Positions 1 through 64,000 of a stretch of 64,000 nucleotides of DNA are shown in pieces. The notes beneath the pieces are model-generated. The model made no database searches. It was not told the origin of the DNA and saw nothing but the letters and a program-made list of their open reading frames with translations. This stretch comes from Rhizobiales bacterium Y(2018). GTDB lineage: Bacteria; Pseudomonadota; Alphaproteobacteria; Rhizobiales; Aestuariivirgaceae. The stretch covers positions 186,001-250,000 of the forward strand of contig SCPD01000005.1 in the NCBI GenBank assembly GCA_005502925.1, given 5' to 3'. The number at the start of each line of letters is the position of its first letter. Within the stretch, counting starts at the first letter, position 1. Made by a program: the position numbers and the translations under genes.

Positions 1-2
1 AG

Positions 3-722
3 ATGACCGACTTCAATCTGTGGACCTGGAACAGCCGGGTTTTCCCCGGAATCGAGCCGCTGGTCTGCGCGAAGAACGACAAGGTGCGGGTCCGGTTCGG
101 CAACCTCACCATGACCAACCACCCAATTCACATGCATGGCTATGATTTCAAGGTTTCCTGCACCGATGGCGGGTGGGTTCATGAAAACGCGGCATGGCCG
201 GAGGTCACGATCGACTGCGCCGTCGGACAGATGCGCGCCTTCGATTTCCTGGCCGACAAGGAAGGCGACTGGGCCATCCACTGCCATAAGTCGCATCACA
301 CGATGAATGCCATGGGGCATGACATCAGGACGTTCATCGGCGTCGACAAGAAGGAGTTCGCCAAGAAGATGAAGCGGCTGGCGCCCGACTATATGCCCAT
401 GGGCTCCGCCGGCATGGCCGATATGGGCGAAATGGAAATGCCCCTTCCCGACAATACGCTGCCGATGATGACCGGCTTTGGTCAGTTCGGGCCGGTCGAG
501 ATGGGTGGAATGTTCTCGGTCGTCAAGGTCAGACAGGGTCTGGCCGCCAACGACTACAAGGATCCGGGCTGGTTCAGTCACCCGGAAGGGACGGTCGCCT
601 ATGAATGGAAAGGCGAGTCCAAGAATGTCGAACGGGCACAGCCGCCCGTGATCGACAAAGCCACGACAGTGGAGCTCCAGGTGAAGAAGCCCGGACCCGG
701 ATCGCAACACAAGAATCACTAG
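3..722 (+). CDS. Multicopper oxidase, C-terminal part (5' end outside the window)
   Basis: This is the C-terminal cupredoxin domain of a multicopper oxidase, probably a periplasmic copper-resistance oxidase. The visible 239 residues carry HPIHMHG (residues 40-46), which supplies type 2/type 3 copper ligands, and HCHKSHHTMNAM (93-104), in which C94, H99 and M104 fit the type 1 copper ligands. Residues 122-155 are Met-rich (PDYMPMGSAGMADMGEMEM), as in copper-exporting oxidases. The frame is open to the window edge, so the methionine at position 3 is probably internal. A cupredoxin and a CusF-like gene follow on the same strand, which supports a role in periplasmic Cu(I) oxidation. The family is clear; the substrate is inferred. 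Confidence 0.85.
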   Translation: MTDFNLWTWNSRVFPGIEPLVCAKNDKVRVRFGNLTMTNHPIHMHGYDFKVSCTDGGWVHENAAWPEVTIDCAVGQMRAFDFLADKEGDWAIHCHKSHHTMNAMGHDIRTFIGVDKKEFAKKMKRLAPDYMPMGSAGMADMGEMEMPLPDNTLPMMTGFGQFGPVEMGGMFSVVKVRQGLAANDYKDPGWFSHPEGTVAYEWKGESKNVERAQPPVIDKATTVELQVKKPGPGSQHKNH

Positions 723-737
723 ACAAGGGAATGTGCC

Positions 738-1202
738 GTGAAGACGAGATTTATTCTTGCCCTGCTGTTGCCGTTGACCATGCCGGTCGCGGCGTTTGCC
801 GATGCCGGTCATGATGAAGACCGCGCCTATGGCGAGCCGGGCGACCCCAAGAAGCCGGCCCGGACTGTTCTGATCACCATGAAGGAAGGCGATCAGAAGA
901 TGCAGTTCATTCCGAACGAGGTGAAGATCCGCAAAGGTGAGCAGGTCAGGTTTGTTATTCGCAACAACGGGCTGCTCGACCACGAGATCGTCATCGGAAC
1001 GCTCGAGGAGAATCTCAAACATGCCGAGGAGATGTCAAAGAACCCGGATATGGAGCACGACGATCCGAATGCCAAACGTCTCGAACCCAAGAAGGCCGAT
1101 GAGCTGATCTGGAAATTCACCAAAGCCGGCGAGTTCGACTTTTCGTGTTTGCTTCCGGGTCACCGCGAGGCCGGAATGTTTGGAAAAATTGTTGTCCGCT
1201 AA
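738..1202 (+). CDS. Periplasmic cupredoxin-domain copper protein
   Basis: Secreted single-domain blue-copper-type protein of 154 residues. A signal peptide (MKTRFILALLLPLTMPVAAFA) is followed by a cupredoxin fold. The type 1 copper ligands can be placed at H82 (in LDHEIVIG), C137, H142 and M147 (in FSCLLPGHREAGM), with the usual Cys+5 His and Cys+10 Met spacing. The start is GTG, preceded by AAGGGA; the nearby ATG at 731 is out of frame. It lies 15 bases after the multicopper oxidase and just before a CusF-like gene. It probably shuttles copper or electrons for the oxidase; partner specificity is inference. Confidence 0.8.
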   Translation: MKTRFILALLLPLTMPVAAFADAGHDEDRAYGEPGDPKKPARTVLITMKEGDQKMQFIPNEVKIRKGEQVRFVIRNNGLLDHEIVIGTLEENLKHAEEMSKNPDMEHDDPNAKRLEPKKADELIWKFTKAGEFDFSCLLPGHREAGMFGKIVVR

Positions 1203-1221
1203 CCTTATGAAAGGAATACCC

Positions 1222-1506
1222 ATGCGTAGAATGATCATCACTGCCGCCGCTTTTCTCTCGATGTCGCTGTCCGCTTTGGCGCAGCCGGTGCCGGTCGAGG
1301 GGCAGGTGACGAAAATCAACGAAGCCCAGCAGAAGATCACGCTGAAGCACGGCGCCATCAAGAATCTGGAGATGGACGCGATGACCATGGTCTTTGCCGT
1401 TGCAGATGCCGCCATGCTGAAATCCGTCAAGGTCGGCGACAAGGTCACGTTCGAAGCGGATCGCGTCAACGGCCGCATCACGGTGACGAAGATCGCGAAG
1501 AAGTAG
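1222..1506 (+). CDS. CusF-like periplasmic copper-binding protein
   Basis: Small 94-residue exported protein with a signal peptide (MRRMIITAAAFLSMSLSALA) followed by an OB-fold-like domain typical of CusF copper chaperones. The family's metal site, one His and an MxM pair, is visible as H43 and M54/M56 (EMDAMTM). The tryptophan that caps Cu(I) in E. coli CusF is not present at the equivalent place. The start at 1222 was chosen because AAAGGA lies just upstream and it begins the signal peptide; in-frame ATGs at 1180 and 1207 would add residues overlapping or abutting the preceding gene. It closes a three-gene copper set and probably hands Cu(I) to the neighbouring oxidase or cupredoxin. Confidence 0.75.
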   Translation: MRRMIITAAAFLSMSLSALAQPVPVEGQVTKINEAQQKITLKHGAIKNLEMDAMTMVFAVADAAMLKSVKVGDKVTFEADRVNGRITVTKIAKK

Positions 1507-1587
1507 AGCGCCTAGTCAGTTACCGCATATAAGGATTAGGAGAGACGATGTCTCTCCTACAGGGTGCTGCAAGATTCACACGTCCTT

Positions 1588-1616
1588 CTCCTTCCCCCGC
1601 TTCGCGTGGGAAGGAG
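1588..1616. repeat. Hairpin between convergent genes
   Basis: A perfect 9-bp inverted repeat (CTCCTTCCC / GGGAAGGAG) with an 11-base loop lies between the convergent CusF-like and GGDEF/EAL genes. It resembles the CTC-rich palindromes at 49.1-49.2 kb. It could act as a bidirectional transcription barrier, but there is no T-tract, so this is tentative. Confidence 0.35.
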
Positions 1617-1682
1617 GAGATGTGTCTCCCATTGCTTCGCAACGGGCGAAGGGGAAAATCGGGTTTAGCTCAAATAGGCAGC

Positions 1683-3716
1683 CTAATCCCGCCCCTGCCG
1701 GAACTGCGCGTTGAGCGCGTCGATGGCAAGGCGCAGCCGCGACATGTCGGGCTCGTCGTCATTCTCGATATAAGGCGGCGGCTCGGGCATCCGGGCCTTG
1801 GGCGCCTCGCGTGGCGCCGGCGGCGGAACCTCGCGGGCCTCATCCGGCTCGGCGTCCTCGGTTTCGATCTTCTCCGCCTCGGCGGCGGGCGCGGATTGGC
1901 TTTCGACGGCCGGCGCTTCCGCCACCGTTCCGTCCTCGGCCGGCCAGGGAATGTCGAGCGAGGCCCTGCCGAACAGGTTACCCTGCAGATAGTCCGCGCC
2001 CCATTGGCGCAGGAATTCGGCGTCCTCCGGCGTCTCGACCCATTCGGCGACCGTTGTGATCTCGAACTGCTTCGCCATGTCGATGAGGGAACGGACGAAA
2101 TACTGGTTGTCCGGATTTTCCGTCAGATTGGCGCAGAATGACCCGTCGAGCTTCAGGATGTCGACATTGAGCGCCTTGAGGTTGCGGAACGAGGTATAGC
2201 CGGCGCCGAAATCGTCGATGGCGACGCGGCAGCCGAGATCGCGCAAGGTGCGCGTGAAGCGCACCGTCTCGTCGAGATCGCCGAGCGCCACCGTTTCGGT
2301 GATCTCGACGGTGAGCCTCGGCGTCACCTCGCGATGGGCTTTCAGGATGTCGGTCAACTGGCTGAACCAGCGCGGATCGGTGGCGGTTATCCCTGAGACA
2401 TTGAAGGTGAGATTGGCTTGCGGATAAGTGAGCAATGTCGAGACGGTGAGCTGCGCCACCGTGCGGTCGATGAGACGGACGAGGCCGAGCTTTTCGGCGA
2501 TCGGGATCAGATGCGCCGCCGCGATCATGTCGCCGCGCGCATCCGCCATGCGCAGCAGCGCCTCATGCATCACCACCTTCGTGCTGGCAGCCTCGACGAT
2601 CGGCTGGAAGGCGAGCTTGAAGCGGTCTTCCTTGAGGCAGGCGACGATCTCATGGGCGGCGCGCGCATTGATGCTGCGTTCGGAAATGAGCTTCTGCGAC
2701 GGCTTGTAGACGACGAAGCCGTCGGAGGGCATGCGCTTGGCTTCGGTCAGCGCTTCCTCGGCGCGCGCCATCGCTGTATTGGCGTCGGCCGCATGACCCG
2801 GCAGGATGATGGCGCCGATCGATAGCATGGCCCAGACCGGACCATGCTCGGTCTCGATGACGCTGTCGCGCGCCACCTGCAGGAAACGCTCGGCCGCGTG
2901 GCCGAGCTCGCGCTCGTCGCAATTATTGAGGATGATGGCGAATTTGCTGCCCGAATAACGCGCGATCGGGTCGCCGGCGCGCACCACGTTCTTGAGCCGG
3001 CGCCCCACCGCGATGATGACTTCGTCCGCCACCTCGAAGCCATAGGCGTCGTTGACGACGGCGAGATTGTTGATGCCGGCGATGACGAAGGCGCGGGAAA
3101 CACCTTCGCGATCCGCCGCGATGATCCCTTCCTCCAGCGCTTCCGCCATGCGGCCGCGATTCATCATGCCGGTGAGCGGGTCGCAATTGCCGAGGAAGTT
3201 CAGATGCTGGTCGCGCGAATGACGGTCGTCGATGCGCCGGACGATGCCGAAGGCTTCCGCCGGCCGCCCGTCGGCGCCCGCATACCAGCGTCCGGTGTCT
3301 TCGAGCCAATACGACGTCTTGCCGTTCTTTCCATCGGGCCGGAACAGATATTCGATCTGATAGGGGATGCCCTCGCCCTCGTCCTTGTAGACAGTGCGCA
3401 TCACCGCGTCATAGCGGGTGGTGAAGTTGTCGACGTCGAGGAGGGCCGCGAAGGAGCGCCCGGTGGTGAGCCGGGGCGCCGGGCAATGCAGGATCTCCGG
3501 CGCATTGGCGCTCCAGAAGATCTCGTCCGATTCGATGACCCAGTGATAGGCCGCCTCGCCGACCGCCAGCACCGCCTTGCGCACCCGCTCCAGCTCTTCG
3601 GCGCTGATGACGCGGGCAAGCGATTCGACCGGGCCCTGGCTGCGCTCGGCGAAGCTGCGTTCATCCGCTTTCTTGTGCGGCTCTGCAGCGGACGGTCTGG
3701 GTGATGATTCGCTCAA
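1683..3716 (-). CDS. PAS-like / degenerate GGDEF / EAL protein (c-di-GMP signalling)
   Basis: Composite cyclic-di-GMP protein of 677 residues without membrane segments: a PAS-like sensor (about 50-165), a GGDEF domain (about 175-340), an EAL phosphodiesterase domain (about 355-590) and a Pro/Glu-rich tail. The GGDEF signature is degenerate (SGSKF at 255-259), so diguanylate cyclase activity is unlikely. The EAL domain keeps EALLR (385-389), the Asn of FNVSG, ITET, DDFGAG (501-506), LKLDG and AEWVE (E558), so the metal and catalytic residues look intact. I infer a phosphodiesterase that may use the dead GGDEF as a nucleotide sensor. It is transcribed alone, convergent with the copper genes. 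Confidence 0.85.
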   Translation of the reverse strand: MSESSPRPSAAEPHKKADERSFAERSQGPVESLARVISAEELERVRKAVLAVGEAAYHWVIESDEIFWSANAPEILHCPAPRLTTGRSFAALLDVDNFTTRYDAVMRTVYKDEGEGIPYQIEYLFRPDGKNGKTSYWLEDTGRWYAGADGRPAEAFGIVRRIDDRHSRDQHLNFLGNCDPLTGMMNRGRMAEALEEGIIAADREGVSRAFVIAGINNLAVVNDAYGFEVADEVIIAVGRRLKNVVRAGDPIARYSGSKFAIILNNCDERELGHAAERFLQVARDSVIETEHGPVWAMLSIGAIILPGHAADANTAMARAEEALTEAKRMPSDGFVVYKPSQKLISERSINARAAHEIVACLKEDRFKLAFQPIVEAASTKVVMHEALLRMADARGDMIAAAHLIPIAEKLGLVRLIDRTVAQLTVSTLLTYPQANLTFNVSGITATDPRWFSQLTDILKAHREVTPRLTVEITETVALGDLDETVRFTRTLRDLGCRVAIDDFGAGYTSFRNLKALNVDILKLDGSFCANLTENPDNQYFVRSLIDMAKQFEITTVAEWVETPEDAEFLRQWGADYLQGNLFGRASLDIPWPAEDGTVAEAPAVESQSAPAAEAEKIETEDAEPDEAREVPPPAPREAPKARMPEPPPYIENDDEPDMSRLRLAIDALNAQFRQGRD

Positions 3717-3843
3717 GCAGCCTCCGGGTGAGACTTAAACATACTCTGAGGCCGGCAAAATGCCAGCCATCCTTACGCTGCCAAACTAACGGCCAATTGG
3801 TAAACAACTGAAAAATATGATGGTTGCGTCAGGATCGAAACGG

Positions 3844-5430
3844 CTAATACCCCAAGGCGAGGCCATCTTTGCGGAAGTCGGACCCGCCGGCGAGCACGCC
3901 CTGCGCACGATCGAAAAGTATGGCCTGCCCGCCGCCGAATGGATCGGCTGCCGCGACGACATCGTGGCCGAGCGCCGCCAGTCCTTTATGCACGGCCTCA
4001 TCCACGCCGGCTTCGACCTCGACGCGGCCTTCTTCAGGGAAAGCCCGCGCGAAATCGAGCGCTTCCTGCACGTCGAGCCCATAGACATAGCGGTTGAGCA
4101 TGACGCCGACATGGCCCATCGGCTGGAAGGCGCCGCCCATGACGCCGAAGGACATGTCGACCTGGCCGCCCGCGCGCACCATCGCCGGTATGATCGTGTG
4201 CAGCGGCCTTTTGCCGGGCCCGATGCAATTGGGATGGCCGATTTCGGTGACGAAATTGGCGCCGCGATTCTGCAGCGCGATACCGCTCTTGCGTGTCACG
4301 ATGCCGGAGCCGAAAGCCCAGTAGATCGAGTTGATGAAGGAGACGGCCATACCGTTGCGGTCGACGACGGTGAGATAGACCGTGTCGGAGCCCGGCATCG
4401 GGATCTTGTTCTCCGGATTGACGACGGCGCGCTTCATGTCGATCAGCGCCGCGAGATCCGCCGCGGTTTTGTCACTCAAAAGCTCCTCGGGCGAAACCGT
4501 CATGAAGGAGCGCTCGGCGATATGGCGGTTGCGCAGCACCCAGGCGAGTTTCATCGCCTCGATCTGCAGATGGTAGCGCTCGAGGCTCCTCACGCCATAC
4601 TTCGCCATATCGAACTGCTTGAGGATATTGAGGGCGATGAGCGCGGTGAGGCCCGATCCGTTGGGCGGAATCTCCAAAAGCTCGACACCGGCGAAGTTGG
4701 TCGAGATCGGCTCGACCCAGTCCGCTGTGGTCTCCGCGAGATCCTCAAGCGTCAGAAGGCCGCCACGCGCTTTCAGGGTCGCAACGATTTCCTCTGCGAC
4801 CTCGCCGGCATAGAATCCATCGCGGCCTTTCGCGGCAATGAGCTTGAGTGTGCGCGCCAGAGCCGGATAACGCATTACTTCGCCTTGGCGCGGCGCCCGT
4901 CCGTCGACGAGATAATGGCGGCGTGCGCCTTCGTCCGCCGCGAGATCGGCCACCTCCTGCGCCCAGTCGGAGGCGACGCGCGGTGTGGTCGGCACGCCCT
5001 CCTCGGCGAGCTTGATCGCCGGCTTCAGCGCTTCCTTCAGATCCATCGTGCCGTGCCGCGCGAGGAGTGCCGCCCACGCATCGATGGCGCCAGGCACCGT
5101 CACCGCATGCACGCTTCGGGGCTCGATGCTCGCGAGTCGCGCTGATTTGAGCCAGTCCGCATCGGCGCGCCGGCCGGCGCGGCCCGAACCATTGATGCCC
5201 TCTATCGTGCCATCACTCTTTCCGATCAGCGCGAAGCAGTCGCCGCCGATGCCGGTCATATGCGGTTCGGTGATGCAGAGAACCGCCGAGGCGGCGATCG
5301 CGGCATCGGCCGCATTGCCGCCATTTCTCAATATTTCCAAGGCGAAAAGCGTCGCGAGGGGTGATGATGTTGCGGCCATGCCTTGCGTGCCATAAGCGAC
5401 GGAGCGGCCGGGGATTTGAAAGTTGCGCAT
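3844..5430 (-). CDS. ggt: Gamma-glutamyltransferase family protein
   Basis: Ntn-hydrolase of 528 residues that self-cleaves into two chains and hydrolyses or transfers gamma-glutamyl groups from glutathione-like substrates. The autoprocessing and nucleophile threonine is expected at T350 in GSDTVYLTVVDRNG, and the downstream SFINSIYWAFGSGIV stretch matches the family. Early motifs AANAADAAIAAS-like (NGGNAADAAIAAS) and ITEPHMTGIGGDCF are also present. Unlike classical periplasmic GGT, the N-terminus (MRNFQIPGRSVAYGTQG) has no signal peptide, which places it with cytoplasmic YwrD-type homologues. It is divergent from fhs, with a 168-bp gap. Substrate could be glutathione or another gamma-glutamyl compound. 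Confidence 0.88.
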   Translation of the reverse strand: MRNFQIPGRSVAYGTQGMAATSSPLATLFALEILRNGGNAADAAIAASAVLCITEPHMTGIGGDCFALIGKSDGTIEGINGSGRAGRRADADWLKSARLASIEPRSVHAVTVPGAIDAWAALLARHGTMDLKEALKPAIKLAEEGVPTTPRVASDWAQEVADLAADEGARRHYLVDGRAPRQGEVMRYPALARTLKLIAAKGRDGFYAGEVAEEIVATLKARGGLLTLEDLAETTADWVEPISTNFAGVELLEIPPNGSGLTALIALNILKQFDMAKYGVRSLERYHLQIEAMKLAWVLRNRHIAERSFMTVSPEELLSDKTAADLAALIDMKRAVVNPENKIPMPGSDTVYLTVVDRNGMAVSFINSIYWAFGSGIVTRKSGIALQNRGANFVTEIGHPNCIGPGKRPLHTIIPAMVRAGGQVDMSFGVMGGAFQPMGHVGVMLNRYVYGLDVQEALDFARAFPEEGRVEVEAGVDEAVHKGLAALGHDVVAAADPFGGGQAILFDRAQGVLAGGSDFRKDGLALGY

Positions 5431-5598
5431 GGTTTCCGTTTAGCGTGGGACCGCGCCCTGATCTACTCCCCCTCGGTAGTAGGCGGCCAGAGTGTCGCAA
5501 TCCGCTTAAGGATGCCGTTTCGCGCTCGCCTTGCCAAAATGGCGTAGCTATTGTTCGCTCCTCTTTCGCATATTGCAGAGTGGGAGGAAGTCACCATC

Positions 5599-7278
5599 AT
5601 GGCCACCGTCAAGAGCGACATCGAGATCGCCCGGGAAGCGAAAATGAAGCCGATCCTCGAGATCGGCAAGAAACTCGGTATTCCCGCCGAAGACCTGATC
5701 CCCTATGGCCACACCAAGGCCAAGCTGTCCCTCGACTTCATCTCCGGCCTCTCCAAGAAGAAGGACGGCAAGCTCATCCTCGTCACCGCCATCAATCCGA
5801 CGCCCGCCGGCGAAGGCAAGACGACGACGACGGTGGGCCTGGGCGACGGCCTCAACCGCATCGGTAAAAAGGCGATGATCTGCCTGCGCGAGCCCTCGCT
5901 CGGCCCCTGCTTCGGCATGAAGGGCGGTGCGGCCGGCGGCGGTTATGCCCAGATCGTGCCGATGGAAGACATCAATCTCCATTTCACCGGCGACTTCCAC
6001 GCCATCACGTCGGCGCACAACCTGCTGTCGGCGATGATCGACAATCACATCTATTGGGGCAACGAGCTCGGCCTCGACACGCGCCGCATTTCCTGGCGCC
6101 GCGTGATGGACATGAACGACCGCGCTCTGCGCGATGTCGTCTGCTCGCTGGGCGGTGTCGCCAACGGCTTCCCGCGCGAGGCGGGCTTCGACATCACCGT
6201 CGCGTCAGAGATCATGGCGATCCTCTGCCTCGCGACGTCGATCGAGGATCTCGAGCGCCGCATCGGCCAGATCGTCATCGGCCATAAGCGCGACAAGGGC
6301 CAGGTGCTCGCCAAGGACATCAAGGCCGCAGGCGCCATGACGGTGCTGCTGAAAGACGCGCTGCTGCCCAATCTGGTGCAGACGCTGGAGAACAACCCGG
6401 CCTTCGTGCATGGCGGCCCCTTCGCCAATATCGCGCATGGCTGCAACTCGGCGATGGCGACCAAGGCCGGACTCAAGCTCGCCGATTATGTCGTCACCGA
6501 AGCGGGCTTCGGCGCCGATCTCGGCGCCGAGAAATTCTTCGACATCAAATGCCGCAAGGCCGGCCTGCATCCGGATGTGACAGTGATCGTCGCCACGGTG
6601 CGCGCGCTCAAGATGCATGGCGGCGTCGGCAAGGACGATCTCAAGAAAGAGAATGTCGAGGCGGTGAAAAAGGGTCTCGCCAATCTCGGCCGTCATATCG
6701 AGAATGTGAAGAAGTTCGGCGTGCCGATCGCGGTGGCGGTCAATCACTTCGTCACCGACACCGATGCTGAGGTGAAGGCGATCACCGATTTCTGCCACGA
6801 GCACGGTGTCGAGGGCTTCAAATGCACGCATTGGGCCGATGGCGGCAAGGGCACCGAGGCGCTGGCGAAACATGTGGCGGCACTCGCCGACAAGGGCTCG
6901 AGCCAGTTCCATCCGATCTATGACGATGCGATGCCTTTGTGGGACAAGGTCAAGACCATCGCGCGTGAGATCTATCGCGCCGACGACATCGTCGCCGACA
7001 AGTCGGTGCGCGACCAGTTCAAAGCCTATGAGGCGCAAGGCTACGGCAAATTCCCGATCTGCATGGCCAAGACGCAATATTCCTTCTCGACCGATCCCAA
7101 TCTCAAAGGCGCGCCGACCAACCATGTCGTGCCGATCCGCGAGGTGAGATTATCGGCAGGTGCCGAATTCATCGTCGTCATCTGCGGTGACATCATGACC
7201 ATGCCGGGCCTGCCCAAGGTGCCGTCGGCCGAGACGATCGGCCTCGACGCCAAGGGCCAGATCGCCGGGCTGTTCTAG
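5599..7278 (+). CDS. fhs: Formate--tetrahydrofolate ligase
   Basis: ATP-dependent ligase of 559 residues that makes 10-formyl-tetrahydrofolate from formate and THF, feeding one-carbon metabolism. The ATP-binding loop is [15 protein letters not shown] near residue 70, followed by the conserved [19 protein letters not shown] and later NCxHGCNS-like [10 protein letters not shown] motifs. Length is typical. The start at 5599 follows GGGAGGAAG at the right distance; an upstream in-frame ATG at 5551 precedes no ribosome site. A strong hairpin follows the stop. It sits divergent from ggt and appears monocistronic. Confidence 0.95.
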
Positions 7279-7292
7279 CCCGTCAAGTGCAA

Positions 7293-7317
7293 ACGGCCCC
7301 GGTTTCGCCGGGGCCGT
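7293..7317 (+). terminator. Hairpin terminator after fhs
   Basis: Perfect 10-bp GC-rich stem (ACGGCCCCGG / CCGGGGCCGT) with loop TTTCG, 15 bases after the fhs stop and before the convergent outer-membrane protein gene. The T-tract is poor, so it may work in both directions or be Rho-assisted. Confidence 0.6.
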
Positions 7318-7348
7318 CTACTGATGTTCCGCCAAACGGATGCCCCTG

Positions 7349-8200
7349 TTAGCTGGGGTTAAAAGTGCTTGTTGAAGTCGAGGTTGAGGTCGAGGTTCCA
7401 GTGCTCGTGCCGTCAGCCGAGGAATTCTTGTCGTTCTTGACTTTGAAACCGACGAAAGTCTTGGTGCGGTTCGGCGGATCGTCCTCGCGGTGACGGCGGA
7501 TCAGGCTCTTGTCGTCGCTGCCGAAGTAGAAGCTGAGGCCGCCGGTGATGCCGACATAATCATTCTCGCCGATCTTCGCGCCGAAAGAGGCGGTCATCGC
7601 GTCGGCGAACTGATATTCGAGGCCGGCCCGCAGGAATTCCTGGTCGGCGAGGATGTTGCCGCCGACATACAGTCTGAGATCATCGGTCGCGTAGTAGGAT
7701 GCATCGACGTCGATAAAGCCGTCGCCGCCCCCGCCGGCATCGTCGTCAGCGTCGATATCGACATAGCCGCCCCAGGCTTGCAGGGTGAACTGGCCGAAAT
7801 AGAGTTCAGCCTCGGGGCCGACGGCCCAGAGATTGGCGTCACCCGCGTCGAAGTATCCGCCGGTCACACCAAACAGATACGAGTCGGGATCGCGGGTGAA
7901 CAGATGCACGGCGCCGCCATAGGTCGTGACGTCGAGCTCGTCGATGACGCCGACATCGGCCTGGAAGCCGAAATCGCAACCGAGCGGAATGCTGAGTGAG
8001 CCCAGCCCGCTGATCAGCGCGTTGCCGCTCTCGTCGTCATTCTCGGAATAACCGCCGATGGCTTCGATCTTGCCGTTGACCCCTGAAACCGCGCACAGCG
8101 GCTCGTTGACGACATCGGCAGCCAGCGCGACAGGCGCCGGTACGATCCAGGTGAGCGCCAGCGCCGAACTCGCACTCATCAGAGACGTTTTAAACGACAT
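7349..8200 (-). CDS. Predicted outer-membrane protein with a C-terminal Ser/Thr repeat tail
   Basis: Secreted protein of 283 residues. The start at 8200 gives a clean signal peptide (MSFKTSLMSASSALALTWIV..ALAAD) preceded by GAGGGA. The mature part is rich in alternating hydrophobic/polar strands and aromatic turns (GAVHLFTRDPDSYLFGVTGGYF, LRLYVGGNILADQ, AMTASFGAKIGENDYVGITGGLSFYFG), suggesting a beta-barrel or porin-like fold. It then continues past the barrel into a lysine-rich linker and an unusual tail ending TSTGTSTSTSTSTSTFNPS, coded by near-repeats of ACCTCG/ACCTCA. The tail could be an O-glycan or phosphate acceptor for the fusion enzyme encoded upstream on the same strand. No exact family was recognised. 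Confidence 0.65.
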   Translation of the reverse strand: MSFKTSLMSASSALALTWIVPAPVALAADVVNEPLCAVSGVNGKIEAIGGYSENDDESGNALISGLGSLSIPLGCDFGFQADVGVIDELDVTTYGGAVHLFTRDPDSYLFGVTGGYFDAGDANLWAVGPEAELYFGQFTLQAWGGYVDIDADDDAGGGGDGFIDVDASYYATDDLRLYVGGNILADQEFLRAGLEYQFADAMTASFGAKIGENDYVGITGGLSFYFGSDDKSLIRRHREDDPPNRTKTFVGFKVKNDKNSSADGTSTGTSTSTSTSTSTFNPS

Positions 8201-8320
8201 AGTTTTTCCCTCGACAGCCAAAGACTGGGCCCGACCCGCTTCGATATTACGCAAAGTGATGGCAGTTTCCAGTGGCTATCGCACCGGAATACGAGCCGGC
8301 GCAAGAAAACCTGCGCAATG

Positions 8321-8389
8321 TTGTAATTGGGCCACAGTGACATCTTGCTCATAGTGCTGGAGCAAATCAAATATTCCCTGCAATTACAA
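8321..8389. repeat. Nested symmetric inverted repeat upstream of the outer-membrane protein gene
   Basis: TTGTAATTG (8321-8329) pairs with CAATTACAA (8381-8389), and inside it TTGCTC (8345-8350) pairs with GAGCAA (8360-8365). The two inner gaps are both exactly 15 bases, so both palindromes share one centre at 8355. It lies in the 225-bp gap between the fusion gene stop and the outer-membrane protein start. It could be a double operator, a leader RNA hairpin or the fusion gene's terminator. Confidence 0.5.
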
Positions 8390-8425
8390 ATGGATAACAA
8401 GTTTCTTACGAAAGTACCGGCGATC

Positions 8426-11400
8426 TTACGGAGAGGATCCGGCCGGGCTCAAAGCCAGGCATTTATCAGCCAGCTTCAGATATACAGGATCCGGCATCAC
8501 CACGAAATTCTCCAGGGCGGCAACGAACAGCTCGCGATAGATGGCCGACTTTTCCTCCTCCGACAGCAGAAAGACTGACAAATGATCTAGCTCGGGCCGG
8601 GCCCAGCCAAGGGTAGGATCAGGCTCGCCGCGGCGACGCAGGAACGCCACTTGCTTGGCAATGTGTGCTCCGAGCGCCTGGTCAAACCTCTTTCGCCTGG
8701 AAAGGCTCTCCCCGTGCAGACGGTAGTCGACCACCATATCAGGCAGATTAGCCAGCTTGAAACATTCATCCATGCGCAGCCAGAAATCCAAATCATTTGC
8801 AACCCCGAGTTGACGCCTCAGTCCGCCGCATGCTTCGAATGCCGCCTTGCGCATCATAGCGGTGGGATTGCCGATCGGGGGCACCGTGGTGTTGCGGAGT
8901 GCGGCGTGGCAGGCTTCGGACGTCAACGGATAGGTGAGCCTGGTCCCGGTGAGCCGGCCGTGAAGGTCTATGCACCGCATCTGACCGCCGATCACGGCAA
9001 TATCCTGGTTTTTCTCCAGAAAGGCGACCTGCAGCGCCAATCTGTCCGGCATCAGCACATCGTCATGATCGGCGCGAGCCAGCAGTTCAAAGCGTGCCTT
9101 GGCGCTGCCCGTGTTGAAGGCTACTGCCTCACCCCCGTTATCCTGATGGATGACCTGAATACGCGTGTCGACCCGGGCGTAGCTGTCGGCAATGGCTCCC
9201 GTCGCATCGCTCGACCCATCATTGACGATGATCAGCTCGAAATTTTCATGGGTCTGCAGCAAAACACTTTCGATCGCCTGCGCGAGATATGCCGCGCCAT
9301 TATAGACGGGAAGAACGACGGACACGCCCGGTGCCGCCGACTTGACCACCGGAGCGGGCGGCTGCCGCGCGCCGGATACCGGCGCCGTCCGGCTGAACAC
9401 GATGAGGTTCTGCCGATAGTGATTGTCGGCGCGCGGATCCTGCTTCAACACTGGGCGCAGGCAATCGACCGGCTTATAGCCACGCCTGGCGAACAGCGCC
9501 GCCCAGGAGGCACGCAGCCGATTGTAGTCGATTGCGCCCTCAGCGGGCGGCCGCGCAAAGACAAAAACGACGACGGGGGCAATACGGGTGAGCTCCGCGA
9601 CATGCTGCTCGGCAAGCGCCAGCGTCGAAACGCCGTCCGTTTCAAAACTGCAAACCAGCTCACAGGATTGGTCGGGCCTATGCCTTTGCCGATCATCCGC
9701 CGAAGCGATGCCATAGTGAGCGAACTCCCCTGCCCAAAGTCCGGCGCGGCGCCCTCGGCATGATACCGAATCGAAAATGAACTTGTCGAGCAAGACCGGC
9801 ACGACGGCCTCGGCCACGAAGCGTAAGCGTGCTTCGTTCAGATCATACGGCTCGTCATCCTCGAAACTGTCCGGTCTCGCAGGCGGTGTATCATTCGCCG
9901 CTTCCGCCGCCAGCTCTTTCCTGATGGCCGCGAAGATATTGTCAGCCTTGCGCCGGCCCAGGAGCTCACGAAAATGATCCTGCATCTGTGAGGTATCCCA
10001 GCCGATTTCCCCAAAACCGATGAGATAGTTACGGATCCGGTCGTCCCATTTGTTGGGGTAGGGTATTCCCATCGGCCGGCCAAAACGATGCACCCAACGC
10101 AATGACGGCAGGCACAAAGTGCGACCGCCCCCTTGGCGGAATCTCTCATGCACATAGCCCTCCTCGCCGCCAAACCCGCGGAAGGCCGGATTGAATCCGC
10201 GCCAGGCTTCGCGGCGGCAGGCAAAGACGCCTAGACCCTGGAAGAGAATGTCGAAAGGTGGTCCGTCGATATCCTCACCGGCAGGATCATGGTCCCATTT
10301 ACCAAACATGCCGTTCCACCAATCTTCCGACCAATGCGTGCTGATGCGGGCGAGATCATCGTAGACCAGGGGTCCCTGGATCAGGTCAATGCTGGACGGC
10401 ACACTGCGGAAATAGTCGATGAGTTTTCTGAGGCTGCCCGGCGCAAACAGAACATGGCAATCCATGGACAGGACGAATTCGCCGTCCGCTTCGCTGATGA
10501 CGCGGTACTTCATGGCCGTTCCCGTCATGTCGCCGGCGGGAATGTAACGCAGGTTGGGAACGTGCCTTTCGAGGTCCTTCAGCGCTGCGGCACATGGACC
10601 ATCTGGGTGATTGTCGATGATGACAAACTCTACTTCGTCGAGAATCTCCGGATGGTAGAGGCGGATCGCCTGCAAGCTGAAATAGACGCCGTCATAATCG
10701 TCATAGGTCGCCATCCCGATGGTCATGAAGGGCGAGAACATTCGTGTGCTGCGTTCCGGAATGGGATATTTGCGCGCCGACGCGGGTTCCGGCTGCGCGA
10801 TGTTCGAAACGAAATGGTCGAACGCTTTGGGCGATAATTTTTCGTCGATCACGAGCTTGACGAGGCGATCGAGCAGACCCTCGAGCTCCTTGTGGCGGGA
10901 ATAGGTGACGGCAATGGCCGGAATGGTCCGCGCCATCTCGATATACCAGTAGTCGGCGCCGCCAGCGGTTGCGGCCGGTGATACCAATTGCTCCTTGATG
11001 AGGCGTGCCGCGTCGAAGGCATCGAGCTTGTCGAGACGCGGTTCCGCATGGGGATCATGGCGGGGAAAGATCAGCATCCGGCAAGGATGCGGTTCATTAG
11101 CCGCACGCCAGGACTCCTTGACGCCGACATGGATGCGATCGCCAGTCCGCGCCATCGGCGCGGTGCTGAATTCGCTCAGCGCAACGAGATGATCGGCGGC
11201 ATCGGCAGTGAAAGTGAAGGGCGCCGGATAGCCGGCAAGCGCCCCTGTGGCATCGACGACGGCGACCCGGTCGTCGCCGATGAGGGCGAAACCTTTCTCG
11301 ACGAACCACGCGGCGAGCGACGATTTGCCGGAACGCTCGGGGCCTGCGATGAGGACGGCGCCGTCACCCCAGCTCACCGCGGCGGCGCGCAGCACCGGAA

Positions 11401-11665
11401 CGCCGGCCCTCTCCGTCAGGCGGTCCGCGACCGAGGCGAGCAGGCGATTGAGCAAGGCACCACGTTTCAATCCGCCTTCACGCGGAGCGCCATGGCCTTG
11501 CAAGGAGTAGCTGCGATCGGCCTCCTCGCCGACGATGATCCGCTCATCGATCCCGGCGACCGGCGCTTCGCTCTTCAGGCTGGTGAGAAGCCCATCGCCG
11601 AGCAGGTGATCGGGCAGCTCAATGGCGACGGTATGGTGTCCCAACCGGACGACGACTTCATTCAT
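8426..11665 (-). CDS. Four-module fusion: HprK-like P-loop / GalNAc-T-like GT / degenerate methyltransferase / GT2
   Basis: Cytoplasmic-looking protein of 1079 residues in four parts. (1) Residues 1-290 resemble the HPr kinase/PEPCK fold, with P-loop GPERSGKSS (108-116) and IGDDRVAV (129-136). (2) Residues 310-560 are a glycosyltransferase with DCH at 402-404 (a DxH motif) and GGEEGYVHERFRQGGG (499-514) followed by LP..RWVHRFGR, a pattern that recalls polypeptide GalNAc-transferases. (3) Residues 610-760 resemble a SAM methyltransferase whose Gly-rich loop is degraded. (4) Residues 780-1060 are a GT2 domain with VSVVLPVYNG and ADHDD (865-869). It lies 73 bases after a LysR gene and 225 bases before the outer-membrane protein gene. 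A role in glycosylating a protein or surface glycan is inferred. Confidence 0.75.
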   Translation of the reverse strand: MNEVVVRLGHHTVAIELPDHLLGDGLLTSLKSEAPVAGIDERIIVGEEADRSYSLQGHGAPREGGLKRGALLNRLLASVADRLTERAGVPVLRAAAVSWGDGAVLIAGPERSGKSSLAAWFVEKGFALIGDDRVAVVDATGALAGYPAPFTFTADAADHLVALSEFSTAPMARTGDRIHVGVKESWRAANEPHPCRMLIFPRHDPHAEPRLDKLDAFDAARLIKEQLVSPAATAGGADYWYIEMARTIPAIAVTYSRHKELEGLLDRLVKLVIDEKLSPKAFDHFVSNIAQPEPASARKYPIPERSTRMFSPFMTIGMATYDDYDGVYFSLQAIRLYHPEILDEVEFVIIDNHPDGPCAAALKDLERHVPNLRYIPAGDMTGTAMKYRVISEADGEFVLSMDCHVLFAPGSLRKLIDYFRSVPSSIDLIQGPLVYDDLARISTHWSEDWWNGMFGKWDHDPAGEDIDGPPFDILFQGLGVFACRREAWRGFNPAFRGFGGEEGYVHERFRQGGGRTLCLPSLRWVHRFGRPMGIPYPNKWDDRIRNYLIGFGEIGWDTSQMQDHFRELLGRRKADNIFAAIRKELAAEAANDTPPARPDSFEDDEPYDLNEARLRFVAEAVVPVLLDKFIFDSVSCRGRRAGLWAGEFAHYGIASADDRQRHRPDQSCELVCSFETDGVSTLALAEQHVAELTRIAPVVVFVFARPPAEGAIDYNRLRASWAALFARRGYKPVDCLRPVLKQDPRADNHYRQNLIVFSRTAPVSGARQPPAPVVKSAAPGVSVVLPVYNGAAYLAQAIESVLLQTHENFELIIVNDGSSDATGAIADSYARVDTRIQVIHQDNGGEAVAFNTGSAKARFELLARADHDDVLMPDRLALQVAFLEKNQDIAVIGGQMRCIDLHGRLTGTRLTYPLTSEACHAALRNTTVPPIGNPTAMMRKAAFEACGGLRRQLGVANDLDFWLRMDECFKLANLPDMVVDYRLHGESLSRRKRFDQALGAHIAKQVAFLRRRGEPDPTLGWARPELDHLSVFLLSEEEKSAIYRELFVAALENFVVMPDPVYLKLADKCLALSPAGSSP

Positions 11666-11738
11666 CTACACATTTGCCCTTCACCTGCCCGGGCCGGATG
11701 CTATGGCATGACGCCGCGCCCGTCGAGGGGAAGCCATT

Positions 11739-12635
11739 TTACAGCGCACCTTCATACGCCAGCGCCGCGGCGATGCATTCGATGAGCATGCGCACACGGC
11801 GCGGCTGCACGCGGCTGGGCGGGAAGACGATCTGCAGGGCAGTGCTGCCGGCGGCGTATTCCTTGAGCAGCTCGACCAGTGCGCCCGTTGCGAGATCCTC
11901 GTCGATGTCCCGGATCGATTTCAGCGCGACGCCGCGGCCTTGCTTGCACCATTGCCGAACGAGCCCGCCGTCATTGGCGATGCGCCGGCCTTGGACCGAG
12001 ACCCGCTCCAGGCGGCCAGCGATGAGGAATGGCCAGCGGCGGTCGATATTCTGGCCGAAGCGCATGAGGATGCAGTCATGCTGCGCGAGGTCGTGGGGAT
12101 GAGCCGGCGCGCCATGCCTGGCCAGATAGCCGGGCGCCGCGCAGACGATGCGCCGGTTTTCACCTAGGGGTATCGAGCGCAGGCTGCTGTCGGCGAGCAC
12201 GCCATGCCTGATTCCGAAATCCAGGCCCTGGCCGACGAGATCGACATAGCCATCTGTCAGGTTGAGATCGACCGTCACGGCGGGGTGCTCGGCGAGGAAG
12301 GCGTCGATGACCGGCACGATGCGGCGGCGGCCGAGATCTTCGGGCGCGCTGAGGCGGATCGGGCCTGATATCCGTTCGGCACCGTGCTTGACCAGGCTGT
12401 CCAGGTCCTCCGCCTCGGCCAGCAGCCGGCGCGCGCCCTCGACCAGAAGCCGCCCTTCGTCGGTGAGACTGATCGCGCGTGTGGTTCGCTTCAGAAGCGT
12501 CACACCATAACGACGCTCCAGCGCCATCAGGCGTTCCGAGACGGTGGCCGGCGACAGCCCGATTTCCCGCCCGGCGGCGGCGAGCCCGCCTTTTTCGACA
12601 ATACGCAGGAAAAGCGCGAGATTATCGAGAAGCAT
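11739..12635 (-). CDS. LysR-family transcriptional regulator
   Basis: Regulator of 298 residues. The N-terminal winged helix (MLLDNLALFLRIVEKGGLAAAGREIGLSPATVSERLMALERRYG, first 20 shown in part) is followed by a periplasmic-binding-like effector domain. It belongs to the common AaeR/CrgA-like branch (ALERRYGVTLLKRTTRAISLTDEG). It is divergent from an NADPH-dependent oxidoreductase gene across a 91-bp gap containing a perfect palindrome, so it most likely controls that gene and itself. The effector cannot be read from sequence. Confidence 0.88.
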   Translation of the reverse strand: MLLDNLALFLRIVEKGGLAAAGREIGLSPATVSERLMALERRYGVTLLKRTTRAISLTDEGRLLVEGARRLLAEAEDLDSLVKHGAERISGPIRLSAPEDLGRRRIVPVIDAFLAEHPAVTVDLNLTDGYVDLVGQGLDFGIRHGVLADSSLRSIPLGENRRIVCAAPGYLARHGAPAHPHDLAQHDCILMRFGQNIDRRWPFLIAGRLERVSVQGRRIANDGGLVRQWCKQGRGVALKSIRDIDEDLATGALVELLKEYAAGSTALQIVFPPSRVQPRRVRMLIECIAAALAYEGAL

Positions 12636-12645
12636 TCTTCGTATT

Positions 12646-12666
12646 TTCCGAATTATGATTTCGGAA
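12646..12666. promoter_or_regulatory. Putative LysR operator
   Basis: Perfect 7-bp inverted repeat TTCCGAA-N7-TTCGGAA in the AT-rich gap between the divergent LysR and oxidoreductase genes. Size and placement suit a LysR-type binding site of the T-N11-A class. The assignment rests on position and symmetry only. Confidence 0.5.
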
Positions 12667-12726
12667 TTTAGCGAATTTTACAGCCTGATCGCAATATCTA
12701 TAAAGTCGCCGCATCAGGAGAGTCAC

Positions 12727-13737
12727 ATGAAAGCCGTGGGTTTCACCCGTTATCTGCCGATCACCGATCCCGCCTCCCTGCTCGACATCGAATTGCCGAA
12801 GCCGGAGGCAACGGGCCATGACATTCTGGTCGCGGTGAAGGCGGTCGCGGTCAATCCGGTCGACACCAAGGTGCGCGCGCCCAAGGACAAGGTGGAGGCG
12901 AGCCCGCGGGTGATCGGTTATGACGCCGCCGGCATCGTCGCCGCCATCGGCGCGGACGTCACGCTGTTCAAGGTCGGCGACGAAGTCTACTACGCCGGCG
13001 ATATTACCCGCCCGGGCACCAACCAGGAATTCCATCTCGTCGACGAGCGCATCGTCGGACGCAAGCCGAAGTCACTGTCCTTCGCCGAAGCGGCGGCCCT
13101 GCCGCTCACCACCATCACCGCTTACGAATCGTTCTTCGACCGCCTGCGCATCGATCGCAACGGCGCCGACGCCGGCAAATCGATCCTGATCATCGGCGGC
13201 GCCGGCGGCGTGGGTTCGATCGGCATACAGCTCGCCAAGCGCGCCGGCCTCGTCGTCATCGCCACCGCGTCACGGCCGGAGACGATCGCCTGGGTCGAAG
13301 AGCTCGGCGCCGATCATGTCGTGAACCACCGCCAGCCGCTGGCCCAGCAAGTGAAGGCGCTCGGCCACGAGCAGGTCGACTATGTCGCCATCTTCAACGA
13401 CATGCGGCATTGGCCGGACGCCGTCGAGCTGATCCGTCCGCAAGGTGCCATCGTGACGATCGACGACACCCACCATCCGATGCCGATGGATCGGATGAAG
13501 ACCAAGGCGGCGAGCCTGCATTGGGAGCTCATGTTCACGCGCGCCATGTTCAAGACGCCGGACATGATCGAGCAGCATCGCCTGCTTTCCTTCGTGGCCG
13601 ATGAGATCGATGCCGGGCGCCTGCGCAGCACGCTCGCGCACGTGCTTGCGCCGATCAATGCGTTGAATATGCGCGAAGCGCACCGTCTCGTCGAAACCGG
13701 CGCCGCCAAGGGCAAGGTCGTCATCGAAGGATTCTGA
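12727..13737 (+). CDS. Zinc-type alcohol dehydrogenase-like / quinone oxidoreductase (MDR family)
   Basis: NADPH-dependent medium-chain reductase of 336 residues related to quinone reductases (COG0604-type, YogA/ZADH-like). The N-terminal GroES-like domain contains VGYDAAGIV-type residues, and the nucleotide-binding fold shows IIGGAGGVGSIGIQLAKRAG around residue 155. The Cys/His residues of zinc-dependent enzymes are not evident, so it is probably zinc-free despite the common family name. The start follows CAGGAGAG and the signature MKAVGF. Being divergent from a LysR gene suggests induction by a reactive carbonyl or quinone substrate. Confidence 0.85.
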   Translation: MKAVGFTRYLPITDPASLLDIELPKPEATGHDILVAVKAVAVNPVDTKVRAPKDKVEASPRVIGYDAAGIVAAIGADVTLFKVGDEVYYAGDITRPGTNQEFHLVDERIVGRKPKSLSFAEAAALPLTTITAYESFFDRLRIDRNGADAGKSILIIGGAGGVGSIGIQLAKRAGLVVIATASRPETIAWVEELGADHVVNHRQPLAQQVKALGHEQVDYVAIFNDMRHWPDAVELIRPQGAIVTIDDTHHPMPMDRMKTKAASLHWELMFTRAMFKTPDMIEQHRLLSFVADEIDAGRLRSTLAHVLAPINALNMREAHRLVETGAAKGKVVIEGF

Positions 13738-13783
13738 CGCGCCGATGGCTGCCGGCCGAATCGATCAGCCGCGGCGCCAGGTT

Positions 13784-14131
13784 TCAGCGACCGCAGGCGC
13801 GCCGAAATTCGGCTGTTGCACGCGAAACCCCGGAGATCATTTTGCGTGCCTGCCTACGATCGCGCGCCGTTGCCATCGTGCATTTGGGGTTCCGCTGAAT
13901 CCATGAGCTGGCCTTGCGAAGTGACGCGAGCAGAGGCCGACCGGCACGGCACATATCTTTGACCCTGGCGTTCTCAAAACGATAAAGGTTGGTGTTGAGC
14001 TGCTTCATCAGCGGGCTGAATTCGCGCCACTGAGCGGCGGTACATTGGCTGGCTGCCGACGCCGGAGAAAGCGAAGAGGTTGCAAGGATGGCGACTACAA
14101 CCAATGGCGTGAGTCGAAGGCAAAATCTCAT
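13784..14131 (-). CDS. Small secreted four-cysteine protein of unknown function
   Basis: I do not recognise this family. From the start at 14131 the product is 115 residues: a signal peptide (MRFCLRLTPLVVVAILATSS..ASA) and a basic mature part of about 90 residues with four cysteines (SQCTA, DMCRAG, PKCTM, RACGR) that could form two disulfides in the periplasm. An upstream in-frame ATG at 14200 would place residues before the signal peptide and is less likely. Codon use matches neighbours, so it is probably a real gene. It lies alone between the oxidoreductase and a ubiH-like gene. Confidence 0.6.
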   Translation of the reverse strand: MRFCLRLTPLVVVAILATSSLSPASAASQCTAAQWREFSPLMKQLNTNLYRFENARVKDMCRAGRPLLASLRKASSWIQRNPKCTMATARDRRQARKMISGVSRATAEFRRACGR

Positions 14132-14251
14132 GGCATCCCCAGTCGTCAAAAAGTTGCTCAATATCATCGACGATTCCCACAGCGGCGATGCCGAGGTCAA
14201 GACCTAAGGGGGTTCCTCTCGCACGAAAAGTGCCCCAATGTTGCATTTTTA

Positions 14252-14282
14252 CAATGCATCCCGGCTTTCACCAGGATGACGG
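14252..14282 (+). repeat. 31-bp palindromic repeat, copy 1 (degenerate)
   Basis: Starts CAATGCATCCCGGCTTTC and ends GGATGACGG. It matches the repeat at 56915 except for a few changes, one of which breaks the stem (CACCAGG instead of CGCCGGG). It lies downstream of the ubiH-like gene in an intergenic gap, as the other copies do. Confidence 0.6.
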
Positions 14283-14289
14283 GCTAAAG

Positions 14290-15525
14290 CTAGACAGCCT
14301 CGCCCTGCAACAGCTTGGGCAAACGTCCCGTCTCACCCGCCGCTTCGCGCATGAAGAAGCCCTTGAGCGCGTCGAGGCTGCCGGCGACGCGCAGGCCCAT
14401 GCCGCGAATGGCCCGGAGCGCGGAGTTGTCGTTGGAGAACAGCCGCGTCAGGCCGTCGGTCGCCATCGCCGTCATCGCCGTGTCGAAACGGCGCCAGCGC
14501 GCATAGGTTTCGAGCACCGCATCCGAGCCGGGATCGAGCCCGAGCTTCACCGCTTCGGCGACGCTTTCGGCGAGCGCCGCCACATCGCGCAGGCCCAGAT
14601 TGAAGCCTAAGCCCGCGATAGGATGGATGACATGCGCCGCATCGCCGATGAGCGCCAGCCTTTCGCCGGTGAAGGACTGGGCGATCTGCATCGACAACGG
14701 ATAGGCATGGCGGGGACCGGCGATGCTGATCTCGCCGAGATGGCCGCCGAAGCGGCGCGACAATTCGGCAAGGAAGCCGGCGTCATCGAGCTCCATGATG
14801 CGCTGCGCCTCGGCGCTGCGCTCGGTCCAGACCAGCGAGCTGCGGTTCTGCGGCAAGGGCAGGATGGCGAAGGGGCCTGAGGGCAGGAAGTGCTCCTCGG
14901 CGCGGCCATGATGCGGCCGCTCATGCGCGACGGTGGTGACGATGCCGGTCTGGTCGTAAGCCCAGCCATAGGTCGCGATCCCGGCCGCCTTGCGGGCGGG
15001 CGACGCGCGACCATCGGCGGCGACGAGCAGTGACGCCCTGGCCCCTTCGCCCGTCTCCGTCGTGACGCGGGCAAGACCCGGTCCGAATGTGTAGGATGCG
15101 ATGCGCGTGCCGGTCTTGAGCCGCACATGGGGCGATGCGAGCGCCGCATCGAGCAGCGCGCCATAGAGATGGCGATTCTCGACCATGAAGGCGGAAGCCG
15201 CCCCGCCATGATCCTCTTCGCCGAAATGCAGCAGCGCCGGACGGGTCTCGGCGCCGAGCTTGGCGTCGGTGACGATGATGTCGCGCATCGGCTCGGCATG
15301 GGGCGCGATCGTCTCCCATACGCCGAGCGCCTCGAGCATGCGCCGCGACGAGGCGGTGATGGCCGAGGCGCGGCCGTCGAATGTGTCGCGCGCGAATTTG
15401 GTCGGATCGGCCTGGTCGAGAATCAGGATGTCGAGCGGCGTGCGCGCTTTGGGGCCCGCCAGAGCCACGGCGGCCGCGAGCCCGTTGAGGGCGGCGCCGG
15501 CGATGAGGATATCCGCTTTGTCCAT
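14290..15525 (-). CDS. UbiH/UbiF-family FAD-dependent hydroxylase (probable ubiquinone biosynthesis)
   Basis: Flavin monooxygenase of 411 residues. It has an N-terminal FAD-binding Rossmann segment (ILIAGAALNGLAAAVALAG), a central ADGRASPAR (DG motif) and the hallmark GDAAHVIHPIAGLGFNLGLRD near residue 290. These mark the UbiH/UbiF/Coq6 family, which hydroxylates the ubiquinone ring. Alphaproteobacteria often use broader-specificity members (UbiL/UbiM type), so which ring position is modified is not readable. It is divergent from glnK across 219 bases. Length and motifs are intact. Confidence 0.88.
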   Translation of the reverse strand: MDKADILIAGAALNGLAAAVALAGPKARTPLDILILDQADPTKFARDTFDGRASAITASSRRMLEALGVWETIAPHAEPMRDIIVTDAKLGAETRPALLHFGEEDHGGAASAFMVENRHLYGALLDAALASPHVRLKTGTRIASYTFGPGLARVTTETGEGARASLLVAADGRASPARKAAGIATYGWAYDQTGIVTTVAHERPHHGRAEEHFLPSGPFAILPLPQNRSSLVWTERSAEAQRIMELDDAGFLAELSRRFGGHLGEISIAGPRHAYPLSMQIAQSFTGERLALIGDAAHVIHPIAGLGFNLGLRDVAALAESVAEAVKLGLDPGSDAVLETYARWRRFDTAMTAMATDGLTRLFSNDNSALRAIRGMGLRVAGSLDALKGFFMREAAGETGRLPKLLQGEAV

Positions 15526-15692
15526 GCCGACCAGAAGCCACCGCGGGGCCGGATCGTCAAGCCATCGATCTCTGCTTAATTTTTAGCCTTACATGAGATT
15601 TTGCACGATAATTCATCATCATCCATCGGCTGACTCCCGGTCATCCCGTAAAATATATAGCATTATCAATTGGATACCTGATCTCCGGAATC

Positions 15693-15708
15693 TGGCATGG
15701 AACTTGTT
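15693..15708 (+). promoter_or_regulatory. Sigma-54 (-24/-12) promoter of glnK-amtB
   Basis: TGGCATGGAACTTGTT matches TGGCACGN4TTGCW with two changes and exact spacing (GG at 15694, TG at 15706). It lies 36 bases before the glnK start. Nitrogen-limitation control by RpoN/NtrC is known for this operon in related bacteria. Confidence 0.75.
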
Positions 15709-15744
15709 TTGTCTGCTGCGCCGCAACATCAGGGAGATGGGCGC

Positions 15745-16083
15745 ATGAAGTACATAATTGCCGTCGTCAAACCACATAAGCTCGACGAGGTCCGCGAGGC
15801 CTTGGCCTCGATCGGCATACAGGGAATTACCGTCACCGAAGTCAAAGGCCATGGCCGCCAGGGCGGCCATACCGAGTTCTATCGCGGCGCCGAATATGCC
15901 GTGACCTTCGTTCCCAAAGTGAAGATCGAGATCGCCGTCGATAAGGCGCTCAGCGCCCGCGTCGTCGAGACCATCCGCAAGGCCGGTGAAACCGGCCAGA
16001 TCGGTGACGGCAAGATCTTCGTGCTCCCGCTCGAGGAAGCGGTGCGCATCCGGACCGGCGAGGTCGGCACCGATGCGCTGTGA
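15745..16083 (+). CDS. glnK: Nitrogen regulatory protein P-II (GlnK)
   Basis: PII signal protein of 112 residues that senses 2-oxoglutarate and ATP/ADP and, in its unmodified form, blocks the ammonium channel. The T-loop is intact, with the uridylylation target Y51 (RGAEY). The C-terminal B/C-loop signature TGQIGDGKIFVLPLEEAVRIRTGE is clear (shown in part: GDGKIFVLPLEE). The start at 15745 follows AGGGAGA; upstream in-frame codons lie within the promoter. It is 22 bases ahead of amtB, the usual glnK-amtB operon, behind a sigma-54-type promoter. Confidence 0.95.
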   Translation: MKYIIAVVKPHKLDEVREALASIGIQGITVTEVKGHGRQGGHTEFYRGAEYAVTFVPKVKIEIAVDKALSARVVETIRKAGETGQIGDGKIFVLPLEEAVRIRTGEVGTDAL

Positions 16084-16105
16084 GGCTCAAGGGGAGGATT
16101 TTCAT

Positions 16106-17647
16106 ATGAAGGATACTGCAATGACATTTCGTGCGTTCACACGGCGCAGGCTTTTGCCCGGCGCTTTGGGCCTGGCCTTGGCCGGCCTCCTGCCCATGGG
16201 CTCAGCGTTTGCCGCGGCAACCGTCAACAAGGGCGACACGACCTGGATGCTGATCGCCACCATTCTGGTGATCCTGATGACCATACCGGGCCTCGCCCTC
16301 TTCTATGGCGGCCTGGTGCGCACCAAGAATGTGCTGTCGGTCCTGACCCAGGTCTTCATCTGCTTCTCGCTCATCGGCATTCTCTGGGTGCTCTACGGCT
16401 ATTCGATCGCCTTCACCGGCGGCACCGCCTTCTTCGGCGGCTTGTCGAAATTCTTTCTCGCCGGCGTCGACGTCTCGACGCTCGCCGCCACCTTCTCCAA
16501 GGAAGTCTATGTGCCGGAGCTCTCCTATGTGATGTTCCAGCTGACTTTCGCGGCGATCACCCCTGCCCTCATCGTCGGCGCCTTCGCCGAGCGCATGAAG
16601 TTTTCGGCGGTGCTCTTGTTCCTCGTTCTGTGGTTCACCTTCGCCTATCTGCCGATGGCGCATATGGTGTGGTTCTGGGCCGGCCCCGACGCCTACACGC
16701 TTTCGGCCGACAATCTCGATGCGGTGAAAGCCGCGGTGGGTGAGCAGGCGGCGACCGATTTCCTCGCCAAGCTCGCGGCCGCGACGGATGATGCGGCCAA
16801 GGCCACGGTCCTCGCCGACTACGGCAATGCGGTCAACGCCTCCAATGGCTGGCTCTTCAACTGGGGCGCGCTCGATTTCGCCGGCGGCACCGTCGTCCAC
16901 ATCAATGCCGGCGTCGCCGGTCTCGTCTGCGCTCTCGTGCTCGGCAAGCGCGTCGGCTACGGCAAGGACGCGATGGCGCCGCACAGCCTCACCTTGACCT
17001 TGATCGGCGCTTCGCTGCTCTGGGTCGGCTGGTATGGCTTCAATGCCGGCTCCAATCTCGAGGCCAACGGTCTGACCGCGCTGGTCGTCCTCAACACGAC
17101 CATCGCCACCGGCGCCGCGGCGCTGGCCTGGACCTTCGGTGAATGGGTGACGCGCGGCCATCCGAGCTTGCTCGGCGCCGCGTCGGGCGCGGTGGCGGGT
17201 CTCGTCGCCATCACGCCGGCCTGCGGCTGGGTAGGGCCGGCGGCGGCCATCCTCATCGGCCTCATCGCCGGTCTCGTCTGCCTGTGGGCCGTCGTCTGGA
17301 TGAAGGCGAAGTTCGGCTATGATGATTCGCTCGATGTCTTCGGCGTCCATGGCGTCGGCGGCATTGTCGGCGCACTCCTCACCGGCATCTTCGTCAATCC
17401 GGCGCTGGGCGGCTCGGGCGTCACCGACTATCTGAGCCCCGACACCTCCACCAAACTCCTCGACTACGCTTTCGGCACCCAGATGACGGCGCAGATCGTG
17501 GCCGTGCTGACCGCCGTGGTGGTGTCCGGAGTGGTGAGTTATCTGGCGCTTCTGATCTGCAAGGCGGTCACCGGCCTCAGGGTCTCGGAAGCCGAGGAGC
17601 GCGAAGGCCTCGACATCGCGTCGCATGGTGAGCGCGCCTATAACTGA
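16106..17647 (+). CDS. amtB: Ammonium transporter AmtB
   Basis: Ammonium channel of 513 residues, with an N-terminal signal sequence (containing FTRRRLLPG) and about 11 membrane helices. Family signatures include DFAGGTVVHINAG (with one of the pore histidine-region residues), LFYGGLVRTKN and FGVHGVGGIVGALLTGIF. The start at 16106 follows GGGGAGGA. It is co-transcribed with glnK, whose product gates it. A T-rich hairpin terminator follows. The N-terminal cleaved signal is usual for Amt proteins of proteobacteria. Confidence 0.95.
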   Translation: MKDTAMTFRAFTRRRLLPGALGLALAGLLPMGSAFAAATVNKGDTTWMLIATILVILMTIPGLALFYGGLVRTKNVLSVLTQVFICFSLIGILWVLYGYSIAFTGGTAFFGGLSKFFLAGVDVSTLAATFSKEVYVPELSYVMFQLTFAAITPALIVGAFAERMKFSAVLLFLVLWFTFAYLPMAHMVWFWAGPDAYTLSADNLDAVKAAVGEQAATDFLAKLAAATDDAAKATVLADYGNAVNASNGWLFNWGALDFAGGTVVHINAGVAGLVCALVLGKRVGYGKDAMAPHSLTLTLIGASLLWVGWYGFNAGSNLEANGLTALVVLNTTIATGAAALAWTFGEWVTRGHPSLLGAASGAVAGLVAITPACGWVGPAAAILIGLIAGLVCLWAVVWMKAKFGYDDSLDVFGVHGVGGIVGALLTGIFVNPALGGSGVTDYLSPDTSTKLLDYAFGTQMTAQIVAVLTAVVVSGVVSYLALLICKAVTGLRVSEAEEREGLDIASHGERAYN

Positions 17648-17673
17648 CCCGGTAGGGCCAGGAGAAAATGGTG

Positions 17674-17703
17674 GAGCGGGGCCGAAAAAGCCCCGCTCTT
17701 TTT
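17674..17703 (+). terminator. Intrinsic terminator after amtB
   Basis: Stem GAGCGGGGC / GCCCCGCTC (9 bp, perfect), loop CGAAAAA, then a TTTTT run. It lies 26 bases after the amtB stop and closes the glnK-amtB operon. Confidence 0.85.
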
Positions 17704-17780
17704 ATGGACTTAACCGCACTTTAACCACGTCCCGCCAGACTCCGCGTTAACTATTCTTATCACGCAAGACGGGGTTCCCC

Positions 17781-20357
17781 ATGGCGGGCCGGCGCATGGC
17801 TATCGAGCATCCAATCGACACGGACGACGGCGCCGTACCGGCGGCCATACGCCGCTTCCTGCGCAACCGCCTGATGGAGTTCATCGGCTTTCTGTGTTTC
17901 GCGTTGTGCGCCGGCATCGGCGTGGCGCTCGCCACCTGGTCGCCGACCGATCCGTCCTTGAGCCGGGCCGTCGACGGCGATCCGAGCAATCTTCTCGGCT
18001 TTCCGGGCGCCGTTATCTCCGACCAGCTGATGCAGATGTTCGGCCTCGGCGTCATCGCGGTGATTGCGCTTCCGCTTTTGTGGAGCATGCGGCTGATGAC
18101 GCATCGGCCGGTCATCCGCCCGATACGCTCCTTCTTCGCCTGGATCCTGTTCGTCATCACCTTTTCCGCCTTCCTCGCGATGATGCCGACGCCTGAAGGC
18201 TTCGCGCTCGAAGCGGGCTTCGGCGGCCAGACCGGCGAGGTGCTGAAATCGGCGCTGCTCACGGTGCTCAATCTCGGCTTCAAGGGCTTCTTCGCCTCGC
18301 TCGTCGCGGCGGCTCTGTTCGGCGTCGGCGCCGTCCTCACCGGCGCCAATGCGGCGGGCTTGAGCCGCTCCGACGGCGCGATGTCGGCGGCGCTCAGCTA
18401 CTACATCCGCTGGGGTGCGGCGAGTATTTGGGGCCTGCTGCGCAATCTCTATCAGCGCTGGCGCATGCATCGCGATCTGAAGGCGCAGGACAAGGCCTTC
18501 CAGGCGCGCCAGGTCGCGGCCTCAGCACCCGCCCGCAAGTCGGGGGGGCGTGTCGAGCCGCGTCTCGACGGCAAGGCTGCAAAGAAGGGCAGGGCCGCGG
18601 CGCAGGACGGCCGGGACAACCCGCCCTGGCTGAAGCTTCCTTCCGCCGAAGCGGAAGACGAAGTCGACATCGAGCTGGAGGAGGAAGAGGAAGCCGGCGA
18701 GGAGATCGAGGAGGAAGAGGCGGAGGACGAAGCCGACGAAGCGCCAGCCGCCGCAGCCGCGTCGCGCCGCGTCAGCCCGCGCAACGATCCGGTCATCAAG
18801 CAGGCGAAGTCCGGCAAGAAGCAGCGCGCCGCCAGCGAATATGAGCTGCCGCCGCTGACGCTGCTCGCCGAACCGAAGAAGGTCGGCCGCGCCGTCGACT
18901 TGTCGCCGGAAACGCTGGAGCAGAATGCCCGCGCCCTTGAAGGCGTGCTCGAGGATTTCGGCGTCAGGGGCCAGATCGTCAATGTCAGGCCAGGCCCGGT
19001 CGTGACGCTCTATGAGCTCGAACCGGCGCCCGGCATCAAGTCGTCGCGCGTCATCAGCCTCGCCGACGACATTGCGCGCTCGATGAGCGCCATCTCGGCC
19101 CGCGTCGCGGTGGTGTCGGGTCGCAACGCCATCGGCATCGAACTGCCCAACCCCAAGCGCGAAACGGTGTATCTGCGCGAGCTTCTGGGCTCGGAAGCCT
19201 TCGAGAAGACCAATCAGAACCTCGCTATGGCGCTCGGCAAGAATATCGGCGGCGAGCCGGTCTTCGCCGATCTCGCCCGCATGCCGCATCTGCTCATCGC
19301 CGGCACCACCGGCTCCGGCAAATCGGTCGGCATCAACACGATGATCCTGTCGCTGCTCTATCGGCACACGCCCGACCGCTGCAAGCTCATCATGATCGAT
19401 CCCAAGATGCTCGAGCTTTCTGTCTATGAAGGCATTCCGCATCTGCTCGCCCCCGTCGTCACCGATCCGCGCAAGGCGGTCGTGGCGCTCAAATGGGCGG
19501 TGCGCGAGATGGAAGACCGCTACCGCAAGATGTCGAAGGTCGGCGTGCGCAATATCGACGGCTTCAACGCCAGGCTCGAACAGGCGCGCGAGAAGGGCGA
19601 GGCGATGTCGCGCACCGTGCAGACCGGCTTCGATCCCGAGACCGGCGAGCCGATCTTCGAGCGCGAAGAGATGGACATGTCGCCGATGCCCTACATCGTC
19701 GTGATCATCGACGAGATGGCCGACCTCATGATGGTGGCGGGCAAGGACATCGAAGGCGCGGTGCAGCGCCTGGCGCAGATGGCGCGCGCCGCCGGCATCC
19801 ATGTCGTGATGGCGACCCAGCGTCCCTCCGTCGACGTCATCACCGGCACGATCAAGGCGAACTTCCCGACCCGCATCTCCTTCCAGGTGACCTCCAAGAT
19901 CGACAGCCGCACCATCCTGGGCGAGCAGGGCGCCGAGCAGCTCTTAGGACAAGGCGACATGCTCTACATGGCGGGCGGCGGCCGTATCTCGCGTCTCCAT
20001 GGTCCTTTCGTTTCCGACGACGAGGTCGAGAAGATCGTGCGCTCGCTCAAGAAGCAGGGCGCTCCCGAATATATCGAGGCGATCACCGAGGAGCCGGACG
20101 AAGCCTATGGCGAGCCGGGCTCGGGCGGTGCTGCGGGCGAGGGCGGCGGCTCGGGCGACGATCTCTACGACCAGGCGGTCGCGGTGGTCTTGCGCGACAA
20201 GAAGGTGTCCACCAGCTATATCCAGCGCCGTCTGCAGATCGGCTACAACAAGGCCGCGAGCCTGATCGAGCGGATGGAGAAGGAAGGCCTGATCTCCTCC
20301 GCCAACGCCACCGGCAAGCGCGAGATCCTGGTGCCGGGCGACAGTGCGCGGGTCTGA
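17781..20357 (+). CDS. ftsK: DNA translocase FtsK
   Basis: Septum-located DNA pump of 858 residues that clears and aligns chromosome termini during division. It has four N-terminal membrane helices (about 30-200), an acidic, low-complexity linker (about 290-325, runs of Glu), the RecA-like motor with Walker [14 protein letters not shown] and Walker [13 protein letters not shown], and a C-terminal winged-helix gamma domain ([20 protein letters not shown], residues about 795-855) that reads polar DNA motifs. The linker is shorter than in E. coli. An alternative start is ATG at 17796. It is followed by lolA on the same strand. Confidence 0.95.
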
Positions 20358-20465
20358 GAAATGGCAGCGGAGCAGGCTCCGCGTAAGCCGACGTAACGAG
20401 AATAGTGCCGCAAAAGCGCCCGCTTGTTGGTCGAATAGCGCGTTAAAGAACGAAGGGAACCCATC

Positions 20466-21119
20466 GTGAAGAAGCTCTTCAGCAGGAATTTCATCGGCCT
20501 CGCGGCCGCGGCCACCCTCGGCGCCATGATCGCCGTCGCGGGTCCCGCCGGAGCGGCGCGATCCGACGACCTCACCGCCGACCAGTCGGCGAAGGTGAAG
20601 GAAGTCGCAGATTATATTCAGGATTTCCGTACCCTTAAGGGCGAGTTCACACAGGTGAGCTCGAAGGGCAATGTTTCCAAGGGTGTCTTCATCCTGGCCA
20701 AGCCCGGCAAGATGCGCTTCGAATATGCGGCCCCCAATCCCTTCATCATCGTGTCCGACGGCACCTGGGTGACGATCAAGAACCGCGATAAGGAGAAGTT
20801 CGAGGAATATCCTCTGTCGCAGACCCCGCTCCGCCTCGTGCTCGACGACGACATCAACCTGCTCAAGGAAGCCAATATCCTGGGTGTCGAGAGCAAGGAC
20901 GGGCTCACCACCATCACCTTGCAGGACCGCAAGAAGACCGTGCCGGGCCATCTGATCCTGGTCTATGACGACGGCCGCAAGGAGCTGCAGCAATGGGTGG
21001 TGGTCGACGGGCAGGGCCGGCGGACCACCGTTTCGCTCGAAAATATCGTTGCCGGCGGCAAGGCGGATCCTAAATTATTTTCAATCCAGGTCCGTCGCCT
21101 GAAGGACAAGCGCAACTGA
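20466..21119 (+). CDS. lolA: Outer-membrane lipoprotein carrier protein LolA family
   Basis: Periplasmic lipoprotein chaperone of 217 residues. A signal peptide (MKKLFSRNFIGLAAAATLG..AGA) precedes a LolA fold with typical phrases DYIQDFRTLKGEFTQVS, KPGKMRFEYAAPNPFIIVSDG and a Arg/Lys-rich C-terminus. The start is GTG with GAAGGGAA upstream. It follows ftsK, the conserved order in rhizobia. LolA moves lipoproteins from LolCDE to the outer membrane; no LolB is visible here, as is usual in alphaproteobacteria. Confidence 0.88.
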   Translation: MKKLFSRNFIGLAAAATLGAMIAVAGPAGAARSDDLTADQSAKVKEVADYIQDFRTLKGEFTQVSSKGNVSKGVFILAKPGKMRFEYAAPNPFIIVSDGTWVTIKNRDKEKFEEYPLSQTPLRLVLDDDINLLKEANILGVESKDGLTTITLQDRKKTVPGHLILVYDDGRKELQQWVVVDGQGRRTTVSLENIVAGGKADPKLFSIQVRRLKDKRN

Positions 21120-21265
21120 AGTTGTGCAACGCAAACCAAGGCCGGCGTGGATTCCGCGCCGATTCAAGTCCTTAGGCGGAATGTGCAGTTTTTGTGACCG
21201 GTTTTCCGGCGTTTCGCCCCCGAAAATATACATATCTGCTCCCATGTTTGTGATTGGTCGGAGCA

Positions 21266-21294
21266 TTGAAATCCGGGCACGGACTATCTAATTA
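21266..21294 (+). promoter_or_regulatory. Candidate promoter of an intergenic small RNA
   Basis: TTGAAA (21266-21271), a 17-base spacer and TAATTA (21289-21294) form a sigma-70-like promoter immediately before the first hairpin of the structured stretch at 21301. The -10 is imperfect. Confidence 0.4.
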
Positions 21295-21300
21295 GAGGCT

Positions 21301-21438
21301 GTGCAGCGGGCAACATCCTCATTTACGCCCCCCCGCTTGTAAATGACGGATCTGCTGTACGCGCCGGTTTTCCCCTCCCGGCGCAATTGCGCACGAGGCG
21401 CCGGGCGCCCGGACCCCGAACCGGGCGCCCAATTTTTT
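21301..21438 (+). ncRNA. Candidate small RNA with three stem-loops and CU-rich loops
   Basis: The lolA-xth gap (362 bases) holds a 138-nt structured stretch. Stem-loop 1: GTGCAGC (21301-21307) with GCTGTAC (21354-21360), and inside it TCATTTAC (21319-21326) with GTAAATGA (21339-21346), C-rich loop. Stem-loop 2: GCGCCGG (21361-21367) with CCGGCGC (21378-21384), loop TTTTCCCCTC. Stem-loop 3 is an intrinsic terminator. The unpaired CCCCTCCC-like stretch resembles anti-Shine-Dalgarno loops of alphaproteobacterial sRNAs. No family was identified. It could instead be a lolA 3' UTR. Confidence 0.45.
21403..21438 (+). terminator. Strong intrinsic terminator upstream of xth
   Basis: Perfect 10-bp stem GGGCGCCCGG / CCGGGCGCCC with loop ACCCCGAA, followed directly by AATTTTTTT. 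It ends about 44 bases before the xth start, so it terminates the transcript of the candidate small RNA and/or lolA. Confidence 0.85.
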
Positions 21439-21481
21439 TGCCCTCTTGCCTGACGCCGGCCCGGCGGGCATGAGGGCCCCC

Positions 21482-22291
21482 ATGAAAAAGCTGAAAATCG
21501 CCACCTGGAACATCAATTCCGTGCGCCTGCGCATCGGCCTGGTCTGCCGCCTGCTCAAGGAACATAATCCCGACGTCCTCTGCCTGCAGGAAACCAAGTG
21601 CCCGCAAGGCCAGTTTCCCTCCTCGCCCCTGAAGGAGCTGGGCTACACCCACATCGCCGAATCCGGCCAGGCCGGCTATCACGGCGTCGCCATCGTGTCG
21701 CGCCTGCCGCTCAACCAGATCGCCGTGCGCTCCTTCTGCAAGAAACAGGACTGCCGGCACATCGCCGCCATCATCGGCGAGCGCGAGCCGATCATCATCC
21801 ACAATCTCTATGTGCCGGCCGGCGGCGACGAGCCCGACCGCAGCATCAACGAGAAATTCGGCCACAAGCTCGACTTCGTCGCCGAGCTCGAGCACTGGTT
21901 CGGCAATGGCTCGGTGCCGGAGAAGCATCACGGCATCGTCGTCGGCGACCTCAATATCGCGCCGCTCGAAAACGATGTCTGGTCGCACAAGCAGCTGCTC
22001 AAGATCGTCAGCCACACGCCGGTCGAGACGACCGGCCTCACGGCGGCGCAGAGGGCCGGCAACTGGGTCGACCTGATCCGCCAGCACATCCCGCCCGAGG
22101 AGAAGGTCTATACCTGGTGGAGCTACCGCGCCCATGACTGGGAACTGTCGAACCGCGGCCGCCGCCTCGACCACATCTGGGCGACACCCGATCTTGCCCG
22201 CCGCAGCGATGGCATCGAGATCCTGCGCGAGGCGAGGGGCTGGACGCAGCCTTCCGACCATGTCCCGGTGATGGCAACGTTGAAGCTTTAG
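21482..22291 (+). CDS. xth: Exodeoxyribonuclease III
   Basis: AP endonuclease/exonuclease III of 269 residues for base-excision repair. Motifs of the EEP fold are clear: KIATWNINSVR at the N-terminus, LQETK (catalytic Glu), GYHGVAIVSR, GDLNIAP (Asp/Asn) and the C-terminal LDHIWAT and QPSDHVPV (catalytic Asp/His). The start at 21482 gives the canonical MKKLKIATWNINS start; an in-frame ATG at 21446 lies just after the terminator. It stands alone behind a strong terminator. Confidence 0.93.
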   Translation: MKKLKIATWNINSVRLRIGLVCRLLKEHNPDVLCLQETKCPQGQFPSSPLKELGYTHIAESGQAGYHGVAIVSRLPLNQIAVRSFCKKQDCRHIAAIIGEREPIIIHNLYVPAGGDEPDRSINEKFGHKLDFVAELEHWFGNGSVPEKHHGIVVGDLNIAPLENDVWSHKQLLKIVSHTPVETTGLTAAQRAGNWVDLIRQHIPPEEKVYTWWSYRAHDWELSNRGRRLDHIWATPDLARRSDGIEILREARGWTQPSDHVPVMATLKL

Positions 22292-22361
22292 AGCGCGATC
22301 TCCCCATACCGCCGAAACGCTGAGGGAGGCGTATGATTCTCTGCCGAACTGTAATATCTAG

Positions 22362-22390
22362 TTGACAGATAGTAATGTTTAACTTACAAC
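22362..22390 (+). promoter_or_regulatory. Putative promoter of the toxin-antitoxin operon
   Basis: TTGACA (22362-22367), a 17-base spacer and TACAAC (22385-22390), only 7 bases before the toxin ATG, suggesting a nearly leaderless transcript. Confidence 0.45.
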
Positions 22391-22397
22391 AACCAAC

Positions 22398-22701
22398 ATG
22401 GCTCGGCACATCAATACCGAAGCTTTCGACACTTGGCTGAGCAGCCTGAAGGACCGTAAAGCTTCGGCGCGGATCGTCGCCCGCCTGATCAAGTTCGAGT
22501 CGACGGGCCACGCTGGCCGACACCAAGCCGGTCGGCAATGGCGTCATGGAAATGCGCTTCGATCTCGGCCCCGGCTATCGGGTCTACTACATTGTCCTGA
22601 AGGATACCGTTATTCTCTTGGGTGGCGATAAATCGAACCAGACCGCTGATATTGCGAAGGCGAAGAAGTTTGCCGCCTACTGGAAGGATCGACTGAAATG
22701 A
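22398..22701 (+). pseudogene. RelE/HigB-like addiction-module toxin, frameshifted
   Basis: The first frame gives FDTWLSSLKDRKASARIVARL..FESTGHAG and the second, from 22519, continues the family pattern DTKPVGNGVMEMRFDLGPGY, RVYYIVLKDTVILLGGDKSNQ and ends KDRLK with a TGA at 22699. An extra base in GGCC near 22515-22518 breaks the frame; the first frame then runs to a stop at 22629. The two halves together match the addiction-module killer protein family (about 100 residues). The antitoxin ATG overlaps the toxin's restored stop (ATGA), so the operon structure is intact. Likely a recent inactivating mutation or a sequencing error; programmed shifting is not suggested by any slippery run. Confidence 0.8.
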
Positions 22702-23054
22702 GTAAGGCAAACACCGATATTCCGGCCGGCGCCGCTCTTTCTCCCTTTGACGCCGCCAAGTATCTCCGCACCCCGGAGGAGATTGCGACGTTCCTTGAAG
22801 CCGTCTTCGAGGACTATGACGGCGATGCCCGTGTTATCGTCAAAGCGCTCGGCACCGTCGCCAAGGCTCAAGGCATGCCCTATGTGGCCAAGGCGACTGG
22901 CATGAGCCGTGAGGGGCTCTACCAAGCGCTATCCGGCAAGGGCAATCCGAGCTTTGACACTATGCTCAAGGTCATGAGCGCTGTGGGTGTTGAACTACGG
23001 CCGAAGCCAAAGGCCGCGAAGCGCGCAAAGGTGCGCACCAGGAAGGCCGCCTGA
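22698..23054 (+). CDS. Addiction-module antidote protein (HTH antitoxin)
   Basis: DNA-binding antitoxin of 118 residues partnering the RelE/HigB-like toxin immediately upstream (4-base overlap ATGA). It has an N-terminal segment (SPFDAAKYLRTPEEIATFLE) and a helix-turn-helix (VAKATGMSREGLYQALSGKGNPSFDTML in part) typical of the antidote family that follows this toxin type, then a Lys/Arg-rich tail. It should bind the toxin and repress the operon. The antitoxin frame is intact although the toxin frame is broken, consistent with decay beginning in the toxin. Confidence 0.85.
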   Translation: MSKANTDIPAGAALSPFDAAKYLRTPEEIATFLEAVFEDYDGDARVIVKALGTVAKAQGMPYVAKATGMSREGLYQALSGKGNPSFDTMLKVMSAVGVELRPKPKAAKRAKVRTRKAA

Positions 23055-23057
23055 AAA

Positions 23058-23534
23058 TCATCCGCGCGGGAACGAGCCGGCGCTCTCGAAGAGATGGCGG
23101 ACGCGATCGAACTCGCTGACCGAGCCGGCAAGCTTGCGCGACAGGGCCGACATGACATGGCTGCCGAAATCTGGAAACTCGCCGACCACGCGCATGAACA
23201 TGTCGCGGCTGATGCGGGTGGCGGCGACATCGGTCTTGGCCGTCACATTCAGCGAATAGGGCAGGCCGGCGATCATCGCGAGCTCGCCCAGAAAGGCACC
23301 AGGCCCGGCCATCGCCACTGGTATGCGCTGCTCGCCCTCGCCGGCCCACACTTCCGCTTCGCCGCTGAGGATCAGATAGGCCGAGGCGCCCTTGCCGCCG
23401 GCACGGAAAATATCCTCGCCGCTCGCGAATTGCGCCCGTTCGCTGGCGAAAGCCATGACCTGCAGATGCGCCGGATCGCACTCCGCGAAGAGTGGAATGT
23501 GCCTCAAGCTTTCGGCATTCGTCCTGACGCTCAT
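23058..23534 (-). CDS. Cyclic nucleotide-binding domain protein
   Basis: Single cNMP-binding domain protein of 158 residues without a DNA-binding domain. The start region (MSVRTNAESLRHIPLFAECD) and the phosphate-binding cassette (GAFLGELAMIAGLPYSLNVT, with Glu and a Leu/Ser in place of the usual Arg-Ser-Ala) are visible. The cassette Arg that contacts the cyclic phosphate appears changed, so ligand binding is uncertain. It is convergent with the antitoxin gene, three bases apart. Function unknown; similar stand-alone domains may regulate partner proteins. Confidence 0.78.
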   Translation of the reverse strand: MSVRTNAESLRHIPLFAECDPAHLQVMAFASERAQFASGEDIFRAGGKGASAYLILSGEAEVWAGEGEQRIPVAMAGPGAFLGELAMIAGLPYSLNVTAKTDVAATRISRDMFMRVVGEFPDFGSHVMSALSRKLAGSVSEFDRVRHLFESAGSFPRG

Positions 23535-23637
23535 GACCGGCGCGCTATCCCCTATGCGCGAATCGTCCCCATTCCCTCACTACCACGTCAGCCGAATCAA
23601 AGGAAAAGTCCCTGTGGAAACAGGAACGGGAGGCAGG

Positions 23638-24318
23638 TCAGGGTACCAGCTTGTAGCCACCGGCTTCGGTCACCAGTATCTCCGCATGCGATGGGTCGCG
23701 TTCGATCTTCTGGCGCAAGCGGTAGATATGGGTCTCAAGCGTATGGGTGGTGACCCCGGCATTGTAGCCCCACACATCATGGAGCAGCGTGTCGCGCCCG
23801 ATCACCTGCTCGCCGGCCCGGTAGAGGAACTTGATGATCGCGGTTTCCTTCTCGGTGAGCCGGATCTTCTTGGCGTCGTCGCGCACGAGCAGCTTGGCCG
23901 AGGGCTTGAACGTATAGGGCCCGACCCGGAACACCGCATCCTCGCTCTGCTCATGCTGGCGCAGATGCGCCCGGATCCGGGCGAGCAGCACGCCGAAGCG
24001 GAACGGCTTGGTGACATAGTCGTTGGCGCCGGCATCGAGACCGAGGATCGTATCGGAATCGGAAGTCTGGGCGGTCAGCATGATGACCGGGCCCTTATGG
24101 CCGTTGCGCCGCATCGCCTTGCAGGCCTCGCGCCCGTCCATGTCGGGCAAATTGACGTCGAGGAGCACCACGTCGGCGGGTTCGGCCTTGAGCTGCTTGA
24201 GGCCGGCCGTTGCGGTGGGCGCGTCGGTCACCACGAATTCCTCCTGCAGAGCGAACTGCTCCTTCAGCGTGTCGCGCAAGACATCATCATCATCGATGAT
24301 GAGAATGCGTATGACCAT
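23638..24318 (-). CDS. OmpR-family response regulator (orphan)
   Basis: Response regulator of 226 residues: a receiver with acidic pocket DDDD (9-12), phospho-acceptor D54 (LLDVNLPDMDG) and Lys of TKPF, followed by a winged-helix DNA-binding domain (LTEKETAIIKFLYRAGEQVI..LETHIYRLRQKIE). No histidine kinase lies nearby. The start at 24318 has CAGG upstream; an alternative ATG at 24333 adds five residues. It is divergent from an L,D-transpeptidase gene. Neighbouring gene order recalls rhizobial envelope-control regulators, but the target is unknown. Confidence 0.88.
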   Translation of the reverse strand: MVIRILIIDDDDVLRDTLKEQFALQEEFVVTDAPTATAGLKQLKAEPADVVLLDVNLPDMDGREACKAMRRNGHKGPVIMLTAQTSDSDTILGLDAGANDYVTKPFRFGVLLARIRAHLRQHEQSEDAVFRVGPYTFKPSAKLLVRDDAKKIRLTEKETAIIKFLYRAGEQVIGRDTLLHDVWGYNAGVTTHTLETHIYRLRQKIERDPSHAEILVTEAGGYKLVP

Positions 24319-24494
24319 GCTTGTACCTGCCATGCCTCTATAGTGCTCCAGTCCTGGTGCGCATCGCGGTGAAGGAGATTCGCGCCAGATCAATATGGGG
24401 GCAAATCCTCATCGCCAAAGTCTTCAACTTTGACGGGATTTGCTCTATTTGGTGTTTTAAGGGGCTGATCCCCTGTTGAAAAGCCCCGCGTCCT

Positions 24495-25025
24495 GTGGTG
24501 AACCGCCTCCTCCCCGTGCTCCATGTGATGAGCCTGACGCCCGCCGCGCAGGACGCGATCCTGATCGCCGGTAACCTGCGTGTCCCGTGCAAGCTCGGCC
24601 GTACGGGACGGCGCTGGCTGAAGCGCGAAGGCGACGGCGCAACCCCGCGGGGCGTATGGCCGATGCGGCAGGTGCTGGCGCGACGGACGGCATCACAAGG
24701 ATTACGCACCGCTTTGCCATTGCGTTTCATGGCGCCCGATGACGGCTGGTGCGACGCGGCCGACGATCGCAATTATAACCGCTTCGTCAAGTTACCCTAC
24801 GGCGCCAGCCACGAGGAGCTGTGGCGCAAGGACCACCTTTATGATGTCGTGGTCATCCTCGGCCACAACGAGGTGCCGCGCATCAAGGGCCTCGGTAGTG
24901 CCGTGTTTTTTCACCTGTCCGACCCCGATGGCGGCCCTACCGCCGGCTGCATCGCGGTCACACCGCAAGACATGCGCAGGGTCCTGCCGTTTTGCGGACC
25001 CAAGACGAAAATCAGGATCTGGTGA
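24495..25025 (+). CDS. L,D-transpeptidase family (YkuD-type) protein
   Basis: YkuD-domain protein of 176 residues. The catalytic motif is H140-x11-C152 in HLSDPDGGPTAGCIAV, where the usual SxGC reads TAGC. Such enzymes form 3-3 peptidoglycan cross-links or attach lipoproteins. No signal peptide is evident, so it may belong to the YafK/ErfK-like set with an uncleaved or absent leader. The start is GTG at 24495; ATG at 24528 is a possible shorter start. It is convergent with yggS and divergent from the response regulator. Confidence 0.8.
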   Translation: MVNRLLPVLHVMSLTPAAQDAILIAGNLRVPCKLGRTGRRWLKREGDGATPRGVWPMRQVLARRTASQGLRTALPLRFMAPDDGWCDAADDRNYNRFVKLPYGASHEELWRKDHLYDVVVILGHNEVPRIKGLGSAVFFHLSDPDGGPTAGCIAVTPQDMRRVLPFCGPKTKIRIW

Positions 25026-25730
25026 TCACGCGAGCTTCTTGAAGCGTTCGCCGAAAATGGCGGAGCCGACGCGCACATGGGTGGCGCCGAAGCGGATTGC
25101 CGTCTCGAAATCGGCGCTCATGCCCATGCTCAGCTGCTTCAGGCCATTGCGTTTGGCAATGGTCTCGAGGAGGGCGAAATGGAGGGCCGGCTCCTCATCG
25201 GCGGGCGGGATACACATGAGGCCCGCTATCTTGAGCCCATAGGTCTCGCGGCAGGAGGCGATGAAGCGGTCCGCCTCCTTGGGCCGGATTCCGGCTTTCT
25301 GCTCTTCCTCGCCGGTATTGATTTCGACGAAGAGGTCAGGGTGCCGGCCCTGGCGCTGGACCTCGTCGGCCAGCACACGGGCGAGCTTTTCGCGATCGAG
25401 GCTCTGGATGCAGTCGAAAAGCGCCACCGCCTCGGCCGCCTTGTTGGACTGGAGCGGGCCGATCAGATGCAGTGTGATGCCGGCGAAGCGGGATTTGAGC
25501 TCCGGCCATTTGGCTTTGCTTTCCTGGACCCGGTTTTCGCCGAAGACGCGCTGGCCGGCCTCGATGACGGGCTCGATGGCGGCGGGCTCGAAGGTCTTGC
25601 TGACCGCGACGAGGGTGATGTCGGATGCCGGGCGGCCGGCTTCCGCTGCGGCGGCGGCGATGCGCCGGCGCACATCGGCCAGGCCGGGATGGGGGGAGGC
25701 GACGTCGAGATGGGGTGGATGGCGGCTCAT
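25026..25730 (-). CDS. YggS-family pyridoxal phosphate homeostasis protein
   Basis: PLP-binding protein of 234 residues with the alanine-racemase-like TIM-barrel fold. K45 in VAVSKTF is the PLP lysine, and HLIGPLQSNK, LSMGMSADFETAI and VRVGSAIFG are typical. The start at 25730 (MSRHPPHLD) was preferred over an upstream ATG at 25766. It buffers cellular PLP and affects amino-acid metabolism. Its gene is convergent with the L,D-transpeptidase and divergent from leuS with a 67-bp gap. Confidence 0.92.
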   Translation of the reverse strand: MSRHPPHLDVASPHPGLADVRRRIAAAAAEAGRPASDITLVAVSKTFEPAAIEPVIEAGQRVFGENRVQESKAKWPELKSRFAGITLHLIGPLQSNKAAEAVALFDCIQSLDREKLARVLADEVQRQGRHPDLFVEINTGEEEQKAGIRPKEADRFIASCRETYGLKIAGLMCIPPADEEPALHFALLETIAKRNGLKQLSMGMSADFETAIRFGATHVRVGSAIFGERFKKLA

Positions 25731-25746
25731 GGCGTGGCGATATACG

Positions 25747-25786
25747 CGGCTTGCGGGGCTTTGCAAGTGCTGGTACTTGCAAGCCG
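25747..25786. promoter_or_regulatory. Overlapping palindromes in the yggS-leuS divergent gap
   Basis: CGGCTTGC (25747-25754) pairs with GCAAGCCG (25779-25786), and TTGCAAGT (25761-25768) pairs with ACTTGCAA (25775-25782). The two stems share bases 25779-25782, so they exclude each other. They may be an operator or an RNA switch in the leuS leader; neither is established. Confidence 0.4.
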
Positions 25787-25797
25787 TTTAACCGTTA

Positions 25798-28416
<2,619 letters not shown>

Positions 28417-28421
28417 ATCCC

Positions 28422-28925
28422 ATGAAGCCCTGGCGGATCCTGGCCATTATCCCGTTGCTGGTGCTGCTCGGCGCCTGCGGCTTCCGGCCGCTTTACGGCA
28501 CCGACGGCGTATCGTCGGGTGTCGCCGGCCAGCTCGCTTCGGTGGCCATACCGGAGCCCAAGACGCGCCTTGACCAGATCGTCCGCAACGAGCTCCTGTC
28601 GACCATGCGACCGGCCGGCACCGCCGCGCCCGACCGTTATTCGCTCGAGATCGTGACCAAGGCCAGCGAGGACCGCTCGATCGAGGATTCGTCCAATTCG
28701 CGCTCCGCCCGGCGATCGACGGTGAGGGTGACGGCGAACTTCCAGCTCAAGGACATGAATGGCGGCACCGTCGTCTATAGGGGCAAGACCTTCTCCAACG
28801 TCTCCTATGACGATGTCGGCCAGTCCTTCTCCAATATGCAGGCACGCACCAATGCGATCGAGCGCGGCGCCAAGGAAATCGCCCTCGACATCCGTACCCG
28901 GGTCGCCGCGCATTTCGCACGTTAG
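28422..28925 (+). CDS. lptE: LPS-assembly lipoprotein LptE
   Basis: Outer-membrane lipoprotein of 167 residues that plugs the LptD barrel during lipopolysaccharide export. A lipoprotein signal ends in LLGAC, the lipobox cysteine, followed by GFRPLYG, the typical LptE start. The start at 28422 was chosen over an in-frame TTG at 28413 that overlaps the leuS stop. It is 5 bases after leuS and 2 bases before holA. Confidence 0.9.
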   Translation: MKPWRILAIIPLLVLLGACGFRPLYGTDGVSSGVAGQLASVAIPEPKTRLDQIVRNELLSTMRPAGTAAPDRYSLEIVTKASEDRSIEDSSNSRSARRSTVRVTANFQLKDMNGGTVVYRGKTFSNVSYDDVGQSFSNMQARTNAIERGAKEIALDIRTRVAAHFAR

Positions 28926-28927
28926 CC

Positions 28928-29974
28928 ATGGCACTCCTCAAATGGACCGGCGTTGACGGATTCTTGCGCCGCGATGCCGAGAAGGCGACTGCGGTCCTGA
29001 TTTATGGTCCAGATGGCGGCACGGTGCGCGAGCGCGCCCGGCAGCTGGTGATATCGATCGCCGGCAGCATCGATGATCCCTTCGCTGTCGTCCGGCTGGA
29101 CGATGCCGATCTCACCGGCGATCCGGCCCGGCTCGTCGATGAAGCCCAGGCTTTGTCTTTCGGCGGCGGCCGCCGCGTCGTCTGGGTGGAAAATGCCGGC
29201 AGCGGCTTCCTCAAGGCAGTGCCGCTGCTGAGCCCGGACAAACCTGGCAATCTCATCGTCGCTGAAGCCGGGGCGCTCGCCAAGTCGGCGGGATTGCGCA
29301 CCATGTTCGAGCCGGCGGCGCATCTGTGGGTCGTGCCCTGTTATGAGGATTCGGCCATCGATCTCGAGCGCCTCATCGCCGAGGAGCTCGACGCCAAAGG
29401 CCTCGCGACCGACATGGAAGTGCGTCAGGCGCTGATCGACCTGCTCGGCGCCGATCGCCGCATGTCGCGCCAGGAACTCGCCAAGCTGGCGCTTTATTGC
29501 CACGGCAAGACACAGGTGACGCTCGCCGATGTCGAGGCGGTGTGCGGCGATGTGGCGGAGCTGTCGGCGGACGATCTCATGAATGCCGTGTTCGATGGAC
29601 AGCTCGCCGCGGCCGACGAGGCTTTCATGCGCCTGCGCGATTCAGGCCAGAGCGGCGCCGGGCTGCTCATCATGGCGGCCAGCCATGCCGCGCGCCTCAC
29701 CCGGCTGCGCGTCGATGTCGAGCGCGGCAAGTCGCCCGAAATGGCGGTGCGCCAGGCGCGCCCGCCGGTTTTTTTCAAGCAGCAGCCGGTGCTGCAGCGC
29801 CAGGTATCGCTCTGGGATGGCGAGTCGCTGCTCGCCGCTTCCGACATGATCGGCCGGGCGACGCGCGACACCCGCACCACGGTCTTGTCGGCGCTCAATG
29901 ATCAGATCACCCACCGCGCCTTCTTGTCACTGGCCCGGTTGGCGTTGCAGCAACGCCACAGCGCGCGGGATTAA
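28928..29974 (+). CDS. holA: DNA polymerase III delta subunit
   Basis: Delta subunit of the clamp loader, 348 residues, which opens the beta clamp. The AAA+-like N-terminal part shows VLIYGPDGGTVRERARQL and the FGGGRRVVWVENAG sensor-like region; the Walker A is naturally degenerate in delta. The C-terminal all-helical collar follows. It is the last gene of leuS-lptE-holA and converges on parB with a 45-bp gap carrying a small hairpin (GTTTTAC-TGG-GTAAAAC). Confidence 0.93.
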   Translation: MALLKWTGVDGFLRRDAEKATAVLIYGPDGGTVRERARQLVISIAGSIDDPFAVVRLDDADLTGDPARLVDEAQALSFGGGRRVVWVENAGSGFLKAVPLLSPDKPGNLIVAEAGALAKSAGLRTMFEPAAHLWVVPCYEDSAIDLERLIAEELDAKGLATDMEVRQALIDLLGADRRMSRQELAKLALYCHGKTQVTLADVEAVCGDVAELSADDLMNAVFDGQLAAADEAFMRLRDSGQSGAGLLIMAASHAARLTRLRVDVERGKSPEMAVRQARPPVFFKQQPVLQRQVSLWDGESLLAASDMIGRATRDTRTTVLSALNDQITHRAFLSLARLALQQRHSARD

Positions 29975-30019
29975 TCGCGGTTTTACTGGGTAAAACGCCA
30001 GCAATCCGTATGCTGATGA

Positions 30020-30898
30020 TTACGGCGCCTTGACCAGCCGGTTGCAGACATCGTCGAGCTGCTCGAGCGTCTTGTAGCGCACCGTCAGCGTGCCGCCGGC
30101 CCGGCCCTTGTTGACGATCTCGACCTTGAGGCCGAGCAGCTCACCGAGCTGCTTTTCGAGCGCCAGCGTATCGGTGTCCTTCTGCGCCTTGGCGGTGCTG
30201 GGGGGTTTGCCCTTGGCTTCCGCCTCGCTGCGCGAGAGACCTTCCGCCTCGCGCACCGTCATGCCGAGTTCGATGATCTTCTCGGCGAGCGCCTGCGGCG
30301 AATCGGTGGCGACGAGGGCGCGCGCATGGCCGGCGGTGAGCGCGCCGTCTTCGATGTGGCGGCGGACACTTTCGGGCAGCGTCAGGAGGCGGATCGTGTT
30401 GGCGACATGGCTGCGGCTCTTGCCGACCGAATCGGCGAGCTGCTGCTGGGTGTAGCTGAACTGATCCATCAACTGCTGATAGGCGCGGGCTTCCTCGAGC
30501 GCGTTGAGATCGGCGCGCTGGATATTTTCGATGAGCGCGATCTCCAGCGCCTCGCCGTCGGTGAGGGTGCGGATCAACACCGGCACCTCATGAATGCCGG
30601 CGCGCTGCGCCGCCCGCCAGCGCCGTTCGCCGGCGACGATTTCATATTCGCCATTGTCGCGCTGGCGTACGACCAGAGGCTGCAGGAGACCTTTGTCGCG
30701 AATGGAGCGCGTCAGGTCCTCGAGATCGGCGTCGGCGAAATGCTTGCGCGGGTTGTTGGGGTTGGCGTGCAGGAATTCGATCGGCACATGGCGGAAGCTG
30801 CGCGCATCCTCCATCACCGCGTCTTCCGTCGTATCGTCGCCGATGAGGGCGGCAAGGCCGCGGCCGAGCCGGCGTTTCTGTGGTTGTGTCATCATCAT
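30020..30898 (-). CDS. parB: Chromosome partitioning protein ParB
   Basis: CTP-dependent DNA clamp of 292 residues that loads at parS and spreads to organise the origin region. It begins RRLGRGLAALIGDD, the ParA-activating N-terminus. The ParB/Srx box contains GERRWRA, and a central helix-turn-helix (YTQQQLADSVGKSRSHVANT) precedes a C-terminal dimerisation domain. Three in-frame ATGs (30898, 30895, 30892) could start it. It follows parA after a repeat-filled 186-bp gap; two parS-like sites lie nearby at 32.5 and 34.4 kb. Confidence 0.95.
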   Translation of the reverse strand: MMMTQPQKRRLGRGLAALIGDDTTEDAVMEDARSFRHVPIEFLHANPNNPRKHFADADLEDLTRSIRDKGLLQPLVVRQRDNGEYEIVAGERRWRAAQRAGIHEVPVLIRTLTDGEALEIALIENIQRADLNALEEARAYQQLMDQFSYTQQQLADSVGKSRSHVANTIRLLTLPESVRRHIEDGALTAGHARALVATDSPQALAEKIIELGMTVREAEGLSRSEAEAKGKPPSTAKAQKDTDTLALEKQLGELLGLKVEIVNKGRAGGTLTVRYKTLEQLDDVCNRLVKAP

Positions 30899-30963
30899 CT
30901 TTTGGCGCCCCTAATCGCGCGAATCACAAGGTTAACAAGACCTTAACAGAGTTTGTTACGCTA

Positions 30964-31072
30964 GATCACGATGAGTTTGGATTGAAGCAATCCAAACTCA
31001 TAACGTGATCGCCGTTATATTTGGCGCGGGATTCTCGCGAAAAACCGGCGTCCACTTTTTCGCATCCCGCGC
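30964..31072. repeat. Composite palindromic repeat between parA and parB
   Basis: Two palindromic elements sit side by side. The first has GATCACG/CGTGATC outside a perfect 13-bp stem ATGAGTTTGGATT / AATCCAAACTCAT (30971-31001). The second has GCGCGGGAT / ATCCCGCGC (31024-31072) around a core resembling the element at 45556 in opposite orientation. Both types look like repeats widespread in rhizobial intergenic regions. They split the parA-parB transcription unit. Confidence 0.7.
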
Positions 31073-31084
31073 TGACGAATCGGT

Positions 31085-31915
31085 TCACGCGGCGCGCAGG
31101 TCCCGCTCGCGGCGGATGACTTCCGAGGCGAGCCTGATATAGGCCTGGGAGCCGGCGCATTCATGATCGTAGAGCAGCACCGGCTTGCCATGCGATGGGG
31201 CTTCCGAGACGCGGACATTGCGCGGGATGACCGTCTGGTAGACCTTATCGCCGAGCACGCTGCGCACATCCTGCGCCACCTGCTCCGACAAAGAATTGCG
31301 CCGGTCGAACATGGTGAGCACCACACCCTGGACCGACAGCTTCGGATTGAGGCTGCCTTTCACCCGGTCGACCGTCTTGAGCAGCTGGCTCAGGCCTTCC
31401 AGGGCGAAGAACTCGCATTGCAGCGGCACCAGGATGGCATCGGCGGCCGACAGCGCGTTGATGGTGAGGAGATTGAGCGAGGGCGGGCAGTCGGCCAGAA
31501 TATAGCTGTAGCGCCGGGCGATGGGATTCGCTTCGAGCCGCTGGATGGCGTCGGCCAACCGGTAGGTCTTGCGGCTGATTTCGGAGAGTTCGAGCTCGGC
31601 GCCGAGCAGATCCATGGTCGAGGGCGCGCAATCGAGCCTGGGTATGCCTGAGCTGACGATGACGTCGGTGAGCTCCGCCTCGCCCATCAGGACATGATAG
31701 GTCGAGCGTTGTTGTGGCCGGCGCACCACGCCGAGGCCCGTCGAGGCGTTGCCTTGCGGGTCGAGATCGACGATCAGCACGGTCTCGCCGACGGCGGCGA
31801 GTGCCGTACCGAGATTGATGGCCGTCGTCGTTTTGCCCACGCCGCCCTTTTGATTGGCGAGCGCCAGGATGCGTGGGGTGGATGTCTGCGGCAGCAGCTT
31901 TTCAGCGACGGACAC
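31085..31915 (-). CDS. parA: Chromosome partitioning ATPase ParA
   Basis: Walker-type ATPase of 276 residues that drives origin segregation with ParB-parS. The deviant Walker A motif KGGVGKTTT (about residues 23-31), DLDPQGNASTGLG and the later ILADCPPSLNLL are canonical. The N-terminus lacks an HTH, so it is a chromosomal rather than plasmid ParA. Its start overlaps the end of rsmG by 14 bases, the usual rsmG-parA-parB arrangement. Confidence 0.96.
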   Translation of the reverse strand: MSVAEKLLPQTSTPRILALANQKGGVGKTTTAINLGTALAAVGETVLIVDLDPQGNASTGLGVVRRPQQRSTYHVLMGEAELTDVIVSSGIPRLDCAPSTMDLLGAELELSEISRKTYRLADAIQRLEANPIARRYSYILADCPPSLNLLTINALSAADAILVPLQCEFFALEGLSQLLKTVDRVKGSLNPKLSVQGVVLTMFDRRNSLSEQVAQDVRSVLGDKVYQTVIPRNVRVSEAPSHGKPVLLYDHECAGSQAYIRLASEVIRRERDLRAA

Positions 31916-32533
31916 GGTGGGCCTCCTTCACCACGAGAATCACACCGCGGGAATCGGTGAGGCTCGGATGTTTTTCAACCTGCATTTTCCAAGATTTGGT
32001 GGCGTCGGTCAATTCCGCATCCACATCTTGTCCCTTGTGAAAATAACCTATAGCGCCATTTTCCAGGAAAGGGTGGGCATAATCGAGCAGTTTCGGCAGC
32101 GGTGCCAAGGCCCGTGCGGTCACCGCCCCGACCTTCAGCCGGGCCGCCTCTCCTTTTGCCGCTTCTTCGATCCGGGCGCCATGAATATGGGCCCGGGCTC
32201 CGGTCTGGCGGGCGGCTTCGCGCAGGAAGGCCCCTTTTTTCTGGTTGCTTTCGAAGAGATGGGCTTCCAGGGGCCGGGCGATGGCCAGGATCAGCCCCGG
32301 TATGCCCGCCCCGCTGCCGAGATCGGCTATCCGGGTGAGGCCTTCCGGCAGATAGGGCAAGAGCTGGAGTGCGTCGGCAATGTGCCGGCCCCAGGCGTCT
32401 TCCTGGGTCGAGGGGCCGATGAGGTTGATCCGCGCCTGCCAGGTGAGCAGAAGGCTCACATAAAGGTCGAGTTTCGCAGCTGATTCACGTGAAACACCGA
32501 ATCGGTCGAGGACGGCTTCCCGGCCGGGCGCAC

Positions 32534-32537
<4 letters not shown>
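31902..32537 (-). CDS. rsmG: 16S rRNA (guanine-527-N7)-methyltransferase RsmG
   Basis: SAM-dependent methyltransferase of 211 residues that modifies G527 in the 530 loop. The SAM-binding motif is [17 protein letters not shown], followed by [14 protein letters not shown]. The GTG start at 32537 overlaps the mnmG stop (GTGA), giving [18 protein letters not shown]; the open frame extends upstream into mnmG but lacks family sequence there. A parS-like site lies within codons 14-19. It is part of mnmG-rsmG-parA. Confidence 0.93.
32481..32496. promoter_or_regulatory. parS-like site 1 (inside rsmG)
   Basis: TGATTCACGTGAAACA differs at one position from the consensus TGTTTCACGTGAAACA. It codes for part of GVSRES in rsmG. 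The known ParB target and parB just 1.6 kb away support function. Confidence 0.8.
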
Positions 32538-34399
<1,862 letters not shown>

Positions 34400-34447
34400 G
34401 CGCCGCTCAATACTTAATTCGGCGATAAAGGTCAAAACTCATCCACC

Positions 34448-34463
34448 GGTTTCACGTGAAACA
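34448..34463. promoter_or_regulatory. parS-like site 2 (mnmE-mnmG gap)
   Basis: GGTTTCACGTGAAACA, one mismatch from the consensus, in the intergenic gap upstream of mnmG and about 6.5 kb left of the proposed origin. Its partner at 32481 is 2 kb away. Confidence 0.85.
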
Positions 34464-34523
34464 AGGTTAAGCGAAACTTCGCGTGACTCATCCGTGGCTT
34501 AGAGGATGAATCGCGTTAAGGAT

Positions 34524-35849
34524 TCATTTACCGATGCAGAAGTCGCGGAATATCGAGTCGAGAATGTCCTCGACATCGATACGTCCGGTCAATCTGCCCA
34601 TGTCGTAGGCCGCCGCACGTAAGGATTCGGCCATCAGCTCGAGATGATCCGCCGACTGAGCAGATGCGCGCAGAAGATTTTCGACGCACGAGCTGCTGAT
34701 CTGCTTATGACGGCTCCGAATCAACACCGCCGACTCGGCATGGGAGGCCATCCGCAATACGCGCTCCTCGAGTGCCATGAAGAACTCGGCCATACCTTCG
34801 CCGGTCTTGGCCGAAATCCGGAATTGCGCTCCTGTCCCCTGGGCAGAGTTCCCCGCCAGATCGCTCTTGTTCTCGATCCATAACGTCTCCGAATCGACCT
34901 CGACAGGCGGAGCGGACCGGTCCTCCGGGGCACTCATCCAGACCACGATATCGGCGCCAGCGAGCTCCCGGCTGGTCCGGTCCATGCCGATCCGCTCGAT
35001 TTCGTCCTCGGTCTCTGGCCGTAAGCCCGCCGTATCGGTGAGGATGACCGGCACACCTGAGAACTCGATCGTCACTTCGATCACGTCACGGGTGGTTCCC
35101 GGTATGGCCGAGACGATGGCCGCCTCCCGCTGGGCCAGCCGGTTGAGCAGGCTGGATTTGCCGACATTGGGGGAGCCCGCCAGGACGACCTTGAGGCCGT
35201 CCCGTAAGGATGCCGCCCGGTCGGCCTCGGCCAGTGCTATCCGCATCCGGGAGACAAGATCGTCCAGGCGCCGGCGGACATCCTCGACCGTTGCTTCGGC
35301 GACATCGGCCTCATCGGCGAAATCCACCGCCGCCTCGACCCGACCCAGTATGGCGATGAGGTCGCCGCGCCAGCCCTCGATCACTTGCGAGGCGCCGCCC
35401 AGCGCATGATGGAGCGCCTGCTTGCGCTGCCTTTCGGTTCGGGCCCGAATCAAATCCCCGATGCCTTCTGCGGCCACCAGATCCAGGCGATCATTGCGGA
35501 AGGCCCGCTTGGTGAACTCGCCCGGTTCCGCCAGCCGGAGCCCGGCCATACCGCCCAGCACGTCGAGCATCGCCCGGACCACCGCCAGGCTGCCATGCAG
35601 ATGGAATTCGGCGACATCCTCGCCGGTAAAGCTGTGGGGGCCGGGGAAGGTGACCAGCAGCCCGTCATCCAGGACGTCTTTTGTGTCGGGGTGCCGGAAG
35701 GTCCGCCGGACCGCCTTGCGTGGTGCGGGTAGTGCTCCGGCCAGACTCGTAACGGTTGCAAAGGCGGCTCTCCCGCTCAGCCGGATGACCGCGATCCCGG
35801 CCATTCCGCTGCCGGAAGAAAGTGCGAAAATGGTACTACTTTCACTCAT
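34524..35849 (-). CDS. mnmE: tRNA modification GTPase MnmE
   Basis: GTPase of 441 residues partner of MnmG. An N-terminal folate-binding domain precedes a helical domain interrupted by the G domain with GSPNVGKSSLLN, IPGTTRDVIE and DTAGLR (G1-G3) and NKSD. The C-terminal catalytic C-I-G-K tail is present. Start at 35849 gives the usual N-terminus STIFALSSG. It is divergent from the thioredoxin-domain gene and upstream of mnmG, with a parS site in the gap. Confidence 0.95.
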   Translation of the reverse strand: MSESSTIFALSSGSGMAGIAVIRLSGRAAFATVTSLAGALPAPRKAVRRTFRHPDTKDVLDDGLLVTFPGPHSFTGEDVAEFHLHGSLAVVRAMLDVLGGMAGLRLAEPGEFTKRAFRNDRLDLVAAEGIGDLIRARTERQRKQALHHALGGASQVIEGWRGDLIAILGRVEAAVDFADEADVAEATVEDVRRRLDDLVSRMRIALAEADRAASLRDGLKVVLAGSPNVGKSSLLNRLAQREAAIVSAIPGTTRDVIEVTIEFSGVPVILTDTAGLRPETEDEIERIGMDRTSRELAGADIVVWMSAPEDRSAPPVEVDSETLWIENKSDLAGNSAQGTGAQFRISAKTGEGMAEFFMALEERVLRMASHAESAVLIRSRHKQISSSCVENLLRASAQSADHLELMAESLRAAAYDMGRLTGRIDVEDILDSIFRDFCIGK

Positions 35850-35920
35850 TTCGGATTCGAATCGACACTATCGCTTTTCAACCGGTTTTCCTTGTTGCCT
35901 CAAAAGGCTAGCATAGGGTT

Positions 35921-37942
35921 ATGACCCCATCATCCGCCAATCTCCTCAAAGACGAAACCAGCCCCTACCTGCTCCAGCACAAGGACAATCCGGTCCACTG
36001 GATGGCCTGGGGCGATGCCGCCTTCGCCAAGGCGAAAGCCGAAAACAAACCGGTCATCCTGTCCGTTGGTTATGCCGCCTGCCATTGGTGCCATGTCATG
36101 GCCCACGAAAGCTTTGAGGACGAAGACACCGCCCAACTCATGAACGCCCATTTCGTCGCGATCAAGGTGGATCGCGAGGAGCGCCCGGATGTCGACCGTC
36201 TCTACATGCAGGCACTGCATTCGCTGGGCGAGCAGGGCGGCTGGCCGCTCACCATGTTCCTGACCCCCGACGGACATCCCTTCTGGGGCGGCACCTATTT
36301 CCCGAAGGAATCCCTCTATGGTCGGCCGAGCTTCCGTTATGTGCTGAAAGAACTCACCCGCATCTGGCGCGATGAGCGCGACAAAGTCGAGACCAACGCT
36401 TCCGCTATTCTCTCCGCTTTGAACCGCGCGCCGGCGCGGTCGACCGAGGAAGCCCATCTCTCGCTCGAGCTGGCCCAGGACGCGGCGCAGGTCTTTTTAC
36501 GCGCCATCGATTTCGAGCATGGCGGTCTCAAGGGCGCGCCAAAATTTCCGCAAGTCTCGCTTTTCTCTTTCCTCTGGACCATGGCCGAGCGCAGCCGCGA
36601 CCCTCGTCTCGCCGATACGGTCACGACGACGCTCACCCATATTTGCCAGGGCGGCATCTACGATCATCTGGGCGGCGGCTTCGCGCGTTATTCGGTCGAC
36701 CCGCTCTGGCTCGTCCCACATTTCGAGAAAATGCTTTATGACAACGCCCAGCTCGTCTCACTCATGGCGCGTGTGGCCAATCGCACCGGCAATTCTCTCT
36801 TCCGTATCCGAATCGAGGAGACGATCGGCTTCGTCCTGCGCGAGATGACGACGCCTATCGGCGCTTTCGCCGCCAGCTACGACGCCGATTCGGAGGGCGA
36901 GGAGGGCAAGTTCTATGTCTGGTCCGCTGACGAAATTGGCCGCCTTTTGCCCGAGGATGATTACGCGCTCTTTGCCAAGACCTATGACGTCACACCGTCC
37001 GGTAACTGGGAAGGCCACAATATCCTCAACCGTCTCAAGACTCTCGAGCTCCTCGATGCTCAGAGCGAGAGCAAGCTCACCGCGTCACGCGACATTCTTT
37101 TCGCCCAACGCAAGACACGCATCCCGCCGGGTTATGACGACAAGGTCCTCGCTGACTGGAACGGTCTCATGATTTCCGCTTTGGCTGATGCGGCTCTCCT
37201 CCTCGCACGACCCGACTGGGCACAAACCGCGCGCGACGCCTTCGCCGCAATCCTTGCCCATCACTGGCGCGACGGCCGGCTCCATCATTCCTGGCGTGAC
37301 GGCCGCTTGCGTTATGACGCAACCGCCGAAGGTTATGCGCATCTGATCACCGCGGCACTCGCGCTCGGCGCCATAACACCAGGCGGCGATCATCTCGCTA
37401 CGGCTGAGAAATTCTGCGCCGCCATGATCACCCACCACTGGGATGCCAAACGCGGCGCCTTCGCCTTCGCATCCAACGAGGCCGGTCTTATTCATCGTGG
37501 CATCCAAGGCCACGACGATGCGACGCCCAACGCCAACGGCGTCATGCTCCGAAATCTCGCAGGCCTACACCATCTCACCGGCAATCCGGATTATCTCGAC
37601 AAGGCACAGGCCATCCACCGCGCTTTCGCGGCCGAGGCGATCAGCAATCCCTTTGGTTATGCGAGCCTCATCGAGGCTTTCACCGTTCTCGCCGATCCGG
37701 TGCAGATCGTGATGAGTGGCAAGAATGGCGATCCTTTCGCCGATCCCCGCTTCCGCCGCCTCGTTTCGGCGGCCGGCACCAACGCCATCATACAGTGGGT
37801 TGATGATCCCGAAACTTTGCCGGCCGCGCATCCGGCCCGGCATAAATCATCGGGATCCGACGCGCGAGCCTATCTCTGCCGGGGTCAGGTCTGTGCCGCC
37901 CCGGCAGAAACAGTCGAACAGGTCGAAGAGGCCTTAGCTCTC

Positions 37943-37957
<15 letters not shown>
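35921..37957 (+). CDS. Thioredoxin-domain protein of the YyaL/Spata20 type (DUF255)
   Basis: Protein of 678 residues with an N-terminal thioredoxin-like domain ([17 protein letters not shown]; CxxC-containing [15 protein letters not shown] near residue 48) and a C-terminal six-hairpin glycosidase-like helical barrel. Its cellular role is not well established; the CHWC pair suggests redox activity. The last 15 bases overlap the end of the convergent rho gene. It is divergent from mnmE. Confidence 0.9.
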
Positions 37958-39226
<1,269 letters not shown>

Positions 39227-39429
39227 GGGGGTTATCATAGACGCCGCTCAGGCGGCGTTGACTACATGTCGGGTGTTGAGGTGCCGGGTTTTAAACAACG
39301 GCCCGGCGGGTGAGGGAGGGAGCTGATTCTGGAGAAGAATCCTGCCGGTTCTTTGAGGAGGGAACCTTGAACCGGTCAATGCTTCACAGGACCTTTAACA
39401 AAATCCGGCTTCGTTGGAAACTATTAATT

Positions 39430-39861
39430 TTACAGCGGCTTTACCACCGCCATGATCACGATCACGATCAAGAGAACGGTCGGGATCTCATTGATGAGGC
39501 GGAAGAACCGCTCGTCCCGCGGTCGCTCGTCCTCCGCGAAGGCTTTGACGAAACTGCCCAACCACAGATGAAAGCCCGTCATGGCGACGACAGCCACAAG
39601 CTTAACCACAAGCCACAGACTTGGACCGGCCAACGCATCCGTGACCCAGATCAAAGCCAGACCCAGCAGCCACGACAGGCCCATGGCCGGGTACATGATG
39701 GCCTTGAGCAGCCGGCGCTCCATGGTCTTGAAGATCTCAGACGTCTCGCCGCCGACCGCCGTCCGGCGATGATAGACCATCAGCCGCGGCAAATAGAACA
39801 GGCCGGCCATCCAGGCCACGACCGCGATGATATGAAACGCCTTGAGCCAGAGATACGCCAT
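39430..39861 (-). CDS. hemJ: Protoporphyrinogen oxidase HemJ
   Basis: Small integral-membrane haem enzyme of 143 residues with four hydrophobic helices. It carries the HemJ signature FHIIAVVAWMAGLFYLPRLMVYH, including the conserved His residues, and WLLGLALI and LKAIMYPAM stretches. HemJ oxidises protoporphyrinogen IX to protoporphyrin IX in bacteria lacking HemG/HemY. It starts 6 bases after hemE on the same strand, so the two haem genes form an operon. Confidence 0.9.
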   Translation of the reverse strand: MAYLWLKAFHIIAVVAWMAGLFYLPRLMVYHRRTAVGGETSEIFKTMERRLLKAIMYPAMGLSWLLGLALIWVTDALAGPSLWLVVKLVAVVAMTGFHLWLGSFVKAFAEDERPRDERFFRLINEIPTVLLIVIVIMAVVKPL

Positions 39862-39867
39862 AGATAG

Positions 39868-40902
39868 TCACCCATCCAGCCTGCGCAAGCCCTTTACCAC
39901 CTGTCCGACATGCTCTGGTGGAGTTCCCGGCCGCATCCCATGCCCCAGATTGAAGATATGCCGCTCTTTCGGCAAAGCATGGGCAACCAGCTTCACCCCT
40001 TCCTCGAGCGCATTGCCGCCGGCTTCCACCAGCAGCGGATCGAGATTGCCCTGGATCACATGCGCCGGGCTCAGCACTTCCCGCGCCCAGCCGAGCGGCA
40101 TCGCGGTTTCCATCCCCAGACATTCGGCCTGGGTGATCTCACCGATCCGCTTGTGCCCGGCGCCGGCGCCCCGCGCAAAGACGATGATCGGCACGCCTGG
40201 CCGTTGCCGGCGCACCTTTTCCATGATCGCCGCAATCGGCTCGGCCACCAGCCGTTCCTGCAGATAGCCCGGCAAGTCTCCCGCCCAGGAATCGAAGATC
40301 TGCACCACATCGGCCCCGGCATCGATCTGCCGCACCAGATAGGTCGCTGAGGCCTCGATCACCCGGTCCATCAGTTCCGAATACCAATCCGGTCTTGCCG
40401 CCGCCACGACCCGCGCCGCCTCCCGCCCATTTTCACCGCCACCGCCGATCATGTAGCTCGCCACCGTCCACGGCGCGCCGCAGAAACCAATAAGCGCAAT
40501 ATCGGCAGCCAGTTCCGCTTTCACCAGGCGCACCGTCTCGCAGACGAGACGCACCTCGTCCGCTTCATCGAGCGGCCGCAATGCCTTCACCCGTTCAGCC
40601 CCGGTGATCTTCTCGACGATCGGTCCCTCGCCTTCCGCAAAGGCAAGACCCAGCCCCATCGCCTGCGGCACGACCAGTATGTCCGCAAAGACGATCGCCG
40701 CATCGAGATCGTAACGCCGCAAAGGCTGCAGCGTGACTTCCTTGGCAAGCTCCGGCGCATAGCACAATTTCAGGAACGAACCGGCCTTGGCCCGCGTTTC
40801 CCGATATTCCGGGAGATAACGCCCGGCCTGGCGCATGAACCACACCGGTCGGCGGGAAGGCTTCCTTCCCTTCAAGACGTCGAGCAGTGCCGAATGACTC
40901 AT
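39868..40902 (-). CDS. hemE: Uroporphyrinogen decarboxylase
   Basis: Haem-pathway decarboxylase of 344 residues converting uroporphyrinogen III to coproporphyrinogen III. Signatures PVWFMRQAGRYLPEY and GFCGAPWTVASYMIGG are present. Its 5' end abuts the proposed replication origin, the position it holds in Caulobacter and many other alphaproteobacteria. A GACTC (GANTC) site lies at its start codon region. It is followed by hemJ. Confidence 0.97.
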   Translation of the reverse strand: MSHSALLDVLKGRKPSRRPVWFMRQAGRYLPEYRETRAKAGSFLKLCYAPELAKEVTLQPLRRYDLDAAIVFADILVVPQAMGLGLAFAEGEGPIVEKITGAERVKALRPLDEADEVRLVCETVRLVKAELAADIALIGFCGAPWTVASYMIGGGGENGREAARVVAAARPDWYSELMDRVIEASATYLVRQIDAGADVVQIFDSWAGDLPGYLQERLVAEPIAAIMEKVRRQRPGVPIIVFARGAGAGHKRIGEITQAECLGMETAMPLGWAREVLSPAHVIQGNLDPLLVEAGGNALEEGVKLVAHALPKERHIFNLGHGMRPGTPPEHVGQVVKGLRRLDG

Positions 40903-41262
40903 GAGTACATACCAATAAAGAAGAAGAGAATAGATTCTGATTAGGATGATGGGGCCTGAGAGTCATGAATAACGATCTTGCCCAGCCCTTGCCAACCGCG
41001 ACGTGTTATCACAACTATCCAGGCTGTCGGCATAAAACAGCGCGATCAAGATAACGTATGTATTTCAAGGCTTTGCGGGAAGCCTGCGGAATCTATCCAC
41101 AGAATGTTGCGGTCTCCTCAACAGGAGCGTGCTTCTCCACATAATGAGCCACATGAATTCTTCGTGGCGAAACTGTGGATTACATCCTGGACTAAATGAT
41201 AGAAACCTTTCCAGGGTCTTAACCGAGCCCATCTTATCCACAATTGAGTAACCGGCGCTCCA
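40903..41262. other. Predicted chromosomal replication origin (oriC)
   Basis: A 360-base gene-free, relatively AT-rich stretch between divergent hemE and ppsR, the position of Cori in Caulobacter and of origins in relatives. DnaA boxes: TTATCCACA (41234-41242, perfect), CTATCCACA (41093-41101), TTCTCCACA (41133-41141) and TGTGGATTA (41174-41182, reverse strand), each with one mismatch. GANTC methylation sites occur at 40933 and 40960, plus one at 40896 in hemE. Flanking core genes point away on both sides. Promoters of both genes must also lie here. Confidence 0.8.
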
Positions 41263-42099
41263 GTGTCCTCGCCTAGATTTTTCCACATGCATCTGATCTC
41301 GGACGCGACGGGCGAAACGCTCAATACAGTGGCGCGCGCCGCCATGGCCTATTATGCCGACTATCAGCCCGTCGAACATATCTATGCGCTGGTGCGGACG
41401 CCGAAGCAGTTGTCGCGTGCTCTCGCCGAGATCGAAAGCCAGCCTGGTGTTGTGCTTTTCACCTTGATCGACACCGAGCTCAGGACCCAGCTCGAGAAAA
41501 GATGCGGCGAGCTCACCATTCCCTGCATCTCGATCCTCGACCCCGTCATCGCCAGCCTCGCCCAATATCTCAACGCCCAGTCGCGGCCGCAGCTTGGTGG
41601 CCAGCATGCGCTCAATGCCGAGTATTTCCGCCGCATCGATGCGTTGAACTTCACCATGATCCATGACGATGGTCAGCATGCGGAAGATCTCGATCAGGCC
41701 GATGTGGTGCTGACCGGCATCAGCCGCTCCTCCAAGACGCCGACCAGCATCTATCTCGCCAATCGCGGCATCAAGACCGCCAATATCCCGATCGTGCCGA
41801 ATATCCCGCCGCCGAAAGAACTCGAAACCGTGACGCGCCCACTGGTCGTCGGCCTCATCGCCAGCGCCGAGCGCATCGCCCAGATCCGCAAGCACCGGCT
41901 GCTCGCCATGAACGAGCAAGGCGAGACCGACTATGTCGATCAGGATTCGATCGCCGCCGAATTGTCCCATATGCGCAAGCTTTGCGCCCGGCATGGCTGG
42001 CCGATCATCGATGTCACCCGCCGCTCGATCGAGGAAACCGCCGCCGCGGTGATCAACCTGATGCGCGAGCGTCATGAGGCGAAGGGCTCCGATTCATGA
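41263..42099 (+). CDS. ppsR: Pyruvate, phosphate dikinase / PEP synthase regulatory protein (kinase-pyrophosphorylase)
   Basis: DUF299-family regulator of 278 residues that phosphorylates and dephosphorylates PPDK or PEP synthase. It shows FHMHLISDATGETL at the start, the P-loop-like GISRSSKTPTSIYLANRG near residue 150 and a C-terminal WPIIDVTRRSIEETAA. The start is GTG at 41263. It opens the ppsR-maf-aroE-coaE-dnaQ operon on the right side of the proposed origin. Confidence 0.93.
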   Translation: MSSPRFFHMHLISDATGETLNTVARAAMAYYADYQPVEHIYALVRTPKQLSRALAEIESQPGVVLFTLIDTELRTQLEKRCGELTIPCISILDPVIASLAQYLNAQSRPQLGGQHALNAEYFRRIDALNFTMIHDDGQHAEDLDQADVVLTGISRSSKTPTSIYLANRGIKTANIPIVPNIPPPKELETVTRPLVVGLIASAERIAQIRKHRLLAMNEQGETDYVDQDSIAAELSHMRKLCARHGWPIIDVTRRSIEETAAAVINLMRERHEAKGSDS

Positions 42100-42683
42100 A
42101 ACTGATCCTGGCCTCGACCAGCCGGATCCGCGGCGAGCTGCTGGCCAAGGCCGGCATTACCTTCGATTCCGTGAAGCCTGAGGTGGACGAAACGGAGCTG
42201 AAACGACAATCTCCTGGGCTATCCCCTGGAAATCTGGCGCAAAAACTGGCTGCCGCAAAGGCCGTTTCGGTGACGAATCGATATCCGGGGGCCCTGGTGA
42301 TCGGAGCGGACCAAGTTCTCAATCTCGAGGGTAGGGCCTTCGACAAACCCGATTCGGTCGAAACCGCCCGCCATCAGCTGACCGATCTGCGCGGCCGCCG
42401 GCATGTGCTGGAAACGGCTCTGTGCTGTGCGCAGGACGGTAAGATCGTCTGGCAGCATCTGGGCCAGGCCGGCCTGACCATGCGGACGTTCTCCGAGCAG
42501 TTCCTGGCGGACTATTTGCGTGCCGTAGGGCCGGATGTGACGACGTCGGTTGGCGGCTATAAGCTCGAGGGCGTTGGCGCCCAGCTGTTCGACAGGATCG
42601 ACGGAGATTACTTCACCATATTGGGCCTGCCGCTGCTGCCGCTGCTCGATTTCCTGCGGCGCAAGGGGATATTGCCGGCATGA
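42096..42683 (+). CDS. Maf-like nucleotide pyrophosphatase
   Basis: House-cleaning nucleoside-triphosphate pyrophosphatase of 195 residues. It starts MKLILASTSRIRGELL, followed by VKPEVDETE and VIGADQVLNLEGR, the Maf motifs. It hydrolyses non-canonical or modified nucleotides (dTTP/UTP-type or m7GTP-type subfamilies; which is not readable). Its ATG overlaps the ppsR stop (ATGA), as do the following junctions of the operon. Confidence 0.9.
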   Translation: MKLILASTSRIRGELLAKAGITFDSVKPEVDETELKRQSPGLSPGNLAQKLAAAKAVSVTNRYPGALVIGADQVLNLEGRAFDKPDSVETARHQLTDLRGRRHVLETALCCAQDGKIVWQHLGQAGLTMRTFSEQFLADYLRAVGPDVTTSVGGYKLEGVGAQLFDRIDGDYFTILGLPLLPLLDFLRRKGILPA

Positions 42684-43522
42684 CCCGGAAAGCCTGTGTC
42701 ATCGGCTGGCCGATCAGCCACTCGCGCTCGCCGATCATTCACGGCTATTGGCTGAAGCGTTATGGCATCGAAGGCAGCTATGAGCGCATCCCGGTCAAGC
42801 CGGAGGAACTACCCGCCTTTTTCTCGGGCCTCACCGGCAAGGGCTTCGCCGGCTGCAATGTTACCCTGCCGCACAAGGAGGCCGCTTTCCGCACGGTCCG
42901 CACGGCCGATGCGGCCACTTCCCGATTGGGCGTCGTCAATACCGTCTTTGCCCGCGACGGTGAGCTCTGGGGCACCAGCACCGATGGCGAAGGTTTCCTC
43001 GCCAGCCTCACCGCCGGCCATCCCGGCTGGCGCGCAAGGGACCAGACGGTGGTCATACTGGGCGCCGGCGGCGCCACCCGCGCGCTTGTCGGGGCGCTCA
43101 TCGATGCCGGCGCCGCGCGCCTCCTCATCGCCAACCGCACCCGCGCCAAGACCGAGGAACTCAAACGCGACTTCGGACCGAAGGTAGAACCGCGCGATTG
43201 GACGGAAGCGGCCGAAATCTTGCGGCACGCCGATCTCCTCATCAACACGACGTCGCTCGGTATGACCGGACAGCCGCCGCTTGTTGTCGATCTGGACAAT
43301 CTGCCGAAAACAGCGCTCGTCACCGACATCGTTTACACGCCGCTCGAGACGGATCTGCTCAAACGCGCCAAGGCCCGCGGCAATGCCAACGTGCCGGGCC
43401 TCGGCATGTTGCTGCACCAGGCTGTGCGCGGCTTCGATCTGTGGTTCGGCACTCGGCCGGAAGTGACCGAAGAGCTCTATGATCTGGTCACCCGCGACAT
43501 CGATCCCGGATACCGGCGATGA
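42680..43522 (+). CDS. aroE: Shikimate dehydrogenase
   Basis: NADP-dependent shikimate dehydrogenase of 280 residues. The substrate domain has [18 protein letters not shown] and NVTLPHKEA (catalytic Lys), and the nucleotide fold has [17 protein letters not shown] and NTTSLGM. It reduces 3-dehydroshikimate in aromatic amino-acid synthesis. Start overlaps maf and end overlaps coaE by 4 bases each. Confidence 0.95.
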
Positions 43523-44109
43523 TCGTTATCGGTCTCACCGGATCGATCGGCATGGGCAAGACGGCAACCGCCCGGATGTTCGCCGAGGAAGGCGTGCCGG
43601 TCTCGGATTCGGATGCCGTGGTGCACCAGCTCTATGAAAAAGGCGGCGCCGCGGTGGCGTCCATCGCGGAAGCCTTTCCCGATGTTGTCACCGACGGAGG
43701 GATCGACCGCCAAAAACTGGCGCGCCATCTGGCTGGCCGCCCTGACGACTTTAAAAAGATAGAAGCCATCGTGCATCCCTTGGTGCGCGCCGAGCAGGAA
43801 AACTTCCTGAGCCAGGCGCGCCGGCGCAAGGCGCCACTGGCGGTCCTCGACATTCCTCTGCTGTTCGAGACCGGGCGTTATCGCGACGTCGACAAGATCG
43901 TTGTCGTCTCGGCACCGCAATCCGTACAGCGTGAGCGCGTCCTGGCGCGTTCCGGCATGACGGAGGAGAAATTCGCCAGCATCCTGGCGCGTCAGCTGCC
44001 TGACGCTGAAAAGCGCGCCCGTGCCGATTTCATTGTGGACAGCCATCGCGGTTTCGATCACGCCCGCGCCCAGGTCCGGCGTATAATTGCCGAGCTTAAA
44101 CCTGAGTGA
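43519..44109 (+). CDS. coaE: Dephospho-CoA kinase
   Basis: Final enzyme of CoA synthesis, 196 residues, phosphorylating dephospho-CoA. The P-loop [17 protein letters not shown] and the [10 protein letters not shown] segment, with DIPLLFETG, are typical. It overlaps aroE by 4 bases and is followed by dnaQ, 10 bases on. The operon order is conserved next to the origin. Confidence 0.95.
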
Positions 44110-44119
44110 TTCGAGCCCA

Positions 44120-44815
44120 ATGCGCGAGATCGTCCTCGATACCGAAACCACCGGCATAGATCATTCCAGGGGCCACCGCGTTGTCGAAATCGGCGCGGTC
44201 GAACTCATCAATCACATACCGAGCGGTAAGACCTTCCATCACTATATCGATCCTGAGCGCGATATGCCGCCGGATGCCGAGGCCATTCACGGCCTGTCGA
44301 CACAGTTCCTGCGCGGCAAGCCGGTCTTTGCCGCGATCGCCCAGGAATTCATCGAGTTCATCGACGGCGCGAGCCTGGTCATCCACAATGCCGCCTTCGA
44401 CGTCGGCTTCCTCAATGCCGAGCTGGCGCGCGTCAAAGGCCCCTCGATCCTGCCCGAGCGCGTCATCGACACGCTGGCGCTGGCGCGCCAGAAGCATCCG
44501 ATGGGGCCGAACAGCCTCGATGCGCTGTGTAAGCGTTATGGCGTCGACAATTCGAAGCGCGAGAAGCACGGCGCTCTGCTCGACTCGGAATTGCTGGCCG
44601 ATGTCTATCTGGAATTGATCGGCGGCCGCCAGACAGCGCTTTCGCTGTCGGCCATCGCGATGACGGCACGCGCCGCCGCCATCACGCCGCAAGGCATTGT
44701 CAGGGCGAGGCCCCATCCCTTGCCGAGCCGGCTTACCGAAGCCGAGATCGTCGCCCACCAAGCCCTCCTCGCCGAGCTCGGCGAGAAGGCGATGTGGAAC
44801 GAAATTCTGAACTGA
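44120..44815 (+). CDS. dnaQ: DNA polymerase III epsilon subunit
   Basis: Proofreading 3'-5' exonuclease of the replicase, 231 residues. The DEDDh motifs appear as LDTETTGID (ExoI), HNAAFDVGFLN (ExoII) and HGALLDSELLADVY (ExoIII, with catalytic His). The start at 44120 gives MREIVLDTETTG; an in-frame ATG at 44087 lies inside coaE. It is the last gene of the ppsR operon and is convergent with secB. Confidence 0.95.
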   Translation: MREIVLDTETTGIDHSRGHRVVEIGAVELINHIPSGKTFHHYIDPERDMPPDAEAIHGLSTQFLRGKPVFAAIAQEFIEFIDGASLVIHNAAFDVGFLNAELARVKGPSILPERVIDTLALARQKHPMGPNSLDALCKRYGVDNSKREKHGALLDSELLADVYLELIGGRQTALSLSAIAMTARAAAITPQGIVRARPHPLPSRLTEAEIVAHQALLAELGEKAMWNEILN

Positions 44816-44898
44816 TCCGTTCAGGCCTCTCCTTGCGAGGAGGGCTGTTCGGCTTTCACGAACTTATTCAGTACACAGAAGATGTTGTGGTCGGCCGC

Positions 44899-45468
44899 TT
44901 AAGCCGTGACCTGGTTGGCCTGCGCGGCCATGCGCTTCTGATACATGCTGGCAAAATCGATCGGGTCGAGCATCAAAGGCGGGAAGCCGCCATTGCGCGT
45001 CGCCTCGCCGAGGATCTGACGGGCAAAGGGGAACAACATGCGCGGGCATTCGATGAGCACGGCCGGATGCAGCATGTTCTGTGGGAAGTTCTCCATCCGG
45101 AACACACCGGCATAGAGAAGTTCGGCGGCGAAGACGACCTTGCCTTCCGACGTCGCTTTGGCGTCGATGTGGAGCTCGACCTCGAAATCATTGGGCGCCA
45201 GGTTGCGGGCATTCACATTGATGCCGATGCTGATCTCGGGCTGCGTCTTCTGCGGCGCGAGCGAGGCTGGCGCATTCGGGTTCTCGAAGCTCAGATCCTT
45301 CAGATACTGGCCGAGAATGCGCATCGACGGCTGGGCGCCCGCCTGCGGCGTGGTCGCCTCGAGATCGATCGTGCCGATTTCCGGCGCGGCGGCGGCCTCG
45401 GTCGCCTCGTCGTCATGCGCGCCGCCATTGCTCGAATTGGCGGCCGGATTCTTTGGCGTCTTGGCCAT
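44899..45468 (-). CDS. secB: Protein-export chaperone SecB
   Basis: Tetrameric cytosolic export chaperone, 189 residues, that delivers preproteins to SecA. The N-terminal tail is low-complexity, then the SecB core: RILGQYLKDLSFENPNAP, and VFAAELLYAGVFRMENFP. C-terminal MYQKRMA is usual. It is convergent with dnaQ. The N-terminal 35-residue disordered extension is longer than in E. coli but common in alphaproteobacteria. Confidence 0.95.
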   Translation of the reverse strand: MAKTPKNPAANSSNGGAHDDEATEAAAAPEIGTIDLEATTPQAGAQPSMRILGQYLKDLSFENPNAPASLAPQKTQPEISIGINVNARNLAPNDFEVELHIDAKATSEGKVVFAAELLYAGVFRMENFPQNMLHPAVLIECPRMLFPFARQILGEATRNGGFPPLMLDPIDFASMYQKRMAAQANQVTA

Positions 45469-45555
45469 GGGCTGTCATGCCTTTCCTGAAGGGGATGTCG
45501 GCCCGCCAGCTATCATGAATGTCTGAGGGGCCGCAAGCGTTCCGGCACTACCGGG

Positions 45556-45604
45556 ACGCATCGGACCGAAAAGTGCGAAGCGGTTTTCGGGCAATCTGAT
45601 GCGC
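45556..45604 (+). repeat. Rhizobial-type intergenic palindrome
   Basis: GCATC (45558-45562) and GATGC (45598-45602) enclose a core CCGAAAAGTGCGAAGCGGTT that is also seen, inverted, in the parA-parB repeat. It lies between secB and fxsA. Confidence 0.6.
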
Positions 45605-45637
45605 AACAAAAAACCGGCCGCCCGAGCGCCTTCCGAT

Positions 45638-46102
45638 CTAGCGGCGGTTCCAGGGAGAATTGTCGTTCTTTTCCTGGGGCGGCAAGCGGTCATCGATGAT
45701 TTCGACCGCCTCGCCATCGATCACCACCGAGCCCGGAGCCCGGTTCTGGCGAACGCCATTGCGGACCATATAGGCTTCGACCAGGCGCCGGCTGGCCGGA
45801 ATGAGCAGCAGGATGGCTGCGACATCGGACAAGAGCCCCGGCAGGATGAACAGGACGCCGGCAAAAAACCCCAGGATTCCGCCAATCGCCGCCTGTGCGC
45901 CGGTCTGCCCGGTGCGGCTGGCCTGGGCGATCTCGTTCAGCGATTTGATGCCGGTATGGCGGATGGTCACCCCGCCCGCCACGAAGCCCAGGATCACCGC
46001 CAGGACGGGAAACCAGGCGCCGAACCACTGCCCGGTCTTGACCAGCAGGAACAACTCGAGCAGCCCCAGCGCAAAAAGGACAAAAAATATGGTTCTGATC
46101 AC
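45638..46102 (-). CDS. fxsA: FxsA-family membrane protein
   Basis: Small cytoplasmic-membrane protein of the FxsA family (about 154 residues from the GTG at 46102). Four predicted helices appear with family phrases LLELFLLVKTGQWFG, AVILGFVAGGV and GGILGFFAGVLFILPGLLSD. I chose GTG 46102 because AGGTTTCAG precedes it and the family begins there; an in-frame ATG at 46189 adds a non-homologous segment. FxsA modulates phage exclusion in E. coli; its native role here is unknown. Divergent from the Tim44-like gene. Confidence 0.8.
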   Translation of the reverse strand: MIRTIFFVLFALGLLELFLLVKTGQWFGAWFPVLAVILGFVAGGVTIRHTGIKSLNEIAQASRTGQTGAQAAIGGILGFFAGVLFILPGLLSDVAAILLLIPASRRLVEAYMVRNGVRQNRAPGSVVIDGEAVEIIDDRLPPQEKNDNSPWNRR

Positions 46103-46217
46103 CTGAAACCTGTAGGAAACTGAAAGGACTGCGGTCTTTGGACCGTGCCCAAGCCCTCCTATATAAGGAGGCAACGACCCAGACTTCAATTTATGCCAGA
46201 CGGAAAGACCCGCCGAA

Positions 46218-46934
46218 ATGATGAATCAGGCTTTTGATCCACTCAATTTGCTGATCCTTGCGATTGCAGTGGTGGTCATTCTGCGCCTGCGGTCGGTCCT
46301 GGGGAAGCGGACCGGCACTGAGCGTCCGCCTCTCGATCCTTATGCCGCGCAACGCCGCGCCGAAAAGCCGCAACCGAACGGCAATGTCATCAATATGCCC
46401 CAGCGCGAGAATGCCCCCGAACATCTGGGCCTGGAGAAGCCGGTCGAGCCCGTCTGGTCGGGTTATGCCGAAGCCGAGTCCCCTGTCGCCAAGGGCCTGG
46501 AGAAAATCGCCGGCAGCGATCCTGACTTCTCGACCCGTATCTTCGTCGACGGCGCCAAGGTCGCTTATGAGATGGTGGTGACGGCTTTCGCGCAAGGCGA
46601 CCGCCAGTCGCTCAAGAATCTGCTGGCACGCGATGTCTATGAAGGCTTCGCCAAGGCGATCGACGATCGCGAGAAAGCCGGCAATGTCGTCGAATCGCGT
46701 TTCGTCGGCATCGACAAGGCCGAGATCGCCAATGCCGATCTCAAAGGCAAGAAGGCCTCCATCACGCTGCGCTTCGTCGCCGAATTCATCTCCTCCACGC
46801 TCAACAAGGCGGGCGAGGTCATCGAAGGCGACCCCAAGCAGGTGCGCCAGGTCACCGATGTGTGGACTTTCGAGCGCGATACCGCCTCGCGTGATCCCAA
46901 CTGGAAGTTGGTGGCGACGGACGAACTGGGCTAA
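46218..46934 (+). CDS. Tim44/TimA-family membrane-anchored protein
   Basis: Inner-membrane protein of 238 residues with one N-terminal helix (LLILAIAVVVILRL), a charged linker and a C-terminal Tim44-like domain (AYEMVVTAFAQGDRQSLKNL, ITLRFVAEFIS). It resembles the alphaproteobacterial homologue of mitochondrial Tim44, thought to act in envelope protein traffic. It is divergent from fxsA and 23 bases ahead of mltA, a conserved pairing. Confidence 0.88.
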   Translation: MMNQAFDPLNLLILAIAVVVILRLRSVLGKRTGTERPPLDPYAAQRRAEKPQPNGNVINMPQRENAPEHLGLEKPVEPVWSGYAEAESPVAKGLEKIAGSDPDFSTRIFVDGAKVAYEMVVTAFAQGDRQSLKNLLARDVYEGFAKAIDDREKAGNVVESRFVGIDKAEIANADLKGKKASITLRFVAEFISSTLNKAGEVIEGDPKQVRQVTDVWTFERDTASRDPNWKLVATDELG

Positions 46935-46957
46935 AGCATCGGCCTTCGGACAAGCCG

Positions 46958-48121
46958 ATGCGCCAATTTAATGTCCTCTTGAGTTCCGCCGTGCTTGTGG
47001 TCATGTCGTCGATCATGAGCGCCGCGGCTCCGATTCTCGAACCAACTTCTTTCGACCGCATCGCCGGCTGGCATGAGGCCGATCATCGTCAGGCGTTGGC
47101 AACCTTCAAGCGCTCCTGCGCCGAGATCGAGGCGAGCGGAAGCGCCTTTCAGCGCAAGGTCGTCTTTGGCGGCACGAAGCGCGACTGGCTCGCCGTCTGT
47201 ACCCGGCTGAAAGCGATCCAGGATCCCAGAGCCTTCTTCGAAGAAGCTTTCACGCCGCTGATCGTCCGCGATCCCGCGCGGCCGGAAGGCCTGTTCACCG
47301 GCTACTACGAGCCGGAGGCCGAAGGCAGCCTGAAGCCTGGCGGCGACTACAAGGTGCCCGTCTATGCCAGGCCCGACGATCTCGTCGCCTTCGATCAGCG
47401 AGCCGCCAAGAAGCTCGGCCTTGCCTATGGCCGCATGGTCGACGGCGCGCCGCAAGGTTATTTCACCCGGCGCGAGATCGAGGAGGGCGCGCTCAAGGGC
47501 CGTGGCCTCGAGCTGGTCTGGCTTAAGGACTGGGCCGACGCCTTCTTCATCCAGGTCCAGGGCTCGGGGCGCGTGCGCCTGCCCAATGGCAAGATGATGC
47601 GGCTCGGTTACGCCGCCAAGACCGGTCTGCCCTATACCGCCATTGGCGGGCTCCTCGTCGAACGCGGCATCCTAGCCCGCGAGAACGTGTCGATGCAGGC
47701 GATCCGCGCCTGGATGCGGCGCAACCCCAAGGACGCGCGCGCCCTCATGTGGGAGAACAAGTCCTTCGTGTTTTTCCGCCAGGTGACGGCGGACGATCCG
47801 AAACTCGGGCCGCCCGGCGCCCAGAAGGTGCCGCTGACACCCTATCATTCGCTCGCCATCGACCGCTCTCTCTGGATCTTCGGCACGCCGGTCTGGCTCG
47901 ACACGCAAGCGCCCAGGGGTGAGAGCGGCACGCTGACACCCTTCCGCAACCTGATGGTGGCGCAGGACACCGGCACCGCCATCAAGGGCCATGCAAGGGG
48001 CGATGTCTTCTGGGGGGCTGGCGATGACGCCGCCCTCACCGCCGGCCATATGAAAAGCCCCGGCCGCATGATCGTGCTCTTGCCCAAGCCCTTGGCGAAG
48101 AGACTCCTCGGCAAGCAATGA
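46958..48121 (+). CDS. mltA: Membrane-bound lytic murein transglycosylase A (MltA domain)
   Basis: Murein transglycosylase of 387 residues cleaving glycan strands with 1,6-anhydro ends. A signal peptide (MRQFNVLLSSAVLVVMSSIMSAAA) lacks an obvious lipobox, so membrane anchoring by lipid is not evident. The MltA domain shows FTGYYEPEAEGS and VQGSGRVRLPNG; the 3D domain at the end has NLMVAQDTGTAIKG, GDVFWGAGDDAA with the catalytic Asp. It overlaps smr by 4 bases. Confidence 0.92.
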   Translation: MRQFNVLLSSAVLVVMSSIMSAAAPILEPTSFDRIAGWHEADHRQALATFKRSCAEIEASGSAFQRKVVFGGTKRDWLAVCTRLKAIQDPRAFFEEAFTPLIVRDPARPEGLFTGYYEPEAEGSLKPGGDYKVPVYARPDDLVAFDQRAAKKLGLAYGRMVDGAPQGYFTRREIEEGALKGRGLELVWLKDWADAFFIQVQGSGRVRLPNGKMMRLGYAAKTGLPYTAIGGLLVERGILARENVSMQAIRAWMRRNPKDARALMWENKSFVFFRQVTADDPKLGPPGAQKVPLTPYHSLAIDRSLWIFGTPVWLDTQAPRGESGTLTPFRNLMVAQDTGTAIKGHARGDVFWGAGDDAALTAGHMKSPGRMIVLLPKPLAKRLLGKQ

Positions 48122-48705
48122 CCCGCAAGCTCCCGCCCGACTATGCGCTGTGGGAGGATGTCGCCCGGACCGTCAAGCCGCTCCACAAGGCCAAGGCGAA
48201 GAAGAAACCGCCGCCCAAGGCCGAGCCGCCGGCACCTGTGGTGAAAGCCAAATCAAAATCCGCCGAACCCGCGAAGCCGATCGCGCGGCCGCCGGCGCAC
48301 CGGCACGAGCCGCCGCCGATCACCGGCCTCGACCGGCGCCAGGAGCGGCGCATGACCCGCGGCCAGGTCGAGATCGAGGCGCGCATCGACCTGCATGGCA
48401 CCGGCATCGAACGCTCGCATGACCGGCTTTTGACCTTCCTGGTCGATTCGCGCGCGCAAGGCCTGCGTCTCGTGCTCGTCATCACCGGCAAGGGCGCGTC
48501 GCCTTTCGCGCGTCACACGCTGCACGGCTCCGATACCTATCACGCGCCCGAGCGCCAGGGCCGCTTGCGCCGCCTGGCGCCGGAATGGTTTCACGAGCCG
48601 CGCTTCCGCCAGCATATCGCCGGCTTCCAGCCGGCTCATCCGCGCCATGGCGGCGGCGGCGCCTATTATGTGAAACTGCGCAAGAAGGAGAAAGGTATGC
48701 GATGA
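48118..48705 (+). CDS. Smr/MutS2-domain protein
   Basis: Small Smr-domain nuclease-like protein of 195 residues. A Lys/Pro-rich N-terminal half precedes the Smr domain with RIDLHGTGIERSHDRLLTF and VLVITGKGASP (the HGxG-type and GKG motifs). Smr proteins nick branched or RNA-containing substrates; the target here is unknown. It overlaps mltA and the following HTH gene (ATGA). Confidence 0.88.
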   Translation: MTRKLPPDYALWEDVARTVKPLHKAKAKKKPPPKAEPPAPVVKAKSKSAEPAKPIARPPAHRHEPPPITGLDRRQERRMTRGQVEIEARIDLHGTGIERSHDRLLTFLVDSRAQGLRLVLVITGKGASPFARHTLHGSDTYHAPERQGRLRRLAPEWFHEPRFRQHIAGFQPAHPRHGGGGAYYVKLRKKEKGMR

Positions 48706-49070
48706 CGCCGTTCGGCGAGCGCATGCGCAAGCTCAGGGCTGAGCGCAATGTCACCTTGAAGGACATGGCGGAGGCGATCGGCGTGTCGAGCGCCTATCTC
48801 TCGGCCCTCGAGCATGGCAAACGCGGCCGCCCCGGCTGGCATCTGCTTCAGCGCATCATCAGCTACTTCAACATCATCTGGGATGAAGCCGAGGATGTGG
48901 TGAAGCTCGCCCGCATCTCGCATCCGCGCGTCGTCATCGACACGTCGGGTCTGGCGCCGCAAGCGACCGAGCTCGCCAACCGACTGGGGGATGACATTTC
49001 CGATCTCGACCCGAAAGAGCTCGCGGAGTTGCTCGCGGTGTTGAACAGGAAGAAGCAGAAGAAGAAGTAA
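48702..49070 (+). CDS. XRE-family helix-turn-helix protein
   Basis: DNA-binding protein of 122 residues. Residues 5-60 form a Cro/C1-type helix-turn-helix (ERMRKLRAERNVTLKDMAEA, then IGVSSAYLSALEHGKRG). A C-terminal helical region (ISDLDPKELAELLAVLNRKK) may dimerise. The start at 48702 overlaps the smr stop by 4 bases, and upstream in-frame codons lie inside smr. It is probably a conserved housekeeping regulator; target unknown. Confidence 0.88.
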   Translation: MTPFGERMRKLRAERNVTLKDMAEAIGVSSAYLSALEHGKRGRPGWHLLQRIISYFNIIWDEAEDVVKLARISHPRVVIDTSGLAPQATELANRLGDDISDLDPKELAELLAVLNRKKQKKK

Positions 49071-49078
49071 GCTTACCC

Positions 49079-49222
49079 TCCCCGAATTTTCCCCCTCTCC
49101 CGCCCTGCGGGAGAGGGTGGCCGAAGGCCGGGTGAGGGTGTGGCTCAGACCGTGCAAGCCCAACCAACACCCTCATCCGCCCTATCGGGCACCTTCTCCC
49201 GCAAGCGGGAGAAGGGGGAGTT
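49079..49222. repeat. Palindromic CTC/GAG-rich repeats between HTH and hslU genes
   Basis: Two hairpins in inverted orientation lie here: CCTCTCCCGCCCTGCGGGAG and CTTCTCCCGCAAGCGGGAGA, each flanked by AGGGTG / CACCCT motifs. They occupy the whole gap between the convergent HTH and hslU genes and probably act as a dispersed repeat and terminator. Confidence 0.6.
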
Positions 49223-49234
49223 GAAGAGAAGCAA

Positions 49235-50539
49235 CTACAAAATGAACTTCGACAGATCCGTATTACGCGCGAGGTCGCCGAGATTCTTCTCGACGAAGGC
49301 CTTGTCGATCTTCACCGTCTCGCCGGAGCGGTCGGTCGCCGAATAGCTGACATCGTCGAGCACCCGCTCCATCACCGTCTGCAAACGGCGGGCGCCGATA
49401 TTTTCGATCGACGCGTTGATCTCGGCGGCGATGTCGGCGAGCGCGTCGATGCCGTCGTCGCTGAAATCGAGCGTCACGCCTTCGGTGAGGAGCAGCGCCT
49501 TATATTGTCTCATGAGGCTGGCTTCCGGCTCGGTGAGGATGCGGCGAAGATCGTCACGCGTCAGCGCCTTGAGCTCGACGCGGATCGGCAGGCGGCCCTG
49601 CAGCTCGGGCAACAGGTCGGAGGGTTTGGCGATATGGAAGGCGCCGGACGCGATGAAGAGGATATGGTCGGTTTTGACCGGCCCATATTTGGTCGACACC
49701 GTCGTGCCTTCGATGAGCGGCAGGAGATCGCGCTGCACGCCTTCGCGGCTCACATCGGCACCCTGGCGCTCGGAGCGGGCGCAGATCTTGTCGACTTCAT
49801 CGAGGAACACGATGCCGTTGTTTTCGGTGACGTCGATCGCCTCCTGGGTGATCTGGTCCTGGTCGAGCAGCTTGTCGCTTTCTTCCGCCAGCAGCACGTC
49901 GTGGCTCGCTTTCACCGTCATGCGCTTGGATTTGAGCCGATGGCCGAAGGCCTTGCCCAGCATGTCGGAGAGATTGATGACGCTTGCCGAACCACCCGGC
50001 ATGCCCGGAATGTCGAAGCTCGGCACCGAGGGCGAATCCATGATCTGGACATCGATCTCCTTGGTGTCGAGCTCGCCCGTGCGCAATTTCTTGCGGAAGC
50101 TGTCACGCGTCGCCTCCGAGGCATTGACGCCGACCAACGCCTCGAGCACGCGGTTCTCGGCATTGATATGGGCCTGCGCCTCGACATCCTTGCGCCGCGC
50201 CGACTTCACCATGCCGATCGCCGCCTCGACGAGGTCGCGGATCATCTGCTCGACATCACGCCCGACATAACCGACCTCGGTGAATTTCGTCGCCTCGACC
50301 TTTATGAAGGGCGCATTGGCGAGCTTGGCGAGACGCCGCGCGATCTCGGTCTTGCCGACGCCGGTCGGGCCGATCATCAGGATATTCTTGGGCATCACCT
50401 CTTCGCGCAAAGGTCCTTCGAGCTGCTTGCGCCGCCAGCGGTTGCGCAAGGCGATGGCCACGGCGCGCTTGGCGTCCTTCTGGCCGACGATATGACGGTC
50501 GAGCTCGGAAACGATTTCACGGGGGGAGAAGTCGGTCAT
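49235..50539 (-). CDS. hslU: ATP-dependent protease ATPase HslU
   Basis: AAA+ unfoldase of the HslUV protease, 434 residues. Walker [17 protein letters not shown] and Walker [12 protein letters not shown] are present, with the I-domain (about 110-240) between them and the C-terminal [13 protein letters not shown] that docks HslV. It is downstream of hslV but separated from it by a 366-residue membrane-protein gene, 7 bases away. The pair degrades misfolded proteins. Confidence 0.96.
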
Positions 50540-50546
50540 GGATTAC

Positions 50547-51647
50547 TCAGCTTCTGACGACAGGCAGATATTGGGTGAGGAGTGAGGGAACGAAGGACAT
50601 CACGGCGCGCCTGGCGCGCTGCCAGCCGACACCCAGCAGGATGACGCTGGCGCCGATCAGGAGAAGCGTGATCCACAGCGCATTCTGCTCGCCGCCAAGG
50701 CTGGTGAAGGCATAGACCATGGCGCCGCCCAGATAAGCGAGCGAGGAGACGAGCAGCGCGCGGCGGTCGATGATGAGAGCGGCGATCGTGAACAGGATCA
50801 CCACGGCGATGGTGATGAGGCTCGTCTCAGCCGTCATCTCCGCGCCCGACGAGATGAGTCCGGCGATCGGATGCACGATCAAGGGAGCCGCGATGAGGGT
50901 GAGCCAGAAGCCGCAATCAGCGCGCCGCGTCAGGCGCTCGCGATCCGACATGTCGTACCATTGCGCCGCGGCGAGCGTGGCGAGGCCGGTGAACAGGAAC
51001 AGGCCATAGATGGCGCTTTCTGACGGCTCGCCGAACAGCCTTGTATAGGCGGCGATGAAGGTGACGACGAGACTGCCGGCGAGCAGCAACAGCGCGAAGG
51101 GCAGACGGAAGCGCAGATAGAACAGCAACGCGGCGAGGCTGGCTGCAAGGCCGGGCAGCAGAAGAATCTGCGGAACGCCGGCCCAGCCTCTCTCTTCATT
51201 CAGTGCGTCGATGAAAATATAGATGTAGTAGGCCAATCCCGGAACGATGAACAGCGCGAGAACGATGCTCGGTAAGGTGAGCTTCAACTTACGCGTCAGA
51301 TACTCGGCGAGCGCCCACATGATGACGAGGAAGAAAAGCGCGAATATCCCCAGATAAAGGCCGAAAGCAGTGTTCAATCCGAGGTAAGGCAAGGCAGCGT
51401 CTAGGAAGCTCTCTGCGGGCGCGGTGAACAGCGGCATGGCGAACATGATGCCGATCGCCAGCAGCACGACACCCAGTGCGATGAAGAACTCATTGAAGTT
51501 CTTCATGAACACGAAGCGCTCGTCGGCGAGCGCATGGCGATGGCGCGCCGCCTGGCGTTTCGCCGGCAGCTCCTGCAATGCCGCCGCCTGGCCCTCCGTG
51601 ATGAGGCCGCTTTTCACGGCCTCATCGAGATCGGCGCGTGTCAGCAT
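50547..51647 (-). CDS. Polytopic membrane protein inserted between hslV and hslU (DUF2157-like N-terminus)
   Basis: Protein of 366 residues with about ten hydrophobic helices (such as [20 protein letters not shown] and [19 protein letters not shown]). The N-terminal [20 protein letters not shown] resembles the short helical head of DUF2157 proteins. No transport motif was recognised. It overlaps the hslV stop by 7 bases and ends 7 bases before hslU, so all three should be one transcript. Function unknown; the operon position hints at a link to membrane-protein quality control. Confidence 0.72.
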
Positions 51648-52186
51648 GCGAGGCTTTCGACGGTCAGGTTGTTGTTGGTGTAGACGCAGATCTCGGCAGC
51701 GATGGCCATCGCCTTGCGGGCGATCGCTTCCGCCTCCATGTCGGTATCGATGAGGGCGCGCGCCGCGGCCAGCGCATAATTGCCGCCCGAGCCGATGCCG
51801 ATGACGCCGCGCTCGGGTTCGAGCACATCACCGGTGCCGGTCAGGACCAGGCTCACCTGGCTGTCGGCGACGATCATCATGGCCTCGAGGCGGCGCAGAT
51901 AGCGGTCGGTGCGCCAGTCCTTGGCGAGCTCGACGCAGGCGCGGGTGAGCTGCAGCGGATATTGCTCGAGCTTGGCTTCGAGCCGCTCGAACAGTGTCAT
52001 GGCATCGGCGGTGGCCCCGGCGAAGCCCGAGATCACCGAGCCGCCGGCGAGCGGCCTGACCTTGCGGGCGTTGGATTTGATGACCGTCTGGCCGATCGAG
52101 ACCTGACCGTCGCCCGCGATCACCACCCGGTTGCCTTTCCTAAGGCTCAAAATGGTCGTGCCGTGCCACTGCTGGGGGTCGCTCAT
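51641..52186 (-). CDS. hslV: ATP-dependent protease subunit HslV
   Basis: Proteolytic N-terminal-nucleophile subunit of HslUV, 181 residues. The catalytic Thr lies in [12 protein letters not shown], exposed after removal of an approximately nine-residue propeptide. Typical [20 protein letters not shown] and [15 protein letters not shown] follow. The start at 52186 has AAAGGAC upstream; ATGs at 52204 and 52237 are alternatives. Divergent from hisB; upstream of the membrane-protein gene and hslU. Confidence 0.95.
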
Positions 52187-52363
52187 ATCAGTCCTTTTCG
52201 TCATCCGTCTCGGCCCCAGGGGCCGGCTGGCCGTCATGTAAGCCTTGATAACCGAGAAGAAAAGCCTCGCACCCGACCCATGGGTTAACTTGGCGGCAGC
52301 GAAAGGGTGGCACTGGCTTGCTGCACCTGCTAAGAGAGCCGCCGCAACAAGGGGTTAAGGGCC

Positions 52364-52957
52364 ATGCGCAAGGCCAGCATCGAACGCAAGACCACCGAAA
52401 CCGAGATCGCCGCGAGCGTCGCGCTCGACGGGACCGGCGCCTATGACGTCAAGACCGGCGTCGGCTTTCTCGACCATATGCTGGAGCAGCTGGCCCGCCA
52501 TTCGCTGATCGACATCAAGCTCAGAGCGAAGGGCGACCTCCATATCGATTTCCACCACACGACCGAGGATTCGGGCATCGCGCTCGGCCAGGCGCTGGCC
52601 AAGGCGCTCGGCGACCGCAAGGGCATCCGCCGTTATGCGAGCCTCCATCTGCCGATGGACGAGACGCTGACGCGCGCCGCCATCGATGTCTCGGGCCGGC
52701 CCTATCTCATCTGGAAGGTCGAGTTCTCGCGCCCGAAGATCGGCGACTTCGACACCGAGCTGGTGCGCGAATGGTTCCAGGCCTTCGCCATGAATGCCGG
52801 CGTCACGCTGCATGTCGAAACGCTGTATGGTGACAATAATCATCACATCGCCGAAAGCTGCTTCAAGGCGCTGGCGCGTTGCCTTCGCGAGGCGATCGAG
52901 ATCGATCCGCGCCAGAAGGATCGCATTCCCTCGACCAAGGGCTCGCTCAGCAAATAA
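52364..52957 (+). CDS. hisB: Imidazoleglycerol-phosphate dehydratase
   Basis: Histidine-pathway dehydratase, 197 residues, of the monofunctional HisB type. Mn-binding motifs [34 protein letters not shown] and [14 protein letters not shown] are complete. It begins the hisB-DUF2628-hisH-hisA-hisF-hisE cluster; the stop overlaps the next start by one base (TAATG). Confidence 0.97.
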
Positions 52958-53430
52958 TGGCCTGGTGGACCGCCCATAACAAAAAGGGCCGCGGCGCCGA
53001 CGACGTCGTCTTCGTGCGCGAAGGTTTCAACCGGTGGGCGCTCGTCGTCCCGCTGCTCTGGCTCGCCGCCAAGGGCATGTGGGTCGTCCTCCTCATTGCC
53101 GTCTCGGCGCAATTGCTGATCTGGGCCGTCGCCGAGGCGCTGGGCTTCGGCGAGGCGATGCGGCTCATCTTCGGCCTGGCGATCAACATCATCATGGGCT
53201 TCGAGGCCAATGATCTGCTGCGCTGGACTTATGCCAGGCGCGGTTATGAGGAAGTGGGCCTCGTCCAGGGCGATGATCTCGAAGAAGCGGAGATCCGCTT
53301 CTTCAGTGAGGCCGATCTGCCGGTTCAAAGCGCAGCACCGCCGCCGCAAATCCCGCCGGCGCCGGGCCTGTCGCGCAACTGGAAATCCGCGGAGCCCGAT
53401 TTCATCTTCCCGGGACTGAGCCGCACATGA
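52957..53430 (+). CDS. DUF2628-type membrane protein in the his operon
   Basis: Protein of 157 residues starting [10 protein letters not shown] (ATG overlaps the hisB stop). Three hydrophobic stretches ([44 protein letters not shown]) and a soluble tail with [20 protein letters not shown], typical of DUF2628 proteins. Its place between hisB and hisH is common in rhizobia, but no histidine-related role is known. The hisH start overlaps its stop by 4 bases. Confidence 0.82.
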
Positions 53431-54077
53431 GCGACGTCGCGATCATCGATTACGGCTCCGGCAATCTTCATTCCGCCGCCAAAGCCTTTGAGCGCGCGGT
53501 GCGCGATGGTGGCTCATCGGCGACGATCCTGGTGACGTCCGATCCTGATCGGGTACGCAAGGCCGAGCGCATCGTGCTGCCGGGCGTCGGTGCCTTCCGC
53601 GATTGCCATGACGGCCTGAAGGCCGTTCCCGGCATGTGGGAAACGCTCGAAGGCGAAGTCGCCCGCGGCAAACCTTTCTTCGGCATCTGTGTCGGCATGC
53701 AATTGATGGCCGAGCGCGGCCTCGAACATGTCGAGACGAAGGGCTTCGGCTGGATCAAAGGCGATGTAAAAGTGATCGAGCCGTCCGATTCCGCGCTCAA
53801 GATCCCGCATATGGGCTGGAACACGCTCGATGCGGTAAAACCGCATGCCCTCTTCGACGGCATCACCTTGGGCCCGCAAGGCCTGCATGCCTATTTCGTC
53901 CATTCCTATCATCTGGCGCCGGGCGACGGTGAGCAGCTCATCGCCACCGCCGATTATGGCGGCGCCGTCACCGCTTTTGTCGGCCGCGACAATATCGCCG
54001 GCAGCCAGTTCCACCCCGAAAAGAGCCAGGCCCTCGGTCTGGCGCTGATCGCCAATTTCCTGAAATGGCGCCCATGA
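53427..54077 (+). CDS. hisH: Imidazole glycerol phosphate synthase, glutaminase subunit HisH
   Basis: Class I glutamine amidotransferase, 216 residues, that passes ammonia to HisF. The nucleophile Cys lies in [15 protein letters not shown] and the His/Glu of the triad in [10 protein letters not shown]. It begins [11 protein letters not shown]. Overlaps the next gene by 4 bases (ATGA). Confidence 0.96.
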
Positions 54078-54805
54078 TCCTGTTTCCCGCCATCGATCTC
54101 AAAGGCGGCCAATGCGTGCGCCTCAAGCTCGGCGACATGGCCGAGGCCACCGTCTTCAATGACGACCCGGCCGCCCAGGCGCGCGATTTCGCGGCGCAGG
54201 GCTTCCGCTGGCTGCATCTCGTCGATCTCGACGGCGCCTTTGCCGGCAAGCCGGTGAACGCCCCGGCCGTCGAGGCGATCCTCGCCGCCATCAAGATCCC
54301 GGTGCAATTGGGCGGCGGCATCCGCGATATGGCGATGATCGAGACCTGGCTCGGCCGCGGCATCAAGCGGGTGATCCTCGGTACCGTCGCGCTGCGCAAT
54401 CCGGAGCTGGTCAAGGACGCCTGCCGGCGCTTTCCCGGCCGCATCGCCGTCGGCATCGACGCCAAGGGCGGCAAGGTGGCGGTGGAAGGCTGGGCCGAGA
54501 CCTCGGAATTGACCGCCATCGATCTGGCGCGCCGTTTTGCCGATGCCGGTGTCGCCGCCATCATTTTCACCGATGTCGATCGCGACGGGGTTTTGAAGGG
54601 ACTTAATATCGAGGCGACACTATCTTTGGCACGCGCCGTGAATATTCCGGTCATCGCCTCGGGCGGGCTCGCCTCCATTGCCGATGTCGAGCGCCTGCTC
54701 GCGCCCGACTGCGCCATTCTCGAAGGCGCCATATCGGGCCGCGCCCTTTATGACGGCCGTCTCGATGCGCGGGCGGCCCTCAAGCTCATCGCCGAGGCCG
54801 CCTGA
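54074..54805 (+). CDS. hisA: Phosphoribosylformimino-5-aminoimidazole carboxamide ribotide isomerase HisA
   Basis: TIM-barrel isomerase, 243 residues. Starts [18 protein letters not shown] (catalytic Asp in AIDLK) and has GGGIRDMA and [12 protein letters not shown] (second catalytic Asp). The start at 54074 overlaps the hisH stop; an ATG at 54065 is an in-frame alternative. The hisF start overlaps its stop (TGATG). Confidence 0.96.
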
Positions 54806-55566
54806 TGCTGAAAGCCCGCATCATTCCCTGTCTCGACGTGAAGGACGGCCGCGTCGTCAAAGGCGTGAATTTCGTCAATCTGCGCGACGCCGGCGATCCG
54901 GTCGAGATCGCCAAGGCCTATGACAAGGCGGGCGCCGACGAACTGTGTTTCCTCGACATCACCGCGACACATGAGAACCGCGGCATCATCTTCGACGTAG
55001 TGAGCCGCACCGCGGAAGCCTGCTTCATGCCGCTGACCGTCGGCGGCGGCGTGCGCACGACCGACGATATCCGCAAGCTCCTGCTCGCCGGCGCCGACAA
55101 GGTCTCGATCAACACCGCCGCGGTGAAGAATCGCGGCTTCGTACGCGAGGGGGCGGAGAAATTCGGCAGCCAGTGCATCGTCGTCGCCATCGACGCCAAA
55201 GAGGTGGCGCCCGGCAAATGGGAGATTTTCACCCATGGCGGGCGCAATCCGACCGGCATAGATGCGATTTCCTTTGCCGAGGAGGTCGTGGCGCTGGGCG
55301 CCGGGGAGCTGCTCGTCACCTCGATGGACCGCGACGGCACCGGCAAGGGCTTCGACATTGCGCTGATGCGCGCCATCGCCGACAGTGTGCCGGTGCCGGT
55401 CATCGCCTCGGGTGGTGTCGGCACGCTCGACCACCTGGTCGAGGGCGTCCGGGACGGCCATGCCACTGCGGTTCTGGCCGCCTCGATCTTCCATTTCGGC
55501 ACTTTCACCATTTCCCAGGCCAAAAACCATATGGCTGAACGGGGAATTCCCATGCGGTTGGCATAA
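54805..55566 (+). CDS. hisF: Imidazole glycerol phosphate synthase, cyclase subunit HisF
   Basis: TIM-barrel synthase of 253 residues making IGP and AICAR with HisH. Signatures: [19 protein letters not shown] (catalytic Asp), [24 protein letters not shown] (catalytic Asp) and [14 protein letters not shown]. It abuts hisA and is followed 29 bases on by hisE. Confidence 0.97.
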
Positions 55567-55595
55567 GTGATAAGAAAGCAGTCAGGGGCTGGAAC

Positions 55596-55937
55596 ATGAC
55601 AGACACATTGCGCCACCGGCTGGACGTCCTGGCCGAGCTCGCCGATACGGTGACCGCTCGCCGGGGTGCCTCGCCCGAAATTTCTTACACCGCCAAGCTC
55701 CTCTCCCAGGGCATCGAGAAATGCGCCAAGAAGGTGGGTGAGGAGGCGATCGAAGCCGCCCTTGCCGCCGTCAAGGGGGACCGCGACCATCTCAAGCTCG
55801 AGGCCGCCGATCTCTTCTATCATCTTGTTGTGCTGCTCGAGGTTTCGGGCCTGCCTTTGACGGAAGTGATGGGCGAGCTCGAAAAGCGCGTCGGCACATC
55901 GGGGATCGCCGAGAAGGCCGGCCGCAAGCAGGTGTGA
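55596..55937 (+). CDS. hisE: Phosphoribosyl-ATP pyrophosphatase HisE
   Basis: Pyrophosphatase of 113 residues, stand-alone HisE type, second step of histidine synthesis. Contains [20 protein letters not shown] and [21 protein letters not shown], the MazG-like metal-binding helices. Its end overlaps a possible GTG start of coaA. Confidence 0.95.
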
Positions 55938-55942
55938 CCGCT

Positions 55943-56893
55943 ATGGATTCACTGCGCGACGAGATCTCGCCCTATCGCCATTTCGAGCGCAACGCCTGGG
56001 CGAAACTGCGCGCCGATACGCCGATGACGCTCGACCAGGCCGATATCGACGAATTGCGCGGCCTCAATGACCGCATCGATCTGGCCGAGGTGGTGGCGAT
56101 CTATCTGCCGCTCTCGCGTCTTCTCAATCTTTATGTCGCGGCCACCCAGGAGCTGTTCCGCGCCACCGGCAAATTCCTGCATGCCGAAGGCACCAAGGTG
56201 CCTTATGTGATCGGCATGGCGGGCAGCGTCGCGGTCGGCAAGAGCACCACGGCGCGTATCCTGCAGCGTCTCCTGGCGCGCTGGCCCAATCATCCCAAGG
56301 TCGATCTCGTCACCACCGACGGCTTCCTCTTGCCCAACGAGATTCTCGAGCGCGAAGGCATCATGAACCGGAAGGGTTTTCCGGAGAGCTACGACCTGCC
56401 GACGCTCTTGCGTTTCCTCTCCGACATCAAGGCCGGCCGGCGCAATGTGACGGCGCCGGTTTATTCGCACCTGACCTATAATGTGATGCCGGACAAACGC
56501 GTCACCGTCGATCAGCCGGATATTCTGATCGTCGAAGGCCTCAACGTGCTGCAGACGGGAAGGCCGCCGCGTGACGGCAAGATCATTCCCTTCATTTCCG
56601 ACTTCTTCGATTTCTCGATCTATCTCGATGCCGCCGAGGATGTCATTCACGACTGGTATGTGACGCGTTTCTTCTCACTGCGCGACACCGCCTTCCGTGA
56701 TCCCAAATCCTACTTCCATCGCTACGCCTCGCTCACCGACAAGGAAGCGCGCGCCACCGCCAACCGCATCTGGGAGACGATCAATCTCGTCAACCTGCGC
56801 GAGAACGTCGTGCCGACGCGCCAGCGCGCCGATCTCATCCTGCGCAAGGGTGCTGATCATATCATCCACAGCGTGTGGCTGAGGAAGCTGTAA
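55943..56893 (+). CDS. coaA: Pantothenate kinase (type I)
   Basis: CoaA-type kinase, 316 residues from ATG 55943, first step of CoA synthesis. P-loop [17 protein letters not shown] and [10 protein letters not shown] are canonical, with [11 protein letters not shown] and the later NVLQTG. A GTG at 55934, overlapping the hisE stop, is an alternative start. hisE-coaA adjacency is conserved in rhizobia. Confidence 0.95.
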
Positions 56894-56914
56894 CGCCTCA
56901 CGATTGACAGCCCT

Positions 56915-56945
56915 CAATGGATCCCGGCTTTCGCCGGGATGACGG
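56915..56945 (+). repeat. 31-bp palindromic repeat, copy 2
   Basis: Starts CAATGGATCCCGGC, loop TTTC, GCCGGGAT, ends GACGG. Perfect stem ATCCCGGC / GCCGGGAT. Located between coaA and lysE. Confidence 0.75.
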
Positions 56946-57085
56946 AAGTTGGGCCGGCTTCCTCACCCGATCAGAAAATTCCCATCATGTGACAAATGCC
57001 ACAGGCGGTCGCCTGACCTCCCGGTAAGGAATGCCATCCCAATTGAGCGCCGTGCTTCCACAATCGAACATCGGAGATCTCACTC

Positions 57086-57715
57086 ATGGATTGGCAGACC
57101 ATCAGCGCCTTCCTGTTGGCGACGACAATTCTGCTCGTCACGCCGGGGCCGGTCATGGCCATCATTGTCGGCAACACGCTGAATGGCGGTCAGATCGTGG
57201 GTTTGCGCACGGTGCTGGGCATCGGGCTCGGCGAGGTGATGCTGGTCGGGCTGCTTGGTCTGTCCTTCCTGCTGTCCAGCCGATTCTTTGGTGACTTCTT
57301 CCCCTGGTTCTCGCTGGCGAGCGCTGCTTATCTCGCCTGCCTCGCGGCGGACACGGTCCTGCGCGCCACCGAGCCGGCGCACAACGAGATACGGCGTCTC
57401 TCCTCGCGGCCGTTCATCGACGGCCTCGCCATCACCGTCAGCAACCCGACCGCACTGCTCTTCTATTCGGCGTTCTTCATGCCGTTCGTCCAGGCGAGCC
57501 AGTCGCTGGTTACCCAGCTCGGCCTGCTGGCCGTGCTTTATGTGGTGCTGAGCCTCGTATTCGATCTGGCTTGCGTGATCTTTCTCGCGCGGCTTGCGCA
57601 AAGGCGCCTCCACAGCGCCCGCTTCACGCGTCTCGCCAGATGGTGCAGCGCCGCCGTCTATCTGGGCACCAGCGGACTGGCCCTCGCCTCATTCCTGCAG
57701 GCGACGATGCCCTGA
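57086..57715 (+). CDS. LysE/RhtB-family exporter
   Basis: Inner-membrane amino-acid exporter of 209 residues with about six helices. The N-terminal LATTILLVTPGPVMAIIVGN is the LysE/RhtB signature (TPGP), and NPTALLFYSAFFMPFV is the second conserved stretch. The start follows GGAGAT. The substrate (Lys, Thr, homoserine or other) is not readable. It stands alone behind a repeat, converging on a small periplasmic protein gene. Confidence 0.88.
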   Translation: MDWQTISAFLLATTILLVTPGPVMAIIVGNTLNGGQIVGLRTVLGIGLGEVMLVGLLGLSFLLSSRFFGDFFPWFSLASAAYLACLAADTVLRATEPAHNEIRRLSSRPFIDGLAITVSNPTALLFYSAFFMPFVQASQSLVTQLGLLAVLYVVLSLVFDLACVIFLARLAQRRLHSARFTRLARWCSAAVYLGTSGLALASFLQATMP

Positions 57716-57736
57716 TCGGACGACGGCGCCGGATGT

Positions 57737-58120
57737 TTACTGGGCGCCGATGTAACAGGGATTGCTGGTCGCCGTGACCTTGCACATGCCGCTGTCGATG
57801 GCGAAGTTCTTCTTTACATTGGCGGTATCGCGGGTCGGCGTCACGACCGGCACGGCAGCTTGCGAGCGGCCGGTGCGCACCACTTCATTGGCGACGGCAG
57901 CGCCGGTGCGGCGTTCGAACTGAACGCGTACCGTGTCGCCCTTCTGCAGACGGCTCAAGGTCAGACGGTTGGGCACGTAATAGCTGGCGCCGTCGGCGAG
58001 CTGAAGCATGCCGGTGCGCGTGTCGGCCGAACGCACGATGCCGCTGTCACTCGCGGCGAGCGCTGCGCCCCCGAGAAGCGGGAGGGTCAATAATGTCAGT
58101 GCAATGATTGTTTTCCGCAT
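57737..58120 (-). CDS. Small periplasmic DUF1344-like protein
   Basis: Secreted protein of 127 residues. The start at 58120 gives a signal peptide (MRKTIIALTLLTLPLLGGAALAA) and a mature domain resembling DUF1344: GIVRSADTRTGMLQLADGAS, YYVPNRLTLSRLQKGDTVRV. A C-terminal extension has two cysteines (MCKVTATSNPCY) that may form a disulfide. Function unknown. An ATG at 58147 would add nine residues before the signal. Confidence 0.7.
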   Translation of the reverse strand: MRKTIIALTLLTLPLLGGAALAASDSGIVRSADTRTGMLQLADGASYYVPNRLTLSRLQKGDTVRVQFERRTGAAVANEVVRTGRSQAAVPVVTPTRDTANVKKNFAIDSGMCKVTATSNPCYIGAQ

Positions 58121-58455
58121 GGCGATATCCTCTTGACGAAAGGTCATGAAACAAAGGCATTACGTCCTTGACGTGGTGTCGAAGGGATGCGGCGGCAAAC
58201 AGAATTTTCTGCGCCGGAAAAGCCGGGCGGCAGCATGCGCAAGCTGAATATCGCGCAACGATAACGTTTGTGTCGAAGAATCCTGAGCGATTCCGATGAG
58301 ATGGCGCGAAGCTCAGAAAAAGCTCCGCATAAGTGCCAGTTACGTCAGACGTTCCATAAGCGGAGACGTGCCATGCAATCCGCGCCCGGTATCATTTTTG
58401 ATACTCAGGTGTCGCTCGAGAAACTCAGGCACAATGCGGTTCCGCCTTATGCCAA
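58121..58455. other. Intergenic stretch, no gene seen
   Basis: This 335-base gap lies between the start of the DUF1344-like gene and the 3' end of the flavoenzyme gene. I saw no convincing ORF, hairpin with T-tract or repeat. The DUF1344-like gene's promoter must lie near 58121-58200. Confidence 0.6.
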
Positions 58456-61017
58456 TCAGCTCCTGGGCTTGAGATTTTCCGGGTCGTAGAGCGGCTTATA
58501 GCCGATGCTCACGACCTCGACCGGATAGGTCTCGGCAAAATATTCGATATTGAGCTTCCGGCCTTCCTGGCAATAGGCCCAGGGCAGATAAGCGAGCGCG
58601 ATATTCTTGCCGATGGTCGGACCGAAGGCGATGGAGGTCGTATAGGAGCGCCGGCCGAGCTCATCGACCAGCACGTCGCCCGTTTCCGGATCCATGACCG
58701 GCAGATTGCCGAGGGGATAGCGCTTCACACCTTTTTTGTCGGTGTTCTCCGTCATCACCAGCGTGCACAGCATCGCCGGCTGATGGGCGCGCGCTTTGTA
58801 TTCCAGATGTTTCGCCTTGCCGCGGAAGTCGGCGTCCTTGACTTTCGGGCGGGCGAGATCGGCTTCGATGAGATTATATTGGGTGAGGAGATCCGCATTC
58901 TGCAGGCGCAGGCTCTTTTCCATGCGGCGCGAATTCGCATAGGTCTCGACGCCGAAGGCCATCACGCCGGTGGCGCGCAGCGCATCCCACACGGCGAGGC
59001 CATCCTCATATTTCATATGCAGCTCCCAGCCCTGCTCGCCGACATAGGAGATGCGGAAGGCGGTGACTTTCTTGCCCGCGATCTCGATCTGCTTGATCGC
59101 GGCGAAGGGGAAATTTTCGGGATCGAGGCCGGCCGGATCGGCGACGGCCTTCTTCAGCGTCGCGCGGGCATTCGGACCCCAGATGCCGATGGTGACATAT
59201 TTCTCCGACGTGTCGGTGATGGTGACATCGAGGCCGCGATCCTCGGCGATGCGGCGCATATAGTGGAAGTCGCGCGGGCCCGCATCGGCGCCATTCACCA
59301 GGCGGCAGCGGTCCGCCATGCGGAAGACGGTGAAGTCGGCACGCACCATGCCCTCGTCATCGAGGAAGTGCGTATAGATGCCCTTGCCGATATTGCCGTC
59401 GCCGCCGATCTTGGCGGCGCACAGCCATTCGAGTAGCTCGACATGGTCGGGCCCCTCGATGTCGACCATGTGGAAATGCGAGAGATTGACGATGCCGCAA
59501 TCCTCGCTCATCGCCAGATGCTCGGCATTGGAGACGCGCCAGAAATGGCGGCTGTCCCACTCGTTCTCGCGGACCGGCACGCGGTTGTCGTATTTTTTCA
59601 GGAGATGCTCGTTGGCGGCATAACCATGCGCGCGCTCCCAGCCGCCGAGCTCCATGAAATAGCCGCCGAGCTCCTTCTCACGCTCATAGAACGGCGAATG
59701 CTTGACATTGCGGCCCGTCGCATAGGGCTCGCGCGTATGCACGGCCGGATAATAGATCTTCTGGGCCGCTTCGAAAGTGCGGCCCTCGATGAACTTTTCC
59801 GCGAGCTGGTGCGGATAGAAACGCGCATAGTCGATCGAGGCATGATCGATCGCGGTGCGGCCGTCGGTCATCCAGTCGGCGATGAGCTTGCCATAGCCGG
59901 GGCCGTCCTTCACCCAGATGGCGACGCAATACCACAAGCCGCGCACCTTCTGGCTCTCGCCGCAGGACGGGCCGCCGGCGGCCGACACCTGCAGGAGGCC
60001 GTTGAAGGAATGGCTTTCATTGTAGCCGAGCTCGCCGAGAATGGGGGTGAGCGCCATGGCGCGCTCGAGCGGTGCGATGATCTGCTCCATGTCGAGATCG
60101 CGCTGCGAGGGCGACAGGCGCGCCTCGCTCTTTTCGAGAATGTCGCGCGGATGGCAGAGGCGCGGATTGGTCTCTTCGTAATAGCCCCATTCGATCTGGC
60201 CGCCCTCGGCGGTCTTGGGATCGCCGGTGTCGCGCATATAGGCGGAGTTGCCCTGGTCGCGCAGCAGCGGATAACCGATCTCCTTGCCCGTACCTTCGAA
60301 CTGGTTGAACGGGCCGAAGAAGGACAGCGGATGGTCGACCGGCATCACCGGCAGGTCCTCGCCGACCATCGCGGCGATCAGGCGCCCCCAGATTCCGGCG
60401 CAGACGACGACATGATCGGCCAAAATCGTGCCGCGATGGGTGACGACACCTTTGATGCGGCCCTTCTCGACGATGAGCGAGGTCGCCGGCGTATGGCCGA
60501 AAACTTTCAGCTTGCCGGATTTCTCCGCCGCATCGATGAGCTTGCCGGCGACCGTCTGCGAGCGCGGAATGACGAGGCCGGCATCGGGATCGAACATGCC
60601 GCCCATCACCTGATCTTCCTCGATCAGCGGGAACAGCTTCTTGATTTCGGCGGGCGAGACATAGTGCGCGCGGGTGCCGAAGGCCTTGGCCGAGGAGAGC
60701 TTGCGCTTGATCTCCTCCATCCAGACATCGTGGCCGGTGCGCGCCACTTCGAGGCCACCGATACGGGCGTAGTGCCCCATCTTTTCGTAGAAATCGATCG
60801 AATACTGCGTCGTCCAGACCGACAGATAATCGTGGCTCGTGGTGTAGCAGAAGTCGGAGGCATGCGCCGTCGACCCGATATCGGTCGGGACGCCCGACTT
60901 GTCGATGCCGACGATTTCGTCCCAGCCGCGTTCGATCAGATGATGGGCGACGGAGGCCCCGACGATGCCGCCCAGCCCTATGATGACAACTTTCGCCTTT
61001 TCGGGGAACGCCGACAT
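58456..61017 (-). CDS. Dimethylglycine/sarcosine dehydrogenase-like FAD enzyme with GcvT domain
   Basis: Flavoprotein of 853 residues. The N-terminal FAD-dependent oxidoreductase domain (about 1-430) begins VVIIGLGGIVGASVAHHLIERG and contains GSTAHASDFC, where a covalently flavinylated His is known in DMGDH relatives. A linker leads to a C-terminal GcvT/aminomethyltransferase-like folate-binding domain (about 470-850; YVGEQGWELHMKYEDG). Such enzymes demethylate dimethylglycine, sarcosine or related N-methyl compounds and pass formaldehyde to THF. Substrate is uncertain. It is a single gene, in keeping with the fhs one-carbon gene elsewhere in the window. Confidence 0.85.
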   Translation of the reverse strand: MSAFPEKAKVVIIGLGGIVGASVAHHLIERGWDEIVGIDKSGVPTDIGSTAHASDFCYTTSHDYLSVWTTQYSIDFYEKMGHYARIGGLEVARTGHDVWMEEIKRKLSSAKAFGTRAHYVSPAEIKKLFPLIEEDQVMGGMFDPDAGLVIPRSQTVAGKLIDAAEKSGKLKVFGHTPATSLIVEKGRIKGVVTHRGTILADHVVVCAGIWGRLIAAMVGEDLPVMPVDHPLSFFGPFNQFEGTGKEIGYPLLRDQGNSAYMRDTGDPKTAEGGQIEWGYYEETNPRLCHPRDILEKSEARLSPSQRDLDMEQIIAPLERAMALTPILGELGYNESHSFNGLLQVSAAGGPSCGESQKVRGLWYCVAIWVKDGPGYGKLIADWMTDGRTAIDHASIDYARFYPHQLAEKFIEGRTFEAAQKIYYPAVHTREPYATGRNVKHSPFYEREKELGGYFMELGGWERAHGYAANEHLLKKYDNRVPVRENEWDSRHFWRVSNAEHLAMSEDCGIVNLSHFHMVDIEGPDHVELLEWLCAAKIGGDGNIGKGIYTHFLDDEGMVRADFTVFRMADRCRLVNGADAGPRDFHYMRRIAEDRGLDVTITDTSEKYVTIGIWGPNARATLKKAVADPAGLDPENFPFAAIKQIEIAGKKVTAFRISYVGEQGWELHMKYEDGLAVWDALRATGVMAFGVETYANSRRMEKSLRLQNADLLTQYNLIEADLARPKVKDADFRGKAKHLEYKARAHQPAMLCTLVMTENTDKKGVKRYPLGNLPVMDPETGDVLVDELGRRSYTTSIAFGPTIGKNIALAYLPWAYCQEGRKLNIEYFAETYPVEVVSIGYKPLYDPENLKPRS

Positions 61018-61138
61018 GTTGACTCCTCGATATCCCTTCGATCCGATTGGGGCACATTAGTGAGCCTGATTCAACGGGCGTGAGATGGAACGACCAGAGG
61101 CGGGCGGATTGCGACACAAGGCCTTTCCTCGCCAAATT

Positions 61139-61170
61139 CCGTCATCCCGGCGAAAGCCGGGATCCAATGA
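61139..61170 (-). repeat. 31-bp palindromic repeat, copy 3 (reverse orientation)
   Basis: Reverse complement of the copy at 56915: CCGTCATCCCGGC, GAAA, GCCGGGATCC. It lies upstream of the flavoenzyme gene. Confidence 0.75.
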
Positions 61171-61210
61171 ACTCTCAGCAAGCGGACAGCGCTGCCCGGA
61201 TTTTCTTATT

Positions 61211-61241
61211 CAATAGGCCCCGACTTTCGCCGGGGTGACGG
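61211..61241 (+). repeat. 31-bp palindromic repeat, copy 4
   Basis: Starts CAATAGGCCCCGAC, loop TTTC, then GCCGGGGTGACGG. Same length and loop as copy 2 with several stem changes. It faces copy 3 some 40 bases away and abuts the end of the ABC-F gene. Confidence 0.7.
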
Positions 61242-61250
61242 ACTGCGGAG

Positions 61251-62765
61251 TCACCCCGCCAGCAATTGAGTAAAGATCGGCCCCGGGTCGTCGGCCTCGA
61301 CCAGCTTCCTGGCCGAAATCACCCAGATCCGCGTTGCCACGGCGCTGACGAAAGCCCGGTCGTGGCTGACCAGAAGGCAGGCCGCATTGTGCTCGATCAG
61401 CTCGCCTTCCAGCATGTCCTGCCCCTCGATATCGAGGTGGTTCGTCGGCTCGTCCAGCAGATAGAAATTGGGTTGCGCCAGCCGCAGGAGCAGCATCGCC
61501 AGCCGCGCCCGCTGGCCGCCGGAGAGCCTGGCGAGCGGTGCTGACTGCGCCTCGATGCTGATCCCCGTTCCGGCGAGCTGCGCCCGCGCCTGGTGGTCGG
61601 TCAGGTCGCTGGACCGCTTCACCGCCTCCCAGGGCGTGCGAAACGCATCGAGTTGCGACAGCGCCTGATCGGACGTTCCGAGCTTGAGGCTCGCGGCGCC
61701 CCTTATATGCGGATCCTCCCCGGCAAGCGCCGCGCGCAGCCTGTCGACCAGCCGGGTCTTGCCCGTCCCATTGGCGCCGAGCACAGCGATCCGATCGCCG
61801 TTTTCGATCCACAGTCTCCCGGTGCGGAACAGCACCCGCCCGTCCGGCGTCGTGATCGCCGTATCGTTGATCGTCACCAGCGCCTTGGCATGGGTGCCGC
61901 TGTTGGTCAGGCGGATCGCCCCGGCCGAGCGTTCCTGATGCGCCGGCCGGGCTTTTTCCGCGAGCTTGTCGGCCCGCTCCGACAGCTGCTTGGTCTTGAC
62001 GACCAGCAGGTCGGAGCCCGAATTGATGCCGATATTCTTGAGCTTGGCTGCCTGCTGCCGGAGCGCTTTGACCTTGCGCATGTCGTTTTCATACTGGCGG
62101 TCGCGCGCCGCATCGCGCTCGTCCAGCGCTTCGCGGGCGCGGGAATAGGGCAGCGAGAAATCTTCGCTGTCCTCCGGGCGCAGGAACAAAGTGCGGTTGG
62201 TGACGTCATCGAGAAAGGCGCGATCATGGCTCGCCGCGATCACCGCGCAGTCGCGCGGCAAGGCGAGGAGAAACCGTTGCAGCACGCCGATCCGCCCGAT
62301 GTCGAGATGGTTGGTGGGCTCGTCCAGAAGAAGCAGATCGGGTTCGACCACGGCTGCGCGCGCCAGCAGCATGGTTCGCTGCCAGCCGCCGGACAGGCTG
62401 CCGACGGCGCGGCCTCTGATGGCCTCGTCCACGAAGAGATCATCGAACAGGACATCGATCCGCCAGCTCTCGGTTTCGGCGACCTCGGGGGCGAGCGCGT
62501 CGCTGACCGCGTCATGGAGGCTTAAAGGCAGGAGACGTTCGGGCACGTCCTGCGCGGCGAAGGCGACGACCAGGCCGCGCATGCGTGTCACGGTTCCTGT
62601 CGTCGCGTCTTCCTCGCCCGCCACGATGCGCAGGAGCGAGGATTTGCCGCGCCCGTTTGCCGCGACGAGGCCGAGGCAGTCGCCCTTGGCGACGGAGAAA
62701 TTGAGTCCCTTGAACAGGAACTCGCTACGGGTCAGGGAAAGGTCTTTGGCGGAGATAAGGGACAT
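61251..62765 (-). CDS. ABC-F family ATPase (ribosome protection/translation factor type)
   Basis: Soluble tandem ABC ATPase of 504 residues without membrane helices. The first domain has AANGRGKSSLLRI, LSGGWQRTML and LLLLDEPTNHLDI; the second has GANGTGKTRL, LSGGQRARLAM and YLLDEPTNHLDIEG. Between them is a charged linker of the antibiotic-resistance or translation-factor type (about 210-300). ABC-F proteins act on the ribosome, some giving resistance to antibiotics that bind the peptidyl-transferase centre. A leader-peptide attenuator precedes it, which favours drug-responsive expression. It is not a transporter. Confidence 0.9.
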   Translation of the reverse strand: MSLISAKDLSLTRSEFLFKGLNFSVAKGDCLGLVAANGRGKSSLLRIVAGEEDATTGTVTRMRGLVVAFAAQDVPERLLPLSLHDAVSDALAPEVAETESWRIDVLFDDLFVDEAIRGRAVGSLSGGWQRTMLLARAAVVEPDLLLLDEPTNHLDIGRIGVLQRFLLALPRDCAVIAASHDRAFLDDVTNRTLFLRPEDSEDFSLPYSRAREALDERDAARDRQYENDMRKVKALRQQAAKLKNIGINSGSDLLVVKTKQLSERADKLAEKARPAHQERSAGAIRLTNSGTHAKALVTINDTAITTPDGRVLFRTGRLWIENGDRIAVLGANGTGKTRLVDRLRAALAGEDPHIRGAASLKLGTSDQALSQLDAFRTPWEAVKRSSDLTDHQARAQLAGTGISIEAQSAPLARLSGGQRARLAMLLLRLAQPNFYLLDEPTNHLDIEGQDMLEGELIEHNAACLLVSHDRAFVSAVATRIWVISARKLVEADDPGPIFTQLLAG

Positions 62766-62806
62766 TGCAGTCTCATCAGGTCAGGGCGGCACAACGGGCT
62801 GTGCCC

Positions 62807-62850
62807 AAAAAAGGCTGACGATGAGACGGCGATGCGTTCCTCAGTCAGCC
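62807..62850 (-). terminator. Attenuator terminator upstream of the ABC-F gene
   Basis: On the reverse strand, GGCTGAC (62844-62850) pairs with GTCAGCC (62813-62819), extended by TGAG/CTCA across a 2-base bulge, followed by TTTTTT (62807-62812). Its 5' arm contains the leader peptide stop codon and overlaps the leader hairpin by three bases. Confidence 0.75.
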
Positions 62851-62916
62851 CCGCGACGTCGAGCGCGGGGCGGAAACAGGTCCACGGGTTCTGCACTGGA
62901 AGTGCTGATGCAACAT
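62845..62916 (-). CDS. Leader peptide of the ABC-F gene (23 residues)
   Basis: Short open frame starting MLHQHFQCRTRG and ending STSRG, preceded at 9 bases by AGGAGG (62926-62931), the strongest ribosome site in this part of the window. It overlaps the hairpin 62848-62871, and its stop lies in the terminator's 5' arm. No other role is evident, so it is interpreted as a regulatory leader peptide whose translation decides the fold of the downstream RNA. Confidence 0.65.
   Translation of the reverse strand: MLHQHFQCRTRGPVSAPRSTSRG
62848..62871 (-). promoter_or_regulatory. Leader hairpin competing with the attenuator
   Basis: Perfect 8-bp stem GCCCCGCG / CGCGGGGC with an 8-base loop, covering codons 16-23 of the leader peptide. 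It shares 62848-62850 with the terminator, so the two stems cannot both be complete. Confidence 0.65.
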
Positions 62917-62948
62917 CGCCCTTCCCCTCCTGGTTGAAGCGCAAGGCT

Positions 62949-62977
62949 TATCTAGACAGTTTGCACCGGATTGACAA
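62949..62977 (-). promoter_or_regulatory. Predicted promoter of the leader-ABC-F transcript
   Basis: Reverse strand TTGTCA (62972-62977), 17-base spacer and TAGATA (62949-62954), placing the start about 26 bases before the leader ATG. The -10 is weak; position supports it. Confidence 0.5.
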
Positions 62978-62989
62978 CACTGCGCGGGA

Positions 62990-63526
62990 TCAGCCCGAAA
63001 ATCCGCCCGCCGCCAGGAAGGCCAGCTCCTCGGGCGTCGATTTCCGGCCGAGCACCGCATTGCGGTGCGGGAAGCGTCCGAAACGTTCGATGATGTCGAG
63101 ATGGAGCGTCGCCCAATAGACCATGTCGCCCGGGTCGCGCGCCGCGAACAGCGCCACGCAGCGCCGCTGCGCATCGAGGTCCTCGGCATGTTCGAAGGGC
63201 ATGATGAACCACATGGCGAGCGGGGCCGGGAAAGCCAGATGGTCGCCGCGCGCCACCGCCTGCCTGGCGAGCGCCAATGCCTTCTTGTCGGCGGCGAAAG
63301 CGAGCGGTGAGCCGCGATGGATGTTGCGCGAGAACTGGTCGAGCATCAGGATCAGCGCCAGCATGCCTCTGGGCGTTTCCGTCCAATGATCGAAGACGCC
63401 GTCGCGGGCTTTGGCCAGCGCATCCTTGAAGCGCACCGACAGCTGTCCGTCGAAGGAAGCGCTCTTGGTGAACCAGCGCGCTTCGCCGGCGGCAAGCCAG
63501 AAATCGATCACGTCGTCGGGCGTCAT
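62990..63526 (-). CDS. DUF924-family protein
   Basis: Helical-repeat protein of 178 residues. The start at 63526 gives MTPDDVIDFWLAAGEARWF, the typical DUF924 start; GMLALILMLDQFSRNIHRGS and FPHRNAVLGRKSTPEELAFL also match the family. The initiating ATG overlaps the stop of mobB (ATGA). Function unknown; members are widespread in proteobacteria. Its coding frame extends further upstream into mobB but without family similarity. Confidence 0.88.
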   Translation of the reverse strand: MTPDDVIDFWLAAGEARWFTKSASFDGQLSVRFKDALAKARDGVFDHWTETPRGMLALILMLDQFSRNIHRGSPLAFAADKKALALARQAVARGDHLAFPAPLAMWFIMPFEHAEDLDAQRRCVALFAARDPGDMVYWATLHLDIIERFGRFPHRNAVLGRKSTPEELAFLAAGGFSG

Positions 63527-64000
63527 TTCGGATCGAGCTCCATGCAGGTGATGATGAACTGGGCGAGCGCCTCGACATGGTCGCGGTCGAAGACCGGCAC
63601 CGGCGCGTCGGGCACCGGGCCCGTGGCGGCGATCGCCACGACGCTCGGGTCCTCGCCGGCGAGCTTCGGGTGATCGAGCGCCAGGTTGCGCACCTCGATC
63701 TTGGCGTGGTCGCCATGTTTGTAGCCTTCGACGATGATCAGATCGCAAGGCGAGAGCTTGGCGAGGATCGTCGCGAAGGAGGGTTCTTCTTCATCGCGCG
63801 ATTCATGGATGATCGCCCAGCGCTGGCGCGACACCACCGCGACCTCGCTGGCGCCGGCAGCGCGATGGCGGAAGCTGTCGCGGCCCTCATGGTCGATGTC
63901 GAAGGAATGATGCGCATGTTTGACGGTGGCGATGCGATAGCCGCGCCGGGTCAATTCGCGCACCAGTTTCTCGACCAGCGTGGTCTTGCCGGCATTCTTG
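63523..64000 (-). CDS. mobB: Molybdopterin-guanine dinucleotide biosynthesis protein B (5' end outside the window)
   Basis: MobB-type P-loop GTPase, partial at the right edge. The last visible codons read KNAGKTTLVEKLV, the Walker A end, followed by TVKHAHHSFDIDHEGRDSFRHRAAGASEV (in part: HAHHSFDIDHEGRDS) and LIIVEGYKH, the MobB signatures. About 159 residues are visible. It assists MobA in molybdenum-cofactor guanylylation. It overlaps the DUF924 gene by 4 bases. Confidence 0.92.
   Translation of the reverse strand, partial: KNAGKTTLVEKLVRELTRRGYRIATVKHAHHSFDIDHEGRDSFRHRAAGASEVAVVSRQRWAIIHESRDEEEPSFATILAKLSPCDLIIVEGYKHGDHAKIEVRNLALDHPKLAGEDPSVVAIAATGPVPDAPVPVFDRDHVEALAQFIITCMELDPK

Follow-up and report, generated by a model that had tools for sequence, protein, structure and literature searches.

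The enzyme domain described here has its closest solved fold in the GT27 polypeptide GalNAc-transferases, with which it also has in common a DxH motif, a later metal-binding histidine and, apparently, Thr/Ser-rich acceptors. DxH has been described as replacing DxD in two families, GT27 and GT60, both of which are involved in O-glycosylation of Ser/Thr in polypeptides (part of PMC7185993). The GT60 (PF11397) polypeptide GlcNAc-transferases resemble the domain in the motif and in what is apparently its type of acceptor.

The BAHT autotransporter heptosyltransferases (TibC/AAH) and HMW1C are dedicated glycosyltransferases of bacterial surface adhesins. They are genetically linked to their adhesins and are timed to act in the cytoplasm, but their GT folds differ from that of the domain described here, and their acceptors are passenger parts of autotransporters or adhesins rather than the C-terminal tail of a barrel. 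PadeK and PsmK, from lasso-peptide clusters, are HprK-related kinases. They phosphorylate the Ser tail of the precursor, and in pseudomycoidin a sugar is added (part of PMC9266682). Mycobacteriophage virions have been reported to carry glycans on their capsid and tail-tube subunits, where the C-termini are modified (Freeman et al. 2023, as cited in PMC12619734). The relevant part of PMC12619734 makes no mention of mucin-like acceptors, and our comparison concerns the site of the glycan. Among the matches listed for the open-licence literature, none deals with GT27-like enzymes of phages or bacteria that have Thr/Ser-rich partners.

The window, that is, the whole analysed stretch of 64,000 nucleotides, codes for a large fusion protein and, beside it, for an outer-membrane protein (OMP). 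We consider it likely that the two genes form a protein O-glycosylation cassette, in which the fusion protein modifies the C-terminal tail of the neighbouring OMP. The second domain of the fusion differs from GT27 enzymes in its low sequence identity to their structures (14-20% among the matches listed), in having no match to a lectin domain and no visible membrane anchor, and in its occurrence in a prokaryote and in phages. Compared to PadeK and PsmK, the presumed catalytic His is replaced in the fusion, and not every homologue has retained the P-loop.

The fusion gene and its distribution

8426..11665, minus strand: four-module fusion gene P0001, 1079 aa
10796..11665, minus strand: residues 1-290, HprK-like module whose kinase is probably degenerate
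11318..11344, minus strand: P-loop GPERSGKSS, residues 108-116
9896..10768, minus strand: GT27-like (polypeptide GalNAc-transferase-like) GT domain of a phage-type family, residues 300-590 (domain 2)
10454..10462, minus strand: DxH metal motif D402-C403-H404
10076..10171, minus strand: residues 499-530, GGEE...H526RFGR segment, in which His526 is presumably the third metal ligand
9356..9868, minus strand: degenerate SAM-methyltransferase-like segment, residues 600-770
8426..9343, minus strand: C-terminal ordinary GT2, residues 775-1079

The initial annotation had seen four modules in a single frame of 1079 residues, and this is borne out. The 1079 codons are found on the minus strand (11665-8426), while the plus-strand frame over the same coordinates is interrupted by stops. 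The motifs occur as stated there: the P-loop, D402-C403-H404, GGEEGYVHERFRQGGG followed by LP..RWVHRFGR (with H526), and DHDD in the C-terminal GT2. In three of the four other genomes of the genus, full-length orthologues are present as open frames of 1076-1104 aa, which align end to end with 61-70% identity. The fourth genome (G004), which has no full-length frame, is an 87%-complete draft. An assembly chimera, the possibility against which the annotation had cautioned, is rejected because full-length frames from three further genomes align end to end; this judgement is made from orthologues and not from reads.

Among 60 relatives, all modules are carried by the three genus genomes, while G056, from another family of the same taxonomic order, has a two-module version of 605 aa that consists of the HprK-like module and domain 2. 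At the level of the class, 6 of 385 genomes match domain 2 at 1e-3, namely the own genome and five short and weak GT2-like pieces. At the level of the phylum, the own genome is the only one among 398 with a match at 1e-30. Only two unrelated GT2s were detected when genome contigs were scanned with patterns from the whole fusion, and residues 1-600 gave no tblastn match at 1e-5 in the INPHARED named phages and plasmid records. Other bacterial carriers may exist, because the 84,980-species collection was scanned without the patterns of the domain 2 family itself.

Predicted fold and metal site of domain 2

The AF2 model of domain 2 (pLDDT 88.4, pTM 0.86) was compared by Foldseek to the PDB, and all 50 matches listed are GT27 enzymes, the best at 1.7e-13. 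As a control, the C-terminal GT2 of the same protein was treated equivalently; confidence in its model is low (pLDDT 63), and none of its 50 listed matches is a GT27 enzyme. D402, H404 and H526 are invariant in all 21 rows of the family alignment, and they are aligned with the GT27 metal ligands of GalNAc-T10 (2d7i), the DxH motif with its DSH; this assignment stems from the alignment and not from a metal-bound structure. The GGE-R-GG-P-H spacing also resembles that of GalNAc-T10, with GEE here as compared to GGEQ there.

When searched alone, domain 2 passes the gathering score of PF00535 (30.6 vs 23.3 bits). Despite this, its assignment as an ordinary GT2 is rejected by the GT27-like fold of the model, and all 21 rows have DxH instead of the DxD metal motif of GT2 enzymes. 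There is no match to PF11397, no Pfam match to a ricin-type lectin domain in the fusion or in six phage members, and no PHROGs family at E<=0.1 for these six or for domain 2 of the window. The resemblance to GalNAc-transferases, which had been noticed from motifs, is thus well supported by the suggested structure prediction and by the invariant metal residues, and the comparison did not lead to an unrelated GT family devoid of a GT27-like metal site.

Phage relatives and their Thr/Ser-rich neighbours

Almost all close relatives of domain 2 found here are stand-alone enzymes of uncultured phages, whose stop-to-stop frames span 254-349 residues. A single IMG/VR scan revealed 553 stretches that encode this phage GT27-like family. 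The C-terminal GT2 was found in none of 16 viral stretches.

In 29 of 74 phage representatives, a gene for a Thr/Ser-rich, mucin-like protein occurs within two places of the GT, nearly always upstream. Genes with Thr/Ser tracts account for 33 of 285 genes at distance 1-2 but for only 6 of 803 at distance >=3 (p=1e-14), and 31 of the 33 near ones are located upstream of the GT on the same strand. The representatives that were new after the hypothesis had been formed behave equivalently (22 of 35 positive; 24/137 near vs 4/486 far genes, p=3e-13). The upstream neighbour of the GT in the closest phage likewise has a Thr/Ser tail at its end. In three GC-rich contigs (L041-L043) the ORF caller had taken the wrong strand; the tail was found by eye, is below the threshold and is not included in the 29 of 74. 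Among control loci, a Thr/Ser gene within two places was found for 4 of 48 representatives of the GT60-type phage GT (PF11397) and for none of 37 nuclease representatives, 33 of which themselves contain the GT. In one phage (L056), a PF11397 gene is located three genes from the GT.

Many of the Thr/Ser-rich proteins end in a common tag, C...CxxLx[FY]. Within GT loci it is present in 30 of 1088 genes, and 27 of these 30 are the first or second gene upstream of the GT; none of 1190 genes from control loci has it. As the tag was derived from the very loci that were then scored for it, the control genes are the sole independent set.

A different gene arrangement is found in 22 of the 74 representatives: here the GT comes immediately after a nuclease gene, within a module of the replication type, and no Thr/Ser gene occurs within two places. 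Therefore, some phage members may act otherwise. The family might modify DNA or nucleotides, given that in many phages the GT has a PD-(D/E)XK nuclease gene on one side and polymerase-like genes on the other, with a dNMP kinase gene nearby. The GT is directly downstream in 33 of the 37 nuclease representatives, and the neighbouring kinase gene in L105 matches DNMK (2e-13). We nevertheless regard this as very improbable in view of the GT27-like fold of domain 2, the frequent Thr/Ser genes nearby in phages and the adjacency of the bacterial copies to an OMP gene. In addition, in-frame Thr/Ser genes occur elsewhere in 7 of 17 long records with the replication-type module, as compared to pattern matches in none of the 16 GT60 records that lack this GT (p=0.005), both sets being hand-picked, mostly by length, and not random. 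One record (L076) was left out, which changed the count from 8/18 to 7/17, as it lacks the nuclease and its tract adjoins the GT. The tracts of G449 and G451, doubtful at first, proved to be in frame. A backward control pattern matched G451, G459, G460, G465 and G467, and therefore a single DNA match is no proof of a tract.

We also searched in the reverse direction with a pattern coding for TSTSTSTST. This resulted in at least 120 stretches, 52 of which have an in-frame TSTSTSTS gene. Among the matches listed, three stretches contain the GT family as a strong match, which is within two genes in 2 of the 52 (a full two genes on either side are available in only 23 of these loci), and one more has a weak adjacent GT2 (1e-8). 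Thr/Ser tracts are therefore not exclusive to this GT family.

In many phages, the family of domain 2 occurs together with Thr/Ser-rich, mucin-like proteins, and the bacterial lineage has probably taken domain 2 from a phage. With a slight leaning in favour, we propose that prokaryotic mucin-type O-glycosylation is a phage invention: a large GT27-like family would modify dedicated mucin-like, Thr/Ser-rich proteins, the tag on many of which may dock the enzyme, and one bacterial lineage would have captured the enzyme, joined it to a second GT and to an HprK-like module, and redirected it to an OMP tail.

The proposed OMP partner and the possible role of the other modules

7349..8254, minus strand: OMP-like gene beside the fusion, proposed acceptor
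7475..7495, minus strand: RHREDDP motif ahead of the OMP tail
7349..7417, minus strand: Thr/Ser-rich C-terminal OMP tail, proposed glycosylation sites

For the OMP, signal peptide and beta-barrel character were assessed by eye; Pfam has no family for the three members tested, and alignments were started from the Met at 8200. Its gene is directly beside the fusion gene in four genomes of the genus and one gene away in G056. The RHREDDP motif is invariant in all five linked OMPs and is exact in 11 of 14 unlinked relatives. A Thr/Ser-rich C-terminal tail is found in the linked OMPs of all five genomes, unlike in most of the 14 unlinked relatives. The Thr fraction of the tail is 0.187 for the linked and 0.062 for the unlinked proteins (reached in 1 of 11628 relabellings), when only OMP-family sequences with a placeable RHRED[D/N]P-like motif are taken in, which leaves out most of the distant matches. 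One unlinked tail (G041b) has a Thr+Ser fraction of 0.25, inside the linked range of 0.23-0.46, and the linked OMPs are not independent because four of the five come from one genus. In the genome, the DNA pattern for T-x-T-x-T-x-T-x-T occurs only in the OMP tail, with two overlapping matches within 7365-7396; its backward control has 13 genome matches, and therefore this degree of complexity does not by itself make a pattern rare. The bacterial OMP does not end in the C-terminal tag of the phage proteins.

The fold, the conservation of the metal ligands, the linkage of the genes, the composition of the tail and the occurrence in phages are results of computation, while catalysis, cytoplasmic location, acceptor, step order, donor sugar, direction of transfer and the role of the other modules are inferred. 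Domain 2 would be a cytoplasmic, metal-dependent, GT27-like polypeptide glycosyltransferase, which would add a sugar to Ser/Thr residues of the OMP tail before the OMP is exported. The C-terminal GT2 would then probably extend this sugar. That the enzyme modifies Ser/Thr on a protein, as had been suggested initially, is well supported by the GT27 fold, the metal residues and the adjoining Thr/Ser-rich proteins in phages and bacteria.

The HprK-like module matches TIGR04352 (HprK-related kinase A) over residues 91-260 at 3.7e-10 and PF07475 at 8.4e-5, both below the curated cut-offs (39.4 vs 200 bits and 22.6 vs 33.3 bits, respectively); the 200-bit cut-off is not exceeded by any match in 25 genomes. 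In the alignment to L034, R93 of the window protein takes the place of the presumed catalytic His (H-K-D-D set), while K114, D131 and D132 are kept. It might be that the module phosphorylates Ser/Thr residues of the tail and that the GT then attaches a sugar to the phosphorylated residue, following the precedent of PsmK and PsmN for the lasso peptide pseudomycoidin (part of PMC9266682). All five homologues have HprK-related matches, four of them keep the P-loop Lys and three the Asp pair. However, the position of the catalytic His, as placed by alignment, is occupied by Arg or Ser in all four genus members, one Asp is replaced by Asn in G001, and the phage GTs have no kinase module. GxxxxGKSS is present in the four genus members but has been lost in G056, which nevertheless retains the GT and the Thr/Ser-rich OMP tail. 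We consider such priming by phosphorylation quite unlikely, and the initially proposed kinase control is not borne out. For this module, an active kinase is less likely than a remnant with an acceptor-binding role.

The methyltransferase-like segment lacks the Gly-rich loop of motif I, while two relatives of residues 668-771, separate proteins from L183 and L184, retain it as an intact DIGCG; a structural role may be assumed for the segment. The C-terminal GT2 matches PF00535 at residues 782-945 (7.6e-41), and its 50 listed Foldseek matches are bacterial or archaeal GT2-type enzymes, its kin including chondroitin synthase. This raises the question whether the fusion assembles a polysaccharide or a lipid-linked glycan, with two GTs per chain as in chondroitin and heparosan synthases, the OMP being a receptor or exporter. 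That domain 2 passes PF00535 fits with this, as does its profile, the N-terminal part of which also matches TarP and chondroitin synthase, with GalNAc-T10 (positions 35-218, a weak 8e-4) ranking below these two. Moreover, the OMP family also occurs near GT1-like and CapK-like genes elsewhere. We still consider glycan assembly unlikely: the model of domain 2 resembles GT27 and not the polymerase GT2s, there are Thr/Ser-rich partners in phages and bacteria, and inspection by eye of positions 1-20000 of the window and of 20 kb of L121 revealed no Wzx/Wzy or polysaccharide-export genes.

If glycosylation of the OMP tail is correct, the fold and metal chemistry of the animal mucin-initiating enzymes would exist in phages and in a bacterium, and a phage-type protein-modifying enzyme would have been built into a bacterial surface system. 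The enzymes would be compact and lectin-free and would come with paired acceptors, whose Thr/Ser tracts might serve in glyco-engineering. Shielding, adhesion and receptor masking are candidate functions for the Thr-rich phage proteins and the OMP tails. In G001, the pair of fusion and OMP genes is found at another chromosomal site.

The fusion protein and its modules

8426-11665, minus strand: fusion gene, 1079 residues

All four modules described in the initial annotation were found in this single frame. The HprK-like region with its P-loop matches TIGR04352 (3.7e-10) and PF07475 (8.4e-5), both under the curated cut-offs, while domain 2, the DxH glycosyltransferase, when used alone as query matches PF00535 with 30.6 bits and the C-terminal GT2 gives a match at 7.6e-41. 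The methyltransferase-like segment is degenerate as had been proposed: its Gly-rich loop is absent here and kept in separately encoded relatives. This segment is probably structural. End-to-end alignments with open frames of 1076-1104 aa were obtained for three of the four further genus genomes. A shorter protein of 605 aa, with only the HprK-like and glycosyltransferase modules, occurs in one genome from another family of the order (G056). Thus, the fusion is genuine, and an assembly chimera, which had been considered initially, does not account for it. We infer that the N-terminal pair of modules forms the older unit.

The AlphaFold2 model of domain 2 (21 rows) has a pLDDT of 88.4 and a pTM of 0.86. 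When compared to the PDB with Foldseek, the best 50 of 363 matches (E <= 1e-3) are all polypeptide GalNAc-transferases, GalNAc-T10 being the top match among those listed (1.7e-13). The fusion's own C-terminal GT2 served as fold control (6 rows; a weaker model with pLDDT 63), and its 50 listed matches are GT2-type, among them chondroitin polymerase, RmlT, WrtF and TarS, with none from GT27. By sequence profile alone, TarP and chondroitin synthase outrank GalNAc-T10. In the profile alignment to GalNAc-T10, the family DxH falls on DSH and the histidine of W-x-H-R-F on the later histidine; the DxH Asp and His and the W-x-H-R-F His show no variation in any of the 21 rows. GT27 enzymes bind their metal through DxH and a later His (PMC6994419, PMC4202792). 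A GT-A survey gives DxH in place of DxD for GT27 and GT60, and polypeptide Ser/Thr O-glycosylation as common to both (PMC7185993). The xED position reads GEE, and no lectin domain was detected. The likeness to GalNAc-transferases is borne out by fold and active-site conservation, and together with the gene context these point to a predicted role on Ser/Thr of a protein, as had been suggested.

TIGR04352 matches the HprK-like region of all five homologues. A His-Lys-Asp-Asp set has been described for lasso-peptide kinases (PMC9266682). By alignment, the His position is occupied by Arg in three and by Ser in one of the four genus members, one Asp is replaced by Asn in the genus member G001, and the P-loop is lost in G056; a separate HprK-related protein of G002 has His at this position. 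Because of these losses we favour a degenerate, perhaps acceptor-binding module, and the kinase control proposed initially is unsupported. For the C-terminal GT2, extension of the first sugar is a possible role.

The neighbouring outer-membrane protein

The gene beside the fusion codes for a secreted, beta-barrel-like outer-membrane protein (OMP; by eye), for which Pfam has no family. Members of this OMP family directly adjoin the fusion in G001, G002 and G003 and are one gene away in G056; in G001, the pair is found at a different chromosomal site. The five linked OMPs have Thr/Ser-rich tails after a conserved RHREDDP, while the tails of 14 unlinked members, including paralogues from the same genomes, are mostly Gly/Asp/Pro-rich. 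The mean Thr fraction is 0.187 in linked and 0.062 in unlinked tails (as extreme in 1 of 11628 relabellings), that of Thr+Ser 0.31 and 0.12 (2 of 11628), figures which overstate independence as four of the five linked OMPs share one genus. There is overlap, with one unlinked tail (G041b, 0.25 Thr+Ser) exceeding the lowest linked one (0.23). A DNA pattern for T-x-T-x-T-x-T-x-T, with x as ACN, TCN, AGN or TGN, has a single site in the 7.1-Mb genome, the OMP tail, with two overlapping matches; its backward control gave 13 matches in the same genome.

EryCIII-like glycosyltransferase genes adjoin OMP relatives at L185 and L186, and CapK/PaaK-like adenylate-forming genes (by eye) adjoin members at L124:10643-11965, L186:649-1962 and L545:5118-6464. 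It seems, then, that pairing with modifying enzymes is a recurrent feature of the OMP family. Pfam gave AMP-binding only at 0.099 for the CapK-like gene of L124 and no match at 0.01 for those of L186 and L545, and beside the OMP members of G023 and G041 no modifying-enzyme gene was seen.

At L185 (G000:C1:181749-183441), an EryCIII/GT1-like glycosyltransferase gene (Pfam) comes after a tandem pair of OMP paralogues whose tails beyond RHREDDP are not Thr/Ser-rich. A similar pair occurs in G030 (L186, Pfam) and G002 (L548, by eye).

Phage relatives of domain 2

Residues 1-600 have 94 relatives in 95 matching stretches of IMG/VR, and among the 80 matches listed the alignment is essentially confined to the domain-2 region. 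An alignment-based scan found relatives in 553 of 575 stretches. The phage glycosyltransferase (GT) is a separate frame of 254-349 residues between stops. No PHROGs family was matched by six phage members or by domain 2 of the window, there was no match among INPHARED phages and plasmids, and in 398 genomes of the phylum domain 2 was found at E <= 1e-30 in its own genome only. A tree (midpoint root only) was computed for 74 phage representatives together with the five bacterial domains. Here the bacterial domains join phage L188, from the L041 contig, in a clade of six that has support (99/93) and is nested among the phages; L188 groups with G056, though not firmly (93/75). The simplest reading is that bacterial domain 2 was acquired from phage, a direction that we infer.

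Thr/Ser-rich partners in phages

We counted genes with at least 18 Thr/Ser within 30 residues as Thr/Ser genes, and as near those within two places of the GT. Seven of the 39 dereplicated loci of the first set have one near the GT. After a second scan had raised the set to 74 representatives, 29 loci were positive, with Thr/Ser genes being 33 of 285 at distance 1-2 versus 6 of 803 at three or more (p=1e-14). The 35 new representatives were fetched after the hypothesis; 22 are positive (24/137 near versus 4/486 far, p=3e-13). Nearly all near genes (31 of 33) share the strand of the GT and lie upstream of it, in 23 cases with no gene in between. In the controls, a near Thr/Ser gene occurs at 4 of 48 representatives for a PF11397 phage glycosyltransferase and at none of 37 for a nuclease. 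Against the pairing, 50 of 52 TS-repeat-pattern loci lack the GT within two genes, but two flanking genes per side were available in only 23. In the phage nearest the bacterial enzymes, the gene that separates the GT from the major head protein gene ends in a Thr/Ser tail; it matches PHROG 427 (unknown function) over residues 1-136 of 158, the tail extending beyond the profile. Two points are added by this analysis: the enzyme is a member of a phage family whose genes often have mucin-like partners, and in bacteria its partner is a Thr/Ser-tailed OMP. Neither is described in the literature records listed by our searches.

A C-terminal motif, C-x(0-6)-C-x(2-3)-L-x-[FY], is shared by many phage Thr/Ser proteins. 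This tag is found on 30 of 1088 genes of GT loci and on none of 1190 genes in control loci; 27 of the 30 precede the GT by one or two genes, all having 12 or more Thr/Ser in 30. In many of the tag-bearing loci examined (L203, L219, L259 and similar), two small conserved genes of about 76 and 171 aa follow at +1 and +2, on the opposite strand and convergent with the GT; the larger has a Cys-containing C-terminal part and a marginal PHROG match only (0.009). One of each had no Pfam match.

A PD-(D/E)XK nuclease gene immediately precedes the GT in 22 of the 74 representatives, none of which has a near Thr/Ser gene; this counts against the pairing. In-frame Thr/Ser genes occur elsewhere in 7 of 17 long nuclease-type records, compared with pattern matches in 0 of 16 PF11397 records where the GT was not found (p=0.005); in two doubtful phage records the Thr/Ser tract was confirmed in frame. 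The Thr/Ser genes examined in the nuclease-type records carry no C-terminal tag.

Large phage contigs (L105, L072 and 33 of 37 nuclease representatives) share a conserved replication-type module (gene names partly by eye) in the order DnaB-like, primase-like, dNMP kinase, PD-(D/E)XK nuclease, GT27-like GT, DnaE-like and exonuclease-like, with the place of the GT fixed next after the nuclease. The phage PF11397 family is large, with a relative encoded in 211 of 212 stretches. One such gene (GT60-type polypeptide GlcNAc-transferase-like; L056:8680-9981) lies three genes off a GT27-like gene, at a locus that also holds two Thr/Pro-rich proteins.
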